Part shown: piece after piece, positions 1 through 64,000 of the stretch | How positions within the stretch are numbered: position 1 is the first letter of the stretch | Layout of the letters: every line of letters starts with the position of its first letter | Assembly: GCF_001625355.1 (NCBI RefSeq) | Contig: NZ_JSEE01000007.1 | Location: 1 to 64,000, forward strand | DNA: 64,000 bases | Source of the DNA: Marinomonas sp. TW1 | GTDB lineage: Bacteria; Pseudomonadota; Gammaproteobacteria; Pseudomonadales; Marinomonadaceae | Direction of reading: 5' to 3' | Translations under genes and position numbers: made by a program | Notes under the pieces: model-generated | The model's database searches: none | What the model was told of the DNA's origin: nothing | The model's input: the letters and a program-made list of their open reading frames with translations, nothing else

Positions 1-135
1 AGACACATAATACGATCCGGTTTAACCTTGATCCACGTTATTTCAAAATGAATTGTTAAAGATCCAAGCAACGTATTCGCGTGTTTTGGTTAACAGAGCA
101 AACAGCTCATACCAGAACGATACGCAAACCGAATT

Positions 136-251
136 GCTTGACGATCATAGAGGCGTTGAACCACCTGATCCCATCCCGAACTCAGCAGTGAAAAGCGCCA
201 TCGCCGATGGTAGTGTGGGGGATCCCATGTGAGAGTAGGTCGTCGTCAAGC
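136..251 (+). rRNA. rrf: 5S ribosomal RNA
   Basis: The 116-base segment begins and ends with complementary bases (GCTTGACGA against TCGTCAAGC), which form the terminal helix of 5S rRNA. It contains the conserved stretches CCCATCCCGAACTC and GGTAGTGTGGG. The 135 bases before it hold no gene and read as the 23S-5S spacer, so the window opens at the end of an rRNA operon on the plus strand. A rho-independent terminator follows directly. Confidence 0.95.
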
Positions 252-262
252 TTTAAATTAAG

Positions 263-297
263 AAGCCCTGATAGGTTACCCTGTCAGGGCTTTTTTA
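263..297 (+). terminator. Terminator of the rRNA operon
   Basis: Nine-base arms, AAGCCCTGA at 263-271 and TCAGGGCTT at 284-292, form a GC-rich hairpin followed by a T run. It sits 12 bases after the 5S gene. Confidence 0.9.
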
Positions 298-373
298 CGT
301 CTGGCGTAAATGTTGGTCATCGTTAAATCATATCCTCAGAAATCCCAACCTCTGAAATCCTCACACACAACAC

Positions 374-434
374 GATCCCAACCAGCGACGCCTTGCGTCA
401 CTGCCGTCGTCAGCGGCTTACGCTGCTTGGGATC
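374..434. repeat. Large imperfect inverted repeat
   Basis: The arms GATCCCAACCAGCG (374-387) and CGCTGCTTGGGATC (421-434) pair at 13 of 14 positions, enclosing about 33 bases that are themselves partly self-complementary. No T run follows, so a simple terminator is unlikely. Confidence 0.6.
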
Positions 435-516
435 TTGCTCATCTAGTCATATGCATAAATCAGATGGGCTCAAGCTATCCGATATGATGTTTTGTCGACA
501 AACCAAGTCTCTTGTT

Positions 517-544
517 CCTTCCCCTTATGTCTTTAAGGGGAAGG
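517..544. repeat. Perfect inverted repeat, 11-bp arms
   Basis: CCTTCCCCTTA at 517-527 is the exact reverse complement of 534-544, with a 6-base loop. It lacks a downstream T run on either strand. Its role is unknown; it may be a copy of a dispersed repeat. Confidence 0.6.
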
Positions 545-851
545 GATGGGGTTAGTTCAGCAACCTCTATCCAATCACATTAACTGCAAGACTCGGTTAT
601 TTTGTTAGCCTAGCCCGTTTTGTTCTTTTACCCAATCAAATACTGTACTAGTATCAAACAGATAGAAAATTCGTTACCGAAATAACGTGCAATGTGAACA
701 TTACAAACGCGTACGCTTGTTTTGATCGCTCGCTTTTTCAGGGATGATAAAAAACTTAAGTCACTTCAATGTGTTACATAGATTTGAAAAATATCCCATC
801 AGCGTAAATGCGCATGCGCATTATTAAAAATGTTATGTTCAAAGGAAGTAT

Positions 852-1181
852 ATGAATAAGTATGTGGCAATTTTGTCTAAGAAAAATAGACAGTTATTCA
901 GCGATGAACTCTTAAGTAAGCATGTAAGCTATCTTAAGGTCCAAGAGAAGTCTGGAGTTTTGGTGCTATGCGGTCCATTTTCGGACAATGATTCAGCAAT
1001 TCAAGTAATAATGTCAGATAGTTTAGAGTCAGCTAAGGAAACGGTTCAATCAGACCCATTTGTAAGTCAGGGCTATTACGGTGAGTTGGTGGTAAAAGAA
1101 TTAATAGAAGCAAACTCTGCGAATAACTGGCTAGTAACAGATCCGCAAACAGAAGCTAATCGTGATAGCCCACAAACATAA
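852..1181 (+). CDS. YciI-like protein (cassette gene)
   Basis: The 109-residue product resembles the YciI family of small alpha/beta-barrel proteins: an N-terminal strand MNKYVAIL, a middle segment VLVLCGPFSDNDSAIQV that matches the family's typical 'G.l.l.GP' strand, and SDSLESAKETVQSDPF, which matches 'eeAlalieaDPF'. The biochemical role of most YciI proteins is unknown. The start is set by AAGGAAG seven bases before ATG. The stop codon overlaps the beginning of an attC-like site (1177-1274), the usual arrangement for an integron gene cassette. The C-terminal 20 residues are polar and run beyond the family core, as if extended when the cassette formed. Confidence 0.75.
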   Translation: MNKYVAILSKKNRQLFSDELLSKHVSYLKVQEKSGVLVLCGPFSDNDSAIQVIMSDSLESAKETVQSDPFVSQGYYGELVVKELIEANSANNWLVTDPQTEANRDSPQT

Positions 1182-1274
1182 CAAGCCGTTAAAGTGCGAC
1201 AAAATATTGTTGGCTATTTTCGCTGCGCTCAAGTTTCGCCAACAACATTTTGCGCCTTAACAGGGGCGTTATAA
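1177..1274 (+). repeat. Integron attC-like recombination site 1
   Basis: The 98-base segment starts with CATAACAAGCCGTTAAAG at the stop codon of the YciI-like gene and ends with CCTTAACAGGGGCGTTATAA. The outer parts are imperfectly self-complementary over more than 30 bases (for example ATTGTTGGC at 1206-1214 against GCCAACAAC at 1237-1245). This matches the structure of attC sites. The terminal GGGCGTTATA and initial ATAACAA are like those of Vibrio chromosomal-integron repeats. The site separates two small unrelated genes, as expected of cassettes. Confidence 0.75.
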
Positions 1275-1288
1275 GCACGGAGAGTTTG

Positions 1289-1717
1289 ATGTCAAATATT
1301 CGGATTGCTACTTTAGCTGACTCAAAATCAATTAATTCATTGTCTTTCTATCTTGGCTACGGGTCTACGCCTCAAGAGGTTGCAGATGAAAGACTGAGGT
1401 GTGTGCTTCAATCAAGCAGTGATAACGTCTGGGTGTTTGAAGAGTCGGATAGTATCTTAGGTTGGCTACATGTTTTTAAAGCATACCGTGTTGCATCAGG
1501 CATGTTTTATGAAATAGGTGGTTTAGTCGTCGCCCCTGACGCTAGGAAAAAAGGGATCGGTCGCAAGTTGGTTGAGTTTGCGGCCAAAGAATCTGAAGCG
1601 GAAAATATTGAGTTGAGGGTGAGGTGTAATTCTCAGCGTAAGGACGCTCACGAGTTTTATAAAAGGCTTGGGTTTTCAGCGAGTAAAACGCAAAGTGTAT
1701 TTAAAATGTTCTTATAG
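1289..1717 (+). CDS. GNAT family N-acetyltransferase (cassette gene)
   Basis: The 142-residue protein has the GNAT fold signature: strand 4 with YEIGGLVVAPDARKKGIG (about residues 71-88), containing the acetyl-CoA-binding motif R-K-K-G-I-G-R (83-89), then ELRVRCNSQRKDAHEFYKRL and GF near the C terminus, typical of motif B. The acceptor cannot be told from sequence. An upstream GTG at 1250 lies inside the attC site. I chose ATG 1289 because GGAGAG precedes it and the reading frame then starts just after the attC end. A second attC-like site follows the stop codon, so this is a complete gene cassette of about 540 bases. Confidence 0.85.
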   Translation: MSNIRIATLADSKSINSLSFYLGYGSTPQEVADERLRCVLQSSSDNVWVFEESDSILGWLHVFKAYRVASGMFYEIGGLVVAPDARKKGIGRKLVEFAAKESEAENIELRVRCNSQRKDAHEFYKRLGFSASKTQSVFKMFL

Positions 1718-1812
1718 CAAGCGTTTCAAGTTGGAACAAAAACCGTTGCTTGTGTTCCGCTATGTCTCATATTATGGCGATTAATTTTTTACCGTTGAAG
1801 TGGGCGTTAGTA
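1714..1812 (+). repeat. Integron attC-like recombination site 2
   Basis: The site begins at the GNAT stop codon with TAGCAAGCGTTTCAAG and ends with CCGTTGAAGTGGGCGTTAGTA. The outer boxes are complementary around TTCAA/TTGAA and TAGC/GTTA, and length and spacing match site 1, but the complementarity is weaker. It fits the attC pattern 'TAACAA..CGTTCAAG ... CTTGAAGTGGGCGTTA' with a few substitutions. Confidence 0.65.
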
Positions 1813-1852
1813 ACCTGCCCTAATCATCATAAGCTTTATAAAGGATAAGAAA

Positions 1853-2002
1853 ATGAGCTTAGACAGAGCACCGGACCATGTTAAGTTGGCGGTGGATTTA
1901 ATCGAATTATTGGAAACCAATGAAATACCAACGGATGTGGCTGTTGAGGCGTTGCGGTTGGTATTGAAAGATTTTGAGAATAAGCTGAGTGCGACTGAAT
2001 AA
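1853..2002 (+). CDS. ybaM: YbaM family protein (DUF2496)
   Basis: This 49-codon gene is preceded by AAGGATAAG. Its start, MSLDRAPDHVKLAVDLIELL, and the continuation ETNEIPTDVAVEALRLVL closely follow the pattern of E. coli YbaM, a small cytoplasmic protein of unknown function found across gammaproteobacteria. It lies just after the second attC-like site but is a core-genome gene, so it marks the point where cassette DNA gives way to ordinary chromosome. A DUF1304 gene follows 36 bases later on the same strand. Confidence 0.85.
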   Translation: MSLDRAPDHVKLAVDLIELLETNEIPTDVAVEALRLVLKDFENKLSATE

Positions 2003-2038
2003 GTCAGTGGCCGTGAATTCCATTCGTAAGGAGGGTAG

Positions 2039-2395
2039 ATGGCTACTTTAGCAATGGTTCTGGTGACGGCGGTTGCGCTGTTGCACTTTTACATTTTGTA
2101 TTTGGAAATGTTTTGTTGGACGAGCCCTAAGGGACGTAGAGCGTTTGGTTTGAGTGAAGAGTTTGCTGTTTCAACGAAAGTCTTGGCTGCAAACCAAGGT
2201 TTGTATAATGGCTTTCTTGGAGCGGGTCTGTTGTGGGGGTTGTGGTTAGGCCAGAGCGGTCAATCAGTGGTGGTTTTCTTTTTACTTTGTGTTTTGCTTG
2301 CTGGTCTTTATGGTGGTATCAGTGCAAATAAGAAAATTCTTTATATTCAAGCGTTACCCAGTGCGATTACGCTCTTGTCTATTTATTTGTTGTAG
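2039..2395 (+). CDS. DUF1304 membrane protein
   Basis: The 118-residue product has four hydrophobic segments (about 3-22, 53-72, 74-91 and 102-118) and the family features HFYILYLEMFCW near the N terminus, NQGLYNGFLGAGL in the middle and a short GG-containing loop before the last helices. DUF1304 proteins are small inner-membrane proteins of unknown function. GGAGGG lies 5 bases before the ATG, a strong ribosome binding site. It could be co-transcribed with ybaM. Confidence 0.85.
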   Translation: MATLAMVLVTAVALLHFYILYLEMFCWTSPKGRRAFGLSEEFAVSTKVLAANQGLYNGFLGAGLLWGLWLGQSGQSVVVFFLLCVLLAGLYGGISANKKILYIQALPSAITLLSIYLL

Positions 2396-2444
2396 TGCGA
2401 TATTCCGCTCTAATTTGTATAGAGCGGAATAGAAGACACATTAT

Positions 2445-2936
2445 TTAGGCCAGCTGTTTAGCGGCCTCGGTTAAGCGAATGGCTTGGTCACAAGCATTGG
2501 CCAACTCCGCTCCTTTCTTAACAAAATGGCGACTAAAGTAGTTTTTGTGCTCATCGTGTTCATGGAAGTTATGTGGTGTCAGTACGGCGGTCAAAACAGG
2601 TATTTCTGTTTCTAGCTGAACTTGCATAAGGGCACTACAAACCGTTTGAGCGACAAAGTCGTGGCGGTAAATACCACCGTCTACGACAAGTGCTGTGCCT
2701 GCAATGGCGGCATATTGGCCACTTTTTGCAAGAAGTTTCGCTTGCAGTGGGATTTCATAAGCGCCTGGCACAGAGATAAGATCGATTAAATCTTTTGTGT
2801 AACCACGGGCGTTTAGCTCTTCCGTAAAAGCATTGACACAGTTCATTACGATGTCTTCATGCCAAGCAGCATGTAAGATCGCAATACGTTTGTTAGCTGG
2901 ATTGAAATCATGTTGATTCGTTGAGCTCTGATTCAT
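2445..2936 (-). CDS. ribH: 6,7-dimethyl-8-ribityllumazine synthase (RibH2 type)
   Basis: The enzyme joins 5-amino-6-ribitylaminouracil with dihydroxybutanone phosphate in the penultimate step of riboflavin synthesis. The 163-residue product shows the family segments IAILHAAWHEDIVMNC, SVPGAYEIPLQAKLLA, AIAGTALVVDGGIYRHDFVA and PVLTAVLTPHNFHEH; the His of RHDFV is the expected catalytic His. The sequence resembles the RibH2 subgroup known from Brucella and rhizobia more than the usual RibE/RibH. It stands alone, 120 bases downstream of an FMN riboswitch, so it is probably induced when FMN is low and supplements a housekeeping lumazine synthase encoded elsewhere. Confidence 0.92.
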   Translation of the reverse strand: MNQSSTNQHDFNPANKRIAILHAAWHEDIVMNCVNAFTEELNARGYTKDLIDLISVPGAYEIPLQAKLLAKSGQYAAIAGTALVVDGGIYRHDFVAQTVCSALMQVQLETEIPVLTAVLTPHNFHEHDEHKNYFSRHFVKKGAELANACDQAIRLTEAAKQLA

Positions 2937-3060
2937 TTTTGTATCCTATAAAAGCGAAATGTGAATCAGGGCGAACGGGCAGGCAAACACACCGTAATAT
3001 TACGGCATACCAGAGTTTGACATTGCCAAAGGGCAATACCAGTAGAGGTCTTGTCTGACG

Positions 3061-3216
<156 letters not shown>

Positions 3217-3454
3217 AATCGGAATCTCTTCCGATGCATGAAATATACTTGCTCAAATCGAGTTTTGTCAAAGCTTTAATAGGGCTAGATGACGGTTTTC
3301 TACCTTGTTTCCTTTGTTTTTCACGTAATCACACATTTTTAAAGTTTTATTAACAAAAAATAACCATTTGAGGGCGGATCTTTGGTTTATTTCTATAAAC
3401 TTTTCTTTATATTAACGCTTTTTATCGCTTACTTATAAGAATGGAGTCTTAATT

Positions 3455-3823
3455 ATGTTTTGTCGTAAACTAATTGTCTTGCCGAATGGTGCTATTTTGG
3501 GTGCCGCGATCTTTTTAAGTGCTTGCTCTTCTCAACCATCTGGTGAATTCGATCAAGTGGTTCAGTCTAACTTAGAAGAAGTTGAGCAGACGAATATGGT
3601 CTCTTATCGCTGTGAGAAACAAACTCTACAGGCTTATTTTCATGGTAACCGTGCTGAGGTGGTTTGGCAGGACAGAAGCCACTATCTGACGCATGCGGTG
3701 AGTGCTTCTGGTGCCAGTTATTTAGGTGAATCCATTACATTTTGGGCACATCAAAATGAAGCGGAACTGGAATTAGAAGATGGTACTCATCTCTCTTGTC
3801 AGTTATTAAAAGTAGAGTCTTAA
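3455..3823 (+). CDS. MliC-family lipoprotein (putative c-type lysozyme inhibitor)
   Basis: The 122-residue product starts with a lipoprotein signal peptide ending in the lipobox L-S-A-C (Cys24). The mature part has YRCEKQTLQAYF, AEVVWQDRSHYLTHAVSASG, ASYLGESITFWAHQNEAELE and a C-terminal Cys, a pattern of the MliC/PliC fold that binds the active site of c-type lysozymes. The two cysteines (in YRCEK and LSCQ) could form the usual disulfide. It should sit in the outer or inner membrane facing the periplasm. It is a single gene between the riboswitch region and the cobalamin operon. ATG is preceded by the weak site AATGGAG. Confidence 0.8.
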   Translation: MFCRKLIVLPNGAILGAAIFLSACSSQPSGEFDQVVQSNLEEVEQTNMVSYRCEKQTLQAYFHGNRAEVVWQDRSHYLTHAVSASGASYLGESITFWAHQNEAELELEDGTHLSCQLLKVES

Positions 3824-3947
3824 TATTCCTATTGCCTGAGAATACTTCATTTTAAATCCTGCTGTTTTCATCCCTCCTTTTTGGTATTAAGTGTACAATA
3901 CCCGCTATTCATGCCTGTTCGGCAAAACTGTGATTTGTAGAGTGAAA

Positions 3948-4724
3948 ATGAGCAAACTTTTTGTGATGGGAATGGGCCCAGGAGACTTGGGCCTAGTAAC
4001 GCCGAATGCGACGCGTGCACTTGCAGCATGCAGTGATTGGGTGGGCTATGGTTATTACCTCAATCTATTGGGCGACTTAAGTGAAGGTAAGCAGTTTCAT
4101 GATTTGCCTTTGGGCGAAGAAATTGGTCGTGCTCGCTTGGCCTTATCATTAGCCGCTGATGGTAAAACAACGGCGTTAATTTCTAGTGGTGACATTGGTA
4201 TTTATGCCATGGCGACCTTGGTGTTTGAACTGCTTGATCTGCAGTTACAAGGAAAGGAGTCTCACCCTGAGTGGCTGGATGTGGACATTGAAGTGATTCC
4301 TGGCATTTCTGCGATGCAGGCGGGTGCCAGCCGCGTTGGTGCCATGCTCGGACATGACTTTTGTACCATCTCTCTTTCCGACTTATTAACCCCTTGGGAA
4401 ACCATAGATAAACGATTGCATGCCTGCGGTGCCGGAGACTTTGTTGTTTCGTTTTATAATCCAGTATCGAAAAAGCGTGATTGGCAATTGAATCATGCCC
4501 GCGATGTCTTACTGCAATATCGACCGGCTAGCACACCTGTGATGATAGGTCGTCAGTTAACCCGTCCTGAAGAAATGATTCGATTCATAACGCTAGGCGA
4601 ATTAGAGGCTAAGGATGTGGATATGTTCACCATGGTGAGCGTTGGAAACTCTGACAGCAAGCACATTGTTAATGGTCATAAAGAGTGGATCTATACTCCT
4701 CGTGGCTACTCTAAGAAATTGTAA
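3948..4724 (+). CDS. cobJ: Precorrin-3B C17-methyltransferase
   Basis: CobJ uses SAM to methylate C17 and contract the ring during cobalamin synthesis. The 258-residue protein has the SAM-dependent tetrapyrrole methylase signature GMGPGD (8-13), the SSGDIGIYAMA loop (79-89) and VIPGISAMQAGASRVGA (117-132), with DFCTISLSDLLTPW (137-150) characteristic of CobJ/CbiH. The open frame extends 57 bases further upstream, but ATG 3948 has GAGTGAAA before it and gives the usual N terminus. It is first in a plus-strand run, cobJ-cobM-cobW-cobN-cbiX. I see no B12 riboswitch in the 124 bases before it. Confidence 0.93.
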   Translation: MSKLFVMGMGPGDLGLVTPNATRALAACSDWVGYGYYLNLLGDLSEGKQFHDLPLGEEIGRARLALSLAADGKTTALISSGDIGIYAMATLVFELLDLQLQGKESHPEWLDVDIEVIPGISAMQAGASRVGAMLGHDFCTISLSDLLTPWETIDKRLHACGAGDFVVSFYNPVSKKRDWQLNHARDVLLQYRPASTPVMIGRQLTRPEEMIRFITLGELEAKDVDMFTMVSVGNSDSKHIVNGHKEWIYTPRGYSKKL

Positions 4725-4738
4725 TTAAGAGACTCAAT

Positions 4739-5530
4739 ATGACGGTGTATTTTATTGGCGCTGGTCCTGGTGACCCAGATCTGATGACGGTGAAAGCGGT
4801 GAATACCATCGCGGCTTGCCAAGTAATTCTATACGCGGGTTCTTTGATCCCAACTCAGGTCATTGACAGTGTACGTGGTTCGGCAGAGGCCATTTATGAT
4901 ACGGCGGAGATGAATCTCGATGAAACGACAGAAGTAATAGCGCAAGCGGCTCGAGAAGGTAAAGATGTGGCTCGTTTGCAATCTGGCGACCCAGCTTTGT
5001 ATGGCGCGATTGGTGAGCAAATTCGCCGATTGGAAGACCTTGGTATTGATTATGAAGTGATTCCTGGTGTCAGTGCGGTGGCTGCTTCTGCTGCTTTGTT
5101 AAAGAAAGAGTTAACCCTGTCTGGTGTGTCACAAACTGTGATTATGACTCGTTATGAAGGCAAAACGCCATTTCCTGAACGGGAGCGTCTTCCAGCTTTA
5201 GCTCAAAGTGGTGCGACTCTGGCCATTCATCTCGGTATCACGCGTATTCATAAAATTGTCGAAGAGCTCATCCCTTATTATGGTGAAGACTGCCCTGTGG
5301 CCGTGTGTTATCGAACCAGCTGGCCCGATCAGGATTACGTGGTCGGCACGTTAGCCGATATTGTCACTAAGGTTCGAGAGAAAAAATTCACTCGCACCAG
5401 TTTAATTTTGGTTGGTAAGGTTCTCGATACAGAGGACTTTGCCGATTCGTATTTATATGACAAGGGTCAGGCGCATATTTTTCGTAAAATACACCGACCT
5501 AAGAATAAAAAGGATGGCACATGCAATTAA
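4739..5530 (+). CDS. cobM: Precorrin-4 C11-methyltransferase
   Basis: CobM methylates C11 of precorrin-4 with SAM, the step after CobJ. The 263-residue product carries GAGPGDPDLMT at the N terminus, LQSGDPALYGA near residue 80, VIPGVSAVAASAALL near 110 and VVGTLADIV toward the C terminus, all typical of CobM/CbiF. It starts 14 bases after cobJ and its last 10 bases overlap the start of cobW, so the three are translated as one operon. Confidence 0.94.
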   Translation: MTVYFIGAGPGDPDLMTVKAVNTIAACQVILYAGSLIPTQVIDSVRGSAEAIYDTAEMNLDETTEVIAQAAREGKDVARLQSGDPALYGAIGEQIRRLEDLGIDYEVIPGVSAVAASAALLKKELTLSGVSQTVIMTRYEGKTPFPERERLPALAQSGATLAIHLGITRIHKIVEELIPYYGEDCPVAVCYRTSWPDQDYVVGTLADIVTKVREKKFTRTSLILVGKVLDTEDFADSYLYDKGQAHIFRKIHRPKNKKDGTCN

Positions 5531-6600
5531 ATAAAATCCCCACAACGATTGTCACAGGCTTTCTGGGAAGCGGAAAAACAACTTTATTGTCGAATGTTTT
5601 AAAACAAGCAGCGGGTAAGCGCATCGCTGTCATTGTGAACGAGTTTGGTGAGTTGGATATCGACTCAGATTTACTGCGATCCTGCCCATTGGATTGCGAT
5701 GATGAACAGAGTGACAGTCAACGCAGTGAAGAAGGTTTTTACGAGTTAGCAAATGGCTGTATCTGTTGTACGGTGGAAGAAGAGTTTCTTCCCGTGATGG
5801 AGCAGTTGGTCGCCCGCCGAGATGACATTGATCATATTCTGATTGAAACCAGTGGTTTGGCTTTGCCTAAGCCTTTGGTTCAGGCATTTAATTGGCCGGG
5901 CATTAAAGAGCATTGCACGGTAGATGCTGTTATTACCGTTGTGGACGGTCCAGCGGTCGCCGCAGGGCGATTTGCTCATAATGAAGAGCAAGTACAAGCA
6001 CAGCGTCTGGCTGATGAAAGTTTGGATCATGATCCTAGTTTGCAAGAGCTTTTGGATGATCAGTTGAGTGCTGCGGACTTAGTGGTGGTCAGCAAGAACG
6101 ATTTATTGGATGAGATTGAACGAGAGAAAGTCCAAGCGGTGATTGCGAGTGAAGTCCCTAGTACAGTGAAGACCGTTTACATTGAGCATGGTGAAGCCGA
6201 GTTAGATAAATTACTGGGCATTGATGCGGCGAGCGAGTCTCGAATTGAAGACGTGCATAATCATCATGATCATCACCACGCACACGGAGAACACCATGAT
6301 CACGCTCACGATCATTTTGATTCTTTCGTGGTGAAGCTGGGCGAAGTGTCTTCGGATTTGTTGCAAGAAGCACTAGAACAGTTGATAGAAGAACATAATA
6401 TCTTTCGTGTGAAAGGCTTTGCCGCGGTCCATGGTAAGCCTATGCGTCAGGTTTTTCAGGCCGTAGGACGACGTTTGGATCGTTACTTTGACCGTTTGTG
6501 GCAAGCGGAAGAAATTCGTCAGACGCAACTGGTCTTTATTGGTAAAGGCATCGATAAAGAAACCATTGAAGGCGCGTTGAACGATGCGTTAAGCGCCTAG
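5521..6600 (+). CDS. cobW: Cobalamin biosynthesis protein CobW (COG0523 GTPase)
   Basis: CobW is a G3E-family P-loop GTPase thought to deliver cobalt to the chelatase CobNST. The 359-residue protein has the Walker A motif GFLGSGKTT (13-21), the metal-binding CxCC motif in NGCICCTVEEE (78-88), the SKND guanine-specificity motif (191-194) and a CobW C-terminal domain (about 268-355). Between the two domains is a histidine- and aspartate-rich linker (246-265, at least 10 His), a likely metal store. Position directly before cobN supports the cobalt role rather than a zinc role. Confidence 0.93.
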   Translation: MQLNKIPTTIVTGFLGSGKTTLLSNVLKQAAGKRIAVIVNEFGELDIDSDLLRSCPLDCDDEQSDSQRSEEGFYELANGCICCTVEEEFLPVMEQLVARRDDIDHILIETSGLALPKPLVQAFNWPGIKEHCTVDAVITVVDGPAVAAGRFAHNEEQVQAQRLADESLDHDPSLQELLDDQLSAADLVVVSKNDLLDEIEREKVQAVIASEVPSTVKTVYIEHGEAELDKLLGIDAASESRIEDVHNHHDHHHAHGEHHDHAHDHFDSFVVKLGEVSSDLLQEALEQLIEEHNIFRVKGFAAVHGKPMRQVFQAVGRRLDRYFDRLWQAEEIRQTQLVFIGKGIDKETIEGALNDALSA

Positions 6601-6616
6601 TAAAAGGTTTGTTTTC

Positions 6617-9600
6617 TTGCACTTATTAGCGGCTAAACCGGGTGGTTTTGTTGACGATGAAGGCATCGTCGACCTAGGGCAGAGTCCAGCAGACTTAGTG
6701 GTCTTAGCCGCTGCCGACTCTGTGCTCGGCGCGCTCGGCGCGGCATTAGATCATCTAGGCCATCAATCTGACTTGCCAAGTGTGCGTTTGGCCAATTGGA
6801 TGCAATTGGTAAAACCGGCTGCCTACGATTTGTATGAGCATAAGGTGCTCGAAGATGCCAAGGTTGTGGTGGTGTCGTTATTAGGTGGTGAGCATTATTG
6901 GCCTTATGGCTTCCAGCAATTGCAAGTCTGGCGCCAAGCCAAACCGGGTCGGGTACTGATTATAGTGCCTGGCGACGATGCTGAAGATTCAGCGTTAAGC
7001 CAAGCGTCCAATGTTGAACATGAAGACCATCATCGTGTCTGGCGCTATTTAAGAGAGAGCGGTTTAAACAACTCTCTGGCTTGTTTGCGTTTCATTAGCG
7101 CGCGCTTTTTTGGTAGGCCAATGAGTTGGGCTGAGCCCTATAGCCTGCCAAATGCGGTGATTTACCATCAAGGCAATGTCGCGAGTTATGTTGAGTGGCA
7201 AGCGGATTATCAAAGAGAAGAAATAAGACGCCCTGTGGTGTTATTGGTTTTCTATCGTTCGTTATTGCAAAGCGGTAATACGCAAGTGTTTGATGACTTG
7301 ATCGACATACTCAAAGCACAAGGCTTGCAACCTTTAACCGTCGCCGTTAACTCTCTGAAAGACGATGTGGCCATTCAGCTGCTAGACACCTTAATTGAAA
7401 AAAGCCAAACCAAGGTCATTTTGAATACCACAGGGTTTGCCGCGAATCGGGCGGCCAGTCCTGATTTATCGTCTAACCCAAGTGATTTCCAATCTCCGTT
7501 TGGGGCGAATATTCCTGTCTTACAGCTGATTTTGTCTGCCAGCACGGAAGAGGATTGGCAAGCTCAAACACAAGGCTTGCGCAGCCGCGATGTGGCGATG
7601 CAAATTGTGTTACCCGAAATGGATGGTCGAGTGATTACTCGAGCCATCAGTTTTAAAGCTTTGAGTCATTATCAACAAGCCGCTCAAATTGATTTAGTGC
7701 GTTATCAACTGCACTCAGAAAGGGCCGAGTTTGTTGCTCAGTTAGCGTATCGCTATGCCACATTATCAAGTAAGGCGAATGCCGATAAACGCATTGCGTT
7801 TGTGTTGGCGAATTACCCCACCAAAGATGGCCGAATTGGTAATGGGGTTGGCTTGGACACGCCGGCATCCACCGTCAATTTATTGAATGCCTTAAAAGAT
7901 CAAGGCTATCCGATTGACGCTATTCCTGAAAATGGTAATGCCTTAATAGAAGCGTTATTAGGTGCGGTCACCAATAACCCCAATAGCTTGCATGAAAGAG
8001 GCTGCTGGCAAAGCTTAGCCCTAGATGACTATTTAGAGCATTTCTATCGCTTGCCATTGGCTTCTCAACAAGCGGTTTGGGATCGTTGGGGGCCACCGGA
8101 AAACGATCACAAGTGTCGTCTTCAAAATGGTCAGTATCGCCTCATGCTGGCAGGCATCCGCTTGGGTGAGACGTTTGTGGGCATTCAACCTGCGCGTGGT
8201 TTTAATTTAGATTTAGTGGCGAATTACCATGATCCTGATTTGATTCCACCGCACAGTTATTTGGCCTTCTACTTTTGGTTAAGGCATGTGTATCAAGTAG
8301 ATGCCTTTGTGCATGTTGGTAAACACGGCAACCTGGAATGGTTACCTGGAAAAGGGACGGCATTGTCTGAGCAATGTTGGCCGGATATTGCCCTTGGTGC
8401 GATGCCACATTTTTACCCTTTTATTGTTAATGATCCTGGAGAAGGGGCGCAAGCTAAGCGTCGTACGCAAGCGGTGATTATTGATCACTTGATGCCACCG
8501 ATGACACGAGCCGAAACCTATGGCGAGATGGCCGCATTGGAAAATTTGGTGGATGAGTATTATCAAGCCATGGGCATGGATGTTCGTCGCGAAACTTGGT
8601 TGCGCGAGAAAATACTGGAGAAGGTAACACAAACGCATTTGCTGGAAGAATTGGCCGGTATTGATGCAGAGGATGACGAATCTGTTTTAGAGGGACTGGA
8701 TGCGTATTTGTGTGACATCAAAGAAGCGCAAATACGACATGGTTTGCATCGTCTTGGTGAGTTGCCAGAGCATTCTAAACTTGCTGATACCTTGGTGGCT
8801 TTGTTGCGTTTACCAAGAGGCAATCAAGATGATAGTCGCGGTTTGCTGCATGCTTTGGTGGCTGATCTGGCGTTGGACGTAGAGGATTTTGATCCGATGC
8901 AGGCGACTCGCTCGATCTGGCTAGGAGACAAACCGCAGCGGCTGCAAGCCATCAGTTCGAGTGATTGGCGAACCTATGCTGATACAAAAGAAAGGCTTGA
9001 GCTGTTGGCAGTGGATCTGGTAAAGCAATATTTACTGGAGGCAACCGATCCAGAAGCGTTATTGTCGTCTTTGCCCATTACCGCGAAGCTTTTAAAACAT
9101 GCGAAGCGCCAGCTGATAACGGCGCTTCATGAGAGTGCTAAGCAAGAGATTCAAGCTTTGTTAACCGGTTTGTGCGGTGGCTTTATTGCACCAGGACCAA
9201 GTGGTGCGCCCACGCGAGGTCGACTGGATACCTTGCCGACTGGACGTAATTTTTTCTCGGTAGACAACCGTTCGATTCCATCGCCTGCGGCGTGGGCCAT
9301 TGGTCAAAAGTCGGCTGAGGCTTTGCTGCAACGACATTTACAAGAGCACGGCGATTACCCTAGTGAATTGGGGTTGTCGGTATGGGGAACGGCAACGATG
9401 CGCACTGGCGGCGATGACATTGCGCAAGCGTTTGCGTTGATGGGCGTTCGTCCAATTTGGGCGCCAGGTTCGAATCGAGTGATGGATTTTGAAGTCTTGT
9501 CTTGTATGCAACTGGGTCGACCACGAGTGGATGTGACGCTTCGAGTGTCGGGTTTTTTTCGTGATGCTTTCGCGAATGTCATGCGTTTATACGATGCTGC

Positions 9601-10450
9601 GGTATTGGCCATTGCGGACTTTGAAGAGCCGGGCACTGGTAACGTGATTCGTCGTCATATTGCGGAACGTGAAGACGTATTGTTGGCCGAGGGTCTGGAT
9701 TCAGACAGTGCTAAGCGACAAGCGTCCTATCGGGTGTTTGGTAGTAAACCGGGCGCATACGGTGCCGGACTTCAGGGGTTAATCGATGAGCGTTGCTGGG
9801 ATGAGCGCAGTGATCTTGCCGACGCTTATGTGAACTGGGGCGGCTATGCTTATGATGGTGATAAACACGATGGGGTAGAAGCCAAAGGAGCGTTTATTGA
9901 GCGCTTATCCAAACTGGAGGCTGTGGTTCAAAATCAAGATAACCGTGAGCACGACATTTTAGACTCGGATGACTATTATCAGTTTCAGGGCGGTATGACG
10001 AATGCGGTGACTCAGTTTCGAGGTCAGGCGCCGACGGTTTATCATAATGATCATTCCAATCCCAGTGAGCCCAAAATTCGTACTCTGAAAGAAGAGCTGA
10101 ATCGGGTTGTGCGTTCAAGAGTGTTAAATCCTAAATGGATTCAAGCAATGCAAGAACACGGTTACAAAGGGGCATTCGAGATGACGGCGACGGTCGATTA
10201 TTTGTTTGCTTATGATGCGACAACGGATTTGGTTGCTGATTATCAGTATGAACAAGTGACCCAACAGCTATTATTAGACCCAGACAATCAGGCCTTTATG
10301 CGTGATAATAACCCTCACGCGTTAGAAGAAATGGCCGAACGTTTGTTAGAGGCCATTCAGCGCGGCATGTGGCAAGACGACAATGGCTGCAAAGCCGAGA
10401 TTCAATCTTTGCTGCTTGATTTAGATCAGCAGCAAGAGCAAAAAAGATAG
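6617..10450 (+). CDS. cobN: Aerobic cobaltochelatase subunit CobN
   Basis: CobN is the large subunit that binds hydrogenobyrinate a,c-diamide and inserts cobalt, powered by CobS and CobT or ChlI/ChlD-like AAA+ proteins. The 1277-residue length is normal. Diagnostic segments include the start MHLLAAKPGGFVDDEGIVDL, FVHVGKHGNLEWLPGKG, ALSEQCWPDIALGAMPHFYP, PTGRNFFSVD and GVRPIWAPGSNRV. Translation begins at TTG 6617 with AAAGG upstream, since the homologous N terminus begins there and no ATG is near. It follows cobW by 16 bases. The AAA+ subunits are not in this window. Confidence 0.95.
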   Translation: MHLLAAKPGGFVDDEGIVDLGQSPADLVVLAAADSVLGALGAALDHLGHQSDLPSVRLANWMQLVKPAAYDLYEHKVLEDAKVVVVSLLGGEHYWPYGFQQLQVWRQAKPGRVLIIVPGDDAEDSALSQASNVEHEDHHRVWRYLRESGLNNSLACLRFISARFFGRPMSWAEPYSLPNAVIYHQGNVASYVEWQADYQREEIRRPVVLLVFYRSLLQSGNTQVFDDLIDILKAQGLQPLTVAVNSLKDDVAIQLLDTLIEKSQTKVILNTTGFAANRAASPDLSSNPSDFQSPFGANIPVLQLILSASTEEDWQAQTQGLRSRDVAMQIVLPEMDGRVITRAISFKALSHYQQAAQIDLVRYQLHSERAEFVAQLAYRYATLSSKANADKRIAFVLANYPTKDGRIGNGVGLDTPASTVNLLNALKDQGYPIDAIPENGNALIEALLGAVTNNPNSLHERGCWQSLALDDYLEHFYRLPLASQQAVWDRWGPPENDHKCRLQNGQYRLMLAGIRLGETFVGIQPARGFNLDLVANYHDPDLIPPHSYLAFYFWLRHVYQVDAFVHVGKHGNLEWLPGKGTALSEQCWPDIALGAMPHFYPFIVNDPGEGAQAKRRTQAVIIDHLMPPMTRAETYGEMAALENLVDEYYQAMGMDVRRETWLREKILEKVTQTHLLEELAGIDAEDDESVLEGLDAYLCDIKEAQIRHGLHRLGELPEHSKLADTLVALLRLPRGNQDDSRGLLHALVADLALDVEDFDPMQATRSIWLGDKPQRLQAISSSDWRTYADTKERLELLAVDLVKQYLLEATDPEALLSSLPITAKLLKHAKRQLITALHESAKQEIQALLTGLCGGFIAPGPSGAPTRGRLDTLPTGRNFFSVDNRSIPSPAAWAIGQKSAEALLQRHLQEHGDYPSELGLSVWGTATMRTGGDDIAQAFALMGVRPIWAPGSNRVMDFEVLSCMQLGRPRVDVTLRVSGFFRDAFANVMRLYDAAVLAIADFEEPGTGNVIRRHIAEREDVLLAEGLDSDSAKRQASYRVFGSKPGAYGAGLQGLIDERCWDERSDLADAYVNWGGYAYDGDKHDGVEAKGAFIERLSKLEAVVQNQDNREHDILDSDDYYQFQGGMTNAVTQFRGQAPTVYHNDHSNPSEPKIRTLKEELNRVVRSRVLNPKWIQAMQEHGYKGAFEMTATVDYLFAYDATTDLVADYQYEQVTQQLLLDPDNQAFMRDNNPHALEEMAERLLEAIQRGMWQDDNGCKAEIQSLLLDLDQQQEQKR

Positions 10451-10501
10451 TAGTCTTGGGCAGAAGATTACTTATCCAAATTGATTATTAAGAGAGACGT
10501 A

Positions 10502-11668
10502 ATGAGCAATACAACACTCCCGAAGAAACAAGGCATTATGATCTGTGGTCATGGCAGTCGTGACAAAGATGCAGAGCGTGAATTTGGTTTGGTCGCAAAA
10601 GGTTTGAAAAACCGTTACCCAGACTTGCCGGTGGAGTATGGTTTTTTGGAGTTTTCGGCTCCTAATATTCATATGGGATTAGACAGCCTTATTCAGCAGG
10701 GTGTGGAAGAAATTTACGCGGTGCCAGGAATGTTGTTTGCGGCCACCCATGCGAAAAATGATATCCCTTCTGTGTTGACGACCTATGAAGAAAAGCACCC
10801 AGGTTTGAAGATAACTTATGGCCGTGAACTGGGCTTACAGGACGATATGATTGAAGCCTTTCAAGCTCGTATTTATGAGTCGTTAGGACTGGACCCAGAG
10901 CAACCACCAGAAAATCTATACGATACTATGTTGGTTGTTGTCGGACGGGGGACTTCTGATACATCAGCTAATGCCGAGGCGGCAAAATTAACTCGTATCG
11001 TGAATGAAAATATGGGCTTTGGCTGGGCTGACACTGTGTATTCTGGCGTGACTTATCCTTCTGTTGGTGTGGGTTTGGAAAAGCTGCTGAAATTGGGGTT
11101 TAAGCGCATTGTTGTGGCGCCTTATTTCTTATTTACTGGACGCTTGATTAAGCGCATCCAAGGTTATGTTGATAAAGTCGCCAAGGAACATCCTGGGGTT
11201 GAATTGATTCAAACACCTTACCTGAATGATCACCCAAGAGTGATTGATGCCTTTGTAAATCGTGTTGAAGAAATACGACAAGATGGCTTGGAAACCGGTC
11301 AAGAAACCTTGATGAGCTCTTTTAAGCGCCGTCTTGCGGCCGGAGAAGTCGACGTTCATCACCACCATGCGGAGTTTGTGGACCCACAGGATGACACTCA
11401 AGGCCTGTCTGAATCAGATCATCAGCATGATCATTCACACGGTCACTCACATGGACATTCTCACCATAGTCATGGGCATTCACACGGTCACTCGCATGGG
11501 CATTCACATGGGGTATACAAGCACATAGGACATCCGTTTGGGCCAAGAACTATGATAGGTGAGGGGGTGTGTTGTTGCTTCATGGGGCAGTTTACAGATG
11601 ACATCTTAGCAGAGGAAAAAGACCGTATTGAAGGGGATTGTACGCATACGGCATTGGCCCATAAATAA
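10502..11668 (+). CDS. cbiX: Sirohydrochlorin cobaltochelatase CbiX, long form with His-rich tail
   Basis: The 388-residue protein has two tandem CbiX domains (about 11-125 and 141-258). The first keeps the active-site histidines (GHGSR, His17; ATHAKNDIP, His83). In the second they are replaced (GRGTSD at 149; FTGRLIKR at 211), so only the first half should chelate. A tail of HSHG repeats (307-337), very rich in His, is followed by a conserved-looking end with GVCCCFMGQF (355-364), three adjacent cysteines that may hold a metal or Fe-S centre. The ATG at 10502 is chosen over TTG 10481 because AAGAGAGA lies just upstream. CbiX inserts cobalt early, in contrast to the late chelatase CobN beside it. 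Confidence 0.88.
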   Translation: MSNTTLPKKQGIMICGHGSRDKDAEREFGLVAKGLKNRYPDLPVEYGFLEFSAPNIHMGLDSLIQQGVEEIYAVPGMLFAATHAKNDIPSVLTTYEEKHPGLKITYGRELGLQDDMIEAFQARIYESLGLDPEQPPENLYDTMLVVVGRGTSDTSANAEAAKLTRIVNENMGFGWADTVYSGVTYPSVGVGLEKLLKLGFKRIVVAPYFLFTGRLIKRIQGYVDKVAKEHPGVELIQTPYLNDHPRVIDAFVNRVEEIRQDGLETGQETLMSSFKRRLAAGEVDVHHHHAEFVDPQDDTQGLSESDHQHDHSHGHSHGHSHHSHGHSHGHSHGHSHGVYKHIGHPFGPRTMIGEGVCCCFMGQFTDDILAEEKDRIEGDCTHTALAHK

Positions 11669-11719
11669 GTCTTCAAAGAGGGCTTTCTGCCGCCCAGCTT
11701 AAGGCAACCTTAATAATTG

Positions 11720-11747
11720 AAAAGCCAATGGAAACATTGGCTTTTTT
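11720..11747 (+). terminator. Terminator of the cobalamin operon
   Basis: AAAGCCAATG and CATTGGCTTT form a stem around GAAA, followed by six Ts, 52 bases after the cbiX stop codon. Confidence 0.9.
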
Positions 11748-11810
11748 CTATATCAATCAGATATAGTAATAAATCTCGCTTTAACTCATTAACTTATCGA
11801 TGGTAAAAAA

Positions 11811-13862
11811 ATGGATCAAACTAAAAAACTCTTCTCTTTAAGAGGGGTTTTTAGCTTTACGTTTTTGTTTATCGTAGTGTTAAGTCTTGTTTTTTTAATC
11901 TTTGTCAATTCGGATTGGAACATAAAACAAATACACTTGATGACCTCAAGCAATAAAGCTTTTGAACGTATTTTGCCTGCAGGGCAAAATTCTTCACTCC
12001 AGTCGATTGAAGATGGCAGCACTATTGGTTATCACGTCATTTGCCAGCCTTTGAACCAGCCAGAAAAAAACTTGTGTGGTTTGGTGTTCGTATTGCCAAA
12101 AGAGGAAGGTCGAGGGTTCCCTTTAGACACCTATGAATCTCTTTCTTTTAAGCTTCATGTTGAATCGACCGCAGAAGATTTTGATGGTCGTGTGCTGGTT
12201 TTTGTGAAGAGTTATCTGGATGAAAATAAAGCCTCTCCTGATTTTGTGAAAGATTACAAATTTCATGCTGTCCGGGTGGATCAGAATGGGTTGATTCAGG
12301 TGCCATTGTCTCGCTTTAAAGTGGAAACCTGGTGGAAAGACATGCATAACATTCCATTTCATCTTTCCCATGAAGATTTAAGTACCGTGCACAGTATTGA
12401 GTTTTTTGTGAATGACTTGCCCTTGCAAGATCAACACATTTACCAGCTTAAGGTGTCTGATATTAAAATATCGGGCGTGTACCTTGAGAAGAATACGCTT
12501 TACATGATGTTGTTCTACAGCTGGCTGGTGGTTGGTTTGTGTTTTTATTTTGTCTTTCGATATCGTGAAGCCAAAAAAATTAAAAATCAGGCCTACCATG
12601 ATCAGCATTCCACTCTTTTGAATCTCAATGGATTCGAGCACAAATATAAAAAACTCTTAGGGCGTCAGGCTATTTTTTATCGCGTGAAGATTATAAATTG
12701 GAACAGCTTAGTGCGTAATTTTGGTCTTTCCATGTCGAATACCTTACTTCAGGAAATCGTTCAAAAGCATTCGGTATTCTTCCGCAGTTTTTTTTACATT
12801 AGTGCTCGACTGAGTCATGACGAGTTAGTTTTTGTTAGAAGGCGCAAGGCGTTGTCGGCTGAGGACGAAGAAAAGCTGATTCGTTCATTGTTATCACCTA
12901 TTACCGTAGTGGGGTTAGGGGAGCTTCGTTTGGACATCAAAATCGGTGCCTCGATTGAGAAGCCGGTTCCTGATAATAGCCAGCTGGTGTTAGACAGAGC
13001 GCAAATTGCCAGTCAAGCCATTCTAAATAAAGACGCAAGAATTCAGTTGTTTAGTAATGAAATCAGTCAGCTTGCCGAGCAAAAAAGCGCGATTGAGCAA
13101 CAAATCATTCAAGCCATTGAGGAAAACGCTTTTTATCTTTTGTATATGCCGATTTTTAGCGCGTCTCAACATAGAATTGTTGGCGTTGAGGCTTTGTTAA
13201 GGAGTCATTTTGGCGACTTGAAAAACATGTCGCCAGAGGTCTATATTTCCGTCGCGGAAGAACGTGGCTTGGTGCGAGAGATTGATGCGATGGTCATTGA
13301 TATGGCTTTGAATGAGCTGGCGGCATCCACTTTGGGAGACGATGTCATTCTGTCCATAAACGTGTCTTCACAAGAGTTAATGGATACGTCATTTGTTGAT
13401 CGGTTTAGTGCGTTAGTCGAGCGTAGTGGTGTGCGCTTTGAGCGTCTGTGTATTGAAATTACAGAAACTTTTTTAATTGATGTTGATGCGGTTTGTGTGA
13501 ACACTATTAAGAATTTACGTGCCCTTGGTTGTCGTTTATCGTTAGATGATTTTGGCACCGGTTACACTTCGTTTCAGCAGCTGATTAACTTTCCAGTCGA
13601 TGAAATAAAGATAGACAGAAGTTTTATTACGGATTTAGGGGATGAGCAGGGTCACGATGTGATTGTTGATTCGCTGATCTCGATTGCGAGTTTTTATGAC
13701 TATCATGTGGTGGCAGAAGGTGTGGAAAGCAAGCTTTTGTACGATCGTTTGGTCACTAAAGGCTGTGACTTAATGCAAGGTTATTATATTTCCAGACCCA
13801 TAAGTCTAGTAGAGTTAGCGATTCTAAATCAGCAGATAGTTAACGCAGAGATCACTTTATAG
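11811..13862 (+). CDS. Membrane GGDEF-EAL protein, probable c-di-GMP phosphodiesterase
   Basis: The 683-residue protein has a transmembrane helix near 13-32, a periplasmic domain of about 195 residues, a second helix near 228-247, then cytoplasmic GGDEF and EAL domains. The GGDEF site is degenerate: the loop reads S-H-D-E-L (about 335-339), so cyclase activity is not expected. The EAL domain keeps its key motifs: VEALLR (about 457), INVSSQEL, ITETFL, SLDDFGTGYTSF (about 577), EIKIDRSFI, VVAEGVE and LMQGYYIS. It therefore probably degrades c-di-GMP in response to a periplasmic signal. It is a single gene after the cbiX terminator, followed 28 bases later by an OsmC gene. Confidence 0.9.
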   Translation: MDQTKKLFSLRGVFSFTFLFIVVLSLVFLIFVNSDWNIKQIHLMTSSNKAFERILPAGQNSSLQSIEDGSTIGYHVICQPLNQPEKNLCGLVFVLPKEEGRGFPLDTYESLSFKLHVESTAEDFDGRVLVFVKSYLDENKASPDFVKDYKFHAVRVDQNGLIQVPLSRFKVETWWKDMHNIPFHLSHEDLSTVHSIEFFVNDLPLQDQHIYQLKVSDIKISGVYLEKNTLYMMLFYSWLVVGLCFYFVFRYREAKKIKNQAYHDQHSTLLNLNGFEHKYKKLLGRQAIFYRVKIINWNSLVRNFGLSMSNTLLQEIVQKHSVFFRSFFYISARLSHDELVFVRRRKALSAEDEEKLIRSLLSPITVVGLGELRLDIKIGASIEKPVPDNSQLVLDRAQIASQAILNKDARIQLFSNEISQLAEQKSAIEQQIIQAIEENAFYLLYMPIFSASQHRIVGVEALLRSHFGDLKNMSPEVYISVAEERGLVREIDAMVIDMALNELAASTLGDDVILSINVSSQELMDTSFVDRFSALVERSGVRFERLCIEITETFLIDVDAVCVNTIKNLRALGCRLSLDDFGTGYTSFQQLINFPVDEIKIDRSFITDLGDEQGHDVIVDSLISIASFYDYHVVAEGVESKLLYDRLVTKGCDLMQGYYISRPISLVELAILNQQIVNAEITL

Positions 13863-13890
13863 GTCGCAGTTTATCCATAATGGAGAGCAT

Positions 13891-14358
13891 ATGGCAAAGT
13901 ACACGGCGCAGGTCGTTTGGACAAGGCAAAAGGAAGAACTCTTTACCGATAATCGATACAGTCGTGGTCACTATTGGCAGTTTGATGGTGGCATAACCCT
14001 TGCTGCTTCGTCATCATCGCACATTGTGCCTAACTATTCTGTGGATGAAAATGTTGACCCAGAGGAGGCATTTGTGGCGTCCTTGTCCAGTTGTCATATG
14101 TTGTTCTTTCTCTCCATTGCGGCCCAAAAAGGCTTTGTTATTGATGAATATCGAGACGATGCTGTCGGTGTTTTAGCAAAAAATGATGCTGGGAAAATGG
14201 CCATGACAGAGGTGATATTACGACCTAAAGTAAGCTTTTTTGGAAATCATAAACCTGATTTGCCTATGCTTGAGCATTTACATCATCTCTCCCATGAGCA
14301 ATGTTTTATTGCGAATTCTGTCCATACTAAGGTGATGACTGAAATACAAATGTCATAA
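13891..14358 (+). CDS. OsmC family protein
   Basis: OsmC/Ohr proteins are cysteine-based peroxidases that reduce organic hydroperoxides. The 155-residue product shows the segment DPEEAFVASLSSCHMLFFLSIAA around Cys68 in two parts (58-68 and 68-79) and a second cysteine, Cys138, in HEQCFIANSV, at the positions of the two redox cysteines of the family. It lies in the YhfA/OsmC-like branch rather than Ohr proper. GGAGAG precedes the ATG. The thioesterase gene follows 21 bases downstream, suggesting co-transcription. Confidence 0.88.
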   Translation: MAKYTAQVVWTRQKEELFTDNRYSRGHYWQFDGGITLAASSSSHIVPNYSVDENVDPEEAFVASLSSCHMLFFLSIAAQKGFVIDEYRDDAVGVLAKNDAGKMAMTEVILRPKVSFFGNHKPDLPMLEHLHHLSHEQCFIANSVHTKVMTEIQMS

Positions 14359-14379
14359 GTTGCATTGAGAGGAAACGAT

Positions 14380-14811
14380 ATGTCGAATTCTGAAGTGAAA
14401 GCCAAAGGTCGTTTAACCACTCGTACTGTAGCCATGCCTGCCGATACTAACCCAGCCGGTGATATTTTTGGCGGCTGGGTGGTTTCTCAAATGGACATCG
14501 CAGCGGGAATTTGTGCGGGGCAAAGGGCTCAGTCGCGGGTGGTTACTGTCGCTCTAGATGGAATGAGTTTTATTCGTCCCGTGAAAGTGGGAGATATTTT
14601 GGGCGTTTATACGCAGGTAGAATCGGTTGGTCGCACTTCTATGAATATCATGGTGGAAGCTTGGGTGAGAAGAGGGCGCATCGGCCACAGAGAAAAAGTC
14701 ACGCAAGGCCTGTTTAAATTTGTGGCCATCGATGAGTCTGGGCATTCAACACCAATTCCCAATGAAGAAGATTTGCCCGATTATGTGACGCATGGTTTTG
14801 AAGAGTTTTAG
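14380..14811 (+). CDS. YciA-like acyl-CoA thioesterase
   Basis: This hotdog-fold protein hydrolyses acyl-CoA esters to free acid and CoA. The 143 residues contain the YciA/BACH signature PADTNPAGDIFGGWVVSQMD (20-39) with the conserved Asn-Pro-Gly-Asp-Phe-Gly pattern on the central helix, SFIRPVKVGDILGVY and VTQGLFKFVAID. ATG 14380 is chosen because AGAGGAAA is just upstream; the frame extends five codons earlier without support. Likely role: trimming short to medium acyl-CoAs in the cytoplasm. Confidence 0.9.
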   Translation: MSNSEVKAKGRLTTRTVAMPADTNPAGDIFGGWVVSQMDIAAGICAGQRAQSRVVTVALDGMSFIRPVKVGDILGVYTQVESVGRTSMNIMVEAWVRRGRIGHREKVTQGLFKFVAIDESGHSTPIPNEEDLPDYVTHGFEEF

Positions 14812-14833
14812 TGATTTATTTTGCGTAAAAATA

Positions 14834-14868
14834 AAAAAGCGCTTATGTCTGACATAAGCGCTTTTTTT
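14834..14868. terminator. Bidirectional rho-independent terminator
   Basis: AAAGCGCTTATGTC and GACATAAGCGCTTT form a 14-bp perfect stem flanked by A and T runs, 22 bases after the thioesterase stop. The open frames across it on both strands are artefacts of this palindrome. Confidence 0.92.
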
Positions 14869-15165
14869 ACATGGGGGTTCCATCCTGAAATAGAGTCAAA
14901 GCCATTAGATTTTTCACTATCGAATGTTAAATCTTTAGCACTCGGTAAAAGTGAGCTAAATCTACTAGATTGGATAATATGCTTTGAGTATCTTGCTGAA
15001 AGGCCATTTTTTAAAGGCAATCACTCAAATGAATACGCACATTGAAATTCCCTGATAGTCGACTAACCTTAGGCATTGTGTTTTAAAGAGTGGCTGTTTC
15101 AATTGACTCTCTTATAGGGTTATAACACTGTGTTGTACCGCTAATAATTCAGATACTGCGATCGT
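14869..15165. other. Spacer with no supported gene
   Basis: The 297 bases between the terminator and the Sel1/ankyrin gene hold no gene I can support. The frame running through to 15045 starts in the terminator and has no ribosome binding site or recognisable domain. Confidence 0.6.
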
Positions 15166-16806
15166 ATGAAAAAATATCTACCGATATGTTTATTGAGTTC
15201 TCCTCTTCTTTTCGCTTCTCCATATGACCGTTGCTTGAGTCTAACCGCGCATGAACGCTTCTCAGAGCCGAGTGGTTTTGTGGAATACGATGATATTGAT
15301 TGGAGACAGGCATTGCCTGTTTGTGAGCAAGCTGTTGTAGAGCGTCCTGATGATTATAAAGTGTTATACAGCTTGAGTCGGGCATACTCTCGACAATTTG
15401 ATGAACTTGGCGGGAAAGAGAGACAAGAGAGATTTTATGACTACACAGTAAAAAGCTACTGGGCTGGCTTTGGGCACGCTGCTTGGATTCTTGCAATGGA
15501 GAATCTTGAATCTAAGAAATGGGATCAAGCTATTTATTGGATAGACTTAAATATTAAGGATGGCAGTGTCAGGGCGATAAATAAAAAAGCCATTTGGTTG
15601 TACTCTAATAACGAAGTGTACCCATATAAAAACTACCAAGAAGCGGTGACATTGTTAAAGACTGCAGCAGACAGTGATAATCAATATATTCACTATAATT
15701 TAGCCGCCTTACATTACTATGATGAGTATGAAATGGTGGACTATGATTATGCTTTAACGCATTTTAAAAAGGCGTCCGATCTAGGTCATCCTAGCAGTTT
15801 GTATGCGTTAGGTGAAATCTATCACAACGGGTTTGGTACGAAGAAAGATCCCGTAAAGTCGACGGAATATTATCTTGCTGCCAAAAAAGCGGGTAGCACG
15901 ATCAAGAACCTAGATCAAAGGCTAAGCCAAAGTGCGATGAACGCTTGGCGAAGCAGCGAAGAATATGAATATTATGATCTGTCTATTAATACCTTAAGAT
16001 CTTTGGCGTTTAATGGCGACCATGAAGCGATCATCTTTCTAAGGCAGCAGAGAGTGGCTTCTTTACCGGATAATACCCCTTTAGATTACTTCTTGGTGCA
16101 TACACAGGGAGAGGCGTATTTAGAGAGCGCGTCGAAGTATCTAGACCGATACCAAGCAAGCCAAAAGGCGGAAGATAGAAAAAAGGTTTATAACGCATGG
16201 AATCGTTACGTTGACGTTATGGTTGCCAATGGCGTATACAGCGAACCGATAACGTATTTTTCACACGTGGTTGAGCAAGGTTATGGACCATTTTTTGAAA
16301 TGAGCCAGCGTTATTTGTCGAAAATGTACGCCTTACTTTTTATAGATTATAAGTCTAAATATGATGGGATTAAGGCTTTGACGGCTGCAATGCTGACGGA
16401 TGATAAAGAGATCTTTGAATCCGTTGCGAGTCGTGTCTCTATCGCTACGGATAGAGCGTCATATGACGATATGCTTGTTGCCGCTGACCGAAATTATGGT
16501 CACTATAATATCGATTTCGTTATTAATCGCTATGAGCAAGCATTGAAGAATAATAGGCCTGGTTTGGCCACTGTTTATATCAAAGAGAGCTCAATAGACA
16601 TAGATGACAGGCGAAGTACTGATGGCGTGAGTATGCTGCATTTGGCTATTTGGCATAACCATACCGACATTGCTATGTTACTTATTGAGGAAGGTGCGGA
16701 TATCAACTTAGCGGATCGCCAAGGTCATAAACCACTGGGATATGCTATTCATAAGCAAAATATGACATTGACACAATACCTGAAGGGGTTAGGTGCCAAG
16801 AATTAA
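15166..16806 (+). CDS. Exported Sel1-repeat and ankyrin-repeat protein
   Basis: The 546-residue protein begins with a signal peptide (MKKYLPICLLSSPLLFAS). Residues about 150-260 carry Sel1-like helical repeats, visible as YALGEIYHNGFGTKKDP and NLAALHYYDEYEMVDYDYA. A long helical middle part follows. The C terminus (about 485-546) has two ankyrin repeats, with SMLHLAIWHNHTDIAMLLI and GADINLADRQGHKPLGYAI. Both repeat types bind proteins, so a periplasmic scaffold or envelope role is plausible; no enzymatic motif is seen. I do not recognise a named homologue. It stands alone immediately left of the tRNA-Leu insertion, and no strong ribosome binding site precedes the ATG. Confidence 0.8.
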   Translation: MKKYLPICLLSSPLLFASPYDRCLSLTAHERFSEPSGFVEYDDIDWRQALPVCEQAVVERPDDYKVLYSLSRAYSRQFDELGGKERQERFYDYTVKSYWAGFGHAAWILAMENLESKKWDQAIYWIDLNIKDGSVRAINKKAIWLYSNNEVYPYKNYQEAVTLLKTAADSDNQYIHYNLAALHYYDEYEMVDYDYALTHFKKASDLGHPSSLYALGEIYHNGFGTKKDPVKSTEYYLAAKKAGSTIKNLDQRLSQSAMNAWRSSEEYEYYDLSINTLRSLAFNGDHEAIIFLRQQRVASLPDNTPLDYFLVHTQGEAYLESASKYLDRYQASQKAEDRKKVYNAWNRYVDVMVANGVYSEPITYFSHVVEQGYGPFFEMSQRYLSKMYALLFIDYKSKYDGIKALTAAMLTDDKEIFESVASRVSIATDRASYDDMLVAADRNYGHYNIDFVINRYEQALKNNRPGLATVYIKESSIDIDDRRSTDGVSMLHLAIWHNHTDIAMLLIEEGADINLADRQGHKPLGYAIHKQNMTLTQYLKGLGAKN

Positions 16807-16864
16807 TGCGGCTGTCTTTTTTGATTAACTCTTAATATTCAACAAAAGCGTCATTCATAAGCCT

Positions 16865-16965
16865 AGAAACAACAAAGCCCTAGCTAAAGAATAGCTAGGG
16901 CTTCATCTAAATGGTACCAGTAGGCGGACTCGAACCGCCACGCCTTTCGGCAACGGATTTTGAAT
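16865..16965 (-). repeat. attL: duplicated tRNA-Leu 3' end
   Basis: This 101-bp copy is identical to 30253-30353. On the minus strand it holds the tRNA-Leu part from the anticodon loop to CCA (16965 down to 16912), then the tRNA's terminator hairpin. Identity stops within the anticodon arm (GAATTCC here against GAATCCG in the intact gene), so it is a tRNA fragment, not a working gene. Confidence 0.95.
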
Positions 16966-17390
16966 TCCTCTAACCAGATGAGATTTAGTCATATCTACAA
17001 AGATAGATTACTGCATTGATTACCTGTGTAAAGGTAACTTATCCAATCTTAAAGCCCACATGATACGCACATTAAAGTTTGTCCTTGAATGGGCAGCAGT
17101 CTTAGAGGGGGAGCTTATATAGTACCCGCCTAGGAAAGCTACGATTAAGTTTTTTTGAAGACTGTTTAATTTTTTTTTCCTCGGAAGAACCGTATATTCA
17201 TACCCCCTCACTCTTTTTTTATCGGTTAACCTCTTTAAGCTAGAAAATTTTTATAGGTTTAAAAAGAATAAACTTCCGGTCATTTTTGGCAATAACTGGC
17301 TGTTTAAGTTGGTTTTTGGGCTTTACATTGATTTTTTATTGAAATATCATCATTAATGTTCCGGTCAAAATAGAAGTGAGGTGTTTGAAA
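16966..17390. other. Left-end spacer of the element
   Basis: The 425 bases between attL and the first cargo gene contain no supported gene; a 63-codon minus-strand frame lacks a ribosome binding site and domain features. The 9-base word TTCCGGTCA occurs twice, at 17274-17282 and 17359-17367, the second just before the ribosome binding site of the restriction gene, and may be a regulatory site. The segment may also hold recombinase arm sites. Confidence 0.5.
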
Positions 17391-18482
17391 ATGATTCAAT
17401 TAACAGCAAGTTATTTAGCAAATGTGCTTGATGCATTAGACAAAAATGCAATTTATACCTATCCAAATGCCAAAACACGTACAGAAATTAGAATTATTGA
17501 TGTTCGAATGCCAGAAGGGCCAGTTACTATAAAGCGTAGAAACCCTAGTAAAGGTGAGTCTTTTGATGATGCGGTCTCTCAAACTATTTCATCAAAAATG
17601 CTATGGAGATTAGCCAGCGCAATTAAAGAAAATCACCCTGTAAATATTGATCGTATTTTCGGTGCAAGTTATAACACTCGGTCGGCTTTGGAGTCCCTTT
17701 TATTGCATACAGAGTGTTTTTATTTATGCTATCCAGGGCGACTTGAGAAGGTAGGGCCAAACACAGAAGTAAAGGCCGGGCATAAACATATACTTTTTGA
17801 TCCAGCGAATCCTCACGATAAAGGAAAAATAATTCTTAAAGAAGTCAATGATATGGTAGTCACTGAGATTGATCGAGAGGTGCGTTTTGATTCGTTATTG
17901 TTAAACTCGAGGCCTAGTAAAAAAGTAGACATAGAGCTCAATCGTCGACATGCTCAAATTCAAGTTCTTTTAATAAAAGCGGCAGCATCTATGGGGTTAA
18001 TTACATGGGTTGCAAGCAATGACCACAGTATACAATATAACGGTCAAAAGTTGATTGAGATGGATGAAGTCGTAAAAAGTATGGAAACTATACCAGCCTT
18101 ATTGGGGTACCCGAAAGCTCCCGAAGCTGGGAGGCTTATAGATTGCATTTGGTTTACTAAAGATGGAAAGAAAATACCTGCAATTTTAGAAATTGAGCAT
18201 AGTACGGGGGTTACGTCGGGTCTTACTAGAATGAAGAATTTCATGCTTGAAGCTCCTGATTTACGAGACATGACATATATAATTGTGGCGCCAGATGAAA
18301 TACGAGAGCAAGTATTTAAAAAAGCTGCTCAGCCTCAATTTGATGAAATGAATGTTAAATACCTTTCATATTCAGCTGTTGAAGATTTATACCTTTTATC
18401 ACAGAGGAAAATACAAGGGATTGATAATATTAAGTTTTTTCATACATTTCTGGAGAGTATTGTCTCTTCTGATTTAATTTAA
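17391..18482 (+). CDS. Candidate type II restriction endonuclease
   Basis: I do not recognise a named family for this 363-residue protein. The functional call rests on two points. First, residues 249-272 contain L-I-D-C-I-W, then A-I-L-E-I-E-H-S-T-G, that is Asp251 about 16 residues before Glu267 and Glu269, which fits a PD-(D/E)xK-type nuclease core with an ExE variant. Second, it lies beside, and converges on, a C5-cytosine methyltransferase. The N-terminal 200 residues look like a mixed alpha/beta DNA-binding region. GTGAGGTG lies just upstream of ATG 17391; the earlier GTG at 17376 overlaps that site and is less likely. Cleavage specificity cannot be read from the sequence. Confidence 0.6.
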   Translation: MIQLTASYLANVLDALDKNAIYTYPNAKTRTEIRIIDVRMPEGPVTIKRRNPSKGESFDDAVSQTISSKMLWRLASAIKENHPVNIDRIFGASYNTRSALESLLLHTECFYLCYPGRLEKVGPNTEVKAGHKHILFDPANPHDKGKIILKEVNDMVVTEIDREVRFDSLLLNSRPSKKVDIELNRRHAQIQVLLIKAAASMGLITWVASNDHSIQYNGQKLIEMDEVVKSMETIPALLGYPKAPEAGRLIDCIWFTKDGKKIPAILEIEHSTGVTSGLTRMKNFMLEAPDLRDMTYIIVAPDEIREQVFKKAAQPQFDEMNVKYLSYSAVEDLYLLSQRKIQGIDNIKFFHTFLESIVSSDLI

Positions 18483-18510
18483 AGTTCAATTACTATAAAG
18501 GAGAGTTGAT

Positions 18511-18885
18511 ATGAGTTTTGATTCAGATGTTGCACTACTGTTATTTAACTACCAAGGACTAACGCTTAAAAGTATTTCTGGAACAGCTAATATAACTATA
18601 AACAATATAAATTTAGAAGAAGAAATTATTACTATCTCTTGCTCTGATGGAAAAATTTTTAACGAGTCATTTAAGAGGATGCGGATCGTGTATAACGCTT
18701 TACTAGAAAACCGCTGCACGCATGTGGAAGCTGCATTGCAGAATAGTGGCTCTAGACGTAATGTTCCTGAAACGTTACTAGCAAATTTACCATTTATTGA
18801 GTATGGCTATATTAATAATAGAAAACACTTGTTTTTATCTGAAAATAACACACACCATTTGGGAACTTTAAAAAAGAAAGGTTGA
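18511..18885 (+). CDS. Hypothetical protein beside the restriction gene
   Basis: The 124-residue product is not recognised. It has an N-terminal half rich in beta-type segments (DVALLLFNYQGLTLKSIS, TANITINNINLEEEIITISC) and a helical, polar C-terminal half. The gene is 28 bases after the endonuclease candidate, with the strong site AAAGGAGAG before ATG, so the two form an operon. Position suggests an accessory subunit or control protein for the restriction-modification unit, but no helix-turn-helix is obvious. Confidence 0.7.
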   Translation: MSFDSDVALLLFNYQGLTLKSISGTANITINNINLEEEIITISCSDGKIFNESFKRMRIVYNALLENRCTHVEAALQNSGSRRNVPETLLANLPFIEYGYINNRKHLFLSENNTHHLGTLKKKG

Positions 18886-18954
18886 TGATAAGGACCACTT
18901 TAATTGGCCTATATATTGATAGTCCTTATTATGGGTGTCAAACTTAAGGTGATG

Positions 18955-20088
18955 TTACCGTTTTTTTAGTAGAATGAGAAAGTCATCGATAGTTTTGGCC
19001 ACGCCAAGGCCAGCTAAATAAGGTACTCCATTGCCAATAGTCTTAAACATATTACTCAGTGTCATAGTAGGGGGAAGTACAAAATCAGCAGGAAGGGATT
19101 GTATAGCTAATGCTTCTGAAACGCTTAAGCGCCTTGCTTGATAAGGATGCAGGTGAACTTCATTGTTTCCATATGCTGCTGTTGGAGAATATCTCCAGCG
19201 ATGAAGTCTTTTAAATGACTTTTTACTGGTATCTCCTTCTTCTACTTGAGTAAAACGAGCTGATTTGGGCCTAAAATAGTGAGATGCATTGATATGTTTA
19301 TGCACTTTATTTTTTTTGAACCAATGTTCAATGGTAAGCTCTGCTTTAACACCTTTTGGTTTAGGTTTTATACTATCTACTACAAAAGGTTCTTTTTCTG
19401 GCCAGTCGTTATTAGAAAGCGACTCTTCGCGTGTGAATTTAGTTCGTTTGTTCCAGTTGAAAAAATCTTCATCAATTAACATCGATTTGAGAGACTTTTC
19501 ATTTAATATATTTATTACATGATGCTTCTTGATTCCAAAAAGTAAAATTCTGTCTCTATCTTGTGGTGCGCCATATTGAATGCAGTTGATAAGGTTCTCT
19601 GTTAAAATATAGCCTTCATTCTGGAGTTTATTTTTCATTTCTTCATAAAATTTTCGATGCCTAACCGTTCGCCATAAACCTTTTACGTTTTCAAACAGGA
19701 AAAAATCAGGTTTATGTTGTATAACACAATCTACATATGTTTCGGTAAGTCGGCCATTATCACCTTCATGACCCTTATTTTTCCCTCCGATAGAAAAGTC
19801 CGGGCAAGGGGGGCCTCCAATAAAACCAACGAGTTCTCCATTATTTTGGGACGTACGGACATTATTTTTTAGTTCTGGTGCTAGTTTGCCATTTCCAACA
19901 AAATCTTCAATACTATTTAAGTAGTATCCATACTCAGGCTCCTTAAGTTTAAGGTGCTTACGAGAATACTTATAGGCTTCTAAAAACGGCTCGTGAAATT
20001 CATTAACCATTGCTATCTTGAAACCTGAGTGCTCGAACCCAAGATCTAGAAAGCCTGAACCAGAAAAGAAAGAAAAAATTGTAGCCAT
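18955..20088 (-). CDS. DNA (cytosine-5-)-methyltransferase
   Basis: The enzyme transfers a methyl group from SAM to C5 of cytosine. The 377 residues hold the ordered motifs: I, FSFFSGSGFLDLGFE (5-19); IV, GGPPCPDFS with catalytic Cys95; VI, LFENVKG (131-137); VIII, APQDRDRILLFG (174-185); X, FKTIGNGVPYLAG near the C terminus. Residues about 195-330 form the variable target-recognition region. The frame extends 47 codons upstream to 20229, but that part is unlike the family and motif I normally lies near the N terminus, so ATG 20088 is preferred despite a weak ribosome binding site. It converges on the putative endonuclease and should protect the host from it. Confidence 0.9.
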   Translation of the reverse strand: MATIFSFFSGSGFLDLGFEHSGFKIAMVNEFHEPFLEAYKYSRKHLKLKEPEYGYYLNSIEDFVGNGKLAPELKNNVRTSQNNGELVGFIGGPPCPDFSIGGKNKGHEGDNGRLTETYVDCVIQHKPDFFLFENVKGLWRTVRHRKFYEEMKNKLQNEGYILTENLINCIQYGAPQDRDRILLFGIKKHHVINILNEKSLKSMLIDEDFFNWNKRTKFTREESLSNNDWPEKEPFVVDSIKPKPKGVKAELTIEHWFKKNKVHKHINASHYFRPKSARFTQVEEGDTSKKSFKRLHRWRYSPTAAYGNNEVHLHPYQARRLSVSEALAIQSLPADFVLPPTMTLSNMFKTIGNGVPYLAGLGVAKTIDDFLILLKKR

Positions 20089-20265
20089 GAGTAAACCGTG
20101 TAGTGGAGGAGACCAAGAATAAAGGAAAACGATTTTAAACCGTCTCGAAGAAGAAGACAAAGAAAAGTGACATAATTTTAATTGCCCATGATTGACCTTG
20201 GTCGAAGGCTCTACCCTTAGATAGTACAAATCATTTTATTTGCTTATTTAGTCGGTTTTCAGGGC

Positions 20266-20591
20266 TGGACTTCCCAGAGTTTGCTAAACAGTAGGAACTT
20301 TTAAAAACACTTTTCTTCGAACTTGGCAGGTGACATTTTACCTGTATGCGAATGTCGTTTTATCAGGTTGTAGAATATATCAATATCCATACTTTTTTGA
20401 TCCAAGCGTATAAGCTATAGAGGGTTGTATCGAGTCGTTGAGCCACTTCAGCAACAGAATAACTATGCCCTGTTACTTGTCTAACCGCTTCTCTTTTAAA
20501 TTCTTCTGAGTAACATTTTGACTTCATTAAATACCTTTTATTTAACTAGTTTTTAACGCTAATAGGCGCCTAGTAAAGTCTGGGAAATCTA
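20266..20591 (-). mobile_element. Internally deleted IS3-family element
   Basis: The 326-bp segment is framed by 21-bp terminal inverted repeats at 20266-20286 and 20571-20591 that match at 17 of 21 positions and share the core TTCCCAGA. Inside, on the minus strand, are the start of an OrfA-type transposase and the last codons of an OrfB-type transposase, with the middle missing. No clear target duplication flanks it. It lies between the methyltransferase and polymerase genes. Confidence 0.8.
20301..20527 (-). pseudogene. IS3-family transposase remnant (orfA start fused to orfB end)
   Basis: From the ATG at 20527 the minus strand encodes MKSKCYSEEFKREAVRQV followed by SVAEVAQRL and LYSLYAWIKK, the N-terminal helix-turn-helix of an IS3-family OrfA. 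The frame is lost after about 55 codons. A second frame then gives DIDIFYNLIKRHSHTGKMSP and AKFEEKCF before a stop at 20301, matching the C-terminal end of the OrfB DDE transposase. About 900 bases of normal coding sequence are missing between them, so it cannot move by itself. Confidence 0.85.
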
Positions 20592-20683
20592 GTTCTAGGC
20601 AAGTTGATGAAGAGGGTGTACAAGAGTGATGGTACTTGCGAATCTATTTTTATAACGCCATTCCATGGCGTTCGAATGAGTTT

Positions 20684-23260
20684 TCAACTACTAAACAAGG
20701 TATCCAGATTAGCATTAGGAAAACGTTCTAAAAGCATCTTGAGGCAGCGTATGCTCTTATCAGTTCTAGGTACTGCACCTTCAATCAACTTTGATCGTTT
20801 AGCACTTCTGACTTGCTCTGGTGAAATGGCATATCCCTCACCATTAAGCCACTTGGCCATTTCTTTGGAATTCATTACAGAGCTATCCAAGCCCAGCAGC
20901 GATCTTGTATAGAAGCGTAAAAATAAGCGTATGAGTAAACCGTCAGAGCTTTCTTCTGATTGAATTTTCACCGCTTTATCTTTTCGTGCTTTTTGCATAG
21001 CAAGATAGTCCATGAAGTCTTCGACATCTTTCTCTTCCTTAAGACACCTATTTGACCTAAAGCCAGTAAAAGATGCTCGGGCAAACTCGATATCTTGAAC
21101 CGTTTTAAAGGGCTTGGTAGTTGCCCCAATATGTTCCCAATTATCGGCTGAGTAGGTACTTACTTGATCGATATCTCGTTTAAAGTCGAACTCCAAGTTA
21201 AGACGCTGAGTTTTCTTTTCCATAATCATGTCACTTCTGCCCAGATACATTGATCGAGTAGATCTTAAATGAGAAGCATCAATGGTGTCGCTAGAGGTTC
21301 TATTACGATAAAAGTCAATCATGTATTGGTTATGATCTAAGCATGATTGAGGTGGACGTACACCAGCCTTAGCAAGCACCTCTTTTTGGCCTTCCATTGG
21401 TTTTACAGTCACTTGTCCTCTAGTTTTCATGCAAATAAGCTGTCGTGCGCCATGTTTTTGCTCAAGCAAAACATTCTTACTTTCAGGAGGACAAATGCGG
21501 CTATATAAATCATTAAAACGATTACATATAGAGCCATTTAAAGGTATATCCGCTAAAGGTGCATTGGTTAAGAATCCATCCGTTGTCACCGATATCACCT
21601 CATACTCTCGGGGTATAGCGTGAAGTATCTCAGATAGCATTGCCCTTGCTAATCCTGTCACGTAAGTAGCAAAAAATGGATTGGTTAACGCCGTGTAAGG
21701 CAACTGGTTACTAAGGCCACTTTCTATATCAAACCCATTTTTACCTCTTAACCCCTGAGCAAGTTTGCCATAAAGTGAATTCCCTAATTCTTTCCAAAGA
21801 AGTTCGTCAAAACTGCCTTTATCAAATGAATTCCGCTTGTCTCTGACTTTAGATACATACGATTCAAAAATTCGGTCATCATTCTTCCAAGGAAACACCA
21901 TCCCTTCTTTCACTTTGATTGTGGCATTCTGAGCTATAGCCACTTCTAGTTCATGTCCTGTGCAAAAGCTTTCACCTGACAAAGGGTAAACAAGACCAGA
22001 ATCTATTCGTACAGGCAGGCTAGGATAAAGAGTTCCTTCAGGAAAGCTGAACTCAACTAAGGCTAAAGAACATTGATCACCTATAAGTCCTTCAGCGTCT
22101 TTGATTTGGTATGAAGAGTCGTAGTCAATTTCTCTAAGACCTATCATTGCAGCGGTGTAACAGCTAGGAATATCAAAATCATTAAAATCTTGCTCAGGGG
22201 TCAAGCCAAGCCAAAAAGCTTCATTTCTACCGCCATGAAAAGTGGATATCGCAAGCTGTTCCTGCAATAAACGCATTGTTTCAGGCATCCGGCGATGCAG
22301 GGTGTGCATTTGCTGCTTTTCAGTATTCCATCTTTCATAGCGTTTAACCTGATATCCGAATACAGAATCTAAATCAAAAGATTCAGGGGTATTGGTCTTG
22401 AAAAGACTAACAGCCATCGACCCGACCGTTACAGGTAGTTTTTTAAGACCATTCAAACTACAGAATTCAATGACACGCTTTATATACATGCGTGCAATGA
22501 CGGCATCTCTTATTGCGTATTCCTTAAAACCTTCAATATCTTTTTCTTGATATTCCTTCATCCTTTCAATACTAAAAGGTGGGGGGATGTCTAATTTTGG
22601 CAAATCAATCAATTCACCCACTTCACTTAACGACTTTCCTGCTGGAGTGAGTAACATCGTGTCGTAACACTTAATGTATATATATTTGGTATTACGAGAT
22701 TTTGTCCGAACCTTCAATGGCTCTTTGTCTACCCGCTGAGCCTTGATAGACTCCACATCAATGCCATACGCGGAATCGAGAGAAACGACTGTTTTTCGTA
22801 TGCCAGATAGATGAGCAGCCACCCCATCAAAAGCCTTATCGAAATTAAAAATATCAGCTTTCAAAAAATGAGCGACTATAAATAAATGGCTAGGGTACGT
22901 TGTTAGTACCTCAGACTCTATAGCGTGCTCTATGCATTTGATAACAAATCTTTCAAAGGTTAAACGATCTTTTCGCATAGACGATCCGACCGGAATATAG
23001 CCATCACATGATCGGCTTCCATGTGAAATTGAAAAGGTATAACAGAGAACATCATTGCAACTTTCAGCCTCATTAAATTGATACTCAGTGTCAAACGCTA
23101 GAATGATTGTTTCTTGTAGCTCGGGCCAAGGTGTAACTTTAAACTTCTCTTTGACAACCTTATCGTGAATAACCTTAGTTTTAGAGGGCTTTTTATGCTT
23201 AGGGATATTACTATTTAAATTCGCATCTTCATTTAAAATCGCATCATATTTTTCATACAT
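20684..23260 (-). CDS. Family B DNA polymerase, primer-independent (piPolB) type
   Basis: The 858-residue protein has a proofreading domain and a polymerase domain. Exo I is AFDTEY (Asp57, Glu59), Exo II has Asp136 in AHFLKADIF, Exo III is YAIRD (Tyr248, Asp252). Polymerase motif A is DIPSCYTAAM (Asp363), motif B is KELGNSLYG (Lys490, Asn494, Tyr497), motif C is VTTDGFL (Asp561), and a KTRG thumb-type motif is at 612-615. A single Asp in a TDG motif C, the length near 860 residues, the lack of a terminal protein gene, and the tRNA-linked element with tyrosine recombinases all fit piPolB of pipolins, which can start DNA synthesis without a primer. ATG 23260 is chosen over TTG 23266. No Shine-Dalgarno sequence is visible; a hairpin lies just upstream. 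Confidence 0.85.
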   Translation of the reverse strand: MYEKYDAILNEDANLNSNIPKHKKPSKTKVIHDKVVKEKFKVTPWPELQETIILAFDTEYQFNEAESCNDVLCYTFSISHGSRSCDGYIPVGSSMRKDRLTFERFVIKCIEHAIESEVLTTYPSHLFIVAHFLKADIFNFDKAFDGVAAHLSGIRKTVVSLDSAYGIDVESIKAQRVDKEPLKVRTKSRNTKYIYIKCYDTMLLTPAGKSLSEVGELIDLPKLDIPPPFSIERMKEYQEKDIEGFKEYAIRDAVIARMYIKRVIEFCSLNGLKKLPVTVGSMAVSLFKTNTPESFDLDSVFGYQVKRYERWNTEKQQMHTLHRRMPETMRLLQEQLAISTFHGGRNEAFWLGLTPEQDFNDFDIPSCYTAAMIGLREIDYDSSYQIKDAEGLIGDQCSLALVEFSFPEGTLYPSLPVRIDSGLVYPLSGESFCTGHELEVAIAQNATIKVKEGMVFPWKNDDRIFESYVSKVRDKRNSFDKGSFDELLWKELGNSLYGKLAQGLRGKNGFDIESGLSNQLPYTALTNPFFATYVTGLARAMLSEILHAIPREYEVISVTTDGFLTNAPLADIPLNGSICNRFNDLYSRICPPESKNVLLEQKHGARQLICMKTRGQVTVKPMEGQKEVLAKAGVRPPQSCLDHNQYMIDFYRNRTSSDTIDASHLRSTRSMYLGRSDMIMEKKTQRLNLEFDFKRDIDQVSTYSADNWEHIGATTKPFKTVQDIEFARASFTGFRSNRCLKEEKDVEDFMDYLAMQKARKDKAVKIQSEESSDGLLIRLFLRFYTRSLLGLDSSVMNSKEMAKWLNGEGYAISPEQVRSAKRSKLIEGAVPRTDKSIRCLKMLLERFPNANLDTLFSS

Positions 23261-23263
23261 ATA

Positions 23264-23291
23264 CAAAATAAAAGAGAGGTTTCCCTCTCTT
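23264..23291 (-). terminator. Terminator-like hairpin before the polymerase gene
   Basis: On the minus strand AAGAGAGG and CCTCTCTT form an 8-bp stem with a GAAA tetraloop, followed by TTATTTT. It lies after the stop of the gene at 23312-23848 and ends only a few bases before the polymerase start codon. It could end transcription of the upstream gene, or act as an attenuator that keeps polymerase expression low. Confidence 0.7.
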
Positions 23292-23311
23292 ACCTCACGA
23301 TAAATTAATGA

Positions 23312-23848
23312 TTAGTCTATAAGGAAATCATTCCAGTTAACTGTTTTCTTCTTGTTGGTTACTACTTCAGATACTTCATTTTTCAGATTGTCAATATTGT
23401 TATAGTCATAGCTGGACATAGAAAATAATGTCCTTGAATTAAGACCAATAATAACTATTACACGCTCATCTTCCATCTCTATAATACGAATGTTTAGAAT
23501 GGATTCTTTATGAATAAACCCACCATTCTCTAAGGTTATAAAATCCTTGTTGTTGGTCGAATAATGTCCAAGGCTCGATTTAATTTCATCAAAGATGTCA
23601 TTTGCGTATTTGCTTTTTTCATAAAATACCATCCCACAATTCTTATCAAATGCTTTGGTGTTACCATCAACATTGATTAAATTTATAATTTCAGAAACCT
23701 TCGTTATCTGTTGGGTTCCTTCTACAAAACCATTTGATATACGTGAGATTTTAACTTTAACATCAGTGTCCTGAAGCATTTTGGTTTCAGCGTTAGCGTT
23801 AGCGTTAGTGTTAGCGTTAGTGTTAGTGATGTCTGTATTTGTGTTCAT
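23312..23848 (-). CDS. Hypothetical protein with Asn-Thr/Ala dipeptide repeat
   Basis: The 178-residue product has no family I recognise. Residues 1-21 are a low-complexity Asn-Thr/Asn-Ala run coded by a tandem hexamer repeat. The rest (about 28-178) looks like a compact alpha/beta domain with strands such as ERVIVIIGLNSRTLF and ends in NKKKTVNWNDFLID. There is no signal peptide or membrane helix. GGAAATG-type spacing with AAAGGAAAT upstream gives a good start. It lies between the excisionase-like gene and the polymerase on the same strand, so a role in element replication or its control is possible, for example as a single-strand binding or accessory protein; this is inference from position only. 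Confidence 0.7.
   Translation of the reverse strand: MNTNTDITNTNANTNANANAETKMLQDTDVKVKISRISNGFVEGTQQITKVSEIINLINVDGNTKAFDKNCGMVFYEKSKYANDIFDEIKSSLGHYSTNNKDFITLENGGFIHKESILNIRIIEMEDERVIVIIGLNSRTLFSMSSYDYNNIDNLKNEVSEVVTNKKKTVNWNDFLID
23791..23826 (-). repeat. Tandem hexanucleotide repeat, six copies
   Basis: Six units of (C/T)GTTAG on the plus strand encode the Asn-Thr/Asn-Ala run at the N terminus of the 178-residue protein. As the unit is six bases, slippage would change length by two residues without shifting the frame. Confidence 0.9.
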
Positions 23849-23933
23849 ATTTCATTTCCTTTAAAAGATTGATTTAAGTTCATTGTTTATTAGGGTGAAG
23901 TTTTACTGATCTTCAACAGTGTTAATTAAGTCT

Positions 23934-24113
23934 TTAATTCATATTCTTCTCCTCCCACTGATGTATGTCCGTTATCCGAAATCGGATGAAGTTTCCAACC
24001 TTTAGATATGGTGGCCAGCTTTCAGGCTGACGTTTCAATCCTGATCGTACTGAGTTCACCTTCAGGTCGTAGCGATCACAAAAAGCTGATAACGAAAGAA
24101 AAAGAGGCGACAT
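23934..24113 (-). CDS. AlpA/excisionase-like DNA-binding protein
   Basis: This 59-codon gene lies 10 bases after the integrase gene on the same strand. Its ribosome binding site AAGGAG overlaps the integrase stop codon, so translation is probably coupled. The product has LSAFCDRYDLKVNSVRSGLK (8-27), an N-terminal winged-helix-like segment, then ESWPPYLKVGNFIRFRITDI and HQWEE, the pattern 'P.y.kvG..vRfr..di..W' of AlpA and Xis recombination directionality factors. It probably bends att DNA and favours excision by the neighbouring tyrosine recombinase, and may also regulate transcription. Confidence 0.8.
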   Translation of the reverse strand: MSPLFLSLSAFCDRYDLKVNSVRSGLKRQPESWPPYLKVGNFIRFRITDIHQWEEKNMN

Positions 24114-24123
24114 TGTTTTCTCC

Positions 24124-25272
24124 TTAGTTCATATAATTAAATGTAGAATCGAGTTGTTTTACGGAATTGCTAATGTGTTCATTAGACAAATGGGTGTAGC
24201 GCTCAGTAACAGAGCTGCTGCTGTGGCCTAGAGCTATTTGAGTTGCTCTTAGAGAACCTGTAGTTTCAATTAAATTAGTGGCAAACGTATGGCGTAAGCT
24301 ATGTAGAGAAAGCTGCCCTTTTAAGACACCCTCCTTGGATAGCTGCGTACATACCCATTGGAGGGCATTGCGAGGGTAGGTTAGATGGCCTTTACTGCTA
24401 GGAGAATAAAAGACAAATTCGTTCATCTTTAACGTTTCTAAGTGAACTAGAACACGTTTCGCTGTTTCATTAATGTGGACACGACGAGCTTTTCCTGACT
24501 TTGTCATAGGTAAATCTACATAGGATTTATCCTCTGATAAATAAGTCCATTTCATGGTCAAAGCCTCCATTGATCTCATGCCTGTAAACAGCAAGAACAA
24601 AAGAGCACTACCAGAGTATGGATTGGAATATGAGCTGGAGAAGTAGGTGAATCGATGGAGTTCATTACCTCGCAACACTCGTGTTTGCGTATTAGATAAC
24701 ACTTCCTTTTTGATTTTCTCTACAGGGTTCCTGTCAATCAATTCCATTTCAACCGCAAGGCTAAAGACAGCCTGCAATGCGTATCTATATTTATTTAACG
24801 TACTAGCTGATACCTCTCGAAGACGAAGTCTATTAATGACTTGGATACAATCAAACTTACTAATGTCTGAAAGCAATTTACCAGAGATATACTCAAGCTC
24901 GGTTGAAAGGATTCTTAAGCGTGATAGCATCCCTTTATGATCACGGTGATTGGTTTCACTATGGGGTATATAATAAGTATTGATAAACCTATTAAGAGTT
25001 AAAGGTGCAGGAGCTTCACCTCTAAGGTATGAAACCTCTGATCTTAGACGTGATAATCTTTGATTTAATACTGTTAAGTCTTCAGATATATCACCAATTT
25101 TCTTAACTATACGAGTGGATTTCACGTCAGCTCTAAAAATTAATGATACTGAATGTTTGTTTTTTCTAGCATGTACGTTGGTTCCCATATGTCTCTCGGA
25201 ACCATAGGGTAGTAATGTCATTTTTTGTTTTATTATCTCTACATTTTTAGGTGTAAATTGGAGGGAAGTCAT
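24124..25272 (-). CDS. Tyrosine recombinase/integrase 1
   Basis: The 382-residue enzyme has a SAM-like core-binding domain (about 90-185) and a catalytic domain with all expected residues: Arg233 in TGMRSMEAL, Lys258 in MTKSG, His324 and Arg327 in HSLRHTF, His350 in LGHSSSS, and the nucleophile Tyr359 in ERYTHL. The N-terminal 85 residues look like an arm-binding region. AAGGAT precedes the ATG. With the excisionase-like gene after it and the tRNA repeat flanking the element, it is a good candidate for the enzyme that integrates and excises the element. It is not closely similar to the second recombinase at 26545. Confidence 0.93.
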   Translation of the reverse strand: MTSLQFTPKNVEIIKQKMTLLPYGSERHMGTNVHARKNKHSVSLIFRADVKSTRIVKKIGDISEDLTVLNQRLSRLRSEVSYLRGEAPAPLTLNRFINTYYIPHSETNHRDHKGMLSRLRILSTELEYISGKLLSDISKFDCIQVINRLRLREVSASTLNKYRYALQAVFSLAVEMELIDRNPVEKIKKEVLSNTQTRVLRGNELHRFTYFSSSYSNPYSGSALLFLLFTGMRSMEALTMKWTYLSEDKSYVDLPMTKSGKARRVHINETAKRVLVHLETLKMNEFVFYSPSSKGHLTYPRNALQWVCTQLSKEGVLKGQLSLHSLRHTFATNLIETTGSLRATQIALGHSSSSVTERYTHLSNEHISNSVKQLDSTFNYMN

Positions 25273-25563
25273 AGTTTTTTATCCTTAACTGCGTATTAGG
25301 TTTTATAGATTAGATGAGATATTGATGGATTTTAACTAGCAGGTGTCTATGGCTCGAAGTCTTGATATGAAGGCGTTCTTTGTTTTTTGAAAATCGTAAG
25401 GTGTTGTCTTTTAATGGTTTTTTATCGATTTATTTTCTCAGTGGAATTCGTTTTTTCTTCTCGATTGAGGCTCTCTTACTACGTTTCTTTGATGAAGCTT
25501 AAGGAATTGGAACCAGAGCAGCCTTCTTCTTAATGTTAACGGTCAACTTTTAGGCTTAGAGTA
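25273..25563. promoter_or_regulatory. Divergent intergenic region
   Basis: These 291 AT-rich bases separate the integrase-excisionase operon (minus strand) from the unknown gene at 25564 (plus strand) and should carry both promoters. I see no gene in it and no clear operator. Confidence 0.4.
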
Positions 25564-26340
25564 ATGTCGAATACAAATAAAAGAATAGAGCTCACTAAGC
25601 GTGATAAAAAACTAATTAATGAGCTAACAAAACATAAAGGAATTTCACGAAAAAATATCCCTAAAATAGCTCGTTTGATTTATGGTGAAAATACAGCGTT
25701 TAATAATGGCGGGTTGAAAACCCATTATAAATTGATTAAAGATTTTTGTGATTCTAAATCTAATAAAATAAGGAGTGATGAAAGACTTGCAGAAATAAAT
25801 ATAGAAAAAAGCAAAGAGTATTTCGATAGTTACTACATAGTGACCAGTGAATCACTGTCCTATGTTATAAAATCTAATAAAACTATTAGTTCAGATTATT
25901 TCTATATGAATGGTGGCAATAAAAGTTATTATGACCATTTCGTATTTTATGTTGTAAATGAAATTGGCATAGCTGATATCATGACTGTTGGTAGTTTAAT
26001 TGACAGATTGGATATAGTTGTTGATAAGAAAAATTTTAATAGCATTGAAGAGTTAAAAGGAATTCTAATTAAGATAAAAGGATTCAGTTCAGTAGGTAGG
26101 GAAAAAGAAAAACTATATAAACAGTCCTTCAATGCTGAAATAGTTTGGAAAGGTGGTGATCGTTTAAATAAAAATATACTAGGGCCATTTTGTACAATAT
26201 ATAACAATATAAAGTATGTGAGCGAATATACGCATAATGAAATGAAGAGAGTTGATAATAAAACGTATAGTAAGTGGGATAATTACTCCTCTTCAGAGGA
26301 GGTAATGAATAAGATGATTTACTTCTTAAAGGAGGATTGA
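25564..26340 (+). CDS. Hypothetical AT-rich gene between the recombinases
   Basis: The 258-residue product matches no family I know. It is lysine-, asparagine- and tyrosine-rich, with an N-terminal basic helical part (LTKRDKKLINELTKHKGISR, 10-29) that could bind nucleic acid, and a C-terminal polar tail. No signal peptide or membrane helix is present. The coding sequence is the most AT-rich in the window, with abundant AAT/AAA/ATA codons, which suggests a different or more recent origin than the rest of the element. It is transcribed divergently from the integrase 1 operon, a typical place for a regulator or element-maintenance gene. Confidence 0.65.
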   Translation: MSNTNKRIELTKRDKKLINELTKHKGISRKNIPKIARLIYGENTAFNNGGLKTHYKLIKDFCDSKSNKIRSDERLAEINIEKSKEYFDSYYIVTSESLSYVIKSNKTISSDYFYMNGGNKSYYDHFVFYVVNEIGIADIMTVGSLIDRLDIVVDKKNFNSIEELKGILIKIKGFSSVGREKEKLYKQSFNAEIVWKGGDRLNKNILGPFCTIYNNIKYVSEYTHNEMKRVDNKTYSKWDNYSSSEEVMNKMIYFLKED

Positions 26341-26544
26341 ATTTACACAAAGGCTATTAATAACTTGTCACTGTAAAGTGGTGAGTCAACTCTATACCCC
26401 TACATACTCTTATCACACCATCTTGAAAGCCTTTGTTCTAAAGGGTTTCGAAAGTTTTCTAATTACGAAAAACGAGTAGGGCCGTAACAAATGACAACCT
26501 TAAGTACATATTATTTCTTTGATGAACTGATCAAGGAGTAATCA

Positions 26545-27726
26545 ATGCTTAAGAAATTTAGATTCACAACATCCCTTCTGAAAGCACTACCTGCGAACGA
26601 CCCTCTCGCTAGGTCAACAGAGTTAGAGTTCTCAGATACTGAAGTGACAGGGCTAAAGTTGCTCAGTGGAAAATCGGGCTCTAAACGTTTCCTATTACGT
26701 TACACGATTAATGGAAAAAAGACGTCTATTTCAATCGGTAGGTTCCCAGATATAAGCTTACAAATAGCAAGGAAAATAGCGTTACAGTACAAGAGTCAAA
26801 TAGCCTTAGGAGTTGACCCTAAAGAAGCTCGATTAAAAGAGAAGTCTAAGCACAGTATTCCAACGCTAAGTCAGTTTTTTCATGAGGTGTATTTACCTTT
26901 AGCCAAAAAAAGAAAGCTTTCATGGCGAGATGACAAAGCTCGCTTCATGCTTTGTAAGAGCATCCATTTAGTCCGCTACGATGAACTAACGGCAAAACAG
27001 GTACTAGAAGTACAGTTGGATTTGAGTTCGGATACGAAAGCGCATTATTCCTATGCCCCGGCAACGTGTAATAGGGCGCTTGCTTTACTGAAAACCATGG
27101 GGAAGCTTGCTGAAAATTATCTGGGTATATCAAATGTTGCTCTTAAGGTCGCTCTGCTACCTGAGAACAATATCAGAACTCGATACTGTGATATCCATGA
27201 AACTCAGAAGATCATTAAGGCCGCTCTTAAGTACCCCTGCCGAAGCAGCGGTGCTTATATTGCTTTACTGTTCTTATCAGGTTGTCGGGCAACAGAGTTA
27301 CGTCTAAGACTATGGCAAGACATTGACTTGAAAAAAGGGATATTGCGTATTCCAAAAACGAAGAATGGCACACCTCATATCATTTATCTTTCGGATTATA
27401 TGATTGAGATAATAAAGTCGATTCCTCGATATGCTGGAAACCCTTATATCTTCGCTGGAAAGAGAGGTGTTAAACCGATTTATCAACCACGTCATGCTTT
27501 TGACGTTATTAAGACCCAAGCCAACATCAAGAATTCAGAAGAAGTAGTGTTTCATACTGCAAGACATTCTGTTGCATCAAACCTTATTTCAAACGGTGCC
27601 GATCTAAGTTCAGTTCAAAAATTGCTTAATCATAAGAGCATTGAATCGACGCTACGATACGCCAAGTTAAATGAGGCAACACAGCGTAAAACAGTTCAAA
27701 GCTTATCTTCTATGATTCAAGCATAG
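26545..27726 (+). CDS. Tyrosine recombinase/integrase 2 (P4-like, with arm-binding domain)
   Basis: The 393-residue protein begins with an AP2-like/DUF4102-type arm-binding domain (about 20-95; NGKKTSISIGRFPDISLQIA), followed by a core-binding domain (107-195) and the catalytic domain: Arg248 in GCRATEL, Lys273 in KTKNG, His337 and Arg340 in HTARHS, His363 in LNHKS, Tyr372 in LRYAKL. This P4-integrase architecture is typical of enzymes that use tRNA 3' ends as attB. AAGGAG precedes the ATG. It is 2.5 kb from the intact tRNA-Leu and is followed by a strong terminator. Confidence 0.93.
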   Translation: MLKKFRFTTSLLKALPANDPLARSTELEFSDTEVTGLKLLSGKSGSKRFLLRYTINGKKTSISIGRFPDISLQIARKIALQYKSQIALGVDPKEARLKEKSKHSIPTLSQFFHEVYLPLAKKRKLSWRDDKARFMLCKSIHLVRYDELTAKQVLEVQLDLSSDTKAHYSYAPATCNRALALLKTMGKLAENYLGISNVALKVALLPENNIRTRYCDIHETQKIIKAALKYPCRSSGAYIALLFLSGCRATELRLRLWQDIDLKKGILRIPKTKNGTPHIIYLSDYMIEIIKSIPRYAGNPYIFAGKRGVKPIYQPRHAFDVIKTQANIKNSEEVVFHTARHSVASNLISNGADLSSVQKLLNHKSIESTLRYAKLNEATQRKTVQSLSSMIQA

Positions 27727-27753
27727 AGCTTTTTCATATCAACCTATTAATAC

Positions 27754-27788
27754 AAAAGAGCCCTTACCGTTTTGGTAAGGGCTCTTTT
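27754..27788. terminator. Strong terminator after integrase 2
   Basis: AAAAGAGCCCTTACC and GGTAAGGGCTCTTTT form a 15-bp perfect stem with a short GTTTT-type loop, ending in Ts on both strands. Confidence 0.93.
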
Positions 27789-27804
27789 ACTTTCGGAGAA
27801 CGTA

Positions 27805-28173
27805 ATGGAGATCATTCATGACCTTAGACGACTAACAAGCTTACCTATCAAGGAGTCGATAAGAGTTCCTTTGTTACAGCACCTGACAGAGCCCTTTGGG
27901 TCTGTTTTCAATGCTATTGAGTGCTGGGAAGAGATAGGTTGCTTTTTAGTTTACATAGATCACTGCGATGGAGATCGAGCACTCAACGTATTTGATCAGG
28001 CACACAACTACTGTCTAACAGCAATAAAAAACCATCACGAATACGTAGTAAAAATTGGAGAGAATAATAGTCATCTATTAGTGTTAGCAATCCTTCATGA
28101 CTCTGGTTCAGGTGTTTATCTACTAGCACCAATAGACCATCCATCTAGATATTTAAAATCAATTACAATTTAA
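27805..28173 (+). CDS. Hypothetical protein, right-arm gene 1
   Basis: The 122-residue product (from ATG 27805, with GGAGAACG upstream; the frame extends 11 codons into the terminator and is not used there) is not recognised. It is a soluble alpha/beta protein with IECWEEIGCFLVYIDHCDGD and LLVLAILHDSGSGVYLLAPI. It lies 16 bases after the terminator and 19 bases before the next gene, so it heads a small operon in the right arm of the element. Confidence 0.65.
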   Translation: MEIIHDLRRLTSLPIKESIRVPLLQHLTEPFGSVFNAIECWEEIGCFLVYIDHCDGDRALNVFDQAHNYCLTAIKNHHEYVVKIGENNSHLLVLAILHDSGSGVYLLAPIDHPSRYLKSITI

Positions 28174-28192
28174 ACCAATAGGAGAAATAAAC

Positions 28193-28690
28193 ATGTCACA
28201 TAAGACTAAGAAAGCGGCTCTTGATAGTGAGACGAATGAATTAAATGTTGAAAATAATTCGCCAATTATTGCCTTTAACGATAAGTCAGAAGACAAAGTT
28301 ATGACGGTGGTTATTAATGATGGGAAAGCATTAGGTTTAAACACTAAGAAAAATCACCATATATTTTACCAACTAGCTTACGATCAAAATAATTCACCAT
28401 TCATTCGCATGACAGGTAATGAAGGAGGAGGGCTGCATACTAAAAGCTGGATTGACCTTCTTGAGGTGTTTAGTTTATTAGAAGAGCAAGAAGGAAAGGC
28501 TATTAAAAGCACTCTATTAACGCCTGTTTTTAAATCAGGCAGTGCTAATAACTGCGGCTTTTTCGCTGCCGTGTTGCGTAATCCAGATATAGGGCTGTTA
28601 AGTAGATCAGATAAAAGCGTGTTTGTTCATCGTTTGAGCGAGCAGTACGCGGAAAACAAAGAAAAACTTCTGACTCTTAATAAAAACTAG
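28193..28690 (+). CDS. Hypothetical protein, right-arm gene 2
   Basis: The 165-residue product is not recognised. AGGAGAAA precedes the ATG. The first 35 residues are polar and probably disordered. Residues 60-160 look folded, with NHHIFYQLAYDQNNSPFIRM, a glycine run (GNEGGGLHTKSWIDL) and NNCGFFAAVLRNPDIGLLS. No signal peptide or membrane helix. Its position directly after right-arm gene 1 suggests a shared transcript and function, unknown. Confidence 0.65.
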   Translation: MSHKTKKAALDSETNELNVENNSPIIAFNDKSEDKVMTVVINDGKALGLNTKKNHHIFYQLAYDQNNSPFIRMTGNEGGGLHTKSWIDLLEVFSLLEEQEGKAIKSTLLTPVFKSGSANNCGFFAAVLRNPDIGLLSRSDKSVFVHRLSEQYAENKEKLLTLNKN

Positions 28691-28757
28691 CAAGCAAGAT
28701 ACTCCCATACCCCTTCTTAGTACCACTACCTAAAGTAAAATTTACCAAGGAACTATT

Positions 28758-29189
28758 ATGAAACTCAAATTTAATCATGAGGGATTAGCTGTGCCTGTTA
28801 GTCAGGGAATGATTGATTTAATCCATCAATGTAGTGACAACCTCATCGAGGATTTTACTGCATTAGATGGCTTTACAATCAATTTCAAAGACACCAGCTA
28901 CAGTGCTAGCTCCGGTGGATATCATCCTGTTGAGATTGGCTTGTTTAAGAACGGACAAGGCATTTTCTGCCTTAGTTACATAACAGACTTTGCGTATGTC
29001 GGCATTCAATATCCAGAGCTTATAAAGGATGTGGACTTTAATTTCGACGCAGGGCAGTTGCAAGGGTATCTAATGAACTCGTGTTTAACCAATAACGATA
29101 CTCAGGAATTTTATGTGTTGTGGGAAGGTAATTTCCTTAGCTATGTAGACATGGAGTGTTTTGACGAAGTGACTGTTTATTTACTGTAG
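28758..29189 (+). CDS. DUF2787 family protein
   Basis: The 143-residue product matches the DUF2787 pattern: MKLKFNHEGLAVPVSQGM at the start, INFKDTSYSASSGGYHPVEI (about 40-59), CLSYITDFAYVGI, IKDVDFNFDAGQLQGYL and LWEGNFLSYVDM. Proteins of this family are small, of unknown function, and occur often in mobile elements of Vibrio and relatives. CAAGGAAC precedes the ATG. It belongs to the row of small right-arm genes. Confidence 0.85.
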   Translation: MKLKFNHEGLAVPVSQGMIDLIHQCSDNLIEDFTALDGFTINFKDTSYSASSGGYHPVEIGLFKNGQGIFCLSYITDFAYVGIQYPELIKDVDFNFDAGQLQGYLMNSCLTNNDTQEFYVLWEGNFLSYVDMECFDEVTVYLL

Positions 29190-29370
29190 AGGAGAAAATT
29201 GAATGGTCAGGAGGGGAGCAGGAGATTCGACTTTGTCTCTCTTCCTTTACTTCATCGAGAAGTGAAGCGCTTGAAAGCCAAAGGCTGATAAGAATATTAA
29301 TTGTGTAGAAGGTTTAATCTCAAAGAATTCTGCACCCGTTGTTAAAAAATGAAACCAAATGAGAGATAAA

Positions 29371-29565
29371 ATGAAAGATCAAGAGTGTAATGTGATTTGT
29401 GTTAACGATGAAGAGAATAGAAATGAAAAGGAGTCGAATGAGAAAATAAAGTCAGCGATTAAAGGAGCAGCTGCAGGGGCATTAATCGGATCCCGTTTTG
29501 GCCCAATTGGTATTGCTGTTGGAACAGGACTTGGAGGCGCGTTGGGATATATTGTTGATAAATAA
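29371..29565 (+). CDS. Small glycine-zipper membrane peptide
   Basis: From ATG 29371 (GAGAGAT upstream) the product has 64 residues: a charged N-terminal half (about 1-28) with two cysteines, then a segment IKGAAAGALIGSRFGPIGIA and VGTGLGGALGYIV with repeated GxxxG and GxxxA spacing. Such glycine zippers pack in membranes and are found in outer-membrane lipoprotein tails, in pore-forming bacteriocins and in small toxins. There is no lipobox, double-glycine leader or signal peptide, so export is unclear. The frame begins four codons earlier at 29359, which is less well supported. Confidence 0.7.
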   Translation: MKDQECNVICVNDEENRNEKESNEKIKSAIKGAAAGALIGSRFGPIGIAVGTGLGGALGYIVDK

Positions 29566-29663
29566 AAACTATTGGTTTTATATAGAACTGATAGGGTTTA
29601 ATTACAGACCGTAATTTATAATTATATGAAAGCCAATAATGATATAGATAAAAGGATGAGAAG

Positions 29664-29966
29664 ATGGAGCTAGATTTAAATAACCCTCAGGATTTTACTT
29701 TGGATAATGTAAAACGTCTTATTGCATCAAAAGACGATTCAGTAGACCGCCAGTTAAGAGTCACCCTAAATGGAATAGCTTATATCTCAGACAAAGTAGG
29801 TGGAGATGATGTAATGGAATTGGCATTTCGTTTAGAGACTTGGGATGCTAAAAATAGTTACTCAGGAGTGGCAGCAAGTAACGATCAAAGACATATTACA
29901 AGAATTTATAATTGCTTAAAGTTAAATTGGCCAAAGCCAAGCAGTTCTTATATTGATGTTTACTAG
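29664..29966 (+). CDS. Hypothetical protein, last gene of the element
   Basis: The 100-residue product, preceded by AAAAGGATGAG, is not recognised. It is acidic at the start (MELDLNNPQDFTLDNVKRLI) and reads as a soluble small domain; residues 45-75 (VGGDDVMELAFRLETWDAKN) look helical. No signal peptide. The spacer to attR (29967-30252) holds no gene I can support. Confidence 0.6.
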   Translation: MELDLNNPQDFTLDNVKRLIASKDDSVDRQLRVTLNGIAYISDKVGGDDVMELAFRLETWDAKNSYSGVAASNDQRHITRIYNCLKLNWPKPSSSYIDVY

Positions 29967-30252
29967 GCCGTCTATGTAATCAATATACAAAATGCATGGA
30001 CTTGTTTTTCACTCAAAAGAAAGGAGTAGGGCTGGAAAATCAGCCTAGTCCTTCATGCATATGTAGGACTAAAACTTAGCTTCGGTAGCATCTTTGAGTA
30101 GTCAAAAGATTTACAACGCCACTACCCCCACACACAGAAAAACAGGAGGGGAGCTGGAGTTTTTATAACGGTGGTTATGATTTTGGCAGATTGGCCGTCT
30201 TTAGAAGTTAGATACGAAGAGGTTTTCGACTTGATATAAAAGGGGCAATCCC

Positions 30253-30353
30253 AGAAACAACAAAGCCCTAGCTAAAGAATAGCTAGGGCTTCATCTAAAT
30301 GGTACCAGTAGGCGGACTCGAACCGCCACGCCTTTCGGCAACGGATTTTGAAT
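30253..30353 (-). repeat. attR: tRNA-Leu 3' part and terminator
   Basis: Identical over 101 bases to 16865-16965. Here the tRNA sequence continues into the 5' half, so this copy belongs to the working tRNA-Leu gene. Confidence 0.95.
30256..30290 (-). terminator. Terminator of tRNA-Leu
   Basis: On the minus strand AGCCCTAGCT and AGCTAGGGCT form a 10-bp perfect stem followed by TTGTTGTTT, just after the tRNA 3' end. The same hairpin is duplicated in attL. Confidence 0.85.
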
Positions 30354-30384
30354 CCGTCGTGTCTACCAATTCCACCACACTGGC
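30300..30384 (-). tRNA. tRNA-Leu (anticodon CAA)
   Basis: The 85-base gene reads GCCAGTG at the 5' acceptor arm and TACTGGTACCA at the 3' end (CCA encoded). The anticodon arm has loop TTCAAAA, giving anticodon CAA, and a long variable arm (GCCGAAAGGC) typical of a class II tRNA-Leu. It is the integration site of the adjacent element, whose insertion rebuilt the 3' part of the gene. Confidence 0.97.
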
Positions 30385-30403
30385 CTTGAAAAAGGTGAAA
30401 CGT

Positions 30404-30431
30404 ATTTTATGTTTTTTTCTTTGGCTGTCAA
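30404..30431 (-). promoter_or_regulatory. Sigma-70 promoter of tRNA-Leu
   Basis: On the minus strand TTGACA (30431-30426) and TAAAAT (30409-30404) are 16 bases apart, ending 20 bases before the tRNA. Confidence 0.75.
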
Positions 30432-30449
30432 TTGTTTAACGAAAAATAA

Positions 30450-31676
30450 TTAACAAATTGACTGCATAACCTCTTCAGACCACAACATGGCATTAATAAA
30501 CGCTTGATTTAACTCAGAGCGTTGCGTTTTGTTTAGTACTTCGATGTTTTGCCATTGTTGCTCTTCGCAGCTTAATGTGAGTGTCAAATAGTGTCCTAAC
30601 TCGCCAGCTTGATGAAGAATAGCCGCAAGCGCGTCGTTCTCCAGAGCCGTTTGTTCCAATATCACTTGCTTCTCAACATTAAACACCGCGTCTATTCCAG
30701 ACATCAGGCCAACCATAAAAGCAGACTCCGATAGTGAGGCTTGATTCTTTTCCGCTAGAAGTTGGCAGCACCTCGCGCGAGTTAATAGCACTTTTAGCAA
30801 AGCATTAGGTTGCGAGGTCGATGAGGTTAAAGTGATCAATAATGCCCATCGCTTTAGTTTTACCAAGCCTAGAAAGATAACCGCTTCTTTTATAGAAACC
30901 ACTTTCTTAGTAATACCGCAAACAGGGCTGTTTAGAATTCGGAGTAATTGGTAAGACAGTTTGGGGTTCTTCGCGACTAGGTGGGAAATCTCATCAATGC
31001 TAATGTCTTTGTTTTGGAGAGCATTCACCAGTTCAATCGCACCATGAGTGGCGGAATCAATTTTTTTACCTTTGATGAGTTCAGGGCGTTGTAAGAAATA
31101 CCCTTGAAAGAGGTCAAAGCCGAGTTTTTTACACAGCTCAAACATGGCTGCGTTTTCTACTTTTTCTGCCAGTAAAACCATACCGCGACGCTTTAGTGAA
31201 GCAATCTCGGTCATGTATTTTTCCGGTGGCGTGGCAAGCACATCAATTTTGACAATGGAAACCCAAGGCAATAAAGCCTCATAGTCTGCTTCAAAGTGAT
31301 AATCATCCAGCGCAAAGCGATAGCCTGCCGCTCGCCATTTTTCGATCGCTTGATAAAATTCAGGTGTTAGCCGCTGACTTTCTAGGATTTCAATGTAAAC
31401 CGTGTCATGGTCGATCGGAAAAAAAGCATCCGATAGCATGAGTTCCGTGGTCATGTTAACGAAAAAGGGCTTTCTTAGCTGTGACTCTAACTTTGTAATA
31501 CCAATACAGAGGTTAACCAGTACTTGGCTGGTGGCTAATTCACCATCTGAAAATTGCGCTTTTTGGGCATCCATTCCACGGAATAACAGTTCATAACCAA
31601 AGACCTCTTTATTGCGTTTGAGAATCGGTTGTTGAGCCATCATTAAGTCATCCAACACCGTGGGAAAGTGGGTCAT
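30450..31676 (-). CDS. EAL-HDOD signalling protein
   Basis: The 408-residue protein joins an EAL-like domain (about 12-205) to an HDOD domain (about 210-400). EAL residues are only partly kept: YELLFRG replaces EAL, FVNMTTEL lies at the NVS position, and ALDDYHFE replaces the DDFG loop, so phosphodiesterase activity is doubtful and c-di-GMP binding or protein contacts are more likely. Relatives such as Vibrio CdgJ regulate motility and biofilm formation. There is no membrane segment. It is a single gene between tRNA-Leu and tRNA-Ala. Confidence 0.88.
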   Translation of the reverse strand: MTHFPTVLDDLMMAQQPILKRNKEVFGYELLFRGMDAQKAQFSDGELATSQVLVNLCIGITKLESQLRKPFFVNMTTELMLSDAFFPIDHDTVYIEILESQRLTPEFYQAIEKWRAAGYRFALDDYHFEADYEALLPWVSIVKIDVLATPPEKYMTEIASLKRRGMVLLAEKVENAAMFELCKKLGFDLFQGYFLQRPELIKGKKIDSATHGAIELVNALQNKDISIDEISHLVAKNPKLSYQLLRILNSPVCGITKKVVSIKEAVIFLGLVKLKRWALLITLTSSTSQPNALLKVLLTRARCCQLLAEKNQASLSESAFMVGLMSGIDAVFNVEKQVILEQTALENDALAAILHQAGELGHYLTLTLSCEEQQWQNIEVLNKTQRSELNQAFINAMLWSEEVMQSIC

Positions 31677-31782
31677 ATATTACTCTAGGGTTATGTCTTA
31701 AGATGTTGTTGATGATATCAATTTTTATGAGAGGGCTCTAAGTTTTAATTTCAGAATAGTATTAAAAATTCATCATAAAGCA

Positions 31783-31811
31783 TTGACAGGGAACATCCGC
31801 ACCCATAGAAT
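31783..31811 (+). promoter_or_regulatory. Sigma-70 promoter of the tRNA-Ala pair
   Basis: TTGACA at 31783-31788 and TAGAAT at 31806-31811 are separated by 17 bases, near consensus, 15 bases before the first tRNA-Ala. Confidence 0.85.
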
Positions 31812-31826
31812 TCTGCGCTGTTTTGT

Positions 31827-31902
<76 letters not shown>

Positions 31903-31971
31903 TAAAACACTTCCCTTTAAGGTTTCTTATTGTTAAAAAGATATCTTCTGCAAAACGCCGTGGCGTGATGT

Positions 31972-32047
<76 letters not shown>

Positions 32048-32137
32048 AACTTATTTCCTTTGTCTCTACCTGATTGATTTTGTTGTTATACTCTTGTCTT
32101 GAGTTGTTTTGGGCAACGTGGCGTATAAGGACTCGGT

Positions 32138-35100
32138 ATGTTTCGGCTTTACACTGGCAATAGACTCGAAGATTTAGCAGTATTGCTGGCAAAAATTCTT
32201 GCGGTTTCGCCACCGCAAAATCCATTTGACGACGAACACATTCTGGTGCAGAACCCGGGGATGGCCCAGTGGTTAAAAATGCGCTTAGCGGAATCTCATT
32301 CCATTTCGGCTGGATTAGCGTTTCCTTTGCCTTCTACTTTTGTTTGGCACACCTTTAAACAAGCCTTAGCGGACATTCCGTCACAAAGTGAATTTAATAA
32401 GCCGTTTTTAGTGTGGCGGTTAATGCGTATTTTAGACGCAAGGTTGGCTGAGCCTGAGTTTGCCGCGTTAGCTTGGTATCTGAGTGAGGATGACAGCCAG
32501 GTACGACGTTTTCAACTGTGTAGCAGCATTGCGGATATTTACGATCAATACTTGGTGTATCGACCTGATTGGATTGCCGCTTGGGAAGCCAATCATGTTG
32601 AGGACTCATTTTTACAGCAGCATTTTTCGGAGCAGCCTTGGCAAGCCATTTTATGGCGCGATCTTGTTGCGGACATCAGTCAACAAGGCGCCTCTCTGTA
32701 TCACCGTGGTAATTTAATCGAAGCGCTAACGGAAGCCTGTGCATCTGGCTCACGCCCAAGTGGTGTACCGGAGCGAATCTTTATTTTTGGCGTGTCGTCC
32801 TTACCGCCTAATACCCTAGAGTCCCTTCGAGTGCTGGCCGATTCAGGTTGGATCGAGGTGCATTTATTTCTACAGAATCCCTGTCGTTTTTACTGGGGGG
32901 ATGTGGTGGATAAGCATTATCTTGGCCGTGAAATTAAACGTCAGAATGTAAAGCCGGGTCTGCGGCTAGAGGCGCTACACCTTGATGCTAACCCTTTACT
33001 TGCTAGTTGGGGGCGCTTAGGGCGAGATTACATCGGGCAACTGCAAGACATTGCCAACGATGAATTGGATGTGTTTGAAGACTATCAAACGGCTGATCGC
33101 TCAGGGCTGTTGCAATGGGTTCAGCAGGATGTGCTCACCCTTGAAAACTATGGCGCGCAACAAGAAACGGATATCCATCTAAGTAACAGTCGCTATCGGC
33201 ACCCAATCACCGCCGATGATCAGAGTGTTCGAGTGCATGTGTGCCACAGTCCATTACGAGAAGTGGAAGTGCTTCACGACCAATTGCTCGATATGTTTGA
33301 GCGTGATCCACAGCTGACGCCAAAAGACATCATTGTCATGTTACCGGATGTGAATACTTACAGCCCGTTTGTTCGTGCAGTGTTTGGTCAGGCGGAAGGC
33401 CGTAAGCACATTCCATTCGCCCTGATTGATCAATCGGGTGGCATGGAAAACCCCATTGTTGAAGCGTATTTATATCTGTTGGGGTTGGGCGAAAGCCGTT
33501 TTACCTTGTCCGAATTGATCAGTGTCTTAGAAGTGCCTGCGGTGATGGCTCGCTTTGACCTGTCCGCTCATGAACTGGATCGAATTCGTCAATGGTCTGT
33601 GGAAGTGGGCATTCGTTGGGGATTGGATGAGCAAACCGCGGAACAACACAAGCTGCCGAAACAAGTCTCACACACCTGGCTGAATGGGGTCCGCCGCATG
33701 TTGTTAGGTTATGCCATGGGGCACGATCATATTTGGCAAGAAACCTTGAGTTATGGCGATGTTGAAGGCTTAGAAGCCGCGGTAGCAGGTAAACTCGCCG
33801 AATTTCTGGCGTTGATACATCAAGCCCAACAGACGTTACAACAACCACTGCAGCCGAGTGGTTGGGTGCAAACACTGTATGCGTTGGCGGACGATTTTTT
33901 CTTGCTGGAAGAGCAGGACACCTTCCGAGAGTTATTGGCGAATCAGCTCGATGCGTTAATGTCAGAGTGGCAGCATGCCCAATTTGATGAGGTCTTAGAC
34001 CAATTAGTGCTCAGGCAATTGCTCGCGCCTAGACTGCAAGAATCACAAGGCAGTCAACGATTTCTAGCCGGTCGAGTTAATTTTTGTACCTTGATGCCAA
34101 TGCGTTCAGTGCCGTTTAAGGTGATCTGTGTGTTGGGATTAAACGAGGGGGATTATCCTCGTAGCGTGGCGCCGATGGGCTTTGATTTGATGGTTGGCCA
34201 TTATCGCAGCGGTGACCGTAGCCGCCGTGAAGACGATAAATACCTTTTTCTAGAAGCCTTGATGTCTGCCCGAGAGGTATTTTATTTAAGCTATGTTGGT
34301 CGCAGTATTCAAGACAACAGCGAGAAAAATCCATCCATCTTATTGAGTGAATTACTGGAGTATTTAAGCCAAAGTTGTGTCTTTGACGAGGACCAAGACC
34401 TTACGCCAGAGAGTGCGCAACAGGCTTTCTTGCATAAAGTGGTGACAGAGCACCCATTGCAGCCGTTCAACCGACTGTATTATCAAACGAGCAAGAGTCC
34501 GACCGCTTTTTACAGTTTTAACCAGCATTGGCTGCCCGCCTTGATGACAAAAAAACAAGACGTTGCGCGAGACGTCTCTCCTTTAGCCAGATTTGAACAA
34601 GGGACCGCCACCTTAGCGCTCGATGAAATCGTACGTTTTATGAGTCACCCGACGCGTTATTTTACCCAGCGCCGACTGAAAGCTTACTTGTCTTTAAAAG
34701 AAGAGCAAGAGCTGGAAGACGAACCCTTTGCCCTTGATGGTTTAACAGGCTATCAGTTAAAAGATGCTTTATTACAAGCCATGTTGAAGGGGGAAGAACA
34801 GACCTTTTTGCAACGTTTAGTACTGACTGGCGTGATGCCATACGGTGCGTTTGGCCGTTTATCCTTGGCGCAAAGTCAGCAACAATGTCGTCAGCTATAT
34901 CAAGTCCTACAAGGATACGATTTGGCAACGTTACCGCCGTTAGAGGTTCATCTGTCATTAGGCGCTTTGACCTTGCAAACTTGGTTAGACATGCCGACGG
35001 CCACCACGCGTTTGTCCTACCGTATGGGGGATGTATCCGCCAATCAAAAAATGCGTTTTTGGATTGAGCATTTGGCCTTGTGTGCACAAGGCACCGCTAG

Positions 35101-35491
35101 GCAACATCATCTGATTAATCTGTTGAAAACCGGCAAGTTGCTTGAGCATGAGTTTGCGATATTGCCGCCTAATGAGGCTCAAGCGCATCTGCTTGAGCTG
35201 ACAACCTTGTTGCAATCCGGTTTGTCTCAGCCTTTGCCACTTCCGGCAAAAAGTGCGGATGCTTGGTGCAAAAGCTATTGTGCCAGTAAAACCGCAGAAG
35301 ACCAGGATGCAGCATGGGAGCAGGCTTTAAAAACTTATCAAGAAAGCAGTAGCGCATTTACTTCAAGTGAAGTAGAGGATGCTTATTGGCAACGTTATTT
35401 CCCTGATCTAACGGCACACAAAGCTCATTTTGTGAGCCTTTGTGAGCAGGTCTGGTTGCCCATGCATCGACATCTGGAGCAAGCAGAATGA
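32138..35491 (+). CDS. recC: Exodeoxyribonuclease V gamma subunit RecC
   Basis: RecC holds the RecBCD complex together, splits the duplex and recognises Chi. The 1117-residue length is normal. The sequence begins MFRLYTGNRLEDLAVLLA and has FDDEHILVQNPGMAQWLKMR, typical of RecC, then inactive helicase-like domains. AAGGAC precedes the ATG. Gene order recC-recB-recD is uninterrupted; the protease gene ptrA, found between recC and recB in E. coli, is absent. Its stop overlaps the recB start by four bases (ATGA). Confidence 0.95.
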   Translation: MFRLYTGNRLEDLAVLLAKILAVSPPQNPFDDEHILVQNPGMAQWLKMRLAESHSISAGLAFPLPSTFVWHTFKQALADIPSQSEFNKPFLVWRLMRILDARLAEPEFAALAWYLSEDDSQVRRFQLCSSIADIYDQYLVYRPDWIAAWEANHVEDSFLQQHFSEQPWQAILWRDLVADISQQGASLYHRGNLIEALTEACASGSRPSGVPERIFIFGVSSLPPNTLESLRVLADSGWIEVHLFLQNPCRFYWGDVVDKHYLGREIKRQNVKPGLRLEALHLDANPLLASWGRLGRDYIGQLQDIANDELDVFEDYQTADRSGLLQWVQQDVLTLENYGAQQETDIHLSNSRYRHPITADDQSVRVHVCHSPLREVEVLHDQLLDMFERDPQLTPKDIIVMLPDVNTYSPFVRAVFGQAEGRKHIPFALIDQSGGMENPIVEAYLYLLGLGESRFTLSELISVLEVPAVMARFDLSAHELDRIRQWSVEVGIRWGLDEQTAEQHKLPKQVSHTWLNGVRRMLLGYAMGHDHIWQETLSYGDVEGLEAAVAGKLAEFLALIHQAQQTLQQPLQPSGWVQTLYALADDFFLLEEQDTFRELLANQLDALMSEWQHAQFDEVLDQLVLRQLLAPRLQESQGSQRFLAGRVNFCTLMPMRSVPFKVICVLGLNEGDYPRSVAPMGFDLMVGHYRSGDRSRREDDKYLFLEALMSAREVFYLSYVGRSIQDNSEKNPSILLSELLEYLSQSCVFDEDQDLTPESAQQAFLHKVVTEHPLQPFNRLYYQTSKSPTAFYSFNQHWLPALMTKKQDVARDVSPLARFEQGTATLALDEIVRFMSHPTRYFTQRRLKAYLSLKEEQELEDEPFALDGLTGYQLKDALLQAMLKGEEQTFLQRLVLTGVMPYGAFGRLSLAQSQQQCRQLYQVLQGYDLATLPPLEVHLSLGALTLQTWLDMPTATTRLSYRMGDVSANQKMRFWIEHLALCAQGTARQHHLINLLKTGKLLEHEFAILPPNEAQAHLLELTTLLQSGLSQPLPLPAKSADAWCKSYCASKTAEDQDAAWEQALKTYQESSSAFTSSEVEDAYWQRYFPDLTAHKAHFVSLCEQVWLPMHRHLEQAE

Positions 35492-38400
35492 GCGACATTG
35501 ATCACCTACAAAGTATTCCGGAAACGCTTGATGCCATGTCGTTTCCTCTGTTTGGCAAACGTCTTATTGAAGCCAGTGCTGGAACAGGAAAAACCTATAC
35601 CATTGCCAACTTGTATTTGCGTTTATTGGTGCCAACGGGGCAGTCAGGGGATTTAGAGCGACCATTAACGGTCGATCAAATTCTAGTGGTGACCTTTACC
35701 GAAGCGGCCACCGCGGAATTAAAAGCGCGAATTCGAGCTCGTATTCGAGGGGCGCGTAAAGCCTTAATGTTGCAGCAGAGTGACGATGTGTTTCTGTCTC
35801 AATGGCTCAATGTCATGACGGCAGAACAGCAAGCGGATGCGATAGAAAAACTGCTTTATGCTGAGAAGCAAATGGATGAAGCGGCGGTGTTTACCATTCA
35901 TGGTTTTTGTCAGCGTATGCTCAGTCAAAATGCTTTTGAAAGCCGTATGCTGTTTCAGCAAACCATCGAAACGGACGAGCAAGCGCCACTTGCAATGGCG
36001 GTGAAAGACGTTTGGCGGCGTGTGTTTTATCCGATGAGTGACAGCAAAGCGGCTTTGGTCAAGCCCATTTGGGCAACGCCAGACGCTTTGCTGCGTGATT
36101 TATACCTGTTGAATAATCAGCCCGACGCTAAGGTCTCGGCGCCAGATTATGATTGGGAAGCGGCATTGCAGAAAGCCCAGCAGCAGATTCAAGTTGTCCG
36201 TGACACTTGGCTGGAACAGTCACAAGAGATCATTGATGCATTAGATAACAGTGGTATTAAACGTAATTTCTGGCGCAAGGACCCGGCGAAAGATTTGGCG
36301 GCGATGCAGCAATGGGCGACATCTGGGCATTTTGAACTGGATAAATGCTTGGAGAAGTTCGATGCCAATGAACACGCGACTCGCATCAGCAAAGGAGGGG
36401 AGGCACCGCAGCATTCTTTCTTTGGGCTGGTGGCCGAATTGCGACAAGCTTTTCCTGAAGCTGGTAAGCTTAAAGCGGTGTTGTTAGTGTCCTTGTGGCA
36501 ACAGGTGAAAGAGCGCATGGCTGAATGGAAGCGCGCCACGCAATCGCTGACGTTTACAGACTTGCTAACCTCCTTAGATCAGGCATTAACACAAGACGAC
36601 AGCGGCAAGTTAGCGCAGCGGATTCGACAGCTTTACCCTATCGCGCTGATCGATGAGTTTCAGGATACAGATGCGGTGCAATATCGTATTTTTTCTGAGG
36701 TTTACCAGCCAGCCAACCCCACGCAGACCAGTCTTGGCTTGATTATGATTGGTGATCCTAAGCAAGCCATTTATGCCTTTCGTGGTGCTGATATTTATAC
36801 CTATCTGGCGGCCAAACAGCAGGTCGATACCGTTTACTCACTGGCCACCAATTACCGTTCATCCGCCGCCATGATTCAGTCTGTTAATGGGTTGTTTACC
36901 ACGCAAGACTCTCCGTTTCGTGTGTCTGGCATTCCGTTTGTGGCGGTACAAGACCGCGGGGTGACGGGGCAATTTCTGCGCCAAGGTGAAACACAAGCGG
37001 CCTTACAATTTTTGTATCAAACATCTGACGAGCCGGTAACACCAAAAGACTATCGTGAGCAGATGGCCGACGCTTGTGCCGCCCACTTGCATGAACTTTT
37101 ATTAGCTGGGCAGCAGCAACAAGCGACGGTATCTGGTCAAGGGGTGCGGCCTCAGGATGTGGCTTTATTGGTGACGAATTTCAGCCAAGCCAATGCGTTG
37201 AAAGAAGCGCTTCGTCAACGTGGCATTGCCAGCGTGTATTTGAGTGACAAAGGCTCGGTGTTTGAGACGGTTGAAGCCAGAGAGTTGTTGATTGTCTTAA
37301 CGGCGATTCTGTCTAATGGCCAAGAAGGTAAGTTACGTTCGGCGTTGGCGACCAGCTTGGTGGATTGGTCTTTGTTGGAATTGGACACCCTGAATCATGA
37401 CGATGTGGTGTACGAAAAGTGGGTACAGGCTTTTCAAGGGTATTTAATTTTATGGGAGCAACAGGGTTTATTGCCCATGCTGCGCGTTTTTATGCAGGAC
37501 GTGAGCTTAGCCCCCAACATGCTGCGACACGTAGACGGCGAAAGACGACTCACTGATTTCTTACACCTTACTGAAAAACTTCAGGAAAAGTCCTTAGAAT
37601 TGGACTCGAAAGAAGGCGTCTTGCGCTATCTTCGTTTGTCTATCCAGTCACCAAATGGCAACAGTGATGAGCAAAAGATTCGTTTAGAAACGGATGCTGA
37701 GTTGGTGCGTATTGTGACCATTCACAAGAGTAAAGGGTTGGAATACCCCATTGTGTATTTGCCTTTTGCTCTGACACCGTATCAGGATAGGGAAAAGTCC
37801 GCTCTTTATCATGATGCACAGCAGCAATTGTGGATTGCTATTGACCCTGATGAGACGCAAACTGAACAACATAAAGAAGAATTGTATGCCGCAGAGATTC
37901 GCCTGGCCTATGTGGCACTAACTCGCTCTAAAGAGGCGTGTTTTATTGGCTGTATGGAGGTTGGTAAAAAAGCGACTAAGAGTCGAGAGGCGTCGTTAGA
38001 GGTGCATTTAAGCGGTGTCGGTGCGTTATTGTCAGAAGGTGAAGCCTTTGCTGCTGGGGATTTATACCCAAGTCTGATGCGACTGTGTGAGGCTCATTCT
38101 GCTGAACAAATGAAGCTTGTCGATTTACCATCAGAACCTTTGGTTCTGCCTCGATTTGAAATGCAACAAGCGCCATTAGACTCCGCGAACGCACGTGAGT
38201 TTAGCGGCAGAGTGGAGCGAGACTGGTGGATTGGCAGTTATTCGTCATTGGTAGTGGAAGACAAAGAGATTCGTGATGAAAGCTTACCTGGTTTAGATGA
38301 ACTGGTGACGGTTGAGCCAATAGATGCCATGTCAGTGCCATTACCTGAGACGCTTGCTGAGCCAGCAGCAGAACCGCAAGCGAACCGCTTTACTTTCCCA

Positions 38401-39180
38401 AGAGGGGCGGCACCAGGTACGTTTTTGCATGATCTGCTTGAAGGGAAAGCGCTACTTGAGACGATTGATCAACCTAGCTTTGCGGATCTGATCCGCACGA
38501 ATCAGCAAACTAACATGGCGGCTTATTATCAACGTAATGGCTTTCAGGATTGGCAGGTGGTGTTAACTGAGTGGCTGCCCGACATCTTGCAAACGGAATT
38601 GGTTGAGGGAGCGACCTTGGCCACATTACCTGTGTCGGCTTGTCGAAAGGAGATGGAGTTTTTCTTGCCGGTCAGCCATATGAATGCATTGCAATTGGAT
38701 GCGATTGCCAGAACCCATGACCCTTTGTCTAAGCAAGCGCCGAGGATTCAAGATCGTCCGCTAAAAGGCATGTTGAAGGGCTTTATTGACCTATTGTTTG
38801 AGTGGCAGGGGCGGTATTACGTGTTGGATTATAAGTCCAACTATTTGGGCGAAGACTTTAACGACTACGGCAAAGAGGCATTAAATCATGCGATGCTGGA
38901 TCATCGCTATGATTTGCAATATCAACTTTACACCTTAGCTCTGCACCGATTGTTAAGGCAACGTCTGCCAAACTATGATTATGAACAACATATTGGCGGC
39001 GTGGTTTATGGCTTTTTGCGCGGTATGTCACCACATAAAGAGACGGGCGTGTTCCGTACGCGTTTGACTCTGGCGCATGTCAATGCCATGGATGACTTGT
39101 TCCAAGGTAAATCGACCGTTGAAAGTGACGACCGTGATCAACCGACTTCTCACGAGGCAATACAATATGGACTCTTCTAA
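35488..39180 (+). CDS. recB: Exodeoxyribonuclease V beta subunit RecB
   Basis: RecB is the 3'-5' helicase and nuclease of RecBCD, which resects double-strand breaks and loads RecA. The 1230-residue protein has Walker A in IEASAGTGKTYTIANLYLRL, the helicase motifs LIDEFQDTDAVQYRIF, LIMIGDPKQAIYAFRGADI and IVTIHKSKGLEYPIVYLPF, LAYVALTRSKEA, and a C-terminal nuclease domain with VLDYKSNYLG carrying the catalytic Asp and Lys. It overlaps recC by 4 bases and recD by 14. Confidence 0.96.
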   Translation: MSDIDHLQSIPETLDAMSFPLFGKRLIEASAGTGKTYTIANLYLRLLVPTGQSGDLERPLTVDQILVVTFTEAATAELKARIRARIRGARKALMLQQSDDVFLSQWLNVMTAEQQADAIEKLLYAEKQMDEAAVFTIHGFCQRMLSQNAFESRMLFQQTIETDEQAPLAMAVKDVWRRVFYPMSDSKAALVKPIWATPDALLRDLYLLNNQPDAKVSAPDYDWEAALQKAQQQIQVVRDTWLEQSQEIIDALDNSGIKRNFWRKDPAKDLAAMQQWATSGHFELDKCLEKFDANEHATRISKGGEAPQHSFFGLVAELRQAFPEAGKLKAVLLVSLWQQVKERMAEWKRATQSLTFTDLLTSLDQALTQDDSGKLAQRIRQLYPIALIDEFQDTDAVQYRIFSEVYQPANPTQTSLGLIMIGDPKQAIYAFRGADIYTYLAAKQQVDTVYSLATNYRSSAAMIQSVNGLFTTQDSPFRVSGIPFVAVQDRGVTGQFLRQGETQAALQFLYQTSDEPVTPKDYREQMADACAAHLHELLLAGQQQQATVSGQGVRPQDVALLVTNFSQANALKEALRQRGIASVYLSDKGSVFETVEARELLIVLTAILSNGQEGKLRSALATSLVDWSLLELDTLNHDDVVYEKWVQAFQGYLILWEQQGLLPMLRVFMQDVSLAPNMLRHVDGERRLTDFLHLTEKLQEKSLELDSKEGVLRYLRLSIQSPNGNSDEQKIRLETDAELVRIVTIHKSKGLEYPIVYLPFALTPYQDREKSALYHDAQQQLWIAIDPDETQTEQHKEELYAAEIRLAYVALTRSKEACFIGCMEVGKKATKSREASLEVHLSGVGALLSEGEAFAAGDLYPSLMRLCEAHSAEQMKLVDLPSEPLVLPRFEMQQAPLDSANAREFSGRVERDWWIGSYSSLVVEDKEIRDESLPGLDELVTVEPIDAMSVPLPETLAEPAAEPQANRFTFPRGAAPGTFLHDLLEGKALLETIDQPSFADLIRTNQQTNMAAYYQRNGFQDWQVVLTEWLPDILQTELVEGATLATLPVSACRKEMEFFLPVSHMNALQLDAIARTHDPLSKQAPRIQDRPLKGMLKGFIDLLFEWQGRYYVLDYKSNYLGEDFNDYGKEALNHAMLDHRYDLQYQLYTLALHRLLRQRLPNYDYEQHIGGVVYGFLRGMSPHKETGVFRTRLTLAHVNAMDDLFQGKSTVESDDRDQPTSHEAIQYGLF

Positions 39181-41077
39181 GCAATTAGATTGGTTACATG
39201 CCGATGCGGATAGGCTAGCGGAAGAGCCTTATTTTTTAACGGATTGGCGTAACCGCGGTGTATTAAAAGCCATTGATATGCAATGGATTGAGCAGTTGGC
39301 GACGCATGCTGGAGAATCTCATGCGGCGGTGTTAATGGCCGGCGCATTATCCAGTGCGGCCTTGGGAGCTGGGCACATTTGTTTGGACTTGACCGATGTG
39401 TGGTCGCAGCCACCAGAAGGCATATCGGCGAATGAATTACAGCACGTCTTGATGACGTCAGGTGTGCATTCTGTTGAGCAGTGGTGTCAGCGGTTATGGC
39501 AATCAGAGCTTGTTAGCCAAGCTCACGCCATAACAGAAAAACCGATGGTATTAGCGGGAACGCGCTTGTATCTTTACCGTTACTTTCAATATGAACAGTC
39601 GGTATTAGGTTATATAAACGGTCAAATTTCGGCACCAACTCGGCCATTTGATCACGCCCTGATTCACGCGTTATTTCCTGCTGATCGCCATGAGCTGGAT
39701 TGGCAGAAAGTGGCGGTAGCTAATGCGGCAAGCTTGCCATTTTCGGTGATTAGCGGTGGTCCGGGAACGGGGAAAACCACCACAGTGACGAAATTATTAG
39801 CCTTGCTGGTGGCGGAAGCTCAGCAACAAGGTCAAAGGTTGCGCATTGAGCTGGCGGCCCCGACAGGAAAAGCGGCCGCTCGGTTGACCGAATCGATCGC
39901 CGGAGCCAAGGCCTCTTTGCCCCTTAGTGAGGATATTAAACAGGCCATTCCAGAGCAGGCATGTACATTACATCGTTTGTTAGGAAGTGATTTTGGGCGC
40001 AGCCGCTTTAAGCATCATCATGATAATCCATTGCATCTGGATGTGTTGTTGGTCGACGAAGTCTCCATGGTTGATTTGCCGATGATGGCGAAGCTGATTG
40101 ATGCTTTACCGCGCCATGCGCGTTTGATTTTGTTAGGTGACAAAGATCAATTGGCCTCGGTCGAAGCCGGTAGTGTGTTAGGGGATTTGTCCTTTGGTAT
40201 TGAGCGGGCGTATTTTCAACCAAATTGGGCGGATCATTTGTTCGCTTGTACGGGAGAAGAGGTGACCCGCTTTGCCAATGTGGCGGCGCCACCGGTCAGT
40301 CGAGTATTAACCTTATTGCGTAAAAGTTATCGTTTTGATGCCGACAGTGGTATAGGCCATTTAGCGAAAGCCATGAACGCGGGGGAGGCGAATCTCGTGA
40401 TGGCATGTCTTGATCAAGATTATCAAGACGTGCAATGGCATGCACCGGACGAGAATCAAACTAAACCTGACATAGTGCGTTTAGCGAAAGGCTATGATGA
40501 GTATTGGCGAGCCGTTCGCGAAGGCGGTGAGGTTAAAACGGTTTATCAAGCGTTTTCTCAATACCAGATTCTGACAGCGGTACGACAAGGCGAATTTGGG
40601 GTTGAGCGTCTAAATGCCTATCTGGAGCAACATTTTTATCAACGCGGCTTGTTGCGAGATCCTCATCTTTGGTATCCAGGAAAAGCCATTATTTTGACTC
40701 GTAACGATGCTGCGTTAGGCTTGTTTAATGGTGACATAGGCATATGTTTGGCCGATCAAGAACAGCGGCTCAGGGTTTGGTTTATGCAACCAGATGGGAC
40801 GTTTGTTGGCTTGTTGCCGAGTCGATTAAATGAATACGAAGTGGTGTTTGCCATGACGGTCCATAAATCTCAAGGGTCTGAATTCTCTGAGGTGGCGTTG
40901 GTGTTGCCTATGACGCCATCCCCTGTTTTGACAAAAGAGCTTGTTTATACCGGTATTACCAGAGCAAAGAGACGGTTTACCTTGTGGGGCAGTCGTTCGC
41001 TCATTCGTTTGGCGGCGGAGTCTCGCATTAAACGTCATTCGGGATTGCTAGAGGCGTTATGGGGCAAAGGCTCGTAA
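39167..41077 (+). CDS. recD: Exodeoxyribonuclease V alpha subunit RecD
   Basis: RecD is the 5'-3' helicase motor of RecBCD. The 636-residue product from ATG 39167 contains Walker A SGGPGTGKTTTVTKLLALL, APTGKAAARLTESI, VLLVDEVSMVDLPMM, ILLGDKDQLASVEAGSVLGD and FAMTVHKSQGSEFSEVALVL. The frame extends 30 codons upstream inside recB; the chosen ATG gives the usual N terminus and has CGAGG ahead of it. It ends the recCBD operon. Confidence 0.95.
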   Translation: MDSSKQLDWLHADADRLAEEPYFLTDWRNRGVLKAIDMQWIEQLATHAGESHAAVLMAGALSSAALGAGHICLDLTDVWSQPPEGISANELQHVLMTSGVHSVEQWCQRLWQSELVSQAHAITEKPMVLAGTRLYLYRYFQYEQSVLGYINGQISAPTRPFDHALIHALFPADRHELDWQKVAVANAASLPFSVISGGPGTGKTTTVTKLLALLVAEAQQQGQRLRIELAAPTGKAAARLTESIAGAKASLPLSEDIKQAIPEQACTLHRLLGSDFGRSRFKHHHDNPLHLDVLLVDEVSMVDLPMMAKLIDALPRHARLILLGDKDQLASVEAGSVLGDLSFGIERAYFQPNWADHLFACTGEEVTRFANVAAPPVSRVLTLLRKSYRFDADSGIGHLAKAMNAGEANLVMACLDQDYQDVQWHAPDENQTKPDIVRLAKGYDEYWRAVREGGEVKTVYQAFSQYQILTAVRQGEFGVERLNAYLEQHFYQRGLLRDPHLWYPGKAIILTRNDAALGLFNGDIGICLADQEQRLRVWFMQPDGTFVGLLPSRLNEYEVVFAMTVHKSQGSEFSEVALVLPMTPSPVLTKELVYTGITRAKRRFTLWGSRSLIRLAAESRIKRHSGLLEALWGKGS

Positions 41078-41252
41078 GGGAATAAGCCCATGACTTGATT
41101 TTGTGGCTTTTGTCGCCATCAATAACGAAAGCAAAAAAGTGTATGAAAACATTGAATTAAATATTCCATTGCAGGCAGTGCTAAAGCAAGGTTTTGTGAT
41201 AAGGTAAGCGCACATTTTGACACTTTGTAAAGTAGGAAAAGAGTAAACAATA

Positions 41253-42260
41253 ATGGCGAAAGAAATTGTTTTAACCGGTGTTACCACCACAGGCACTCCT
41301 CATTTAGGCAACTATGTGGGCGCGATTCGTCCTGCGATCGAAGCAAGCCGTCAAGAAAATACGGAATCTTACTTCTTTCTAGCTGACTACCATGCTTTGA
41401 TCAAATGCCAAGATCCAGAGCGTGTGAAACAGTCTCGTTTGGAAATCGCAGCGACCTGGCTGGCTTGTGGATTGGATACGGACAAAGCAACTTTCTATCG
41501 TCAATCCGATATTCCAGAAATTACGGAACTGAATTGGTTACTGACTTGTGTTACCGCAAAAGGTTTGATGAATCGTGCGCATGCCTATAAAGGCGCGGTA
41601 GACGAAAACCTAGCCAACGAACAAGACCCAGACTTCGGCATTACGATGGGCTTGTTTTGTTACCCTGTGCTAATGGCGGCAGACATTCTTGCCTTTAATG
41701 CTCACAAAGTGCCGGTTGGACGAGATCAAATTCAACACATTGAAATGGCTCGAGACATTGCCGGCCGCTTTAACCATTTATTTGGTGAACATTTTGTCTT
41801 ACCAGAAGCGGTGGTTGGTGAAGAAGGATCGATCCTAAAAGGCCTTGATGGTCGTAAGATGAGTAAGAGTTACAACAACACGATCCCGTTGTTTGAAACA
41901 GAGAAGAAACTGCAAAAAGGTATTAACAAGATTAAAACCAACTTGTTGGAACCGGGTGAGCCGAAAGATCCAAATGATTCAACGGTATTTGATATTTACC
42001 AAGCGTTCGCAACACCTGAACAAACGGCTGAGATGCGCCAAAAGTTTGTTGACGGTATCGCTTGGGGTGAAGCGAAGAAGGAACTATTTGCGCTTGTGAA
42101 TGGTCAATTAGGTGAAGCTCGTGAAAAATATCACGAATTAATGGCCAATCCAGCGTTTGTTGAAGAAGTATTACAGGCTGGAGCGAAGAAAGCTCGTACC
42201 CGTGCAAGAGAAAGTATTGTTAAATTGCGCGACGCAGTCGGTCTAGTGAATTTTAATTAA
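41253..42260 (+). CDS. trpS: Tryptophanyl-tRNA synthetase
   Basis: The enzyme charges tRNA-Trp in the cytoplasm. The 335-residue class Ic synthetase has the HIGH-like TGTPHLGNY (13-21) and KMSKS in [10 protein letters not shown] (near 199-208), plus [18 protein letters not shown]. Good ribosome binding site TAGGAAAAGAG. The Tim44-like gene follows 13 bases later. Confidence 0.96.
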
Positions 42261-42273
42261 GCGGAGAAAAACA

Positions 42274-43134
42274 GTGAAAACAACGGCATTTGCCATGTTT
42301 ATGGCGTTTATTTTAGCAATCGGCGCGGGCGGTTACAGCGCCGAAGTGCAGGCTAAAAAGTTTGGTGGCAGTAAGAGCTTTGGTAAAAGTTTCTCTATTT
42401 CCAAACAAAAAAGTGCGACTAATTCGACCTCTAAAGCGACTAACGGCACGAATAGCTCAACTAAAAGCAAAGGTCTTTTAGGCGGTCTAGGTGGCGGTTT
42501 GTTAGGCGGTCTACTGGCGGGTGGTTTGTTTGCTGCTTTGTTAGGTAGTGGTGCTTTTGATGGTATTTCGTTCGGTGATATCTTGTTATTTGCCTTGATC
42601 GGTTTCTTGATTTACAAGTTCTTCATTGCACCAAAACGTCAAGCGGCTCAAGCGCAGGCGCAAGCTGGTGGTATGTACCGTGATATGTCTGGTGCGTCTC
42701 AACCTGCTCAACCAAATGCTATGCCTGGCTTGTCCGGTTTTGGCGGTATGCCTGAAATGCAGCTGCCACCGGGCTTTGATGAGCAAGCGTTTGTCGCAGA
42801 AGCGAAGAACCATTATGTGTTGCTACAAAAAGCTTGGGATGACAACAACTTTGATACTATCTTAGATTATGTCAGCCCTGAGATGTACAACATGTTGGTG
42901 ACTGAGCGCGCGAAATATGGTGATAATAAGCCAGTGACAGAAGTCGTTTCTTTGATGGTGGAATTAGTGCGCGGTGAAATCTCTGGATCCACTGCATCGA
43001 TTTCGTTGCAATTCTCAGGATGGATTAAAGAGGGGGATGAAACCTCTGAAACAAATGAAATTTGGCATTTAGAGAAAAATCTGTCTTCTGCAAGCGGTAA
43101 CTGGGTTATCGTTGGTATACAACAAGACAACTAA
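42274..43134 (+). CDS. Tim44-like domain membrane protein
   Basis: The 286-residue protein starts at GTG with GCGGAG upstream. It has a signal peptide or anchor (about 1-27), a Ser/Lys-rich segment KKFGGSKSFGKSFSISK, a glycine-rich hydrophobic stretch (about 70-92), a second membrane helix near 100-114 and a C-terminal Tim44-like domain (about 165-285; AKNHYVLLQKAWDDNNFDTI, WIVGIQQ-like end). Bacterial Tim44-like proteins are inner-membrane proteins of uncertain function. It lies next to trpS, from which it could be co-transcribed. Confidence 0.85.
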   Translation: MKTTAFAMFMAFILAIGAGGYSAEVQAKKFGGSKSFGKSFSISKQKSATNSTSKATNGTNSSTKSKGLLGGLGGGLLGGLLAGGLFAALLGSGAFDGISFGDILLFALIGFLIYKFFIAPKRQAAQAQAQAGGMYRDMSGASQPAQPNAMPGLSGFGGMPEMQLPPGFDEQAFVAEAKNHYVLLQKAWDDNNFDTILDYVSPEMYNMLVTERAKYGDNKPVTEVVSLMVELVRGEISGSTASISLQFSGWIKEGDETSETNEIWHLEKNLSSASGNWVIVGIQQDN

Positions 43135-43237
43135 TTGTTACTTAAATTAGCTCGAAGACTCATCATAACTTGGCTATGCTAGGGCATATGATGAGTTCTA
43201 GAGTATTTCTTTATTAAATTGAATATGGATATGAGCC

Positions 43238-43747
43238 ATGTCTGAATTAGCACCTATTAACGAAACGGGTAAAGGTCTTACAGAAAGCAAGAAAGGTGAA
43301 TTGCTTCAATACCTTACTTTTAAACTGATTGACGAAACATACGGCATTAACGTCATGCAGATTAAGGAAGTTTTGCGTTACAGCGAAATTGCTCCTGTTC
43401 CGGGTGCGCCTTCTTATGTGCTTGGTATCGTTAACTTACGTGGTAACGTCGTCACAGTCGTGGACACACGTGTTCGCTTCAGTCTGCCAGAATGCACCAT
43501 TACGGATGATACTCGTATTATTATTGTGGAGCATGATGGTGAGCAGATTGGTCTACTTGTTGATGCCGTGCAAGAAGTCTTCTATTTGTATCAAGGTGAG
43601 ATAGAGCAGAGTCCTAGTGTTGGTAATGATGAGGCCTTGATGTTTATTCAAGGGGTTTACCAAAAAGAGGAAGAGCTGGTTATCTTGCTGGAATTGGATC
43701 GCATGTTTGAGCGCAATGAGGCGCTGGGCATTGAGGCAATGAGTTAA
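43238..43747 (+). CDS. cheW: CheW-like chemotaxis coupling protein
   Basis: CheW links chemoreceptors to the kinase CheA. The 169-residue protein contains the CheW domain: LTFKLIDETYGINVMQIKEV, VPGAPSYVLGIVNLRGNVVT, VVDTRVRF and RIIIVEHDGEQIGLLVDAVQ. It is a lone gene with its own terminator, apart from other chemotaxis genes, so it may serve a separate pathway or be a CheV-like adaptor lacking the receiver domain. Confidence 0.93.
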   Translation: MSELAPINETGKGLTESKKGELLQYLTFKLIDETYGINVMQIKEVLRYSEIAPVPGAPSYVLGIVNLRGNVVTVVDTRVRFSLPECTITDDTRIIIVEHDGEQIGLLVDAVQEVFYLYQGEIEQSPSVGNDEALMFIQGVYQKEEELVILLELDRMFERNEALGIEAMS

Positions 43748-43782
43748 GCACCACTCACGGTGAATTTAACCGTCAATATTGA

Positions 43783-43815
43783 AAGGCCATGCAGAAAATT
43801 GCATGGCCTTTTTTT
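43783..43815 (+). terminator. Terminator after cheW
   Basis: AAGGCCATGCA and TGCATGGCCTT pair around GAAAAT, followed by a T run; the A run upstream could serve the convergent gsk gene as well. Confidence 0.92.
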
Positions 43816-43847
43816 GTCTCGGTTGACCTGTAGTAACACTGTTTAGA

Positions 43848-45146
43848 TTAGCGTTCCCAGTAAGCTTCTTCTAGGCTATCTTCTCGCTCGGGTAAACCAC
43901 GAGACAGACGCGGTGCGTTTTGCGCAAGAATTTCATAACTCACTCGGTTCGAATATTTACAAATCTGAGCGAATGAAGAATAGGCTAGGAAAGGTGCTGC
44001 GTGTTTACTGGAATTCGGTAAGCTGTCTTTGTGGAAATGGTTAGCAGAGATATCGTGCAGTAAAGCGGATAAAGCACCATCACCCGCGCCGTTGGTGTTG
44101 CGGATTTTTTCAGGCCCACCCATGTAAGGGTCGATATGAGAAAAGACTTTGATGGGATTTTGACAAGCGGAACGCAGCATAGGACGACTGAATTCCCAGC
44201 GATTGAAATCCGCAAGGCGACCAGATTTAATTGGGTTTGTGGTTTCGCGTTTTACCGCATCCTCCGTGTGGCCGCATAGATACATGCCTTCAGGTCCGGC
44301 TGTTAATAATACAATATCCACGTATTCGAGAATTTGATCGGCCGCTTGCAGAGGGTCAGACAGGCCTGTTAATGCCTCGGCTTCAAGTTCATTCATAGCT
44401 AGGACATTAACATGACGTTTGATCAAATCCAGTAATTCGTCTTTGTTTTCTTCTACTAGATGCTTGGTACCAAGGGTGAGAACCGTTGGTACTTGATGTT
44501 GATGCGCATACTCTAAAGCCGCCAACATGGCTTGTTTGATGGGTTTTCCTTGGTGACGTAATGGGTAGGCGCAAGTGACTAATGCGGCACTGCCAGCAAT
44601 GATGTGTTCAGGAATGTGTTCTGCATTAAGCTCATCCATGTCACCTGGCGCAATGGCAAAGGTGCGTTCACCATCTGGCGTGATTAAGGTGATACCTCGA
44701 CCTATGTCACCAGATACGCCTTGTAAATGGTTCATGTCTACCTTACTACTGGTATGACAAATATAGTGATAAGCGGGTGAGCCTAGGGTGATGTTGGCGG
44801 ACATGACGCCTAGCAACACAGACTTATCATCGGCCAGGACCGAATAATTGTGAATGGTATTGCCAATGGTTCCGCCTGCAAAATGATCCGAAATGCAGCC
44901 TTGAGCAGCCAGTTCACGATAGATGGCAGACGCCGTCTCTGTGTCGACTAAATTGGATAACCCTTTGTGGATGCTAAACTGCGATAGAAATTCATCGGAT
45001 ACATTGGCGACTACATCAACAATGGTTTCGTCTAACCCAACAATGTAGGTATCTTTGTCCGGTTGCACATCAATGGATGGTAAGATGGGCTTAGGTTGAG
45101 ATACTGGAAAGTAGTGCTTGAGTTTACGTCTGCCGGGGAATTTCAT
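43848..45146 (-). CDS. gsk: Inosine-guanosine kinase
   Basis: Gsk phosphorylates inosine and guanosine to IMP and GMP with ATP in purine salvage. The 432-residue product follows E. coli Gsk along its length: MKFPGRRKLKHYFPV, FAGGTIGNTIHNYSVLADDK, SVLLGVMSANI, the PfkB anion hole and base NTNGAGDGALSALLHDI (Asp of GAGD), YMGGPEKIR, and the C-terminal RLSRGLPEREDSLEEAYW. Single gene, convergent with cheW and divergent from moeB. Confidence 0.95.
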   Translation of the reverse strand: MKFPGRRKLKHYFPVSQPKPILPSIDVQPDKDTYIVGLDETIVDVVANVSDEFLSQFSIHKGLSNLVDTETASAIYRELAAQGCISDHFAGGTIGNTIHNYSVLADDKSVLLGVMSANITLGSPAYHYICHTSSKVDMNHLQGVSGDIGRGITLITPDGERTFAIAPGDMDELNAEHIPEHIIAGSAALVTCAYPLRHQGKPIKQAMLAALEYAHQHQVPTVLTLGTKHLVEENKDELLDLIKRHVNVLAMNELEAEALTGLSDPLQAADQILEYVDIVLLTAGPEGMYLCGHTEDAVKRETTNPIKSGRLADFNRWEFSRPMLRSACQNPIKVFSHIDPYMGGPEKIRNTNGAGDGALSALLHDISANHFHKDSLPNSSKHAAPFLAYSSFAQICKYSNRVSYEILAQNAPRLSRGLPEREDSLEEAYWER

Positions 45147-45235
45147 GCTGTTTGCTCATCGAATGGGTAATAAAAGGATTTTAGCAAAAAATTGACCACT
45201 CGGGCAGAATCAATCATAAGAAAAGTAAGGTGAAC

Positions 45236-46006
45236 ATGAACGAAATTGAGTTAGACCGTTATAGTCGTCAACTATTGCTTGCAGACTTTGATGTTGAAGG
45301 TCAGCTTAGATTAAAGCAGGCGAAAGTGCTGATTGTCGGCTTGGGGGGATTGGGAAACATTGCGGCGACGTATTTGGCAACATCAGGTGTTGGGCATTTG
45401 TTGTTGGCGGATGATGATCGTATCGAAAACAGCAATCTGCCGCGCCAAGTTCTGTATGAAGAAAGCCAGATAGGGCGAACCAAGGTTGCAGCTGCGGTGA
45501 GTCAGTTACGCGCTAAAAATGCCCGTACAGAATTTCAAACGATTGAACAAAGGTTGTCGGATGAAAACTTGCAAAACGTGATTGCGAAAGTGGATGCCGT
45601 ACTTGATTGCACCGATAATTTTACCACGCGACAAGCCATTAATAGAGCGTGTTGGCAATTGAAGACGCCCTTGATCAGTGCCGCCGCGATTCGTTGGGAA
45701 GGGCAATTGGTCAGCTTCTTGTATGATCAGCAAGATTCGCCCTGTTATGAGTGTTTATATCCTGCCTTATCTGACCAAGCATTAAGTTGTAATGAAAGTG
45801 GTATATTGTCGCCGGTTGTCGGCTTGCTTGGTGTCTATCAAGCTTTGGAAGCCATAAAAGTGGTGAGTCAGACTGGTGTCGTAAAACATGGTTCATTGAA
45901 GCTGTTTGATGGTTTTCAGGCGAGTTGGCGGGAAATGCAATTAACACAAGATCCCGCATGCTATGTTTGTTCAGAAAAGGCGCGCGTGACGGTTGAAAAG
46001 TCATAG
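45236..46006 (+). CDS. moeB: MoeB/ThiF-family E1-like adenylyltransferase
   Basis: These enzymes adenylate the C-terminal glycine of a ubiquitin-like sulfur carrier (MoaD or ThiS). The 256-residue product has RYSRQLLL near the start, the nucleotide loop VLIVGLGGLGNIAATYLA, DDDRIENSNLPRQVLY, DAVLDCTDNFTTRQAINRAC, and two CxxC pairs (PCYECLYP and ACYVCSEK) for structural zinc. ATG 45236 is used, with AAGTAAGG upstream; GTG 45230 overlaps that site. MoeB and ThiF cannot be separated with confidence and no carrier gene is adjacent. Confidence 0.85.
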   Translation: MNEIELDRYSRQLLLADFDVEGQLRLKQAKVLIVGLGGLGNIAATYLATSGVGHLLLADDDRIENSNLPRQVLYEESQIGRTKVAAAVSQLRAKNARTEFQTIEQRLSDENLQNVIAKVDAVLDCTDNFTTRQAINRACWQLKTPLISAAAIRWEGQLVSFLYDQQDSPCYECLYPALSDQALSCNESGILSPVVGLLGVYQALEAIKVVSQTGVVKHGSLKLFDGFQASWREMQLTQDPACYVCSEKARVTVEKS

Positions 46007-46042
46007 ATAAGCCCTATTTCACTAATGAAGATTTTTTGTTAA

Positions 46043-47086
<1,044 letters not shown>

Positions 47087-47154
47087 CCCCTCGTATGCCT
47101 ATCAGGCGGTTGTGTTTGATAGGTTGTCCAGTCTGATAGACAGTTCTGTTTCAT

Positions 47155-47199
47155 AGACAATAAAAAACCGATCACAAATGGATCGGTTTTTTATTGTCT
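47155..47199. terminator. Bidirectional terminator between trxB and ppa
   Basis: A 19-bp stem built from AGACAATAAAAAACCGATC and its complement, with a short loop, lies between the convergent trxB and ppa genes. Confidence 0.93.
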
Positions 47200-47254
47200 G
47201 TTACTGGTGATACGCTTGTATAAAAGAGAAACGAGCGACCAGCGAAACTTTGTA

Positions 47255-47785
47255 TTACTGTGCGTTGTAAGCTTCTACGCCTTCAACGATGGCTTTGCGA
47301 GCTTCTTCTGCGCTTGCCCAACCTTCCACTTTTACCCACTTACCTTCTTCCAGCTTTTTGTAGTTCTCGAAGAAGTGTTCGATTTGGTCACGAAGCAATT
47401 GTGGAATGTCGTTCACATCTTGAATGTGGCCGTATTCTTTGCTGAGTTTTTCATGTGGTACAGCAACCAGTTTTGCATCCATACCGGCTTCGTCAGACAT
47501 GTTCAATACACCCACTGGACGGCAACGAATAACAGAACCTGCTATCACTGGGTAAGGTGTGATCACCAATACATCAACTGGGTCACCGTCGTCGGCTAAC
47601 GTGTGGTTAACATAGCCATAGTTGGCAGGGTAGAACATAGGTGCCGTCATAAAACGGTCTACGATAAGCGCATCCATGTCCTTGTCGACTTCGTATTTAA
47701 CTGGATTTGCTTGCGCTGGAATTTCGATAATGACATTGATGTCGTTTGGTGCGTCTTTACCCGCTGGAATATTACTGTAGCTCAT
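47255..47785 (-). CDS. ppa: Inorganic pyrophosphatase (family I)
   Basis: Ppa hydrolyses pyrophosphate made in biosynthesis. The 176-residue product carries the family motif [14 protein letters not shown] with its metal-binding aspartates, the segments [19 protein letters not shown] and [13 protein letters not shown], and [20 protein letters not shown]. Normal length for the hexameric bacterial enzyme. Convergent with trxB; divergent from ihfB. Confidence 0.96.
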
Positions 47786-47997
47786 TATTTTTCTTCCGAT
47801 CTGGTTGAATATGGGCGCTATTATAAAAGCTAGCTTGTTCAGATGCTAGTTGTAGAGCCAAGTGAAAAACTATTATTCGCCTTAAGGATTGAATAAAATG
47901 GGTAAAAATTTGCGTAATAAGCCATAACTTATTGCTTTCTTTCCAGATTTAGCTAGTCTTACATAATACTGGTCAAATATTAGACGCGAGGACGGTA

Positions 47998-48306
47998 ATG
48001 ACAAAATCTGAGCTGATAGAACTGCTTATCGATCAGCAATCTCATTTGCCTGTTAAAGAGGTTGAACAGGCCATCAAAGCTATGTTGGAGCATATGTCTG
48101 ATTCTTTAGCGAATGGTGAGCGTATTGAGATTCGTGGTTTCGGTAGTTTTTCATTGCATTATCGAGCACCGAGAATCGGTCGTAACCCTAAAACAGGTGA
48201 ATCGGTTGAATTAAGCGCCAAGTATGTCCCTCATTTCAAGCCTGGCAAGGAATTGCGTGAGTTAGTCAATGAATCGTCAGAGTCAACGGCGAACGAACTC
48301 AACTAA
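47998..48306 (+). CDS. ihfB: Integration host factor beta subunit
   Basis: IhfB pairs with IhfA to bend DNA sharply at specific sites. The 102-residue product has the HU/IHF fold: [39 protein letters not shown] and the beta-arm segment NPKTGESV with its intercalating proline. GAGGACGG precedes the ATG. It starts the conserved run ihfB-lapA-lapB-pyrF. Confidence 0.95.
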
Positions 48307-48380
48307 TTTACATCTAATACCTCGAAATTTTTCAGCTATCACGGCATAATATCGCCATTCTATTCTCGATAGGTTGTTTT

Positions 48381-48704
48381 ATGCTTAAATGGCTGAAAAG
48401 AGTTATCTATACGGTTCTTGTGCTGTTCTTTCTTGCGGTGGGAATATTTTTTGCTATCCGCAATCCACAACTTATCCATCTTGATTTGGTCTTCTGGCAA
48501 GGTCCTGAGCTCAGTGTGGCGCTCTACATCATTCTGGCGTTTACGGTGGGAGCATGTATTGCCTTGTTGGTCAGTTCGGTTGCTTACCTACGTAGCGAAC
48601 GCCAAATTCGAGTGTTAAGCCGCAAATTTGAGAAGGCGCGTGATGAAGTGGATGCCCTTAGAAAAGCATCCATCACGAAAGAGTTGTCGGTAGGGAAGGA
48701 GTAG
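48381..48704 (+). CDS. lapA: LapA family protein (lipopolysaccharide assembly A)
   Basis: The 107-residue inner-membrane protein has two helices (about 7-27 and 42-65) and a short cytoplasmic coiled-coil tail (AYLRSERQIRVLSRKFEKA). Sequence IRNPQLIHLDLVFW between the helices is typical of LapA/YciS. With LapB it tunes LpxC turnover and LPS synthesis. lapB follows 5 bases later. Confidence 0.92.
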   Translation: MLKWLKRVIYTVLVLFFLAVGIFFAIRNPQLIHLDLVFWQGPELSVALYIILAFTVGACIALLVSSVAYLRSERQIRVLSRKFEKARDEVDALRKASITKELSVGKE

Positions 48705-48709
48705 CGGCG

Positions 48710-49888
48710 TTGACCGAAGTCGGCTTGTTCCTAGTATTATTTATCGCACTCTTTGTCGGTTGGACAATGGGGCGTAAAACGCCGACTAAAAAAAGCAATC
48801 CGCTTAAAAAATCCATTCCTAATGACTACTTTCGCGGCTTAAATCATTTATTAAATGATCAGCACAGTGAAGCCATTGACGCTTTTGTTGATTCTTTGGA
48901 AGTCAATTCAGAAACCTTTGATATTCATTTAACCCTTGGCAACTTGTTCCGTAAGAAAGGCGAGATCCAAAAAGCCATTAATATTCACCAGAATCTATTG
49001 GCTCGTCCTGAAATTTCTCAACGAGAAATGCGCATGGTGCAACTTGAACTTGCCAGTGATTTTATGTCGGCGGGGTTATTAGACCGAGCCGGACGTTTGC
49101 TACTCAATATGGCTTCTACGGCGAGAAAAAGTGAATTCCAACCGAAAATATTGACCTTGTTAGTGGATTTGTATGAGTTTGAGCAAAGTTGGGATAAAGC
49201 CATTCAAATTGGCTCTGAGTTGGTCAAAGAGACCGCTACCAAAAAAGAGATAAAACGTTTAGGACATTTTCATTGTGAAATGGCGCAAGAGCTGCAAAAG
49301 AAAGAGCAATGGAAGCCTGCTTACCAGCAGTACAAACAGGCCCTAGAAGTTGACCCGAGTTGTGTTCGTGCCAGCATTGGGGCAGCGGATGTATTGAAAA
49401 AACAAAACCGCTATCGAGATGCCATTAAAGAGCTTAAGCACGCTGCAGAACAGGACAGTGATTTTGTGTCTGTGATCATTCCGCAATTAAAAGAATGCTA
49501 TCAGAAAATCTGGGGCAGTGGTGGGTACATCAAATTTTTACAAGAGCAGAATGAGAAGAAGCCTTCCACTACCTTGATCATGGCGTTGGTCGAACATTAT
49601 ATGGAAAATGACCGTGAATACGCGGAAATGTTTCTGGTCGAACAGTTAAGAAAACACCCTACGATCAAAGGCTTTAAAGAGCTGATCAATTTACAGATAG
49701 CCGACTCTCAAGGGTATAACCAACAGCATTTATCGGTTCTTTACGAGTTGATTGATCAGTTAGTTCAGGCCAAGCATAAGTATCAATGTCGCCAGTGTGG
49801 CTTTTCTGGTCATCAACTGCATTGGCAGTGCCCGAGCTGCAAAACCTGGGGTGTTGTGAAACCCATTCATGGTTTAGAAGGCGAATAG
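48710..49888 (+). CDS. lapB: LapB (YciM), LPS assembly protein
   Basis: LapB is an inner-membrane-anchored TPR protein that brings LpxC to FtsH for proteolysis. The 392 residues comprise an N-terminal anchor (about 5-20), TPR repeats (about 40-350; YFRGLNHLLNDQHSEAIDAF, NLFRKKGEIQKAINIHQ) and a C-terminal rubredoxin-like zinc domain, CRQCGFSGHQLHWQCPSCK with two CxxC pairs. It starts at TTG 48710 with GGAAGGAG in the end of lapA. Confidence 0.94.
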   Translation: MTEVGLFLVLFIALFVGWTMGRKTPTKKSNPLKKSIPNDYFRGLNHLLNDQHSEAIDAFVDSLEVNSETFDIHLTLGNLFRKKGEIQKAINIHQNLLARPEISQREMRMVQLELASDFMSAGLLDRAGRLLLNMASTARKSEFQPKILTLLVDLYEFEQSWDKAIQIGSELVKETATKKEIKRLGHFHCEMAQELQKKEQWKPAYQQYKQALEVDPSCVRASIGAADVLKKQNRYRDAIKELKHAAEQDSDFVSVIIPQLKECYQKIWGSGGYIKFLQEQNEKKPSTTLIMALVEHYMENDREYAEMFLVEQLRKHPTIKGFKELINLQIADSQGYNQQHLSVLYELIDQLVQAKHKYQCRQCGFSGHQLHWQCPSCKTWGVVKPIHGLEGE

Positions 49889-49965
49889 CGTCGCTTTTTA
49901 ATCCACTAAGTTAATAGAAAGACACGACAAGCACCTTAGCTTGTCACTGCATAAGAGGACACTAA

Positions 49966-50667
49966 ATGAGCTGCCAATCCCCTATCGTAGTTGCCCTAGA
50001 TTTTCCAACTATGGCGCAATCTATCGAGATGGCAAAGCGACTTGACCCGAGCCAATGTCGAGTTAAAGTCGGTAAAGAGTTATTCACTACGTCTGGCCCA
50101 GCCATTTTAGAAGAGTTGCATAAATTAAATTTTGAGATTTTTCTCGATTTAAAATTTCACGACATTCCAAATACCGTCGCCAATGCGGTGAGTGTGGCGG
50201 CCAAGTCTGGGGTGTGGATGGTGAATGTGCACGCATCCGGTGGACGTCGAATGATGGAGGCGTCTGCCAATGCTTTACAGCAGCTGCCTGATCAAAACAC
50301 CTTGTTGATTGCGGTGACAGTATTAACCAGCATGGATCAGTTTGATCTAAGTGAAATTGGTATTGATCTGACGCCAGAACAACATGTGAAACGCTTGGCG
50401 GCATTAGCCAAATCGTCTGGAATGGACGGTGTGGTTTGCTCAGCGCAAGAGTCACAAATGTTGTCTTCTGAATTGGGTAAAGATTTTGTTTTGGTTACTC
50501 CTGGTATTCGTCCAGCAGGCTCTGATCAAGGAGATCAGAAACGCATTATGACGCCAGCTGAGGCCATGGTGGCGGGTAGTCATTACCTTGTCGTTGGGCG
50601 TCCGATCACGCAAGCTACGGATCCGATGGCGGTATTAACGGAAGTGAATCAGAGTTTAGGGCTTTAA
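49966..50667 (+). CDS. pyrF: Orotidine 5'-phosphate decarboxylase
   Basis: PyrF makes UMP from OMP. The 233-residue protein has VVALDFPTM at the start, the catalytic [16 protein letters not shown] (Asp-Lys-Asp array), VNVHASGG, and the C-terminal [16 protein letters not shown] and YLVVGRPIT. Ribosome binding site AAGAGGAC. A terminator follows. Confidence 0.96.
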
Positions 50668-50714
50668 ACGACCGTTCCGCGCATCTTGAAGTTCGATTAA
50701 AAAGCTTTTACTCT

Positions 50715-50758
50715 AAAACCGTTCGCTGATTAAAATCTAATCAGGAGCGGTTTTTTAT
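50715..50758 (+). terminator. Terminator after pyrF
   Basis: AAACCG...CTGATTA and TAATCAG...CGGTTT form a long, slightly interrupted stem followed by TTTTTATT. Confidence 0.88.
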
Positions 50759-50796
50759 TGGCATGATGCCAGTGTTAATTTAAAAAGGATCTTTAT

Positions 50797-51105
50797 ATGA
50801 AAACCCTACTAAAAAAACTCGGTTCGAGTATTGCTCATTGTGTAGTCACCCTTTCTTTGTGTTTTTCGACTCTGCTTATGGCGGCTTCGCCTTTGGATAT
50901 TAATATTGGTACCGCAGATCAGTTTGCGGCCATTATGTCGGGAGTCGGTCAGAAAAAGGCCGAAGCCATAGTGGCATACCGTGAAGCCAATGGGCCCTTT
51001 ACGTCTGTTGATCAATTGGTTGAAGTAAAAGGCATTGGTCAGGCTTTATTGCAGCGTAATAGAGCACTTATCCAAGTATCTGAAGCGATAGAAGAGATGC
51101 AATAG
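50797..51105 (+). CDS. ComEA-like helix-hairpin-helix protein
   Basis: The 102-residue protein has a signal peptide (about 1-29, ending near LLMAAS) and a C-terminal helix-hairpin-helix pair: LDINIGTADQFAAIMSGVGQ, KKAEAIVAYREANGPFTSVD and LVEVKGIGQALLQRN. This is the minimal ComEA type of Gram-negative bacteria, a periplasmic double-strand DNA binder that helps pull DNA in during transformation. AAAAGGATC precedes the ATG. Confidence 0.9.
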   Translation: MKTLLKKLGSSIAHCVVTLSLCFSTLLMAASPLDINIGTADQFAAIMSGVGQKKAEAIVAYREANGPFTSVDQLVEVKGIGQALLQRNRALIQVSEAIEEMQ

Positions 51106-51111
51106 CATGTC

Positions 51112-51143
51112 CATCAGGGTGAGTGTTCTTACTCACCCTGATG
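51112..51143. terminator. Hairpin between convergent comEA-like and sulP genes
   Basis: CATCAGGGTGAG and CTCACCCTGATG form a 12-bp perfect stem. It overlaps the last codons of the sulP gene and lacks a T run, so it may terminate poorly or mainly stabilise mRNA ends. Confidence 0.6.
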
Positions 51144-52865
51144 TTGTGCTTCGATAGGATGACTTAATGCTTGTATGGCCTGATGTTGCGTTAAAAAAAT
51201 CTGTCCTGTTAAGTTTGTTATTAAGGTTGATTGGCGGAGTTTGTCCATCACTGGCCCTTTGATTTCCGAGAAATGCAGTGTGACTCCAGCTGAGTTAAGA
51301 CGATCGGAAATGGTTTCTAAGCTGTCTAACGCACTGGCATCAATCATGTTTACCGCACTGCACATCAGCACAATGTGTTTCACGTCTTTTTGTTGAGCAA
51401 TCAGGCTTAACACATAGTCTTCTAATACTCTCGCATTGGCAAAGAAAAGGTTCTCGTCGATCCTGATGGTGACAATGTCAGGAGTCGTTTCGACCTGATA
51501 GCGTTGTACATTGCGAAAATGCTCGGTGCCTGGAACACGACCAACCACGGCAATGTGAGGGTGACTGGTGTGCCACAGGAAAAACAATAGCGACAAACTA
51601 ATGCCGACGATGATGCCGGTTTCCATACCAATAAATAATACCACTAGAAAGGTCGCCGCTAAGGCCAAGGCTTCTTGTTTTGAAAAGTGGTAAATACGGA
51701 TAAAGTCTTTTATATCGACCAGTTGTAAAATCGCCACAATAATGCAGGCGGCCAAAACCGCATTGGGTAGATAGTAAAAAAGCGGCGTTAAAAAGAACAG
51801 CACAAGCAGCATGAATAACGCGGTCAGAATGCCTGCCATAGGGGTTTTTGCACCAGCACTGGTGTTGACCACGGTACGAGAAAAACCGCCAGTCACAGGA
51901 AAAGCTCCGCTTAAGGCTGAGGCAATGTTCGCTGCGCCTAAGCCAAGTAACTCTTGGTTAGGCTGAATGTCCTCTTTACGTTTGGCGGCAAAGGATTGTG
52001 CCACTGAAACCGAGCCGACAAATCCCACCACACTGATTAAAAATGCGCCGGGCAGTAACGCCCATAATGTGTCTGCTTCTAGACTGGTTAAGTCAATTGA
52101 GGGCCAGGCTAATTGAATATGACCAACGATTTTAACGCCTTGTTGGTCCAGCGACAGTAAAGCCACACAAACCGTGGCAAGCACCACCACCAAGACTGGG
52201 CCGGCTTTGCTTAGTAGATTCGCTATGTTGGGCGAGAGCCCCAATGCTTTTAAGATGTTACTTAAATATTTTTTAAAAAAGACTAATAACCCAATCACCA
52301 AACTGCTGATGATGAATGTTGGCAAATTGATGTCATCAGTGTGACTTAACATGTCTTGGGTGAGTTCAATCAGATTATTTCCATGGGCTTGAATGCCTAA
52401 CAGATGTTTGAGTTGACCCACTGCAATCAAGATGGCTGAGGCGCTGATAAAACCGGATATAACAGGGTGACTTAATAAGTTGGTTAAAAAGCCCATTTTT
52501 AATAGGCTCATCAGTACTAGAAATACCCCAGACACAAACGCCAACAAAATGGCCAAGCTAATGTAGGCATCGCTACCGGGTACCGCCAACGGTAACATAA
52601 TGGTGGCCGTCATCATGGATGTGATGGCCACAGGCCCCACCGCTAGACTACGGCTGGTGCCCAGTAACGAATAAATAATGGATGGTAAGATGCTGGCATA
52701 TAGGCCCAAATAAGCAGGAAGTCCGGCCAGCATGGCATAGCCCATACTTTGTGGAATCAGCAGGATGGTCGCAATGAAACTGGCCATGCCGTCTGTAGCA
52801 AGGTCTTTACGAGAATACTGTCTTAACCATGCCATGGCAGGTAAGCCGCGATCCAATGTTTTCAT
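51129..52865 (-). CDS. SulP-family anion transporter with STAS domain
   Basis: The 578-residue inner-membrane protein has 10-12 hydrophobic segments (about 25-430) with the SulP signature GLYASILPSIIYSLLGTSRS and LAVGPVAITSMMTATIM near the N terminus, GLGAANIASALSGAFPVTGG in the middle, and a cytoplasmic STAS domain (about 455-560; HIVLMCSAVNMIDASALDSL). SulP proteins carry sulfate, bicarbonate or dicarboxylates; the substrate cannot be read here. It is 11 bases after the MBL hydrolase gene, so both are one operon, and that pairing favours a sulfur-related substrate. Confidence 0.92.
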   Translation of the reverse strand: MKTLDRGLPAMAWLRQYSRKDLATDGMASFIATILLIPQSMGYAMLAGLPAYLGLYASILPSIIYSLLGTSRSLAVGPVAITSMMTATIMLPLAVPGSDAYISLAILLAFVSGVFLVLMSLLKMGFLTNLLSHPVISGFISASAILIAVGQLKHLLGIQAHGNNLIELTQDMLSHTDDINLPTFIISSLVIGLLVFFKKYLSNILKALGLSPNIANLLSKAGPVLVVVLATVCVALLSLDQQGVKIVGHIQLAWPSIDLTSLEADTLWALLPGAFLISVVGFVGSVSVAQSFAAKRKEDIQPNQELLGLGAANIASALSGAFPVTGGFSRTVVNTSAGAKTPMAGILTALFMLLVLFFLTPLFYYLPNAVLAACIIVAILQLVDIKDFIRIYHFSKQEALALAATFLVVLFIGMETGIIVGISLSLLFFLWHTSHPHIAVVGRVPGTEHFRNVQRYQVETTPDIVTIRIDENLFFANARVLEDYVLSLIAQQKDVKHIVLMCSAVNMIDASALDSLETISDRLNSAGVTLHFSEIKGPVMDKLRQSTLITNLTGQIFLTQHQAIQALSHPIEAQHQGE

Positions 52866-52876
52866 CCTGTTCCTTA

Positions 52877-53761
52877 TTAAAGGTTGATGGGGGTTTTAAT
52901 GTAGCGCACACCGTTCTCTTCTTCTGGTGGCAAATGTCCCGCGCGCATGTTGATTTGTACACTTGGCCAAATCAGTCTTGGCATGTTGAGGGTGGCATCT
53001 TTGGTGTTGCGCATTGCACAAAAAGCCTCTTCAGAAATACCAGAATGAATGTGCTGATTGTGATTTTTTTGCTCACCTACTGTGGTTTCCCATGCATACA
53101 CGTCTCGGTTTGGTGCTTTATAGTCGTGACACATGAAAAGGCGAGTTTCATCTGGAAGTGCAAAAATCTTTTGGATGGAGCGGTATAAGGTGTTGGCATT
53201 ACCCCCCGGGAAATCACAGCGTGCTGTTCCAAAGTCCGGCATAAACAAGGTGTCACCAACAAAGGCTGCGTCTGCGATGAGATAGGTCAAACAAGCAGGG
53301 GTGTGCCCCGGGGTATGCAAAATGCGGATGCTGTTTTCCCCGAGAGGCAATGTATTTTGCTCATTCACCAATAAGTCGAATTGAGAGCCATCACGGCGAA
53401 ACTCGGCTTCGACATTTAAGATTTTTGAGAAGGTGGCTTGCACTTGAGTAATTTGATCACCAATGACAATTTTGCCACCCAAGGTGTTTTGCAGGTAGGG
53501 CGCGGCAGAAAGGTGATCGGCGTGAACGTGGGTTTCGAGCAACCAATCTAGTTGAAGTTGGTGGTGATTGATGTAGTCAATGATGGCGTCGGCAGACTGA
53601 GTGTCTGTGGTGCCGGCCGCATGATCATAGTCCAATACAGAGTCAATGATAGCACATCGCTTGGTTGCTAAGTCCGTGACCACATAAGAGACGGTGAAGG
53701 TTGCTTCATCAAAGAAGGCTTCTATTTGAATGTCGGATTGCGTTTTGGTATTCATCATCAT
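52877..53761 (-). CDS. MBL-fold hydrolase, persulfide dioxygenase/Blh-like
   Basis: The 294-residue protein has the metallo-beta-lactamase motif THVHADHLSAAPYL, GHTPACLTYLI, FVGDTLFMPDFGTARCDFPG and MCHDY, the pattern of the ETHE1/Blh group that oxidises glutathione persulfide to sulfite. Three ATGs stand in a row at 53761, 53758 and 53755 behind AACGAGG; I give the first. The frame extends further upstream without support. It precedes a SulP transporter gene, as in known sulfide-detoxification operons. An inverted repeat at 53808-53828 may be its operator. Confidence 0.85.
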   Translation of the reverse strand: MMMNTKTQSDIQIEAFFDEATFTVSYVVTDLATKRCAIIDSVLDYDHAAGTTDTQSADAIIDYINHHQLQLDWLLETHVHADHLSAAPYLQNTLGGKIVIGDQITQVQATFSKILNVEAEFRRDGSQFDLLVNEQNTLPLGENSIRILHTPGHTPACLTYLIADAAFVGDTLFMPDFGTARCDFPGGNANTLYRSIQKIFALPDETRLFMCHDYKAPNRDVYAWETTVGEQKNHNQHIHSGISEEAFCAMRNTKDATLNMPRLIWPSVQINMRAGHLPPEEENGVRYIKTPINL

Positions 53762-53807
53762 AAACCTCGTTAGGTTATAAGTATATTTCATTATGTTATA
53801 TCTGGCT

Positions 53808-53828
53808 ATTAGATTAGTAAAGTCTAAT
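53808..53828. promoter_or_regulatory. Possible operator before the MBL-sulP operon
   Basis: ATTAGA and TCTAAT flank a 9-base spacer about 50 bases before the MBL start. Short and AT-rich, so it could be chance. Confidence 0.35.
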
Positions 53829-53958
53829 ATAATGAAGGTTTGTGAAAAAAACATGGAGTTTGATCTTAATCAATCAAAGCCAGTTAGAGGAAAGACCAGA
53901 CGAGGAAGGGATTTTTTGCTAATCTATCGAATTGATTTTTAAGCTTAGGAACAAAGTC

Positions 53959-55983
53959 GTGTCGCAAGAGTTTCAAGTTGTCTCATCTTATTCACCCGCT
54001 GGTGATCAGCCAAAAGCCATTGAGAAATTGGTGCAAGGGGTTGAAGCGGGCTTGGCTCACCAGACTTTATTAGGGGTCACCGGTTCCGGTAAAACTTATA
54101 CCGTGGCGAATGTCATCTCTCAGGTGAAGCGCCCGACCATCATTATGGCGCACAATAAAACCTTAGCGGCACAATTGTATGGAGAGTTTAAGGAGTTTTT
54201 TCCTCACAACGCCGTCGAGTATTTTGTTTCTTATTATGATTACTATCAGCCAGAAGCCTATGTGGCAGCGTCTGATACTTTTATCGAGAAAGACGCCTCA
54301 GTCAACGAGCATATCGAACAAATGCGTCTGTCTGCCACTAAGGCGTTATTGGAAAGGGAAGACGTTATTATCGTCGCGACCGTATCGGCGATTTATGGTT
54401 TGGGTGACCCCCAATCCTATTTAAAAATGATGTTGCATCTGGATCGTGGTGATCGAATTGATCAGCGTGCGGTACTGCGTCGTTTGGCGGAGCTGCAATA
54501 CAGTCGTAATGACCTAGTATTGGAACGTGGTAACTTCCGTGTGCGCGGGGATGTCATTGAAGTCTTTCCTGCGGACTCCGAGGACACCGCCATCCGCATT
54601 GAACTGTTTGATGATGAAGTAGAGAATTTGTCCTTTATTGATCCTTTGACTAATAAAACGTTGCGCAAAGTGCCTCGCGTGACGATTTATCCTAAAACTC
54701 ACTATGTAACGCCGAGAGAGACCATTGAAGGTGCAATCGATCGAATCAAGGTGGAACTGGATCAGCGTCTTGAACAGCTTAAATCTCTTAATAAGTTGGT
54801 CGAGTTGCAACGTCTAGAACAACGTACTCGTTACGATTTGGAAATGATGCAAGAGTTGGGGTATTGCTCTGGTATCGAAAACTATTCGCGTTATTTGTCG
54901 GGTCGAGAAGAAGGCTCGCCACCACCGACCTTGTTTGATTATTTGCCAGCAAATGCCTTATTAGTGGTGGATGAGTCCCACGTGACCGTGTCGCAAATTG
55001 GTGCCATGTACAAAGGCGATCGATCTCGCAAAGAAAACCTGGTGGAGTACGGTTTCCGTTTGCCATCAGCATTAGACAATCGACCGATGCGCTTTGAGGA
55101 ATGGGAGCAAATCAAGCCGCAAACCATCTTTGTGTCCGCGACACCCGGCAAGTACGAAGAAGAGCATCAGGATTGGGTAGTCGAGCAAATTGTACGTCCG
55201 ACAGGCTTGATTGATCCAGAGTTGGAAGTTCGGCCTGTTGCCACGCAAGTGGATGACTTATTGTCAGAAATTAATAAGCGCACAGTGATTGGCGAACGAG
55301 TATTGGTCACGACATTAACCAAACGCATGGCAGAGGATCTAACCGATTACCTAAATGATCACGGGGTTCGGGTCCGTTATCTACATTCTGACATTGATAC
55401 AGTGGAACGAGTTGAGATCATTCGAGATTTACGTCTGGGTGAGTTTGATGTGCTGGTGGGCATAAACTTACTGCGAGAAGGTCTGGATATTCCTGAAGTG
55501 AGTTTAGTGGCCATTTTAGATGCGGATAAAGAAGGTTTCTTACGTTCCGAGCGTTCTTTGATCCAGACCATTGGTCGTGCTGCACGTAATGTAAACGGTA
55601 AAGCCATCTTATACGCGGATCGAATCACAGGTTCTATGGAGCGTGCCATCAGTGAAACCGAGCGCCGTCGAGAGAAACAGCAGGCACACAATGAGAAGCA
55701 CGGCATTATACCGACAGGGATTAACAAATCGGTGGAAGACATCTTAGAAGGCGCTTATAACCCAGGGGCCGGGAAGCGTGGCAATAAGACCAAGAAAGTC
55801 GCGGAAACCGCGAAAGAGTATCAAGTGGAAAGCATGGATGACGTGGCACAAGTGCGAAAAGCCATGATCCAACTGCAAAAAGAAATGATGCAGGCGTCAG
55901 AAGAATTGAAGTTTGAATTGGCCGCGGGCTATCGTGATCAGATTCGAGTCTTACAGAAAAAACTGAAAGACGTTGGCGAATAG
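53959..55983 (+). CDS. uvrB: Excinuclease ABC subunit B
   Basis: UvrB is the helicase-like damage verifier of nucleotide excision repair. From GTG 53959 (TTAGGA upstream) the product has 674 residues, the usual length; the frame opens nine codons earlier at a TTG without support. Features: Walker [11 protein letters not shown] (39-48), the beta-hairpin [66 protein letters not shown] and a C-terminal UVR coiled-coil domain for UvrC. Confidence 0.95.
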
Positions 55984-56011
55984 TAAAGCAGTTACAATCA
56001 GAGGCGAGTAG

Positions 56012-56200
56012 ATGGCCATTACCTTGAGAAATTACAACATAGTGCGAGTGATTGATAATGGTGTGATCGTTAACTGCACCGTCATTGAAATGTGTTACGA
56101 CTTTGCCTTAGTGAAATTTCGAGACAAGAAATACAAGGTGCCGTATCACTTGATTGATGAAGTTATCGGTCACGAATTGCTGGTTCCTCTTGAAGACTAA
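56012..56200 (+). CDS. Hypothetical small protein after uvrB
   Basis: The 62-residue product is not recognised. It starts 28 bases after uvrB with GAGGCGAG before ATG. The sequence reads as a small all-beta domain (YNIVRVIDNGVIVNCTVIEM, ALVKFRDKKYKVPYHLIDEV), SH3-barrel-like in pattern, and ends LVPLED. No signal peptide. Possible co-transcription with uvrB. Confidence 0.65.
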   Translation: MAITLRNYNIVRVIDNGVIVNCTVIEMCYDFALVKFRDKKYKVPYHLIDEVIGHELLVPLED

Positions 56201-56240
56201 AAGCAATTCACGAAAAGACTAAAAAAGTACGTAAGAAAGC

Positions 56241-56268
56241 TTGTCAAACGCAAAGTGCTGCGTATAAT
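56241..56268 (+). promoter_or_regulatory. Sigma-70 promoter of tRNA-Val
   Basis: TTGTCA (56241-56246) and TATAAT (56263-56268) are 16 bases apart and end 15 bases before the tRNA. Confidence 0.85.
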
Positions 56269-56283
56269 AGCCAACACTTTTTT

Positions 56284-56360
<77 letters not shown>

Positions 56361-56380
56361 CCTAATTTAGTAATAAAATC

Positions 56381-56413
56381 AAGGGCTTACATTCATTTGT
56401 AGGCCCTTTTTTT
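56381..56413 (+). terminator. Terminator of tRNA-Val
   Basis: AGGGCTTACA and TGTAGGCCCT pair (one G-U) and are followed by seven Ts. Confidence 0.88.
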
Positions 56414-56521
56414 GTATTCTTTTTCCGTATATTTTCCTTAAATTTTCCAAACGTTTCCGTTTTTTGGTGTGTTTTTTGTGCTTGATTGTTTGGTGGTATC
56501 GCTGGAATTTTCGTTCAGGCA

Positions 56522-56548
56522 TAAAAAAAGAGAGTGGTTAGCTCTCTT
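56522..56548 (-). terminator. Terminator at the integrase remnant
   Basis: On the minus strand AGAGAG and CTCTCT pair around CTAACCA and are followed by seven Ts, overlapping the stop codon of the integrase remnant. It can also end hipBA transcripts. Confidence 0.8.
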
Positions 56549-56863
56549 CTTCGTCGATTAGTTTGGCGAGTTCTCGCGGTATTTGCTGGTCTTTCCAGTT
56601 GATGTTTGTTATGTCTATTTTAGTAATGTCTCGCCCTGCAACGACTTGTAGTGCTTCTTTTTTTCGTGGCCGTCTATGTAGTGGTTGGTCATGTCTTCGG
56701 TGGCATGGCCAGCCAGTGCCATGATGTATTCTTTCGGGTAACCGGCTTTAAAATAGAGCATGATGCCTAGCGCACGAATGTCGTGGAATGATGGGCGTTC
56801 GTTTGGTTGTAGGTGATCGTATGCGCCGCTTTTGTCGCGCCATTGTTTAATTTTATTTCTTTT
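56538..56863 (-). pseudogene. Truncated, frameshifted tyrosine integrase
   Basis: The minus strand encodes the C-terminal part of a phage-type integrase: PSFHDIRALGIMLYFKAGYP with the HxxR pair, then EYIMALAGHATEDMTNHYID with the second His and the nucleophile Tyr, and a tail ending PRELAKLIDEEES. The frame changes inside a run of seven Ts at 56658-56664, so the tail is out of frame with the catalytic part. The N-terminal two thirds, including the first catalytic Arg, are missing; the remnant stops 27 bases before hipA. It is a dead gene left by an element once inserted at tRNA-Val. Confidence 0.88.
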
Positions 56864-56889
56864 TTAATCGCATATTTCCTAGGCGAATA

Positions 56890-58143
56890 TTAAATACGAA
56901 AATCTTCATGAAGTCTCTGCCAATGCGCTCTTAGCTTTTGTTTGTGTTCTTCATTCATAGGTAGTTTGTTCAAAGCCTCAGGCCAAAGGCTTCTGGCTTT
57001 TTCCATGGCATCCTCTAAATGCGGCTTGATCGCTCGCCATGGGATATCTGATTTTATCGCCCAATGTTCAAAGTGTTTATAGGAGACACCGTACCAAGCC
57101 TTTGTCTTTGCAAGGTTAAGGGCGAAATGTTGTTGGTTTTCAATATAAACGCTAGTGGTGAGTATGTCGTAAGCAGACGAAAGTCTGGGTGTGACTTGAT
57201 CAGCATACAGTAAGCTCCAGTTTTTTAAGTGTGCGTCGCCGTTTGCTAATAGGATGTTGGCGAGTAAACGACGGGCAAGTTGTTGGACATCACTTAAACC
57301 ATCACCGGAAAACTGATAGAGGATTTTTGCTATTTGCTCGTAGTTGCCTGAATTGTATTTTTCATGTGGGTACTTCACCAGAACTTGAGCAAAGTCTTCC
57401 ATGTGAATACGTTGGTCGTCATGTCGATCAAATCGCTTTATAGCGAAGGCCAATTTTTCATCAGGAAGATTGATTTGAGGAAGGTTGTCTAACTGGTCTA
57501 TCTCGACCAATTTTATTTCAGGAATCTCTACGCCAATGAGGGACGCGAGAGTCATGGCTGTGAACTCGTTGGCGGGGACTTCTTTGTGTTTAGTGGAAGG
57601 TGTTTTCACAATCCAATCGCCAAGTACATTGTCTTGCGACAAGTTGTATCGTCCGTCTTTTTCCTTCATGGAAAACTTCATTTGAACACCAGCCAAGGAA
57701 AACTTGTTTTCTTGACTGAGTTTGTTGAATTTAACCGCTTTTACTTGGCCATGAGATGAGAATAAATGTAGAGGCACATCTTCAGGGTCCATCGGTTCAG
57801 CGACTAATGCGCCCGGTAGATCCATACCGAGATAAGACAAAATATGGAACTCATTATCTACATGGGTTTTGAGCCCTTGAGCGATCAGTTCTCGCAATGA
57901 ACCTTCAGGCAATAGATTGGACAAAATAGGGTGCAGGCGTTGGTGTGTGGCCCATGGTTCGGACAACATTTTATCAGCACGAGGAAAACTTGAATGTGTG
58001 GTTAAGCTAAAAGAGGGGCGCGCTATATTAGATTGATAGCTCTCAGCAAAATGTAGAACATTACGTCCATTTTTTGCCCCTGCCAAATACCCCACTAGAT
58101 GGCCATGTAACGTCAACTTAAGAACATTAATTTCCGTTGTCAT
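56890..58143 (-). CDS. hipA: HipA-family serine/threonine kinase toxin
   Basis: HipA toxins phosphorylate a cytoplasmic target (glutamyl-tRNA synthetase in E. coli) and stop growth; HipB neutralises them. The 417-residue product has an N-terminal subdomain (LTLHGHLVGYLAGAKNGRNV), the P-loop-like FSLAGVQMKFSM, the catalytic ANGDAHLKNWSLLY with Asp and Asn, and the metal-binding SSAYDILTTSVY. ATG 58143 is used, with GGAG six bases upstream; an earlier ATG at 58155 is possible. It overlaps the end of hipB, giving tight co-expression. It follows the integrase remnant and was probably cargo of that element. Confidence 0.9.
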   Translation of the reverse strand: MTTEINVLKLTLHGHLVGYLAGAKNGRNVLHFAESYQSNIARPSFSLTTHSSFPRADKMLSEPWATHQRLHPILSNLLPEGSLRELIAQGLKTHVDNEFHILSYLGMDLPGALVAEPMDPEDVPLHLFSSHGQVKAVKFNKLSQENKFSLAGVQMKFSMKEKDGRYNLSQDNVLGDWIVKTPSTKHKEVPANEFTAMTLASLIGVEIPEIKLVEIDQLDNLPQINLPDEKLAFAIKRFDRHDDQRIHMEDFAQVLVKYPHEKYNSGNYEQIAKILYQFSGDGLSDVQQLARRLLANILLANGDAHLKNWSLLYADQVTPRLSSAYDILTTSVYIENQQHFALNLAKTKAWYGVSYKHFEHWAIKSDIPWRAIKPHLEDAMEKARSLWPEALNKLPMNEEHKQKLRAHWQRLHEDFRI

Positions 58144-58480
58144 CTTCGTCTCCATCCTTGTCTTCTAGTAGTCCTTTCCATGGATCATCCGATAGTTTTT
58201 TTTGTTCATCAGCATGATCAGGCCGTTTGTGCGGTAAAGATGTGTTTTTATCATTACTTTCAAGAACTGCTAAAACAGCATTCAGCTTTTCTTTTGGAAT
58301 CAGCATGACGTCGCTATTTAGACCCTTGGCAATCAGTTCAAGCGTATCGAGTCTTGGGTTGCCTTTTGATTCAAGTCGTTGGTATTGCTGCCTAGATACA
58401 CCAATCCGCATTGGCATGTCATTTTGCTTGAGTTTCAGTGCTAAACGACGATGTTTGATTTGCTTTAGTAGATTTATCAT
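58127..58480 (-). CDS. hipB: HipB-like antitoxin, XRE family
   Basis: The 117-residue product has a Cro/C1-type helix-turn-helix (about 10-55; MPMRIGVSRQQYQRLESKG) and an acidic, probably disordered C-terminal tail ending KDGDEDDNGN, which would contact HipA or be a proteolysis target. The tail is longer than in E. coli HipB. No Shine-Dalgarno sequence precedes the ATG: the operator half-site abuts it, so the transcript may be leaderless or very short-leadered. hipB is first in the operon and overlaps hipA by 17 bases. Confidence 0.88.
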   Translation of the reverse strand: MINLLKQIKHRRLALKLKQNDMPMRIGVSRQQYQRLESKGNPRLDTLELIAKGLNSDVMLIPKEKLNAVLAVLESNDKNTSLPHKRPDHADEQKKLSDDPWKGLLEDKDGDEDDNGN

Positions 58481-58530
58481 AAGAAACTAATATGTTGCTA
58501 TTTTAGTAAATAGAAACATATTAGTTTCTT
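58481..58530 (-). promoter_or_regulatory. Probable HipB operator, 16-bp perfect inverted repeat
   Basis: AAGAAACTAATATGTT (58481-58496) is the exact reverse complement of 58515-58530, with an 18-base spacer. It lies immediately upstream of the hipB start codon, where HipB-type repressors bind their own promoter. Confidence 0.75.
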
Positions 58531-58867
58531 TTTTTATTTTGTGCAACTTAGGGGTTTCTTTTTAGGTATCTACAAGTGCAAAAATATAAGAGGGCATTGT
58601 TTGTCTATCAAGCTCGGGAAGCCCAGTTATTTAAGTTCGAAAACCCTTATAAAGCTTCTGTGTATATTCTTTTCGTTGCTATCCGAGATTTTCCTTTAAT
58701 AAATATTTAAATATATGTTGCGACTGCAACATATATGGGTGAATATAGTTTAGTCGTTCAATTGTTGATCATTTAACTTATTGGCTCTATCGATAGCGGT
58801 TTATCAGCAAGCTAATTCTTTTCTTAGCATCGTTTTAAAAATAATAACTAGATTAGAGGTAACTCCT
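58531..58867. other. Intergenic region before the beta-oxidation operon
   Basis: The 337 bases between the hip operator and the proposed TTG start hold no supported gene. They contain one perfect palindrome (58711-58736). The frame reading from 58781 into the next gene is unlike the family there and is taken as untranslated. Confidence 0.55.
58711..58736. promoter_or_regulatory. Probable operator: palindrome with 11-bp arms
   Basis: ATATATGTTGC and GCAACATATAT are perfect reverse complements separated by GACT. The centre is about 145 bases before the start codon of the hydratase/dehydrogenase gene. A TetR- or GntR-type regulator of fatty acid degradation is a reasonable guess. Confidence 0.65.
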
Positions 58868-60961
58868 TTGAAAGATATTTCCCTCAATGGCAGGGTAGGC
58901 GTCATCCACCTGTCCAATCCACCGTTAAACAGTATTAATCTGCAACTACGTTTAGACCTTGTCAGCAAGTTGGAAGAAGCAAATGCTTCTGACGCCATCG
59001 ACGCTATTGTTCTGTATGGAACGGAAGAGATGTTTTCGTGTGGTGCCGATATAGATGAGTTTTTTTCTGGCGAGGCCGGGCGTGATCCTAATTTACCTAT
59101 GCTGGTCGAACTGCTGCAAAACTCCCCTAAACCTGTTGTGGCTGCCGTGGGTAAACAATGCATGGGAGGAGGGTTAGAGCTTGCTCTTGCTTGTCATGCT
59201 CGAGTGTTTCGAGCGGATGCGGTTATTTCGTTTCCTGAAATTCATTTGGGGCTGATTCCTGGTGCTGGTGGGACTCAGTTGTTGCCCAGAGCCATTGGCT
59301 TGAGTAAAGCTGTTTCCATGATACTTGGTGGTCGTCCATGTGCAGTCAAATCATTAGAAGAAACGCCATTGGTTTCGAGACTCTCTGATAATGTGTTAAC
59401 GGATGCCATTACTTTTGCTAACCAACTCGCTGAGGGTGAGTCCATTGTTCCAATTCAAGACCTCAAGGTTGATAAGGTCAATTCTGATCTTTTCCTGAGA
59501 TGGGTTTCGAATACAGTTCGCCCACAGGTACGACGCTCGCCGTCTTCACCGGCTGCGGTGACCGCGATAGAAGCGTCCTTGGGGGATTATAAAAAAGGGC
59601 TTCAGGTGGAGAAAAATCTGTTCTGGGAACGGATGTCATCCGCTGAATCTGAGGCGCTGCGTTACGGTTTTAAAGCGGAGCGTGAATGCTGGAAAGTGCC
59701 GGGATTGTCTGTTGATAAGACGAACGTACCAGCCATAGAAAAAGTAGGGGTGGTCGGTGCTGGAACCATGGGGTCCGGTATTGCGATTAACTTCCTTAGC
59801 GCGGGCATCCCTGTTGTTCTGTTGGAGCAAAAGCAGGACGCTTTGCAACGTGGTATTGATACGATTCACCGTCATTATGAAAAGCTGGTGGCTAAGTCAA
59901 AATTGACGGATGAGCAGTCTAAAAAGTGCTTGAATTTATTAACGCCATCGCTCTCCTATGACGATATGGGTGACGTAGATTTGGCGATTGAAGCCGTGTT
60001 CGAAGACATGTCGATTAAAGAGTCTGTGTTCCGTACCTTGTCAGAGACGGTCAGAGAAAATGCTATTTTGGCATCCAATACCTCCACTTTAGACCTTAAT
60101 CAGATAGCGCAGTTTTGTCGTCATCCTGAACGTGTTGTCGGTCTGCATTTTTTTAGCCCTGCCAATGTTATGAAATTACTCGAAGTCGTCAGAGCGGATC
60201 TTACCTCTGATGCCGTCTTGTCTGCCGCTATGACGTTAGCAAAACGCATTAAGAAAACCGCTGTTGTGTCTGGTGTCTGTGATGGCTTTATCGGTAACCG
60301 TATGATCAATGAATACCTGCGGATCGCTGGTCTGATGGTGGAGTCAGGCGCGAGTCCTTGGGAAGTGGATCAAGCATTAGAAGAATGGGGTATGGCAATG
60401 GGGCCATTCCGCATGATGGATCTGGCTGGGAATGATGTTGGTATGGCCATTAGAAAGCGAACTTACATTGACAAGCCTGAAGTGAAGTTTTCGTCTATTC
60501 CTGATCGAGTTTGTGAGCTTGGCCGCTTAGGTCAAAAAAGCGGTAAGGGGTGGTATCAATATGTACCGGGTCAACGTGGCGGCATTCCTGATGATGAGAT
60601 TGATCGATTGATTCAAGATGTCCGTGAATCGAATGGGGTGGTTGCTCGCCCGTTTAGTAAGGACGACATTATCGAGCGTTGTATTTATGCGCTGGTGAAT
60701 GAAGGCGCGAGAATTCTAGAGGAAGGTATAGCCCTGAGGGCGAGTGATATAGACGTTGTTTATACCCATGGTTATGGTTTTCCTGCATCACGAGGTGGCC
60801 CGATGCATTACGCGAATCAAAAAGGTTTGGTGGTTGTTAAACAAAAGTTGGAGCTGTTTGCTAACGAAGCGAACGGGGATGCCAATTTTTGGCGCCCTTC
60901 CAAACTCATTTCAGACCTTGCTCAGCAGGGACATCACTTTGATCACGTTGGAGGTCTGTAA
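58868..60961 (+). CDS. Bifunctional enoyl-CoA hydratase/3-hydroxyacyl-CoA dehydrogenase
   Basis: The enzyme performs the second and third steps of beta-oxidation. From TTG 58868 (AGAGGT upstream) it has 697 residues. The hydratase part shows [17 protein letters not shown] and [20 protein letters not shown] with the two glutamates; the dehydrogenase part shows the NAD motif [37 protein letters not shown] with the catalytic His, and [17 protein letters not shown], then the C-terminal repeat. Architecture and length are like FadJ or peroxisomal multifunctional enzyme rather than FadB proper. Its stop overlaps the thiolase start by one base. Confidence 0.92.
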
Positions 60962-62139
60962 TGGTAGATTCAGTCATAATTTCAACAGCAAGAACGGCGC
61001 TCACTAAATCTTGGCGAGGTGGATTTAATATGACTCATCCCGTTGCTATGGGTGGTCATGTTGTAGCAAACGCCGTTGCACGTGCAGGCATTGAGTTGGC
61101 AGAAGTGGAAGATGTGGTGATGGGGTCTACTTTTCTTGAGGGACCGGCGGGGATGAATATAGCCCGCCAGATTGCTCTTAAGGCGGGTTGTCCTGTTACC
61201 ACCTCTGGGGTTTCTATTAATCGCTTTTGTGCCACGGGCTTACAAAGTATCGCTTTTTCAGCACAACGAATTATGGCGGGTGAAGGCGATGTGTACGTCG
61301 CAGGCGGCGTAGAATCCATTTCACTCATTCAGAATGATGCGAACCTAGCCTTGCTAAAGGAGCATTCCTTGGCGCAACAAGTACCAGAAGTCTACTGGAG
61401 CATGTTGCAAACCGCCGAGACAGTCGCTCATCGCTATGGCATATCAAGAGAAGCGCAGGATCAATATGGTGTGCTCAGTCAAAACCGAGCGGCTGATGCT
61501 CAGTCACAGGGACGCTTTGCCGATGAAATTGCGCCTTTTGATACTGTAATGGGCGTTTTTGATCGGGCAACGGGGGAGTATGAACAACGCCCAGTTACTA
61601 TCTCAGCTGATGAGGGAATACGCCCGGGCACAGACTATGAAAGTATCGCGAACCTTCGCGCGGTAATGCCAAACGGGGTGGTGACAGCCGCGAATGCAAG
61701 TCAGTTTTCAGATGGTGCAAGCGCCTGTGTGGTAACCAGTTCGACCTATGCCGAGCAGAGAGGAATAACCCCGTTAGGTATTTTTCGTGGCTTTGCGGTG
61801 GCGGGTTGTGAGCCGGATGAAATGGGTATCGGCCCTGTTTTTGCTATTCCTAAATTACTGAAAAGAGCCGGTTTGAAAGTCGACGATATTGGCCTTTGGG
61901 AGATCAATGAAGCGTTTGCTGTGCAAGTGCTTTATTGTCAGGAAAAACTGGGGATTCCTATTGATCGACTGAATGTCAACGGTGGCGCTATCGCATTAGG
62001 TCACCCATACGGTATGAGCGGCTCCCGTTTAGTCGGTCATGCCTTGATTGAAGGCAAACGCCGAGGTGTGAAATACGTGGTGGTCTCTATGTGTATCGGT
62101 GGCGGTATGGGCGCTGCGGGTTTGTTTGAAATAGTATAA
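60961..62139 (+). CDS. Thiolase (acetyl-CoA C-acyltransferase)
   Basis: Thiolases cleave 3-ketoacyl-CoA with CoA. The 392-residue protein has Cys90 in [12 protein letters not shown], His348 in [15 protein letters not shown] and Cys378 in [14 protein letters not shown], the full catalytic set, and [15 protein letters not shown]. It is translationally coupled to the hydratase/dehydrogenase (TAATG), so together they complete a beta-oxidation cycle. Substrate chain length is not evident. Confidence 0.94.
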
Positions 62140-62161
62140 GTTCTTTAGCAAGCCTTTGAAT

Positions 62162-62190
62162 AAGACCTGCATTATCGCAGGTCTTTTTTT
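62162..62190 (+). terminator. Terminator after the thiolase
   Basis: AAGACCTGC and GCAGGTCTT pair around ATTATC and are followed by a T run. Confidence 0.92.
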
Positions 62191-62238
62191 CATCTCATCC
62201 TTTTGAAATGATATGTCAGATTGTTAGACCGAGTCGCC

Positions 62239-63909
62239 TTAACTTAACGTGTTGTGTTTCGCATTTTCATCGGCTTGTAAGGTTTGCCAAAGCACCTTGC
62301 CTGCCGCCGATTTTGGTAGTGCATCGACCACTTCCAAAATGCGTGGGATTTTGTACGCCGCCATGTGCTCTTGCGCCCATGTAGAAAGCGCTTTGCTGTC
62401 TAGCTTCGAGTTCGGTTTTAGGACGGCAATGGCTTTCACATTTTCCCCTCTGTAATCATCCTTTGAACCAATCACACAAACCTCTTCAATCGCAGGATGG
62501 TGATAAAGATGGGCTTCCACTTCAGCCGGCCAAACCTTATACCCAGACGCATTGATCATTCTCTTCAAGCGGTCTACGATCCGGATATAGCCTTGTTCGT
62601 CCATCAACGCGAGGTCTCCGGTTCTTAAGTATTTTTGGTTATCAACCATGATAAAAGCGTCGTTATCCGCGTTAGGGTTTTGCCAGTAGCTTTGCATCAA
62701 CTGTGGGCCGTGCACGATGATTTCTCCGACTTCTCCTTGGGCTACTGGTTGCTTGGTCTCGGGATCGAATAACAGAACGTCTGTGTTCATAACGGGGATG
62801 CCAACACTACCGGCTTTGGGGTTGTCGAGCGGGTTATGTGTGACTGGCCCCATGGTTTCTGTCATGCCATACACTTCGATAAACGTCAGTCCTGTCAGTG
62901 TATTTAAGTGTTCCGCAATGGCATTCGGCATGGCGCTGCCGCCACCATAAATACAGGAAAGACTCGCCAGGTGGTCGGCTGTCAGTTCTGGAGTATTGAG
63001 CAGATCGATAACGGCCGTGGGGACGGTACACCAAGTCGTCACTTGGTATTTTTCAATGAGATAGGCGGCGGCTGTTCGATCCCAACGAGACATGATGACG
63101 TTCGTCGCCCCTGTTGCAATGGAGACGTTCATGATGCCTTGCAACCCAACAATATGAAACATGGGAGTGGCACCTAAATGCACTTCATTGCTGTCATAAG
63201 AAAACCAATTAACAATACAGCTGAGTGCGTGTTGGGCAGAAAGATGAGTATGTAAGCAGCCTTTGCCTTTTCCTGTTGAACCTGATGTATAAGGAATAGC
63301 CAGCGGATCGGTTACGGACAGTTTGATGGGAGCCAGTGGTTGATTGGCATTTATGACATAGTCCCAATCGATGATCGACTTAGGTAGGTTTTCATTGAAC
63401 GGCGCGTTTACTATGGGTGGAAGGTCGACACTGGGTGACGGTGGCAGTTCGGTACCGTAATGAGCGGCAATAACATGATCGAGAGTATCGGATGCGAGTA
63501 ACACAGAGAGGTTATCGACTAAATCCTGAGCACAGAAGAGTGTTCTGATATTCGCGTCTTGGCAGATGTAGCTTAACTCGTCTGATTGATGCATGGCATT
63601 AATGGGGACAACGACACCGCCCGCTCTAATAATGCCATAAAATGCCGCCACATATTGTGGTGAGTTTTGCATATAAACACCAACACGATCGCCTTTACTA
63701 ACACCGCATATAGATTGTAAATAACCCGCAATCGCCGTGACCTTGGCATCAAGCTCTGTATAGGTTGTGACGGCACCGTAAAATATCAAAGCGGCTTTAT
63801 CTGGATACCTGCTACTGGTATTGCGCAAGTTATCATCAAATGTTTGTGTCGCAGGAGGCAGTTCTTTTGGGGCGCTAGCAGACCCGTGTTTGAAGTGTAA
63901 GTGAGGCAT
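62239..63909 (-). CDS. AMP-dependent acyl-CoA synthetase
   Basis: The enzyme activates a carboxylic acid to its acyl-CoA with ATP. The 556 residues (from ATG 63909) contain the P-loop YTSGSTGKGKGCL, EVYGMTETMGPVTH, YLRTGDLALMDEQGYIRIVD, LKRMINASGYKVWPAEVEAH and the C-terminal catalytic lysine in KSAAGKVLW. The frame opens 11 codons earlier at 63942; both starts have weak ribosome binding sites, and MPHLHFKHG is the more usual kind of N terminus. It faces the hydratase-thiolase operon and probably supplies its substrate. Confidence 0.9.
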   Translation of the reverse strand: MPHLHFKHGSASAPKELPPATQTFDDNLRNTSSRYPDKAALIFYGAVTTYTELDAKVTAIAGYLQSICGVSKGDRVGVYMQNSPQYVAAFYGIIRAGGVVVPINAMHQSDELSYICQDANIRTLFCAQDLVDNLSVLLASDTLDHVIAAHYGTELPPSPSVDLPPIVNAPFNENLPKSIIDWDYVINANQPLAPIKLSVTDPLAIPYTSGSTGKGKGCLHTHLSAQHALSCIVNWFSYDSNEVHLGATPMFHIVGLQGIMNVSIATGATNVIMSRWDRTAAAYLIEKYQVTTWCTVPTAVIDLLNTPELTADHLASLSCIYGGGSAMPNAIAEHLNTLTGLTFIEVYGMTETMGPVTHNPLDNPKAGSVGIPVMNTDVLLFDPETKQPVAQGEVGEIIVHGPQLMQSYWQNPNADNDAFIMVDNQKYLRTGDLALMDEQGYIRIVDRLKRMINASGYKVWPAEVEAHLYHHPAIEEVCVIGSKDDYRGENVKAIAVLKPNSKLDSKALSTWAQEHMAAYKIPRILEVVDALPKSAAGKVLWQTLQADENAKHNTLS

Positions 63910-64000
63910 GATTGTGTTTCCCGAAGATAAATGACTGGCCATATCGTCAGGCCAGTCATATGGATTTAGAAGGCTTTAGCTAATGGCGTGAGATTTCGTT

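Follow-up and report, generated by a model that had tools for sequence, protein, structure and literature searches.

The window, the whole 64-kb stretch of DNA that was analysed, very probably carries an integrated, gammaproteobacterial-type pipolin. The element belongs to the known pipolin family and differs from E. coli, Citrobacter and Aeromonas loci in its cargo, its block order and its tRNA. A 2024 NAR paper reportedly portrays pipolins of several gammaproteobacterial genera as bimodular defence islands, and piPolB is said to have been defined in a 2017 Cell Reports paper. The element is 13,388 bp (~13.4 kb) long, and a perfect 101-bp direct repeat marks its two ends; no longer exact repeat exists anywhere within the window. 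Its GC content is 0.370 vs 0.452 in the remaining window sequence. The gene content of the host genus would fit a marine gammaproteobacterium. A piPolB, tRNA-borne att repeats, and a XerC-like and a phage-type recombinase with a nearby xis gene were all found (Table 1). The pipolin definition in the ExplorePipolin paper (PMC9710591) fits this element. There and in PMC7385651, the pipolin traits include piPolB, att repeats on tRNA, commonly restriction-modification genes, and XerC-like and phage-type recombinases, one of them near an excisionase.

Table 1. Features of the element, with window positions, strand and supporting evidence
Feature	Position	Strand	Evidence or description
attL	16865..16965		Left copy of the perfect 101-bp repeat; contains tRNA-Leu 3' part and terminator
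Type II restriction endonuclease, 363 aa from ATG	17391..18482	+	PADLOC REase_II PDLC03534, E=1.2e-84
124-aa ORF behind restriction enzyme	18511..18885	+	No family <E=0.01
C5 cytosine DNA methyltransferase	18955..20229	-	Pfam PF00145 5e-47; PADLOC MTase_II 4.6e-163, DruM 1.4e-139
piPolB, family B DNA polymerase of primer-independent type, 860 aa	20684..23266	-	Tree, relatives, motifs
g178, candidate piPolB partner; hexamer-repeat N-terminus, C-terminal beta domain	23312..23848	-	Position, profile, structure model
xis, excisionase-like 59-aa protein	23934..24113	-	tblastn to E. coli, Citrobacter and Marinobacter loci; translation
intA, XerC-like tyrosine recombinase	24124..25272	-	Pfam PF00589 (Phage_integrase) 3.8e-24; NCBIfam XerD 4.8e-25 (under cut-off)
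g258, no named function, between both recombinases	25564..26340	+	No confident family
intB, phage-type integrase with arm-binding domain	26545..27726	+	Pfam PF00589 (Phage_integrase) 5.8e-27, PF13356 9.5e-16
g133, intB-block gene common to other pipolins	27772..28173	+	phrog_32947 4.4e-10
g165, intB-block gene common to other pipolins	28193..28690	+	phrog_28971 4.1e-23
DUF2787 protein, intB-block gene common to other pipolins	28758..29189	+	Pfam PF10980 1.3e-32
g68, glycine-zipper small protein, cargo	29359..29565	+	Pfam Gly-zipper_YMGG 1.8e-05 (under cut-off)
g100, cargo	29664..29966	+	No family
attR	30253..30353		Right copy of the perfect 101-bp repeat
tRNA-Leu(CAA), intact, integration site	30300..30384	-	ARAGORN

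Boundaries and integration site

Both ends of the element consist of the 3' part of tRNA-Leu(CAA) and its terminator. The intact tRNA, whose 3' 54 bases are overlapped by attR, lies at the right end. The original prediction of perfect att repeats inside a tRNA-Leu holds. Its comparison with E. coli, where the att site is on tRNA-Leu according to PMC7385651, was right about the amino acid, but the anticodon is CAA here vs TAA at those E. coli and Aeromonas loci that were inspected. A search for empty tRNA-Leu sites, which had been proposed as a check, was successful in same-genus genomes, in which the empty tRNA-Leu(CAA) site is flanked by the same thioesterase and EAL/HDOD genes; both genes stand around this tRNA in 18 of 29 same-genus loci (the window's own excluded). 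The 2 kb between attL and the thioesterase gene are absent from the sister genomes, which adds one or more further steps to the site's history. It was observed that piPolB occurs in one of the 48 genomes of the genus, with no related strain carrying the element found, and in 2/390 genomes of the order, the second (G297) matching at 27% over 170 residues (E=1.5e-4).

A 16-mer at the outer att end, AGAAACAACAAAGCCC, was considered as a recombinase signature and rejected, as it is a common terminator and not an element end. It was also seen beside the Shewanella element, and it is present in 27 of the 390 genomes of the order vs one for the reversed control, adjoining tRNA-Tyr, tRNA-Phe, tRNA-Pro or tRNA-Arg in some places and lying away from tRNAs in others. 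Within this 16-mer set, an integrase match was obtained at one of 20 loci (L146-L165), L163 alone.

The circular form would be integrated by a tyrosine recombinase crossover in the tRNA. The most likely enzyme is IntB; its closest pipolin relative is also found in a tRNA-Leu(CAA) locus. IntA and Xis may help with excision, and piPolB would copy or maintain the circle with no need of an external primer. The small upstream protein is a possible partner of piPolB, binding DNA or acting as a regulator. Host and element would be shielded from other DNA by the restriction-modification pair, which would also favour retention of the element.

The polymerase block and the small upstream protein

The polymerase, predicted to be a family B enzyme of piPolB type, matches Pfam DNA_pol_B_2 (1.9e-08) and displays the motifs FDTE, NSLYGK, TTDGF and KTRG. 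The highest identity was found with the Aeromonas enzyme (42%), followed by Marinobacter (40%) and E. coli (39%). In the tree, which comes from a short search and has its outgroup and plasmid rows on long branches, it nests among gammaproteobacterial piPolBs, separate from protein-primed and RNA-primed PolBs, and is not grouped with the polymerases of phi29, Cp-1, Av-1 and PRD1. It is sister to Marinobacter (SH-aLRT 94), inside a 10-row set that holds the E. coli clade (support 95). The placement in a PolB tree that had been suggested as a check thus did not move it outside piPolB. None of the solved structures matches it by sequence. As judged from its sequence, the polymerase is predicted to be of the primer-independent type.

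The genes intA, xis, g178 and piPolB lie in one same-strand row, which is likely an operon. The two tyrosine recombinases and the excisionase-like gene of the original prediction were recovered: R, H/R and Y motifs are present in both IntA and IntB, and Xis shares 33% identity with its E. coli/Citrobacter counterpart and 37% with that of Marinobacter (tblastn ~1e-10), and its Pfam HTH_17 match reaches only 0.04. When g258 was compared with other piPolB loci by tblastn, no match was obtained.

The gene g178 (178 aa) is placed directly upstream of piPolB, 45 bp before its frame. The predicted hexamer repeat was located at 23792-23827, where it codes for the g178 N-terminus. Sorting all 80 piPolB loci by best-matching polymerase, one small-protein family was found just upstream of piPolB in 24/33 loci of the window's polymerase clade and in none of the 47 others; this count supersedes the 24/30 of an earlier hand-picked gamma/beta set. 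Members of this family are predicted to carry a domain made of beta-strands and a following helix, in one to three copies, and some end in a C-terminal [D/N]Wxx[L/F] tail. Against a family profile built without it, g178 scored weakly (E=0.31 in a search of 14,826 ORFs, and P=0.011 by hhalign), with values of 1.6 and 2.5 in later rounds before it was absent from the list. Judged by where it lies, by its predicted fold and by a weak similarity in sequence, g178 may be a member of the family. A PDB fold search with both upstream-protein models gave no match at E<=0.001; the best, weak matches of the g178 model were the PH-like domains of Spt16/Pob3 (E=0.014), and no OB-fold match was found for the upstream small protein. 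Searches of Pfam with six members and of PHROGs with five gave no match above cut-off or <E=0.01.

A small SSB-like protein aids an unrelated polymerase of SCCmec elements. By analogy, pipolins of this clade, including the one in the window with its g178, might keep a fast-evolving small protein, encoded just upstream and on the strand of piPolB, that acts with the polymerase, e.g. in holding the ssDNA template or in recruiting the enzyme, a tentative proposal to which we give somewhat less than an even chance. The CcPol-MP polymerase-SSB pairs of SCCmec-type elements, as described in PMC10061031, combine a mobile-element polymerase with a small adjacent gene. They comprise an A-family polymerase and an OB fold, whereas the window has a family B polymerase and no OB match; piPolB functions without an SSB-like protein according to that paper. 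The words "upstream", "operon", "accessory" and "single-stranded" are absent from the main texts of PMC9710591 and PMC7385651. If it were a true partner, the upstream small protein would be a handle on the cellular role of piPolB, which is still unclear according to PMC9710591.

Cargo, integrase block and alternative explanations

The candidate restriction-modification pair was likewise retained. The C5 methyltransferase is the presumed partner of the type II restriction enzyme, and on sequence grounds both constitute a type II restriction-modification system carried as cargo. The restriction enzyme showed ~30-34% identity over 41-55% of the query to plasmid proteins (ten of 168 matches listed), several of those listed being named type II restriction endonuclease, and no sequence match among solved structures. 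The best solved relative of the methylase was the HaeIII methylase, across just 110 residues. Among the proteins scanned, no above-cut-off match to a relaxase or uracil-DNA glycosylase was obtained. According to PMC7385651, E. coli pipolins very often encode a uracil-DNA glycosylase (type 4), which is not a defining trait. These negative results count against the pipolin reading, as does the lack of a recombinase gene next to an att site.

IntB shares 63-68% identity with the Shewanella frigidimarina pipolin IntB and ~48% with that of E. coli. In two other genomes of the order the intB-g133-g165-DUF2787 block was detected where piPolB is lacking, at L186 (G396) and L187 (G063), showing that the integrase block can live apart from the polymerase; no att repeat was found within the stretch examined at L186. 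Such solitary blocks would fit a composite island, in which a piPolB element with the intA block and restriction-modification cargo became fused beside a separate integrative element with the intB block, and IntB alone now moves the whole. The variable orientation of the blocks points the same way: they diverge in the window, converge in 11 E. coli-/Aeromonas-type loci and follow each other in tandem at L021 (Shewanella) and L067 (Photobacterium). However, the complete four-gene block accompanies piPolB in 11/80 loci from several genera, so the union of the blocks is not specific to the window, and a search for a third att copy found none. This origin is considered rather unlikely.

Less probable still is a stranded, dead pipolin that integrated a single time and has lost the ability to excise or replicate. 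The element was found in one of the 48 genomes of the genus, both recombinase genes are distant from its ends, neither adjoining an att site, and relatives may decay, as no single frame spans the full polymerase in Shewanella L021, Salinivibrio L038 or Photobacterium L067. On the other hand, the 101-bp repeats are perfect, and piPolB, both recombinases, the restriction enzyme and the methylase have long intact frames. We regard it as highly improbable that the element is a prophage, or a satellite of a phage, whose family B polymerase is of phage type. The integrases match phage families, weak matches link the polymerase to two DNA polymerase families of PHROG (9.8e-15 and 2e-13), and g68 weakly matches virion and tail proteins via its glycine zipper; but no confident capsid, terminase or tail gene was detected among the proteins scanned, and the polymerase has no match in 50,697 phage records and lies outside the protein-primed phage PolBs in the tree.

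Comparison with known pipolins

An integrated pipolin, the preferred reading, can be compared with its relatives by gene content and site. The gene set had been predicted to be distinct, possibly an undescribed lineage. Cargo and block order do differ, but three of the five "right-arm" genes (g133, g165 and DUF2787) are common to pipolins. "Undescribed lineage" is too strong, because pipolins of E. coli, Citrobacter and Aeromonas have both gene blocks as well, and the polymerase falls inside the gammaproteobacterial clade. Homologues of both blocks were found in E. coli (L020), Citrobacter (L073), Enterobacter (L023), Aeromonas (L016) and others. The window adds a pipolin with a block order unlike that of E. 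coli and Aeromonas pipolins, and in it a different tRNA-Leu target accompanies a different integrase.

Repeats were found at L067 (tRNA-Trp, 77 bp), L036 (tRNA-Asn, 48 bp) and several alpha-/betaproteobacterial loci. None was found at tRNA-Leu(TAA) in the stretches examined of E. coli-/Aeromonas-type loci, where the left end is perhaps beyond the stretch, nor in that examined at L021.

The Marinobacter segnicrescens pipolin (L017) has the sister polymerase, the most similar of the compared Xis proteins and, upstream, a small gene whose product bears the W motif at its C-terminus; unlike the window, the stretch examined gave no match to the intB block. In Shewanella frigidimarina (L021) the closest IntB and a tRNA-Leu(CAA) adjoining the polymerase were found, but the blocks are tandem and neither polymerase nor intB is a single frame. 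The Aeromonas pipolins (L015, L016, L034, L042) have the closest polymerase by identity and both blocks, with no xis match by tblastn and an upstream small gene under the family threshold; their blocks are convergent, and the tRNA, where in range (L016, L034), is tRNA-Leu(TAA). The E. coli/Citrobacter pipolins (L020, L073; PMC7385651) resemble the window in piPolB (39%), in the row intA-xis-small gene-piPolB, in intB-g133-g165-DUF2787 and in an adjacent tRNA-Leu, and the window differs from them in that they have tRNA-Leu(TAA), intB adjoining the tRNA, convergent blocks and other cargo.

Element boundaries and the tRNA-Leu site

The pipolin-like element spans 13,388 bp, with a GC content of 0.370 as compared with 0.452 in its surroundings within the window. 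A perfect direct repeat of 101 bp was found at both ends (attL and attR), and it is the longest repeat within the 64-kb window. An intact tRNA-Leu(CAA) shares its 3' 54 bases with the right copy, whose remaining 47 bases, a terminator hairpin among them, lie beyond this tRNA. A repeat laid over the 3' end of a tRNA is the trace of tyrosine recombinases that use such ends. That the element is mobile is proposed with moderate confidence. Near its right flank, two identical tRNA-Ala(GGC) copies were observed, 145 bp apart.

Coordinates of the features, each in its own stretch
Feature	Stretch	Positions	Strand
Segment from thioesterase terminator to attL	window	14870-16864	
Sel1/ankyrin-repeat frame	window	15166-16806	
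101-bp repeat, left copy (attL)	window	16865-16965	
g178, hexamer-repeat small gene	window	23312-23848	-
101-bp repeat, right copy (attR)	window	30253-30353	
tRNA-Leu(CAA)	window	30300-30384	-
tRNA-Ala(GGC), copy 1	window	31824-31902	
tRNA-Ala(GGC), copy 2	window	31969-32047	
tRNA-Trp, copy 1	Photobacterium L067	52-128	
tRNA-Trp, copy 2	Photobacterium L067	13362-13438	
Block 2	L186	7690-10615	
Block 2	L187	5971-8690	

When tRNA-Leu(CAA) with its right flank was used as query, a match was obtained in all 48 genus genomes, the window's own included. The tRNA loci were taken from 30 genus genomes, namely the window's own and 29 others. Among these 29, a thioesterase gene and an EAL/HDOD gene both flank the tRNA in 18, the EAL/HDOD gene alone is seen within the 1.5-kb flank in seven, and neither is seen there in four. 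In genomes G005 and G028 the site is empty, and the tRNA follows the thioesterase terminator directly; compared with them, the window has as extra the element and a further 2 kb left of attL, which contain the Sel1/ankyrin-repeat frame and may be what is left of a previous insertion at this tRNA. The site is variable in other species too, since genome G010 has another 2.6 kb between thioesterase and tRNA.

The polymerase, its relatives and the cargo

The polymerase displays the motifs FDTE, NSLYGK, TTDGF and KTRG, the last being typical of piPolB. By tblastn, no match was found among phage records, and 46 plasmid records were retrieved, including Staphylococcus, Fusobacterium and Pseudosulfitobacter plasmids, with 23-27% identity among the 30 matches listed of the 46. 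When genome contigs were scanned with the window polymerase as lone query, no relative was found; with a four-row polymerase alignment, 92 stretches encoding relatives were detected. The best 80 of these 92 make up the piPolB locus set, in which identity to the window polymerase was 42% for Aeromonas, 40% for Marinobacter and 39% for Citrobacter and E. coli. Across the class, 369 genomes were searched with the polymerase alignment (E 1e-10), and only the window's own genome matched; as the contig scan finds relatives in many genera, such draws miss rare elements.

A single matching open frame of at least 700 aa was present in 68 of the 80 loci, and 36 of these polymerases were placed in a tree with two plasmid polymerases, the window's and six outgroup polymerases. 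Shewanella L021, Salinivibrio L038 and Photobacterium L067 are absent from it because they have no single full-length polymerase frame. In this tree, a short search without bootstrap in which outgroup and plasmid rows stand on long branches, the polymerases of the window and of Marinobacter are sisters (SH-aLRT 94); Actinobacillus joins the pair (98), followed by the E. coli/Citrobacter/Enterobacter clade (95). The original prediction of a pipolin-like element was right, and we consider it, with high confidence, a genuine pipolin of known kind.

Regarding the cargo, the restriction enzyme (1.2e-84) and the C5 methylase (4.6e-163) strongly matched PADLOC type II models. The methylase also matched a Druantia-type model (1.4e-139), and none of the ten proteins scanned gave a match to any further Druantia model. 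By tblastn against the other piPolB loci, the methylase gave only distant matches (L036, L055, L068); the restriction enzyme and the genes g124, g258, g68 and g100 gave none.

A small-protein family upstream of piPolB

In window-related loci, xis and piPolB are separated by a small gene. A profile of seven seed proteins, g178 included, chosen and trimmed by eye, gave 21 hits at E < 1e-3 (seven being the seeds) among 14,826 frames of at least 50 aa from the piPolB loci and the window, and every hit was the frame upstream of piPolB. Iterated without the window, it recovered 24 loci below E 1e-3 and no other frame. When the 80 loci were sorted by best-matching polymerase, the family was present in 24 of the 33 in the window's clade versus none of the 47 elsewhere. 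Two of the nine clade loci without it (L025, L089) have hardly any upstream sequence in the stretch, and L043 and L044, also of this clade, scored weakly (E 0.008 and 0.02). In L015, L016, L034, L042 and L031 the upstream frame is present with a score short of threshold; in L067 one additional small frame intervenes. A C-terminal [D/N]Wxx[L/F] ends 10 of the 24 members, as against 43 of all 14,826 frames.

Whether g178 itself belongs to the family was weighed on several grounds. In its favour, it occupies exactly the position of the family gene, and its tail, NWNDFL, fits the C-terminal motif. Against it, with the window left out of the profile, g178 scored only E=0.31 among the 14,826 frames and faded in later rounds; hhalign against the family gave P=0.011, and plain phmmer no significant relative. 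Divided by the number of frames, however, this E-value is about 2e-5 for g178 alone, which counts in favour, as does its predicted structure. AlphaFold2 predicted five strands and a helix for its C-terminal domain, with pLDDT mostly above 90. In a predicted model of the E. coli upstream protein, domain three has the same strand/helix order (pLDDT averaging 64 over the whole model, about 71-88 within this domain); since the g178 model was built on an alignment containing the relatives, this likeness cannot serve as independent evidence. No firm PDB match was obtained for either model.

PMC10061031 describes A-family polymerases of mobile elements that need a small ssDNA-binding partner for priming, and states that piPolB works without one. 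As a small gene recurs directly before piPolB, a helper is worth asking about; we propose that piPolB may have a helper protein in cells too. Our confidence that g178 acts as this partner is low to moderate.

Gene blocks, integrases and arrangement

Searching the element genes by tblastn against the piPolB loci distinguished block 1 (intA, xis, piPolB) from block 2 (intB, g133, g165, DUF2787). Block 2 is complete, with its four genes, in 11 of 80 loci: Aeromonas L015, L016, L034 and L042, E. coli L020, Enterobacter L023, Citrobacter L073, and L022, L024, L033 and L058. The original prediction had also suggested an undescribed lineage, a suggestion weakened because these blocks are common to other pipolins.

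Block 2 can also stand alone. Of 390 genomes searched in the order, 18 have the gene g165, a count that includes the window's own genome. From 18 regions taken around matches outside the window, two carry the complete block with its genes ordered as in the window, L186 (genome G396) and L187 (G063), and the other 16 do not; piPolB had no match in either genome or in any of the 18 regions.

Shewanella L021, where tRNA-Leu(CAA) adjoins the polymerase, has the intB nearest to that of the window (63-68% identity). Identity was 47-48.5% in tRNA-Leu(TAA) loci, 44% in the tRNA-Trp element and 39% in two Aeromonas loci with tRNA-Asn. These few data points suggest that intB may set the integration site. 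The intB of L186 shares 47% with the window's and has tRNA-Leu(CAA) 3.7 kb upstream; should this tRNA be its integration site, intB identity and site would be only loosely linked.

The Photobacterium L067 pipolin is bounded by two identical full-length tRNA-Trp copies. Two piPolB loci, L028 and L029, share one metagenome-bin contig (JAQTWB010000006.1), which suggests that two related elements are near neighbours there.

The gene arrangement of the element was not seen in any relative examined. In Shewanella L021 and Photobacterium L067, neither of which gave a tblastn match to DUF2787, the blocks stand in tandem. In all 11 loci with complete block 2, piPolB and block 2 are convergent; seven of these have a tRNA within range, always tRNA-Leu(TAA), adjoining intB. 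In the window the blocks are divergent, with g258 in between and att beyond g100. Compared with E. coli, the circular order would be equal, and the difference would reside in att, which appears to separate the blocks at their far ends in the window and at their heads in E. coli.
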